The notes below the pieces were generated by a model. It did no database searches. It was not told the DNA's origin and saw only the letters and a program-made list of their open reading frames with translations. A DNA stretch of 15,961 nt from Lachnospiraceae bacterium (GTDB taxonomy: Bacteria > Bacillota_A > Clostridia > Lachnospirales > Lachnospiraceae): positions 1 to 15,961 of the forward strand of contig JAGADM010000011.1 in assembly GCA_017613595.1 (NCBI GenBank), in the 5' to 3' direction. Made by a program: the position numbers and the translations under genes. Shown here one piece after another: positions 1-15,961 of this stretch; the first letter of the stretch is position 1, and every line of letters begins with the position of its first letter.

Positions 1-108
1 CGCGTCCGAAGGATTCTTCAGGTTATGAAGAGCGATTCGATATATCATATCCGCGTGTTTGCGGATCAAATGTTCTGCTTTTTCGGTACCGATTGTGATG
101 TGGAACAC
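1..108 (-). CDS. ECF-type RNA polymerase sigma factor, N-terminal part (runs off the left edge)
   Basis: The reverse strand encodes about 36 residues containing the core of sigma-70 region 2. The stretch HADMIYRIALHNLKNPSDA (about residues 18-36) matches the helix of extracytoplasmic-function sigma factors that binds the core polymerase clamp. The rest of the gene lies outside the window. The only ordinary start in this frame is GTG at 106-108, because an in-frame stop (116-118) lies just upstream. The strong Shine-Dalgarno GGGAGG directly abuts that GTG, so the true start is uncertain: initiation may occur a few codons in, or at the internal ATG. The gene is divergent from mreB. The specific sigma subfamily and any partner anti-sigma factor cannot be judged from this fragment. 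The family call rests on one motif but that motif is clear. Confidence 0.72.
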   Translation of the reverse strand, partial: MFHITIGTEKAEHLIRKHADMIYRIALHNLKNPSDA

Positions 109-121
109 CTCCCTTCACTTG

Positions 122-133
122 TAATACGTATTA
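122..133. promoter_or_regulatory. 12-bp perfect palindrome upstream of the sigma factor gene
   Basis: TAATACGTATTA reads the same on both strands and sits 14 bp upstream of the sigma factor start, where its promoter should be. It could be an operator for a dimeric regulator, or simply part of an AT-rich -10 region. No bound protein can be named from sequence. Confidence 0.3.
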
Positions 134-178
134 GCATACCCGTTTTCGTGCAGGAAAGCAAAAAAAGTTTTTGTCAGA

Positions 179-207
179 TTGCAAAACTTCATCGCTTCTG
201 TTATTAT
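179..207 (+). promoter_or_regulatory. Probable sigma-A promoter of the mreB operon
   Basis: A -35-like TTGCAA (179-184, 4 of 6 consensus bases) and a -10 TATTAT (202-207, 5 of 6) are separated by exactly 17 bp. Transcription would start near 214, leaving a leader of about 70 nt before mreB. No terminator separates mreB from the following three + strand genes, so this promoter may serve the whole block through comF. Confidence 0.5.
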
Positions 208-208
208 T

Positions 209-256
209 ACAGCGTAGGGGAAACTCTACGCTGTATTTCGTTTGCGTAAAAACGCA
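209..256 (+). other. Two consecutive hairpins in the mreB leader
   Basis: The first inverted repeat, ACAGCGTAG (209-217) with CTACGCTGT (226-234), has nine perfect base pairs and an 8-nt loop. The second, TGCGT (243-247) with ACGCA (252-256), closes on an AAAA tetraloop. Neither is followed by a T-run, so they are not terminators. The first overlaps the predicted transcription start. It could therefore be a DNA operator or a 5'-end RNA stabiliser. Confidence 0.4.
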
Positions 257-281
257 GATTTGAGAAAGGGGAATGCCGAAA

Positions 282-1295
282 ATGTTCAGTTTTACCACCA
301 ACATCGGTATCGATCTCGGCACAGCCAATGTGCTTGTTTATATAAAGGGAAAGGGTGTCGTTCTGCAGGAGCCTTCGGTTGTTGCATATGACCGCGACAC
401 CAGCAAGATCAAGGCAATCGGAGAGGAAGCAAGACAGATGCTCGGCAGAACGCCCGGCAACATCGTTGCGGTGCGTCCTTTGAAGCAGGGTGTTATTTCC
501 GACTACTCCGTTACCGAGCGTATGATCAAATACTTCATCCAGAAGTCCATCGGTAAGCGCCGTTTCAATAAGCCGCTTGTCAGCATCTGCGTACCGAGCA
601 GTGCGACTGAGGTTGAGAAGAAGGCGGTTGAGGACGCGACCTACGAGGCGGGTGCCCGTTTCGTAAAGATCATCGAGGAGCCGATCGCGGCTGCCATCGG
701 CGCGGGCATTGACATTTCCCGTCCTTGCGGCAACATGGTTGTCGACATAGGCGGCGGAACGACCGATATTGCCGTAACCAGTCTCGGCGGAGCGGTAACG
801 AGCCAGTCCGTTAAGGTGGCCGGCGACGATTTCGACGAAGCCATCGTAAGATATATGAGAAGAAAGCACAATCTCCTGATCGGTGAGCGTACCGCAGAGG
901 AGGTTAAGATTAAGATCGGTGCGTGCTACGCAAGACCGGAGACTCTTTCCATGGAAGTGCGCGGCCGTAACCTGGTAACCGGTCTTCCGAAGACGATTTC
1001 CTTAACGAGTGAGGAAACCGAGGAAGCACTTAAGGAAACAACGGCACAGATCATCGAGGCGATTCATCAGACGCTGGAGAGCACGCCTCCGGAACTCGCG
1101 GCCGATATCGCGGACCGCGGTATTGTTCTGACCGGCGGCGGATCCCTTCTCTACGGTCTTGAGGACCTGATTGAAGAGAAGACCGGCATCCGTACGATGA
1201 CCGCCGACAACCCGACGCTCTGCGTGGCGATCGGAACCGGCCGTTATGTTGAGATGATGAACAGCCATAACAGAAAGAAACTTTCGTTACAGTAA
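282..1295 (+). CDS. mreB: MreB/Mbl-type actin-like cell-shape protein
   Basis: This 337-residue bacterial actin polymerises on the inner face of the membrane and guides lateral cell-wall synthesis. The phosphate-1 ATP loop is IGIDLGTANVLVY near residue 5. The phosphate-2 loop is MVVDIGGGTTDIAV (about 153-166). The adenosine motif is GIVLTGGGSLLYGL (about 281-294). The length matches MreB and Mbl of Firmicutes (about 333-337). An upstream in-frame ATG exists at 273, but GGGG (268-271) lies only one base from it and ten from the ATG at 282. The protein starting MFSF also fits the family, so 282 is preferred. No mreC or mreD follows, so this is a stand-alone paralogue more like B. subtilis Mbl than the MreBCD copy. 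The family call is certain; the choice between MreB and Mbl is not. Confidence 0.95.
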   Translation: MFSFTTNIGIDLGTANVLVYIKGKGVVLQEPSVVAYDRDTSKIKAIGEEARQMLGRTPGNIVAVRPLKQGVISDYSVTERMIKYFIQKSIGKRRFNKPLVSICVPSSATEVEKKAVEDATYEAGARFVKIIEEPIAAAIGAGIDISRPCGNMVVDIGGGTTDIAVTSLGGAVTSQSVKVAGDDFDEAIVRYMRRKHNLLIGERTAEEVKIKIGACYARPETLSMEVRGRNLVTGLPKTISLTSEETEEALKETTAQIIEAIHQTLESTPPELAADIADRGIVLTGGGSLLYGLEDLIEEKTGIRTMTADNPTLCVAIGTGRYVEMMNSHNRKKLSLQ

Positions 1296-1301
1296 CGGTT
1301 T

Positions 1302-3542
1302 ATGGAACAGAGAGAAGGCTATGTAGAACATATCAAATTCCGGAACAGCGAGAACGGGTATACCATTTTCCAGCTGTCGATTCCGGGCGAAGCGGATGAA
1401 CTGACGTGTGTCGGCGTCTTCCCGGAACTGACCGAAGGCGAATATGTTCGTGTGGAAGGGGACATGACGACCCATGTCCTGTACGGGGAACAGCTTCAGG
1501 TAGGCAAATACGAAATCTGTGTTCCGAAGGACCGGCTCGCGATGGAGCGTTATCTCGGGTCCGGAGCCATAAAGGGAATCGGCGTCACGATGGCGACAAG
1601 AATCGTCGCAAAGTTCGGTGACGACACGTTCCGCATCTTTGAAAGGGAGCCCGAAAGGCTTGCCGAGGTCAAAGGCATCAGCGAGCGCATGGCGCGCGAG
1701 TTTCATGCGAGCTTCCAGGAGAAGCAGGGCATGCGGAACGCCATGATGTATCTGCAGCAGTACAGTATTTCCGGTGAACTGGCCGTCAAGATTTACAAGC
1801 AGTACGGCGACAGTCTGCGGGATGTACTCGAACATAATCCGTATCAGCTGATTGAGGATATCAACGGGATCGGTTTCAAAACCGCCGACGGTATCGCGGA
1901 GCGGATGGGAATCTCGGGGGAGAGCGAATTCCGCATCCGGGCAGGCATTCTCTACGCGCTGCAGCTTGCATCGCAGTCGGGGCATGTGTATCTGCCGGAC
2001 AGCGAGCTGATCCGCTACTGCACGGGCCTTTTAGGTGTGCAGGAGGATTCGCTGTCGCATATTATCGAGACGCTGAGCCTTGAAAGAAAACTGAAGATTG
2101 TCAGAAAGCAGACCGAAGACGGGGAGGAACGGCAGGTTTATTCCTGGCCGTCTTATTTTGCGGAGATCGCGGTTGCGCGCATGCTCTGCAATCTGAATCA
2201 GAAGGATAATATCGACGAAGGCTTTGTATTTCACCGCCTCCGTTCCATCGAGAAGAATCTCGATATCGAGCTCGATGAGATTCAGCGGCAGGCCGTTCTC
2301 GAGGCGTCGAGAAACGGTGTCATGATCCTGACCGGCGGACCGGGTACCGGTAAGACGACAACGATCAATGCCATCATCGGCCTGTTTGAAAGCAAAGGCA
2401 AGAACATCCTTCTTGCGGCGCCCACGGGACGCGCGGCCAAGCGCATGACCGAAGCGACCGGGCGGGAGGCAAGAACCATCCACCGCCTCCTTGAGGTAAC
2501 GAGGATGAATCCGGACGGCAACGATTTCCGTCACGGCATCTTCGCGAGAGACGAGAGCAATCCGCTCGAAACCGACGTTGTGATCATCGACGAGGTTTCG
2601 ATGGTAGACATACATCTGATGAACGCGCTGCTTCGCGCGATTCCCGTCGGGACAAGACTGATCCTTGTCGGCGACGGCGACCAGCTGCCGAGCGTGGGAC
2701 CGGGCAACGTGCTTCGGGATATTCTCGAGAGCGGCGTATTTGCCTCCGTATGTCTCACGAAGATATTCCGGCAGGCGGAGGAGAGCGACATTGTCGTCAA
2801 CGCGCATAAGATCCGAAACGGCGAAGACATCCGCCTTGACAATAAGAGTAAGGATTTCTTCATTATGCGGCGGAGCGACCCGTCGGTGATCCTTTCGGTC
2901 GTATCCGAACTCGTGCGGGATAAGCTTCCGAAATACGTTGAGGCGACGGCGATGGACATTCAGGTGCTTACCCCGATGCGTAAGGGCGAACTCGGTGTGG
3001 AAAATATGAACCGTGTTCTGCAGGCATACCTGAATCCGCAGGACGAACGGAAGGTCGAGCACGCGACGAGGGGCATTGTGTTCCGCGAAGGCGACAAGGT
3101 CATGCAGATCAAGAACAACTACCAGATGGAGTGGGAGATCCGCACGGCGCGCGGCACGATCACCGAGAACGGCATGGGAATCTACAACGGCGATATCGGC
3201 ATCATCAAAAAGATCAACCGCTTCGCCGAAGAGATGGAAATCCTGTTCGATGAAAATAAGACGGTCTACTACCCATTTTCCTCGACCGAGGATCTCGAGC
3301 ACGCGTATGCGGTGACGATCCACAAGTCGCAGGGAAGCGAGTATCCGGCGGTTGTTCTGCCGATACTGACCGGACCGCAGATGCTTCTTACAAGAAACCT
3401 TTTATATACGGCGGTTACGCGTGCGACACGTTGCGTAACGATTGTCGGCAGCGAGAACGCAATCCGTCAGATGATCGCCAACGCGAACGAGAGAAAGCGT
3501 TATACCGGTCTTTGCGACCGGATATGGGAATGCAGCCGGTAA
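1302..3542 (+). CDS. recD2: RecD2-type SF1B DNA helicase (RecD-like, ATP-dependent)
   Basis: This 746-residue 5'-3' DNA helicase belongs to the RecBC-independent RecD2 branch, which acts in recombination and repair. The N-terminal third (about 1-300) carries the OB-like and helix-hairpin-helix regions typical of RecD2, for example IKGIGVTMATRI near 90 and INGIGFKTADGI near 187. The helicase motifs follow: Walker A GGPGTGKTTT (345-354), Walker B VVIIDEVSMVD (426-436), motif III LVGDGDQLPSVGPG (about 455-468), motif V region AVTIHKSQGSEYP (670-682) and motif VI LLYTAVTRATR (700-710). There is no RecB or RecC nearby, and the long N-terminal region separates it from enteric RecD. It starts six bases after the mreB stop with no good Shine-Dalgarno, which suggests translational coupling. 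Confidence 0.95.
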   Translation: MEQREGYVEHIKFRNSENGYTIFQLSIPGEADELTCVGVFPELTEGEYVRVEGDMTTHVLYGEQLQVGKYEICVPKDRLAMERYLGSGAIKGIGVTMATRIVAKFGDDTFRIFEREPERLAEVKGISERMAREFHASFQEKQGMRNAMMYLQQYSISGELAVKIYKQYGDSLRDVLEHNPYQLIEDINGIGFKTADGIAERMGISGESEFRIRAGILYALQLASQSGHVYLPDSELIRYCTGLLGVQEDSLSHIIETLSLERKLKIVRKQTEDGEERQVYSWPSYFAEIAVARMLCNLNQKDNIDEGFVFHRLRSIEKNLDIELDEIQRQAVLEASRNGVMILTGGPGTGKTTTINAIIGLFESKGKNILLAAPTGRAAKRMTEATGREARTIHRLLEVTRMNPDGNDFRHGIFARDESNPLETDVVIIDEVSMVDIHLMNALLRAIPVGTRLILVGDGDQLPSVGPGNVLRDILESGVFASVCLTKIFRQAEESDIVVNAHKIRNGEDIRLDNKSKDFFIMRRSDPSVILSVVSELVRDKLPKYVEATAMDIQVLTPMRKGELGVENMNRVLQAYLNPQDERKVEHATRGIVFREGDKVMQIKNNYQMEWEIRTARGTITENGMGIYNGDIGIIKKINRFAEEMEILFDENKTVYYPFSSTEDLEHAYAVTIHKSQGSEYPAVVLPILTGPQMLLTRNLLYTAVTRATRCVTIVGSENAIRQMIANANERKRYTGLCDRIWECSR

Positions 3543-3627
3543 CGGCGCATTAGTAAGGCCCCGGAAGCGGCGGGGGATGCTCCGCGGAAGGGGGCAATAT
3601 CACACAGTCAGAAAAAGGAGAGTCATT

Positions 3628-4542
3628 ATGGACACAGCACTGGTAGTAATGGCAGCAGGCATGGGCAGCCGGTTCGGGGGAGGAATCAAGCAGCTCGAGC
3701 ATGTAGGACCTAGCGGCGAGATCATCATGGACTATTCCATCTATGCCGCAAAGGAAGCAGGTTTCAACAAGGTCGTATTCATTATCCGAAGAGACCTGGA
3801 AAAGGATTTCCGTGAGATCATCGGAAACCGCATTGAGAAGTACATCGATGTAACTTACGTATTTCAGGAAATGGACAACATTCCGGAAGGATTTACCGTT
3901 CCGGAAGGGCGTAAGAAGCCCTGGGGGACCGGCCAGGCCGTGCTTTCCTGCCTCGGCGTTTTAGATTGTCCGTTCGTTGTCATCAACGCCGATGACTTCT
4001 ATGGAAAGGAAGCTTTCCGCGCGACACACGACTATCTGGTGAGCCTTCCCGAGGGAAGCAAGGGTCAATATTGTATGGCCGGATTTATCCTCGGAAACAC
4101 GTTGAGCGAGAACGGAATGGTTACCCGCGGAGTGTGCGAAGTTAAGGAAGGACGCCTTTCTACTGTTGAAGAATGCTTCTCGCTGAAGAGAGACGGAGAC
4201 GTTGTAACCGGAGAAGACGGTAACGGCAATCCGAAGAAGTTTGATCCGAATATTCCGGTTTCGATGAATTTGTGGGGATTCACACCGGACTTCCTTGATG
4301 AACTGAATAACCGTTTCGCGGACTTCCTCCGTACGGAGGCCGCGGCCAATCCGCTTAAGGCGGAATACCTGCTTCCTCAGATCGTAGGAGAGATGGTTAA
4401 GAGCGGACGCGCATCGGTAGCCGTGCTTCCGACCGTGGACAAATGGTTCGGCGTCACCTATAAAGAGGACAAGCCGCTCTTCGTAGAGTCGATCAACAAG
4501 CTGATCGCCAAAGGAGAGTTCCCGGCTGAGATCTTCCGCTAG
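3628..4542 (+). CDS. Sugar-phosphate nucleotidyltransferase-like protein
   Basis: This 304-residue Rossmann-type NTP-transferase resembles enzymes that join a nucleoside monophosphate from an NTP to a sugar phosphate. The N-terminal nucleotide-binding signature LVVMAAGMGSRFGGGIKQ (about 5-22) ends in the usual lysine. The metal-binding acidic motif NADDFYG (120-126) is present. A conserved C-terminal segment, KWFGVTYKED (about 272-281), matches family members common in Lachnospiraceae. The start at 3628 has a clear GGAG Shine-Dalgarno (AAAAAGGAG, 3612-3620) at proper distance; an upstream in-frame ATG at 3577 lacks one. The natural sugar and nucleotide are not predictable. It is 85 bp from recD2 with no terminator between them, so it may be co-transcribed. 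There is no kinase or choline cluster around it to hint at the substrate. Confidence 0.82.
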   Translation: MDTALVVMAAGMGSRFGGGIKQLEHVGPSGEIIMDYSIYAAKEAGFNKVVFIIRRDLEKDFREIIGNRIEKYIDVTYVFQEMDNIPEGFTVPEGRKKPWGTGQAVLSCLGVLDCPFVVINADDFYGKEAFRATHDYLVSLPEGSKGQYCMAGFILGNTLSENGMVTRGVCEVKEGRLSTVEECFSLKRDGDVVTGEDGNGNPKKFDPNIPVSMNLWGFTPDFLDELNNRFADFLRTEAAANPLKAEYLLPQIVGEMVKSGRASVAVLPTVDKWFGVTYKEDKPLFVESINKLIAKGEFPAEIFR

Positions 4543-4568
4543 GATGACCGAAGATGTATTGAGGTTTT

Positions 4569-5300
4569 ATGAAAAGTGTTTTTGATCTGTTATACCCACC
4601 CCGTTGCCCTGTGTGTGACGGGGTTCGTTTTTCTGATGAACCGGTGTGCTGTCCGCCCTGCCGGGAGAAACTGAGGTTCATCGACGGACCGGCATGCATG
4701 TGCTGCGGCCGGCCGTTACAAAGTGAGGATACGGAGTACTGCTATGACTGCGCCAAGCGGAGACGAAGCTATGAGCGCGGAATCTCGCTCGGTGTCTATG
4801 AGGGAGTGCTGAAGGATTCCGTTCTCCGGTTCAAGTTCTCGGGACGGGAGGAGTATGCTTCCTTCTTCGCGGAATGCCTTGAGGAGCGGTACCGGAAGCA
4901 GATTCACCGCTTCCGTCCGGACGTGATCCTGCCGGTTCCGATGCATAAGCGGAAGGAGCGGAAGCGCGGCTACAACCAGGCGGCGAGTCTTGCGAGGGAG
5001 CTGTCCGCGCTGACCGGTATTCCCGCGGATGAGTCGATTCTTCTCCGTACCCGCTATACTTCGCCGCAGAAGGAATTAAATGATGTCGCGAGACTGCAGA
5101 ACTTATTGAAGGCATTTGCCGTAGAGGAAGATGCCCTTTCGGCATGGAAAAAGGACCACCCGTTTAAAAGGGTGATCCTTGTTGATGACATTTATACGAC
5201 CGGCAGTACGATGGAAGCCTGCGCGTCGCTTCTTAAGCGGGCGGGGGCGGAAGCGGTCATGCCGGTGACAGTCGCCGTCGCGGGCGGATATATGCAGTAG
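4569..5300 (+). CDS. comF: ComF family protein (competence-associated phosphoribosyltransferase)
   Basis: This 243-residue protein is related to ComFC, which helps bring single-stranded DNA into the cytoplasm during transformation, although many non-competent bacteria keep it. The N-terminus has a Cys-rich zinc ribbon: C13 and C16, C27/C28 and C31, C43, C45/C46, C58 and C61. The C-terminal half is a type I phosphoribosyltransferase fold. It has the conserved DVILPVPMHKRKERKRGYNQA region (about 118-138, starting at VI) and the PRPP-binding loop VILVDDIYTTGST (202-214). GAGG at 4561-4564 serves as ribosome binding site. No ComFA helicase or ComE/ComG genes are in the window, so an actual role in DNA uptake is unproven. 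A hairpin inside codons for about residues 195-204 looks like the terminator of the opposing gene cvfB. Confidence 0.92.
   Translation: MKSVFDLLYPPRCPVCDGVRFSDEPVCCPPCREKLRFIDGPACMCCGRPLQSEDTEYCYDCAKRRRSYERGISLGVYEGVLKDSVLRFKFSGREEYASFFAECLEERYRKQIHRFRPDVILPVPMHKRKERKRGYNQAASLARELSALTGIPADESILLRTRYTSPQKELNDVARLQNLLKAFAVEEDALSAWKKDHPFKRVILVDDIYTTGSTMEACASLLKRAGAEAVMPVTVAVAGGYMQ
5148..5178 (-). terminator. Probable intrinsic terminator of cvfB, embedded in comF
   Basis: Read on the - strand, GGATCACCC (5178-5170) pairs with GGGTGGTCC (5161-5153) around an 8-nt loop. It is followed directly by five T's (5152-5148). All nine positions pair on the - strand with one G-U wobble. On the + strand the same position becomes a C-A mismatch and there is no T-run after it. 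This asymmetry says the structure works for leftward transcription, that is for cvfB, whose stop codon lies about 200 nt upstream. Confidence 0.62.
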
Positions 5301-5380
5301 AATGCGGTACATGTTGCGACGGAGTTGTGTAATCATCGAGCCGCTAAACGGAATGTGTCCGGTATCAAGCCGGCCGGTTC

Positions 5381-6217
5381 TTACTGCTCCGTAAGCCTTA
5401 TGCCGTCCTCTTCAATCGTGATGAGGCGGTTCTTATAGAGGTTTCCGACGGCGCGTTTGAAAGCAGCCTTACTCAGGCAGAAACGCGTCTTGATATCTTC
5501 GGCGCTGCTCTTATCGTTAAACGGAAGGAATCCGCCGGCGCCCTTTAGTGAAGAAAGGATCAGCTTCGCGTCGGAATCCATCTGCACGTGCGCTTTTTCG
5601 CGAAGCGAGAGTGTCAGTTTGCCGTCCGGAAGAACCCTCGCAACTCTTGCCTCGACCAGCTGGCCGGAGCGGAGCGGGTAGGGAAGATCGTCCTTCGGAA
5701 CGAGCGCGGAATATTCATTGTCAACCGCGACAAATGCGCCGAAGTTCCGGCTCACATCGTATACGACGCCGGACACGCGGTCGTCCTTTTTATACGGCGA
5801 ATCCGTATGCAGGTATTCGTAAACCTTCATCGTCGAGCACAGGCGGCTGCTCTTATCAACATAGAGGGAGACGAGAACTTCGTCGCCTTCCTTCAGCGCG
5901 CGCGTCTGCTCATGGAAAGGAAGGAACAGGTTCTTGGCAAGTCCCCAGTCGAGGAAGGCACCGATCTTGTTCACCTGTACGACCGGAAGAACGGCAATGC
6001 CGCCGATTTCGAGAGCAGGAATCTGCTTGGTCGCGATGATACGGTCCTCGGAATCCTTATAGATGAATACCGTGACGGTATCGCCGGGCTTTTCACCGGC
6101 GAGCTGATTCTTCGGCAGAAGCACCTGCTCCGCGGGATTATCGTCCGCTTTCAGGTAGGCTCCGTGCTCAGTGATACGTTCTATTGTAAGATCCTGTTTC
6201 TTTCCGAGTTCTATCAT
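5381..6217 (-). CDS. cvfB: CvfB/YitL-type S1 RNA-binding protein
   Basis: This 278-residue cytoplasmic RNA-binding protein belongs to the CvfB family, in which the S. aureus member affects virulence-gene expression. The layout fits the known architecture. Three S1-like OB domains come first: about 1-62, about 67-135 (with NKIGAFLDWGLAKNLFLP) and about 145-207 (with SRNFGAFVAVDNEYSALVP). A winged-helix domain follows at about 215-278, containing CLSKAAFKRAVGNLYKNRLI. The full domain set and typical length are present. The start ATG has AAAGGAG upstream at good spacing. It is transcribed alone on the - strand, from its own promoter at 6251-6279, towards comF. It is one of only two - strand genes seen. 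RNA targets cannot be inferred. Confidence 0.93.
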   Translation of the reverse strand: MIELGKKQDLTIERITEHGAYLKADDNPAEQVLLPKNQLAGEKPGDTVTVFIYKDSEDRIIATKQIPALEIGGIAVLPVVQVNKIGAFLDWGLAKNLFLPFHEQTRALKEGDEVLVSLYVDKSSRLCSTMKVYEYLHTDSPYKKDDRVSGVVYDVSRNFGAFVAVDNEYSALVPKDDLPYPLRSGQLVEARVARVLPDGKLTLSLREKAHVQMDSDAKLILSSLKGAGGFLPFNDKSSAEDIKTRFCLSKAAFKRAVGNLYKNRLITIEEDGIRLTEQ

Positions 6218-6250
6218 TGTCCGCTCCTTTTCCTGTTCCGTAACGCCTGT

Positions 6251-6279
6251 AGTATAGCATACTTATCAGAAGAAATCCA
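6251..6279 (-). promoter_or_regulatory. Extended -10 promoter of cvfB
   Basis: On the - strand TGCTATACT gives a TGn extension plus a near-consensus -10 (TATACT, complement of 6251-6256). The -35 position, TGGATT (complement of 6274-6279, 17 bp away), is weak at 3 of 6, as expected for an extended -10 promoter. Transcription would begin near 6244, about 27 nt before the start codon. Confidence 0.6.
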
Positions 6280-6300
6280 TACGCGGAACAGATTTCCTCC

Positions 6301-6329
6301 TTGAGAAAAGGGTGGAGCCGTGATACAAT
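6301..6329 (+). promoter_or_regulatory. Strong sigma-A promoter of the CPBP protease gene
   Basis: TTGAGA (6301-6306, 5 of 6) and TACAAT (6324-6329, 5 of 6) are spaced by exactly 17 bp, with a TG extension at 6321-6322. The start site would be near 6336. This rules out upstream start codons for the gene at 6361 and places it divergent from cvfB. Confidence 0.75.
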
Positions 6330-6360
6330 GAATAAGCACGACGAGGGGAGGAGCATTTTC

Positions 6361-7296
6361 ATGAAATCGAGAGAGACGGCACATGTGAATCTGGCGTTTT
6401 TACTGACGGCAATCGTGTACCTTTCGGTCTCTTTCTGCATTGAACTCTGGTCGCTCGCGACGAAGTCGGAACTGCCGTTTCCGGCGCTCATCATCATAAG
6501 CCAGCTCGGGCTTTTCGCCGTACCGTTTCTGTACGCGGTTAAGCGGGGCAATATCGGAGAGAATCTCGGCTTTCATAAGATTTCGGTCGGAACAGGCATT
6601 CTTGTCGTTCTGCTGATGATCTGTCTTGAGCCGGTGCTTACTCTTATCAACGCGCTTTCACAGTGTTTCGTGGATGCCCCGACGACCGAGATGATCACCG
6701 AGAACGCGAAGATTTATCCGTTCCCCGTGATGTTTCTTCTTGTGGCGCTCATGCCCGCGATCTGTGAGGAGATCATCTACCGCGGCGTGTTCTTCCAGAC
6801 GTACCGGAAGGAAGCGGTGATTCCGGGCGCGCTGCTTTCGGCGTTTCTGTTCGGTGTCCTGCATGGGAATCTGAACCAGTTTGCATATACTTTCTTTATG
6901 GGATTTATCATCGCGCTGACCGTGTATGTGACGAAGTCAATCCTTGCGGGAATGCTGATGCATCTGACCGTGAACGGATTGTCAACCATACTGCTTTATG
7001 TTTTGCAGAAGTCCCAAAGTCTGCAGGAGCAGGTGGCCGAAGTGCAGGAGACAACAGAGCAGTTTACGGTTGTCGGCGTGATCAGCGATTACGGATTCAT
7101 GGCGTTCTTCGGCGGATTGCTGGCATACATTCTGTTCCAGGCCATCGCGAGAAAGTGCGGCACCTGGAGAGAACTCGGCGAAGCGTTCCGTGCGGAAGGC
7201 AAGACAAAGGCCTTCTTCGGTATGTTTACGTGGCCGCTTATCGCTGCCGTTGCGGTTATGATCGGTCTGATGGTATTAAGTGAGTTTGCGAAATAG
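6361..7296 (+). CDS. CPBP family intramembrane glutamic endopeptidase (CAAX/ABI type)
   Basis: This 311-residue multi-pass membrane protein has the three signature motifs of the CPBP (Abi/Rce1-like) protease family. The first is EEIIYRG (136-142), with the catalytic glutamate pair. The second is FGVLHGNLNQF (about 164-174), with the first conserved histidine. The third is HLTVN (201-205). Hydrophobic segments flank these, roughly 10-30, 43-60, 77-98, 121-135, 152-167, 175-195, 205-216, 237-261 and 287-306. A soluble charged stretch (about 217-236) and a longer C-terminal membrane tail follow the catalytic core. The start at 6361 is set by GGGGAGGAG (6345-6353) and the promoter just upstream. 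Relatives act in bacteriocin self-immunity or protein maturation, but no bacteriocin genes are nearby and the substrate is unknown. It may share its transcript with trxB, since no terminator separates them. Confidence 0.88.
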   Translation: MKSRETAHVNLAFLLTAIVYLSVSFCIELWSLATKSELPFPALIIISQLGLFAVPFLYAVKRGNIGENLGFHKISVGTGILVVLLMICLEPVLTLINALSQCFVDAPTTEMITENAKIYPFPVMFLLVALMPAICEEIIYRGVFFQTYRKEAVIPGALLSAFLFGVLHGNLNQFAYTFFMGFIIALTVYVTKSILAGMLMHLTVNGLSTILLYVLQKSQSLQEQVAEVQETTEQFTVVGVISDYGFMAFFGGLLAYILFQAIARKCGTWRELGEAFRAEGKTKAFFGMFTWPLIAAVAVMIGLMVLSEFAK

Positions 7297-7311
7297 AATA
7301 ATACGAAGGAA

Positions 7312-7332
7312 TAAGGCCTTGCGCGGGCCTTA
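7312..7332 (+). other. Inverted repeat in the CPBP-trxB gap
   Basis: TAAGGCC (7312-7318) and GGCCTTA (7326-7332) form a perfect 7-bp stem with a 7-nt loop, just before the trxB ribosome binding site. No T-run follows on either strand, so it is probably not a terminator. It may protect or segment the mRNA. Confidence 0.35.
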
Positions 7333-7353
7333 CGGAAAAGGAGATAAAGTATC

Positions 7354-8271
7354 ATGTATGATGTTGTGATTATCGGATCCGGTCCGGCCGGAATGGCCGC
7401 GGCAGTATATGCCGCGCGTGCCGAACTCACATTTGTCGTAGTGGAAAAGGATATGAGCGGCGGTCAGATTCTCGAAACATCTGAGATTGACAATTACCCG
7501 GGGTATCCTTCCATCAGCGGATTCGAGCTGGCGGACAGGTTTCGCGAGCATGCCGAGGCGTGCGGCACCGAGATTATCGAGAATATCACGATCGAAGATT
7601 TCCGAAAGATCGACGGCGGTTATGAACTCGTATTTGACGGCAATAAGACGATGGAGACGAAGACAATCCTGATCGCGACCGGTGCAAGGCCGAGAAGACT
7701 CGGCTGTCCGGGCGAAGAGGAACTGACCGGTGCGGGTGTGTCCTACTGCGCGACCTGCGACGGCGCGTTCTTCAAGGGACGTGATGTCATCGTTGTCGGC
7801 GGCGGAAATACGGCGGTTGAGGACGCGATATTCCTTGCGCGCGGCTGTAAGAGCGTAACGCTTATACACCGCAGGGATTCGCTTCGTGCTTCCCGCAATC
7901 TCGTGACCAAGCTGAAGAGTCTTCCGAATGTCGAAATCATATGGGACAGCACTGTAGAGCGCATCTACGGAAACGGCATGGTGGAGTCCGTGCTTCTTAA
8001 GAACGTGAAGACCGGCGAGCTGACCGATCGGAAAGCAAACGGCGTCTTCGTGGCAGTCGGAACGAAGCCGAGCAACCTCGGCTGGCAGGACAAGATTCCC
8101 TGTGATGAGGGTGGATATTTCATCGCCGGAGAGAACTGCGAGACGCAGGTTCCCGGAATCTTCGCGGCGGGCGATGTCCGTACGAAGAGCCTTCGTCAGG
8201 TAATCACGGCGGCGGCCGACGGCGCCAACGCAATCTACCGGATTGAGCAGTATCTGGCGGAACAGGAATAA
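7354..8271 (+). CDS. trxB: Thioredoxin-disulfide reductase
   Basis: This 305-residue low-molecular-weight thioredoxin reductase passes electrons from NADPH through FAD to the disulfide of thioredoxin. The FAD-binding glycine motif IIGSGPAGMAAAVYAARA starts at residue 6. The redox-active CATC (132-135) sits between the two nucleotide-binding lobes. The NADPH domain has VVGGGNTAVEDA (147-158) and the phosphate-binding HRRDSLRA (172-179), so the enzyme looks NADPH-dependent. It does not look like one of the ferredoxin- or flavin-linked variants found in some Clostridia that lack these motifs. The C-terminal FAD motif GIFAAGDVRTKSLRQVITA (268-286) is intact. AAAAGGAG precedes the ATG. No thioredoxin gene is adjacent. 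The gene ends just before two tandem terminators. Confidence 0.96.
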   Translation: MYDVVIIGSGPAGMAAAVYAARAELTFVVVEKDMSGGQILETSEIDNYPGYPSISGFELADRFREHAEACGTEIIENITIEDFRKIDGGYELVFDGNKTMETKTILIATGARPRRLGCPGEEELTGAGVSYCATCDGAFFKGRDVIVVGGGNTAVEDAIFLARGCKSVTLIHRRDSLRASRNLVTKLKSLPNVEIIWDSTVERIYGNGMVESVLLKNVKTGELTDRKANGVFVAVGTKPSNLGWQDKIPCDEGGYFIAGENCETQVPGIFAAGDVRTKSLRQVITAAADGANAIYRIEQYLAEQE

Positions 8272-8278
8272 GAATGCG

Positions 8279-8307
8279 GCCCCGGCCGGGAACGGTCCGG
8301 GGCTTTT
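8279..8307 (+). terminator. Intrinsic terminator 1 after trxB
   Basis: GCCCCGG (8279-8285) pairs with CCGGGGC (8297-8303). An inner CCG/CGG stem extends it, capped by a GGAA tetraloop with one bulged T, and TTTT follows. It is very GC-rich and sits eight bases after the trxB stop. Confidence 0.88.
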
Positions 8308-8314
8308 CAGAAAG

Positions 8315-8410
8315 ATTAAGGTCGGCCTTTTGCTGGCCTTTTTGTTATATGCGGGGCTTCTTGCCGGCTGCGGTGAAGAAAGACATGCAGATGGGACGGA
8401 CTCCGATTGA
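8315..8410 (+). pseudogene. Lipoprotein-signal-like reading frame without a usable start
   Basis: In the frame ending at TGA 8408-8410 the translation has a basic start (RKIK), a hydrophobic core (VGLLLAFLLYAG) and a perfect lipobox LLAGC with the cysteine codon at 8369-8371. A short polar tail, GEERHADGTDSD, follows. This is the profile of a lipoprotein signal peptide. There is no ATG, GTG or TTG at the right place; only ATT (8315) or a TTG inside the hydrophobic core is available. The segment also overlaps terminator 2. It is best read as a decayed 5' end of a lipoprotein gene, or as a coincidence. Confidence 0.25.
8318..8343 (+). terminator. Intrinsic terminator 2 after trxB
   Basis: AAGGTCGGC (8318-8326) pairs over all nine positions, two of them G-U, with GCTGGCCTT (8332-8340). 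The loop is CTTTT and more T's follow to 8343. It backs up the first terminator eleven bases upstream. Confidence 0.7.
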
Positions 8411-8434
8411 CTATGAAGAAAGCGAGGTACGGCT

Positions 8435-9859
8435 GTGACAACAAGAGAAGAAGCGCTTGCGTACGGATTGTCCTTTCCGGACACTTATCAGGACGCGCCG
8501 TTCCATGACGCGAACTGGCAGCTTGCGCGATACAAAGGCAATAAGAAGGCGTTCCTCTGGACATACGAGAAGGACGGCTTTGTGAACCTGAACCTGAAGA
8601 CGGCCCCGGACAGAGCGTATTTTCTTCGGGCACGCTACAGCGCGGTCCGTCCGGCGTATCATCAGAACAAGGATCACTGGATCACGGTCATTCTCGACGG
8701 AAGCATCCCGGACGAAGAGGTGCGGATGATGATCGCGGAAAGTTACGACCTGATCTCGGATAATCCGACGAAACGGATCTACGAAGCGGTGAAGAAGATC
8801 CCGTACGGCCGTGTAGCCACCTACGGACAGATCGCCGCGCTCGCGGGCAACCCGCGGATGTCGCGCGCGGTCGGAAACGCGCTTCACAAGAATCCGGACC
8901 CCGACGGCATTCCGTGCTACCGCGTCGTGAACGCGCAGGGAAGGCTCGCGGAGGCATTTGTCTTCGGCGGGGTAAATGTGCAGGAACGGCTTTTGAAAGA
9001 GGAGGGTGTCGAGGTGACGGACGGGATTGTGAACCTTTCGAAGTTTCAATGGAAGCAGCGCAAGCTGTTCTTTACGGACCTCGATGAGACGCTTCTTACT
9101 TCGGATAAGAAGGTGTCGCCTTTAACCTATGAAGAACTGAAGAAATACTCGGAGCGGGGCAACAGCCTGGTGATCGCGTCGGGGCGGAGCCTTCACAGCG
9201 CGATGAGTGTGCAGAAGGAACTGGGGCTTGATTTCCCCGATAGCTACATTGTCGCGTCAAACGGTTGTCTGATCTATGACTGTGCGAAGAAGGAGACGAT
9301 CTTCCGGGCGGGCGTACCGCTTCCGGTTGTCGCGGAGATATTCCGGATGGCGCGTGAGCAGGGCATGTATGTGCAGACATACACCGATGACCGGATCATC
9401 GCGCCGGGCGAGACGGAGGAGCTTGCGCGTTACAGTAAGTTCGTGCGCACGCCGATCCTTCTTGCGGCCGACCCGATTCCGCATCTTGATAAACCGCCGT
9501 GCAAGGTTCTTTCGATTGAACTGCATGACCATGAGAAACAGGAGCGTTTCCGCGCGTCCGTAACGGAGCGGTTCGGAGACGTGATCGATACGATGTATTC
9601 GTCGCCGTATTACCTTGAGATCATTCCGAAGGGCTGCGGCAAAGGACAAGCGGCCGTAAGACTTGCGGAGCATCTCGGAATCCCGGTCAGCGACACATTT
9701 GCTGCCGGTGATGAGGAAAATGATATCAGCATGATTGAAATGACCGGCCTCGGTATCGCCATGTGTAACGGCAAAGAGGAGGTCCGCCGCGCGGCTGACG
9801 CGGTAACCGGAGAGGACAACAACCATGACGGTCTTGTGCCGTTTATCAGAAACATGTAG
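8435..9859 (+). CDS. Three-domain fusion: YjbR/MmcQ + MGMT-like + Cof-type HAD phosphatase
   Basis: This is a 474-residue composite protein. Residues 1-109 are a MmcQ/YjbR (DUF419) domain, shown by VNLNLKTAPDRAYFLR and HQNKDHWITVILDG. Residues about 111-206 are an alkyltransferase-like domain: a DNA-binding helix with RVATYGQIAALAGNPR, the RAVGNALHKNP segment with the conserved arginine (R144), then PCYR (160-163). Standard MGMT has PCHR, so the acceptor cysteine (C161) is kept while the catalytic histidine is tyrosine. ATL proteins instead lose the cysteine. Residues about 208-474 form a Cof-type HAD hydrolase: DLDETL (215-220, catalytic D215/D217), IASGR (247-251), K403 and GDEEND (425-430). 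The join at 206-210 is abrupt, as if a stop between two genes was lost. The GTG start has GAGGT six bases upstream. YjbR-MGMT fusions are, as I recall, known in Firmicutes; adding HAD appears unusual. Confidence 0.88.
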   Translation: MTTREEALAYGLSFPDTYQDAPFHDANWQLARYKGNKKAFLWTYEKDGFVNLNLKTAPDRAYFLRARYSAVRPAYHQNKDHWITVILDGSIPDEEVRMMIAESYDLISDNPTKRIYEAVKKIPYGRVATYGQIAALAGNPRMSRAVGNALHKNPDPDGIPCYRVVNAQGRLAEAFVFGGVNVQERLLKEEGVEVTDGIVNLSKFQWKQRKLFFTDLDETLLTSDKKVSPLTYEELKKYSERGNSLVIASGRSLHSAMSVQKELGLDFPDSYIVASNGCLIYDCAKKETIFRAGVPLPVVAEIFRMAREQGMYVQTYTDDRIIAPGETEELARYSKFVRTPILLAADPIPHLDKPPCKVLSIELHDHEKQERFRASVTERFGDVIDTMYSSPYYLEIIPKGCGKGQAAVRLAEHLGIPVSDTFAAGDEENDISMIEMTGLGIAMCNGKEEVRRAADAVTGEDNNHDGLVPFIRNM

Positions 9860-9890
9860 CATAGCGGAGTGCCGCGGAAAGGAACAAACC

Positions 9891-10637
9891 ATGGCAGCAG
9901 ATATTTCGGTAGTCATTCCGGCCCATAACGAAGAGGCCTATATAGAGCGATGTATCCGCTCCGTGAAACGGTCGGACAGGGAGTTCGCGGGAACCACGGA
10001 AATCGTGGTTGTGTGCAACCGCTGTACGGACCGCACGGCGGAGATTGCGGAAGCGTGCGGCGCGAAGGTTGTGTATAACGAAGACCGGTGCATCGCAAAG
10101 GTACGTAACGCGGGAATCCTTGCGGCTTCCGGCCGGATCATCGTGACTATCGATGCCGACAACCGCATGACCAAAGGAACGCTTTCGGAAATCAGTGAAC
10201 TGCTTGCCTCCGGCAAAGTGATCGGCGGAGGAGCTCCGATCCGGTTTGAACGGTATTCTTTCCCGCTGTGGCTCAATGACCTGATGGTCCGCGCGGCAGG
10301 AGCACTGACCGGTTTATACAGCGGCATCTTCTACGCGGAGCGGGATACGTTCATTCTGATCGGGGGTTTTGTCGATCAGAAGGCCATGGAGGACGTCGCC
10401 ACCGCGAAGAAGCTTCGGAAGCTCGGGCAGGAGAGAGGACTTTCCTATACAACGCTTAAGAAGAATTATCTGCTGAATTCCACCCGCAAATACGACGACC
10501 TGGGAGACTGGCTCTACTTTAAGCTTTTGATCAAAAACGCCGGCACATTTGTCCGTGCCGCCTTCGGTGACCGGAGCGGAGTAGACCGTCTTTTGGATGA
10601 ATTGTTCTACGATTACAACGATAATCACGTGAAGTAG
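9891..10637 (+). CDS. Family 2 glycosyltransferase
   Basis: This 248-residue GT-A fold enzyme transfers a sugar from a nucleotide donor. The N-terminal VVIPAHNEEAYIERCI (7-22) is the classic GT2 opening. IVTIDADNRM (about 85-94) holds the metal-binding DxD. MEDVATAKKLRKLG (about 167-180) lies where the acceptor-side ED motif is expected. No transmembrane helices are obvious, so it is a soluble or peripheral enzyme. AAAGGAA upstream of 9891 fixes the start; the reading frame is open further upstream but that part overlaps the fusion gene. It follows the fusion gene by 31 bp and is likely co-transcribed. The acceptor is unknown and no surface-polysaccharide cluster surrounds it. Confidence 0.88.
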   Translation: MAADISVVIPAHNEEAYIERCIRSVKRSDREFAGTTEIVVVCNRCTDRTAEIAEACGAKVVYNEDRCIAKVRNAGILAASGRIIVTIDADNRMTKGTLSEISELLASGKVIGGGAPIRFERYSFPLWLNDLMVRAAGALTGLYSGIFYAERDTFILIGGFVDQKAMEDVATAKKLRKLGQERGLSYTTLKKNYLLNSTRKYDDLGDWLYFKLLIKNAGTFVRAAFGDRSGVDRLLDELFYDYNDNHVK

Positions 10638-10704
10638 TCTGACAATTTCGATTTTAACAAAAACCGAAAAATATATTGACAAACATCGATTTCGCCATCT
10701 TGCA

Positions 10705-10730
10705 CAAATTTGCCGAAATTGCAAATTTGC
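10705..10730. repeat. Direct repeat CAAATTTGC, two copies 17 bp apart
   Basis: CAAATTTGC occurs at 10705-10713 and 10722-10730. The second copy lies in the perfect 10-bp palindrome GCAAATTTGC (10721-10730). It flanks the DnaA-box cluster on its left and could be a protein-binding or easily melted element. Confidence 0.35.
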
Positions 10731-10745
10731 TCTTGACAGCGGAAT

Positions 10746-10846
10746 TGTGGATAATTTTCCTGAAAAGGGGAGTTATCGACAGTGGATAAATGCAAAAATG
10801 GCGGTATTTTCCTATGTTTTCCACAAAATTATCCACTTTATCCACA
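10746..10846. promoter_or_regulatory. Cluster of six DnaA-box-like sites
   Basis: Compared with the DnaA box TTATCCACA, this stretch has: 10746-10754 on the - strand (perfect); 10773-10781 + (TTATCGACA, one mismatch); 10781-10789 - (TTATCCACT, one mismatch); 10817-10825 + (TTTTCCACA, fits the relaxed consensus); 10829-10837 + (TTATCCACT, one mismatch); and 10838-10846 + (perfect). The second and third form a near-palindrome sharing one base. The last two abut head to tail. Six such 9-mers in 101 bp is far above chance. The strand layout (+ genes on both sides) and the lack of dnaA/dnaN argue for a DnaA-titration or regulatory cluster rather than the chromosomal origin. Confidence 0.75.
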
Positions 10847-10941
10847 ATATCGTTCCATTTTTGTAGTATGTTGAGACCCCTGAACTGTCGAAAGTTTGTT
10901 TTGTGAAAAAGGTAAAAAATGAGGTTTTTGCACGAATTTCG

Positions 10942-10959
10942 AGTGAAAAATATTTCACT
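10942..10959. repeat. Inverted repeat AGTGAAA-N4-TTTCACT
   Basis: A perfect 7-bp inverted repeat (10942-10948 and 10953-10959) with an AATA centre sits between the DnaA boxes and the next promoter. There is no T-run on either side that would suggest termination. It is a possible operator. Confidence 0.35.
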
Positions 10960-11071
10960 TAATTGTCAGATAATTGCAGAAAATTAACCGTATTTTGCTT
11001 TTTTCATTTCCTGCCTTTGGGTTTTACCGGAAAATGACACATATTCCGTAATATGAGCGGATTCCTGACAG

Positions 11072-11109
11072 ACCGCTGCGAAATGCCTTTGCATTGTCGG
11101 AGCGGTTTT
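11072..11109 (+). terminator. Long hairpin with T-run upstream of the four-gene operon
   Basis: ACCGCT-G-CGA-AATGC (11072-11086) pairs with GCATT-G-TCG-G-AGCGGT (11091-11106) around a CTTT loop. That gives 14 base pairs, one mismatch and one bulged G, with TTTT at 11106-11109. It probably stops transcripts from the left, including the glycosyltransferase mRNA, which has no closer terminator. Confidence 0.55.
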
Positions 11110-11117
11110 GCTATATT
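11088..11117 (+). promoter_or_regulatory. Extended -10 promoter of the four-gene operon
   Basis: TGCTATATT (11109-11117) combines a TGn extension with -10 TATATT (5 of 6). TTTGCA (11088-11093, 4 of 6) lies 18 bp upstream. The -35 is inside the preceding terminator hairpin. Transcription would begin near 11124, so the gene's ATG at 11191 rather than an upstream TTG (11122) is the likely start. The leader contains a CCGCGCG/CGCGCGG hairpin (11142-11161). Confidence 0.55.
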
Positions 11118-11190
11118 GTAATTGGGAGAATTTAAGTTGTTCCGCGCGGGTGTGCGCGCGGAGGTTCGGCAGATTGCGAAAGGACAGCGT

Positions 11191-11460
11191 ATGGATAAGA
11201 GTCAGCTGATGGCATATATCGGGCAGATTGTCCGCGTCGCGAAGGATGAGACGCAGGCAGGGCTGTTACTCAGCCAGCTCGAAGAGATGCTTAAAAAAGA
11301 CACAAGCGATGAAGAGCAGCTCGCACTTGTGCGCGGGCTTCAGAACTGTGTCACCGACCTGCTGGCGCTTCCGAAGGACAAGCCGGTCAACGAGGAGGTA
11401 CTGCTTTTAGCATACCGCCGTTCGATGGAGCGCAAGGTCCGCACGCAGTTATTCGGTTAA
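11191..11460 (+). CDS. Small helical protein of unknown function
   Basis: I do not recognise this 89-residue protein. It is rich in charged and leucine residues, lacks a signal peptide or membrane segment and reads as mostly alpha-helical, for example AGLLLSQLEEMLKK (23-36) and EVLLLAYRRSMERKVRTQL (69-87). The start at 11191 is supported by AAAGGA six bases upstream. The frame is open back to a TTG at 11122 but that would coincide with the predicted transcription start. It is first in the operon and lies four bases before the leucine-rich repeat gene, so it may be an accessory or assembly subunit of the ATPase/metallopeptidase module downstream. That role is inferred from position only. Confidence 0.72.
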   Translation: MDKSQLMAYIGQIVRVAKDETQAGLLLSQLEEMLKKDTSDEEQLALVRGLQNCVTDLLALPKDKPVNEEVLLLAYRRSMERKVRTQLFG

Positions 11461-11464
11461 CACT

Positions 11465-12448
11465 ATGTATGCGTATGTAGATGAACAATACACCATCGCG
11501 GATGAGTGCATCTTCGCTTATTCCGGAAATGAGGAAGCCGTTCGCGTCCCGACGAGTACGGGCGACGGACATCCCCTTTCGGCAATCGGCAAAGGTGCCT
11601 ATTACGGTGCGGAACAGATGAAGAAACTGACGATCACCAACGGCATCGAATCCGTTGGTGATTATGCGTTCAAAATGTGTTCCTCTCTGGAGGAGGTTAT
11701 TGTTGCGCCGACGGTTGTCGAGTGCGGCGAGCGGCCGTTCCAGTCGTGCCGGAAACTCCGTTCGGTAAGGTTCTTCCTCGATCTGATGGAAGACGAGATG
11801 AAGGAACTCACGGCGCACAGCTTCGCGCTTTCGGACGGGCGCTTTCTGATCGCAGACCGCGAGGAGAAGCTGTCCTATATGCACGCAGCCTATGAGATGA
11901 CGAGAGACATGGGCATCCGTCCGGTCGGCATCCGTCCCGAGATGGAGACGCTGTTTCTGGTGCGGAACGTCAATGTGAGCACGGGACAGGAGGCGCTCGG
12001 CGTCTCGAAACAGACTATGACATTTGCCGGCTGCTATGTCGGCAACAATGAGAAGGATATATTCCTGCACGCGGCCGACCCGAAGAAGAGCAAGTGTGTC
12101 GATTCCATCACGGAGGGGCTGTGCGACATGATGTCGAAACTCGGCGAGCAGAGGCTTAACATGCTCGAGGAGTCGGTGTTCCTGACCTTCGGAAAGCCCG
12201 AGCAGCAGAACGGGATCTACCGGCTTATGATTGACGCGAGGAAGAGTTTCTGTTTCTTCCAGTCCGCGCAGCCGGTGACGTACGGCGGCGAGAAATATTA
12301 CATTTACTGCCGGAATTTTCCGACCAATGATGAGACGTGCCGATACTACCGCCAGGAGGCGGAGGTGCTCCGCGCGGACGGCGGTTACGTTCCGGAAGAT
12401 ATCCGGAAGTCGGTTTACGCCAAATACAAGCTGATCACGGGGTTCTGA
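11465..12448 (+). CDS. Cytoplasmic BspA-type leucine-rich repeat protein
   Basis: This 327-residue protein has about three 23-residue repeats of the BspA/LRR_5 type at roughly 40-104. The units carry patterns such as IGKGAYYGAEQMKKLTI and VGDYAFKMCSSLEEVIV. The remaining two-thirds (105-327) is a globular region I cannot assign; it contains several cysteines and aromatic segments (SFCFFQ, KYYIYCRNF). There is no signal peptide or anchor, unlike most BspA-type proteins, so it should act inside the cell. It has no clear Shine-Dalgarno and follows the previous stop by four bases, suggesting coupled translation. Its place before a VWA-metallopeptidase and a MoxR ATPase suggests a recognition or adaptor subunit, which is inference. 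Confidence 0.78.
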   Translation: MYAYVDEQYTIADECIFAYSGNEEAVRVPTSTGDGHPLSAIGKGAYYGAEQMKKLTITNGIESVGDYAFKMCSSLEEVIVAPTVVECGERPFQSCRKLRSVRFFLDLMEDEMKELTAHSFALSDGRFLIADREEKLSYMHAAYEMTRDMGIRPVGIRPEMETLFLVRNVNVSTGQEALGVSKQTMTFAGCYVGNNEKDIFLHAADPKKSKCVDSITEGLCDMMSKLGEQRLNMLEESVFLTFGKPEQQNGIYRLMIDARKSFCFFQSAQPVTYGGEKYYIYCRNFPTNDETCRYYRQEAEVLRADGGYVPEDIRKSVYAKYKLITGF

Positions 12449-12542
12449 CGAAGCCCGGTTTACGGCAGATGATACAGAAAAACGGGACCGGTGACGGGCA
12501 GCGTCATCGGGATAAGAAAACGCAGCACGGGAGATATAACAG

Positions 12543-13775
12543 ATGTCGGAAGTGGCGGATGAAATTCGAAAACTCTGCATGACGACGGTAAGACGCGCGC
12601 CGTTTTACGGGGATATCCTTGTGTCCGTTTCGTTTGAGGAAGACCGCTCCGTACAGACGGCGGTGACCGACGGATTGAAGATCCGCTATAACCCGGATTA
12701 TCTCGGCGCGCTGTCCGCGGGCGAGCGGAATTATATCATTATGCATGAAGTCATGCATGTCCTTCTCCGGCACCCGATGCGAGGAAAGAACCGCCGGCCC
12801 GATATCTGGAACGCGGCGGCGGATTACATCGTCAATTCGATACTCGACTGGGATGTGCGTCCGGTCATGATGAAGATCGGTATTCCGTTCGACCGGCCGA
12901 AGGACGGCCTGTTCGCGGAAGTGGACCGCATGCAGTCCGTGGAAACGTTATATGACTGTGTCCTTCGGGATAATCCCGAGCCGAGCGAGGACGGCACCCT
13001 TGTGGGGCGCACGACCTACCGCGAGGGACTGACCGGCGAAGGCCGCATCGTTCACGCGCCGGAGCGCGATGTGGACGAACCGGCCGAAATGTCGAAGCAG
13101 CAGGAAGCACTTCTTGAGGAGAAGACAAAGGCGCTTTTACGGCGGGCGGCCAAGCAGGGCAACGGCAGTTATGCTATCCCGCCGCAGCTTGCGCAGATAC
13201 TGGATACGAAGAAGCCGGACTGGCGCGTTTTGATGAGGGATTTCCTCGATGCCGAGATCAAAGAGGAAGTGTCCTACGCGACGCCGGAACGCAAGTATTT
13301 TCATATGGATCTGATCCTGCCGGGACATCCGACCGAGGAAGAGGACCTCGAAGAACTGTGGGCATTTGTCGACTCCTCGGGTTCGATCGGCAAGGAAAGA
13401 ATGGATGTGTTCCTGACACAGCTGTACCGGATTTCGAAGGAGTTCCAGTGCATCATCAACCTGTGTTTCTGGGACACGCAGGTAACGGATGTGTACCGCA
13501 AGGTGCGCGGCGAGAAGAACCTCTTAAAATGCACGCCGTCGCATTCGGGCGGAACCGACGTGAACTGCATCTATGACTGGATCGCGGCCAACAAGGTCCG
13601 CCCCGAGGTAATGCTGATTTTAACGGACGGCGAGTTCGGTCCGCTCGATCCGAAACGGTTCCTGCCGTATCTTCGGCGGAACACGCTTCTGGTTCTCTCG
13701 GAAGAGACCGAACCGACCGAAGATATGAAACGCATGGGCAAGGTTGCATGGTTAAAGGAAAGCAGAGTACGGTAA
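12543..13775 (+). CDS. VWA-like domain metallopeptidase (DUF2201 family)
   Basis: This 410-residue protein combines an N-terminal putative zinc metallopeptidase with a C-terminal von Willebrand A-like domain. HEVMH (68-72) is an HExxH zinc/catalytic motif, and the following segment with NAAADYIVNS (90-99) may supply a further ligand (D94). The VWA part begins near 273. It has DSSGS (277-281), T338 in GGTD, and D362 in LTDGEF, the three pieces of a metal-ion-dependent adhesion site. The central 140-220 region is charged and probably flexible. There is no signal peptide. GGGAGA precedes the ATG. The MoxR-type ATPase starts 21 bp after its stop. Such ATPase/VWA pairs are known as remodelling or metal-insertion chaperones; the substrate here is unknown. 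Confidence 0.88.
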   Translation: MSEVADEIRKLCMTTVRRAPFYGDILVSVSFEEDRSVQTAVTDGLKIRYNPDYLGALSAGERNYIIMHEVMHVLLRHPMRGKNRRPDIWNAAADYIVNSILDWDVRPVMMKIGIPFDRPKDGLFAEVDRMQSVETLYDCVLRDNPEPSEDGTLVGRTTYREGLTGEGRIVHAPERDVDEPAEMSKQQEALLEEKTKALLRRAAKQGNGSYAIPPQLAQILDTKKPDWRVLMRDFLDAEIKEEVSYATPERKYFHMDLILPGHPTEEEDLEELWAFVDSSGSIGKERMDVFLTQLYRISKEFQCIINLCFWDTQVTDVYRKVRGEKNLLKCTPSHSGGTDVNCIYDWIAANKVRPEVMLILTDGEFGPLDPKRFLPYLRRNTLLVLSEETEPTEDMKRMGKVAWLKESRVR

Positions 13776-13796
13776 CTTCTGCGGAAAGGGAATTTT

Positions 13797-14894
13797 ATGA
13801 CAATCAGAGAATTTGCGGAGACGATTGAATTTAACCTGAAATACAATCTGAAATATACCATTCTCGGACTCGGCGCGCCAGGTATCGGCAAATCCGAGAT
13901 CATCCGCCAGATCGGAGCCAAATACGGCTACAAGGTTATCGATATCCGTCTGGCGCAGATGTCCGAAGTCGAGATCAGCGGACTGATTTATCCGAATGCC
14001 GACCGCACCAAGACGATCTGGCTTTCCCCGGAAGTACTGCCGGACGAGAAGCGTGATGGTCCGAAGACCATCCTTCTTCTCGATGAGATCACGTCGTGTA
14101 CGAAGCGCGTGCAGGTAGCCGCTTACCAGCTGATCCTCGACCGCCGCATCGGACAGTACATGCTTCCCGAGGGGACAATCGTCATCGCGCTCGGTAACCG
14201 CGAGGACGACGACGGCGTATACATCCGTCTCGCGGGACCTCTTGCCGATCGATTTGAGATCCATTACATCGAGCCTGATTTCGAGACCTGGAAGAAGGAT
14301 TTCGCGATTCCGCACGGCGTCCACAAATTTGTCATGGATTACCTGACCGTCAAGCCCGAAGCGCTGCATACGCAGGTGCCGGGCGACAGCAACATCGTAT
14401 TTGCCACACCTCGTTCGTGGACGAGAGTCAGTGATATCCTGAAATACGACTGCAACGTGGACAGCATGATCGTCCAGCATAAGATCGTCGGCAACATCGG
14501 CGAGAAGGAAGGACTGCAGTTCATTGAGTACTGCAAGAACCAGGAGAAGCTTGTCAGCGCCGACGAATTCATGTACCGCGGAGCATCTGCGCCGGAGCAT
14601 CCGGACGAACTTTACATCCTTGTGAACGGTATCGTCAACAAGGCATCGTTCCTCGGAACGGTCCGCTCCGTTGACGAGCTCTCGGATGAGCAGCAGAAGA
14701 CCGTGCAGGACGTGCTTCGCGCCCTGTTCCGCCTGACCAAGGCGGAGTTTATCGTAATGGGTCTTAGGAACCTTTTACAGATGAACCGCAGTGTCGTGAA
14801 AGCCATCTACCTTGAACTCGACGACGAGAACTGCCTGCGCTTCATACACGCCAACTGGTACGCGCTCGGCATGGACGAGGTCATGATGCAGTAA
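13797..14894 (+). CDS. MoxR-type AAA+ ATPase
   Basis: This 365-residue AAA+ ATPase of the MoxR/dynein-related group is expected to form a ring and use ATP to remodel a partner. Walker A is GAPGIGKS (26-33) and Walker B is TILLLDE (91-97). Sensor 1 is the asparagine of ALGNRE (131-136). GPLADRFEIHY (147-157) supplies the arginine-finger region typical of MoxR proteins. The remaining C-terminal half (about 160-365) is a helical extension without a recognised motif. The Shine-Dalgarno AAAGGGA lies upstream of the ATG. It is last in the operon, after its VWA partner, and the strong terminator follows 23 bp later. The usual gene order puts the MoxR gene first; here it is reversed. Confidence 0.92.
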   Translation: MTIREFAETIEFNLKYNLKYTILGLGAPGIGKSEIIRQIGAKYGYKVIDIRLAQMSEVEISGLIYPNADRTKTIWLSPEVLPDEKRDGPKTILLLDEITSCTKRVQVAAYQLILDRRIGQYMLPEGTIVIALGNREDDDGVYIRLAGPLADRFEIHYIEPDFETWKKDFAIPHGVHKFVMDYLTVKPEALHTQVPGDSNIVFATPRSWTRVSDILKYDCNVDSMIVQHKIVGNIGEKEGLQFIEYCKNQEKLVSADEFMYRGASAPEHPDELYILVNGIVNKASFLGTVRSVDELSDEQQKTVQDVLRALFRLTKAEFIVMGLRNLLQMNRSVVKAIYLELDDENCLRFIHANWYALGMDEVMMQ

Positions 14895-14917
14895 ATGATA
14901 TGGAAAATGACAGATTC

Positions 14918-14945
14918 GGGCCGCTCTTACGGGCGGCCCTTTTTT
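14918..14945 (+). terminator. Intrinsic terminator of the four-gene operon
   Basis: GGGCCGCTC (14918-14926) pairs fully, with one G-U, with GGGCGGCCC (14931-14939). The loop is TTAC and six T's follow (14940-14945). It separates the AAA+ operon from ppdK. Confidence 0.93.
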
Positions 14946-14959
14946 CATGGGAAACTGTG

Positions 14960-15024
14960 CTTAACGCCGGTTTTGCGGAAAGATGTCCGCATTTGTGACA
15001 AGTTACCATACAAAGCGCGTTAAG
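14960..15024. repeat. Nested inverted repeats upstream of the ppdK promoter
   Basis: The outer pair is CTTAACGC (14960-14967) and GCGTTAAG (15017-15024). The inner pair is TGCGGA (14974-14979) and TCCGCA (14986-14991). Both are perfect. A third short palindrome, TTTTCA-AG-TGAAAA (15042-15055), sits just before the -35. No coding capacity is apparent. They may be regulator sites for ppdK or a structured small transcript. Confidence 0.4.
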
Positions 15025-15060
15025 ATATCTGTTTTTCTACGTTTTCAAGTGAAAAAAAGT

Positions 15061-15089
15061 TTGTATTGTTTCTGTCTGTATGATAGAAT
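15061..15089 (+). promoter_or_regulatory. Sigma-A promoter of ppdK
   Basis: TTGTAT (15061-15066) and TAGAAT (15084-15089) have a 17-bp spacer with a TG extension at 15081-15082. Upstream A/T tracts (15032-15058) resemble an UP element, as expected for a highly expressed gene. The start site would be near 15096, leaving a leader of about 120 nt. Confidence 0.7.
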
Positions 15090-15125
15090 GTCCTCAGCGG
15101 CTGTTCACAGACGTTTCTTTTGCGT

Positions 15126-15152
15126 GTGCATTTCGCGCCCGCGAAATGGCAC
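15126..15152 (+). other. Stable hairpin in the ppdK leader
   Basis: GTG-CATTTCGC (15126-15136) pairs with GCGAAATG-G-CAC (15141-15152) around a GCCC loop. That gives eleven base pairs with one bulged G. No T-run follows. It lies about 65 nt before the start codon and could stabilise or regulate the mRNA; it matches no riboswitch I recognise. Confidence 0.5.
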
Positions 15153-15216
15153 GGATCGCCTATTGTGGAGAAGGCATACGACGGACAGCTCAGAAAACAG
15201 AGGAGGTCATAAATAT

Positions 15217-15961
15217 ATGGCTAAGAAATGGGTATATGCATTTACCGAAGGTAATGCAGACATGAGAAACCTGCTCGGCGGCAAGGGCGCGAACCTCGCT
15301 GAGATGACGAACATCGGTCTTCCGGTGCCGCAGGGTTTCACAATCACGACGGAAGCCTGCACGCAGTATTATGATGACGGGCGCAAGATTAATGATGAGA
15401 TTATGGCGCAGGCTATGGAAGGCGTTAAGCGCATGGAGGAGATCAACGGCAAGAAGTTCGGCGATCTTCAGAATCCGCTTCTCGTATCGGTTCGTTCCGG
15501 TGCACGCGCATCCATGCCGGGTATGATGGATACCATCCTGAACCTCGGTCTTAACGACAAGGTAGTTGCAGCGATGATCGCCGGCAACCCCGACCCGAAG
15601 TTCAAGAGATTCGTATATGACTCTTACCGCCGTTTCATCCAGATGTTCTCGGATGTTGTAATGGGCGTAGGTAAGAAGTATTTCGAGCAGCTTATCGACA
15701 AGATGAAAGAGGAAAAGGGCGTACAGTACGACGTTGACCTCACCGCTGTTGACCTTAAGAAACTCGCTGAGCAGTTCAAGGCTGAGTACAAGAAGCAGCT
15801 CGGCAAGGAATTCCCTTCCGATCCGGTTGAGCAGCTCAAACTCGCGATCGAAGCCGTATTCCGCTCTTGGGATAACCCGCGTGCGAACGTATACCGCCGT
15901 GACAACGATATCCCTTACAGCTGGGGAACGGCCGTATCGGTTATGCCCATGGTATTCGGTA
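15217..15961 (+). CDS. ppdK: Pyruvate, phosphate dikinase, N-terminal part (runs off the right edge)
   Basis: The first 248 residues of PPDK are present. The full-length enzyme is normally close to 880 residues. It interconverts ATP, phosphate and pyruvate with AMP, pyrophosphate and phosphoenolpyruvate, often serving glycolysis or gluconeogenesis in anaerobes. The visible part is the start of the ATP-grasp nucleotide-binding domain. LLGGKGANLAEMTNIGLPVP (about 18-37) and the basic/glycine stretch SVRSGARASMPGMMDTILN (about 90-108) are both diagnostic of PPDK. The frame stays open to the window end. AGGAGG (15201-15206) lies ten bases before the ATG. Codon use looks cleaner than in the neighbouring genes, consistent with high expression. 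It has its own promoter and is separated from the AAA+ operon by a terminator. Confidence 0.97.
   Translation, partial: MAKKWVYAFTEGNADMRNLLGGKGANLAEMTNIGLPVPQGFTITTEACTQYYDDGRKINDEIMAQAMEGVKRMEEINGKKFGDLQNPLLVSVRSGARASMPGMMDTILNLGLNDKVVAAMIAGNPDPKFKRFVYDSYRRFIQMFSDVVMGVGKKYFEQLIDKMKEEKGVQYDVDLTAVDLKKLAEQFKAEYKKQLGKEFPSDPVEQLKLAIEAVFRSWDNPRANVYRRDNDIPYSWGTAVSVMPMVFG

Follow-up and report, generated by a model that had tools for sequence, protein, structure and literature searches.

A conserved composite DnaA-box element away from dnaA in Lachnospiraceae, with a probable role in replication control

Introduction

What is a dense cluster of DnaA boxes doing in an intergenic gap that has neither dnaA nor dnaN beside it? 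This question is raised by a 15,961-nucleotide stretch of a Lachnospiraceae genome (assembly GCA_017613595.1, contig JAGADM010000011.1, positions 1 to 15,961; hereafter the window). A preliminary description of this DNA had offered three candidate roles for the cluster: a DnaA reservoir, a replication-linked switch for the downstream operon, or an unusual or secondary origin.

Work on other bacteria gives some orientation. Deletion of six DnaA-box clusters of Bacillus subtilis leads to early initiation (PMC5295017, PMC13220808), and a 2017 review describes these clusters as having no significant role, with a strong phenotype only when all six are removed (PMC5295017). Outside oriC, the leading DnaA regions in B. 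subtilis are listed as ywcI/vpr, gcp/ydiF, trmE/jag, ywlC, yqeG/sda, and yydA (PMC4447404). In Escherichia coli, hydrolysis of DnaA-bound ATP is promoted by datA, whose boxes share one direction and keep set distances to an IHF site; clusters of B. subtilis and Streptomyces have been described in a review as analogous to datA (PMC5742627). According to a 2026 review, B. subtilis has no Hda, SeqA, IHF, datA, or DARS, and whether it has any regulators of DnaA nucleotide state is called unknown (PMC13220808).

Results

The box cluster is part of a larger composite element

Six DnaA-type 9-mers lie at 10746-10846, each identical to TTATCCACA or one base away from it, and the preliminary description had placed all of them correctly (Table 1). 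Its further details also hold: two of the boxes are perfect (TTATCCACA at both ends of the cluster), two abut head to tail (starts 10829 and 10838), and two form a 17-bp near-palindrome (10773-10789). The 9-mers match TTWTNCACA with up to one mismatch allowed, which is the DnaA-box consensus in use for clostridia. When boxes are counted at no more than one mismatch to TTATCCACA, the gap (10638-11190) contains six, whereas 2000 dinucleotide shuffles averaged 0.14; four shuffles gave two boxes within 101 bp and none gave more, so that the several close boxes seen here are well above chance. On the 245-kb contig of the closest relative (G001), the orthologous cluster is the densest present, with six boxes within 110 bp.

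Table 1. Features of the window in and around the composite element.
Feature	Coordinates	Strand	Remarks
GT2 glycosyltransferase gene	9825-10637		Left of the gap
DnaA box TTATCCACA, inverted	10746-10754	-	71 bp before the triple array
Composite element as matched by profile R1	10769-10922	+	77.2 bits, model positions 5-155 of 159
Box A, TTATCGACA	10773-10781	+	
DnaA-like box TTATCCACT	10781-10789	-	Near-palindrome partner of box A
Triple array, pattern TTWTNCACANNNTTATNCACNTTATNCACA	10817-10846	+	Boxes at 10817, 10829, and 10838, head to tail, spacers of 3 and 0 bp
First box of triple array, TTTTCCACA	10817-10825	+	
Second box of triple array, TTATCCACT	10829-10837	+	
Third box of triple array, TTATCCACA	10838-10846	+	
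Motif CGAAAGTTTGTTTTGT	10889-10904	+	TGTTTTG starts 80 bp past array start; proposed partner-protein site, LexA-box-like
A-rich tail GGTAAAAAAT	10911-10920	+	Where the weak family consensus AAA falls (about 99-101 bp past array start)
Promoter-like pair TTTGCA-18-TATATT	11088-11117	+	Before the 89-aa gene, 271 bp past array start; similar DNA aligned in L001-L005
89-aa gene	11191-11460	+	Right of the gap; start set at a conserved ATG, listed ORF begins at 11122
LRR_5 protein gene	11465-12448	+	
DUF2201/VWA protein gene	12543-13775	+	Putative metallopeptidase/VWA
AAA ATPase gene	13797-14894	+	

The cluster belongs to a larger composite element, made of box A, the triple array, and a motif CGAA-N5-GTTTTGT about 80 bp past the array start; the conserved unit reaches to about 10922, past the six boxes of the preliminary description. 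Its geometry was read from 66 sequences with the array at no more than two mismatches: the window, the orthologous loci of five relatives (L001-L005), and 20 plus 40 further loci, a non-random sample drawn from search matches (the 40 taken in the order listed, apart from one at a contig start). Thirteen were dropped, five of them located before a DnaB_2-type gene (L073, L075, L087, L096, L097) and eight with neighbours that were not recognised (L089, L091, L101, L103, L108, L109, L114, L121). This left 53 loci, by an exclusion that is imperfect, as L101 later turned out to be near full length by profile (59.8 bits).

A counterpart of box A, on the + strand and with at most one mismatch, stands 44 to 40 bp before the array start in 41 of the 53 loci. 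The inverted boxes recur less often: the one at -71 in six loci (the window, L001, L002, L003, L063, L065), and the one at -36 that makes the near-palindrome with box A in three only (the window, L001, L003). The core of the far motif, [TC]GTTTTG, was found at +60 to +100 from the array start in 37 loci, 33 of which have it at +78 to +81 and the rest at +69, +69, +70, and +91. These outliers are roughly one helical turn away from the main position. Such a shift suggests contact between two proteins over a phased spacer. Four more loci carry one-letter variants (AGTTTTG or CGTTCTG) at +78 to +80, and 12 have neither motif nor variant at +60 to +100. In ungapped register, the array holds 1.68 bits per column versus 0.23 for the spacer (+30 to +69).

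The wider consensus of the far motif is approximately CGAA[ACT]-N4-GTTTTGT, with A-rich DNA near +99. A loose form of it occurs twice in 320.8 kb of G001 and six times in 420 kb of a one-contig genome (G107), once at the element in each case; given this rarity in the sequence scanned, we rejected the idea that it is a common operator. The best-kept DNA in the alignment of the window with L001-L005 includes the box array and a downstream block, GTCGAAAGTTTGTTTTGTG. An inverted DnaA-box-like 9-mer, TTTTTCACA, overlaps the far motif in the window (10902-10910); 9-mers resembling it are found at the far motif of L058 and L063, and the family consensus has no such requirement.

Distribution in the family and the genus

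The five relatives are MAG contigs titled Lachnospiraceae bacterium or Lachnoclostridium, recovered by a protein search in which their DUF2201/VWA proteins were 80-97% identical to that of the window. Alignment of the gap across them, as the preliminary description had proposed, bears out the conservation of the boxes: all five have the cluster in the same gap, with three (L005) to seven (L004) boxes.

A DNA search of 397 family genomes gave matches in 65, and most of the matches listed were centred on window positions 10816-10851. The triple array itself (box, 3 bp, box, box, at no more than one mismatch) was detected in 193 of the 397 genomes, against none for a reversed-pattern control. Some of the 204 genomes where this strict array is absent may hold looser copies, because many copies within the window's genus were found by profile with two or three mismatches. 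The profile (R1) is a sequence-only model of the whole element built from 33 copies, among them the window itself. Of the 22 genus genomes, 21 have the element by this profile, at E values of 6.6e-10 or better, the weakest match being that of G403 (model positions 6-132). The remaining genome (G406) gave a partial match only (1.3e-5), which falls at a DnaB_2-type locus; in this genome the VWA gene begins 323 bases from a contig end.

Two other recurring arrays were observed. One class lies 107-203 bp before a primosome-type gene with a DnaB_2 domain (PF07261), at the five loci named above; about 2 kb from such an array, two genomes (G396 and G324) encode an AAA ATPase with a weak DnaA-family score, possibly dnaI. 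DnaA may thus control a helicase-loading operon in Lachnospiraceae. The other is TTATCCACAAAGATATCCACATTATTCACA, present in three genomes (L089, L091, and L248, at G270:C1:3574654) with profile scores of 25.6-26.9 bits, and none of the genes recognised at the other loci lie next to it.

The genes around the element change

To the right of the gap in the window, the 89-aa gene, whose product has no match in NCBIfam or Pfam, is the first of a run with the LRR_5, DUF2201/VWA, and AAA ATPase genes (11191-14894). The VWA gene of this run was found in 6 of 22 genus genomes. Further left, a single ORF (8435-9859) joins a YjbR domain, a methylguanine-DNA methyltransferase DNA-binding domain, and a Cof-type HAD phosphatase.

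Across the family, hpf lies downstream in the same orientation at 35 of the 53 loci, 156-620 bp past the array start, and it is still co-oriented downstream in the seven loci with a divergent secA. A tblastn search with two reference proteins did not find hpf at the other 18 loci, which include the window and L001-L005 as well as L085, where the sequence ends 117 bp past the array start and hpf is not judgeable. Within the genus, the next recognised gene after the element is secA in 15 of 21 genomes and the 89-aa gene in six, co-oriented and 275-764 bp downstream of each full copy (for L218 and L223 the element values come from the profile results, the range of the per-locus table having missed the element there).

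At secA-type loci the gene order is recD2-NTP transferase-comF-cvfB-CPBP-(trxB)-element-secA-prfB. Seven of ten such stretches examined have both cvfB and CPBP on the left flank (L235-L240, L242); L241 has CPBP only, L244 trxB only, and L233 neither. The window type has the left flank of the secA type, but the 89-aa gene on its right, and we infer that the window element is the positional orthologue of the secA-type element with its right-hand neighbours changed. Two of the relatives (G001 and G004) have decayed copies before secA elsewhere in the genome, scoring 25.8 and 27.3 bits and lacking the far motif. G005 has two tandem copies before secA in addition to one at the 89-aa gene; the tandem copies are at L233 9746-10217, about 320 bp apart.

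Since the element is retained at the place that secA has left and has decayed at the place to which secA moved, a promoter role for secA or hpf is hard to argue. An operator specific to the window's operon is likewise disfavoured, because the same element precedes hpf or secA elsewhere. The downstream-operon switch of the preliminary description is thereby weakened, the element being followed by secA instead in most genomes of the genus.

Position relative to dnaA and GC skew

Could the cluster nevertheless be a secondary or unusual replication origin? It is AT-rich and dense in boxes, two of them adjacent and head to tail, and the six boxes in 110 bp of G001 (at no more than one mismatch) compare with two in each cluster beside dnaA in the same genome. 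GC skew points the other way. It is positive on both sides of the cluster in the window and at 24 of 25 ten-kb steps along the 245-kb contig of G001, the exception being 60-70 kb from the element. In G001-G005, the genomes to which L001-L005 belong, dnaA is on contigs other than that of the element, and skew along the dnaA loci passes from negative to positive, clearly in four and weakly in one (L006); on the dnaA contig of G001 it flips at dnaA. G107 was sampled in 20-kb pieces: the ten taken up to 1.64 Mb have positive skew, and the ten from 1.8 Mb onwards have negative skew. The sign thus changes at dnaA (position 22) and within the interval 1.64-1.80 Mb, and not at the site of the element (3,407,918). 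Over the 20 kb that surround the element in G107, skew is uneven and both signs occur among the 2-kb steps, probably owing to gene direction. The skew check proposed in the preliminary description thus shows no sign change at the site in the window or the relatives, and places the element away from the replication origin in the latter.

Immediately past the array, the DNA is similar between genomes of the genus but not across the family, so that no trio repeats are conserved at that place, and we rejected trio repeats there. Taken with the skew, this makes an origin, which the preliminary description had kept among its candidates, highly improbable.

We searched for dnaA in 15 genomes. It is on the contig of the element in six and on a different contig in eight; in the fifteenth (G324), the only array found was of the DnaB_2 class. 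The same-contig distances are 182 kb (G107), 236 kb (G270), 371 kb (G350), 470 kb (G396), 688 kb (G326), and 985 kb (G051). In all six the element lies within about 15% of the genome length of dnaA (0.18-0.99 Mb), although these origin-side positions share ancestry and are not independent. The profile scores are 68-86 bits for G107, G350, G270, and G396 (the copies of G107, G350, and G396 were in the profile model), 41 bits over its length for G326, and 41 bits for G051, where only box A and the array match.

Discussion

At the sequence level we see boxes, a recurring geometry, conservation, a change of neighbours, and, in relatives, no origin signature. In our view the cluster is probably the core of a conserved, non-origin replication-control element of Lachnospiraceae. 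That DnaA binds it, that a partner protein takes part, and that initiation is affected are predictions. Among the three roles initially proposed, a DnaA reservoir or DnaA-control function is the best supported: the boxes are conserved, and the element outlives its neighbours and lies away from dnaA in the relatives checked. Box A and the head-to-tail triple array would be occupied by DnaA in a cooperative manner. At CGAA-N5-GTTTTGT, some four helical turns beyond the array, a second protein would be bound and would contact the DnaA complex. On the origin side of the chromosome, the element would be copied early, soon after initiation; it would then draw off free DnaA, or alter the nucleotide state of DnaA as datA does in E. 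coli, and re-initiation would thereby be restrained. Titration, datA-like hydrolysis, and DARS-like exchange are candidate routes that present sequence data do not tell apart.

The main rival to replication control is a transcription switch, where DnaA would act as a transcription factor and the element would tie the downstream gene (commonly hpf, for ribosome hibernation, and here the 89-aa gene) to DnaA activity. It stays alive because a co-oriented gene follows every copy whose downstream gene was recognised. The arrangement after hpf-type copies (35 of 35 loci where hpf was found, including the seven with divergent secA) and after the genus copies is that of a transcription-control region, which counts against replication control. 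There is also a precedent, as DnaA of B. subtilis activates sda and appears to repress several genes (PMC4447404), and TTGAC, perhaps a -35 hexamer, is found at +115 to +165 in 36 of the 53 loci. This TTGAC is nevertheless in none of the six window-type loci, and in the window the boxes lie about 240-340 bp ahead of the promoter-like pair; the scan for such pairs gave two, versus 1.7 in shuffles. Moreover, the downstream gene varies between hpf, secA, the 89-aa gene, and a gene with no Pfam match, the copies beside secA have decayed in G001 and G004, and PF16321, the C-terminal family of the long ribosome hibernation factor, was found in three of five genomes searched and not in G001 or G003, two MAGs of the window's genus in which the element is present. 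On balance, we think transcription control unlikely to be the main role.

A further rival is an SOS-linked element, in which LexA would bind the +80 motif and couple DNA damage to the DnaA boxes. The motif does share the geometry of LexA-type boxes before lexA and recA in relatives, and a matrix built from 23 such upstream boxes scored above 8 in 30 of 52 element windows versus 3 of 312 control windows. The element median of 9.1 is however well below that of the source boxes (median 19.7, lowest 12.5), which were picked by consensus and are high by construction; on a scale set by CGAAC-N4-GTTCG-like palindromes at the strength of the organism's own boxes, the element scores are intermediate. 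Only 15 of 37 loci have C as the fifth base of the left half, and the right half reads GTTTTG in those 37 by requirement of the pattern, with GTTCTG in L104. We consider an SOS-linked element very unlikely, with LexA as one candidate for the protein at the +80 motif. Another reading is that DnaA does not use the sites, the conserved DNA being a structured RNA or the operator of another regulator. The element is intergenic and its DnaA sites are predicted from sequence, as such a reading would have it. Yet the 9-mers fit the clostridial consensus. No Rfam family matches at the gathering score or at E 0.5, and the fold energy is ordinary (z -1.2, with 20 of 200 shuffles folding as well), on which grounds we rejected a structured RNA; a search for tRNA and tmRNA found none. 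We consider this reading highly improbable.

DnaA-box clusters outside oriC are already known as a kind, and the composite with a phased second motif is a variant of these. The clusters of B. subtilis resemble it in having boxes grouped away from oriC. The main ones are sited at other genes, with yvyD and secA absent from the main text of PMC4447404, and the accounts compared (PMC5295017, PMC13220808, PMC4447404) make no mention of a phased second motif. Same-direction boxes also recall minimal datA, a non-coding locus near oriC whose essential boxes point in one direction at an optimised distance from the site of a second protein, IHF (PMC5742627). Box A and the triple array are all on the + strand, but the window also has two inverted boxes, and any of these may be among the essential ones. 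As far as a comparison by description rather than by sequence goes, the two loci differ in that the second motif of the Lachnospiraceae element is beyond the boxes, not between them. DARS1 and DARS2 of E. coli share with it a three-box core with constant spacing and a flanking regulatory region (PMC5742627), but box I of DARS is opposite to boxes II and III, and the conserved array boxes here all face the same way. The bipartite oriC of Firmicutes (rpmH-dnaA-dnaN) is similar in its clustered DnaA boxes in AT-rich DNA; the element differs from it in having no adjoining dnaA or dnaN, no skew flip in relatives, and no conserved stretch at the place of the trio repeats.

The element is kept where hpf is absent and where secA has changed place, which suggests that it is important in its own right. 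We found no earlier report of it in the open-licence literature, most subscription journals being outside this scope. Tentatively, and going beyond replication control in general, it may be a dedicated DnaA-regulating locus of Lachnospiraceae, a Gram-positive counterpart of datA or DARS; the DnaA complex there would be switched on or off by a sequence-specific partner, bound in helical phase some 80 bp from where the array begins. If true, Firmicutes would have their first known locus of this kind built on a fixed two-protein architecture, as far as literature searches show. A conserved box element with a phased second motif in this large gut family would offer a concrete DNA target for the regulation of DnaA nucleotide state in Firmicutes.
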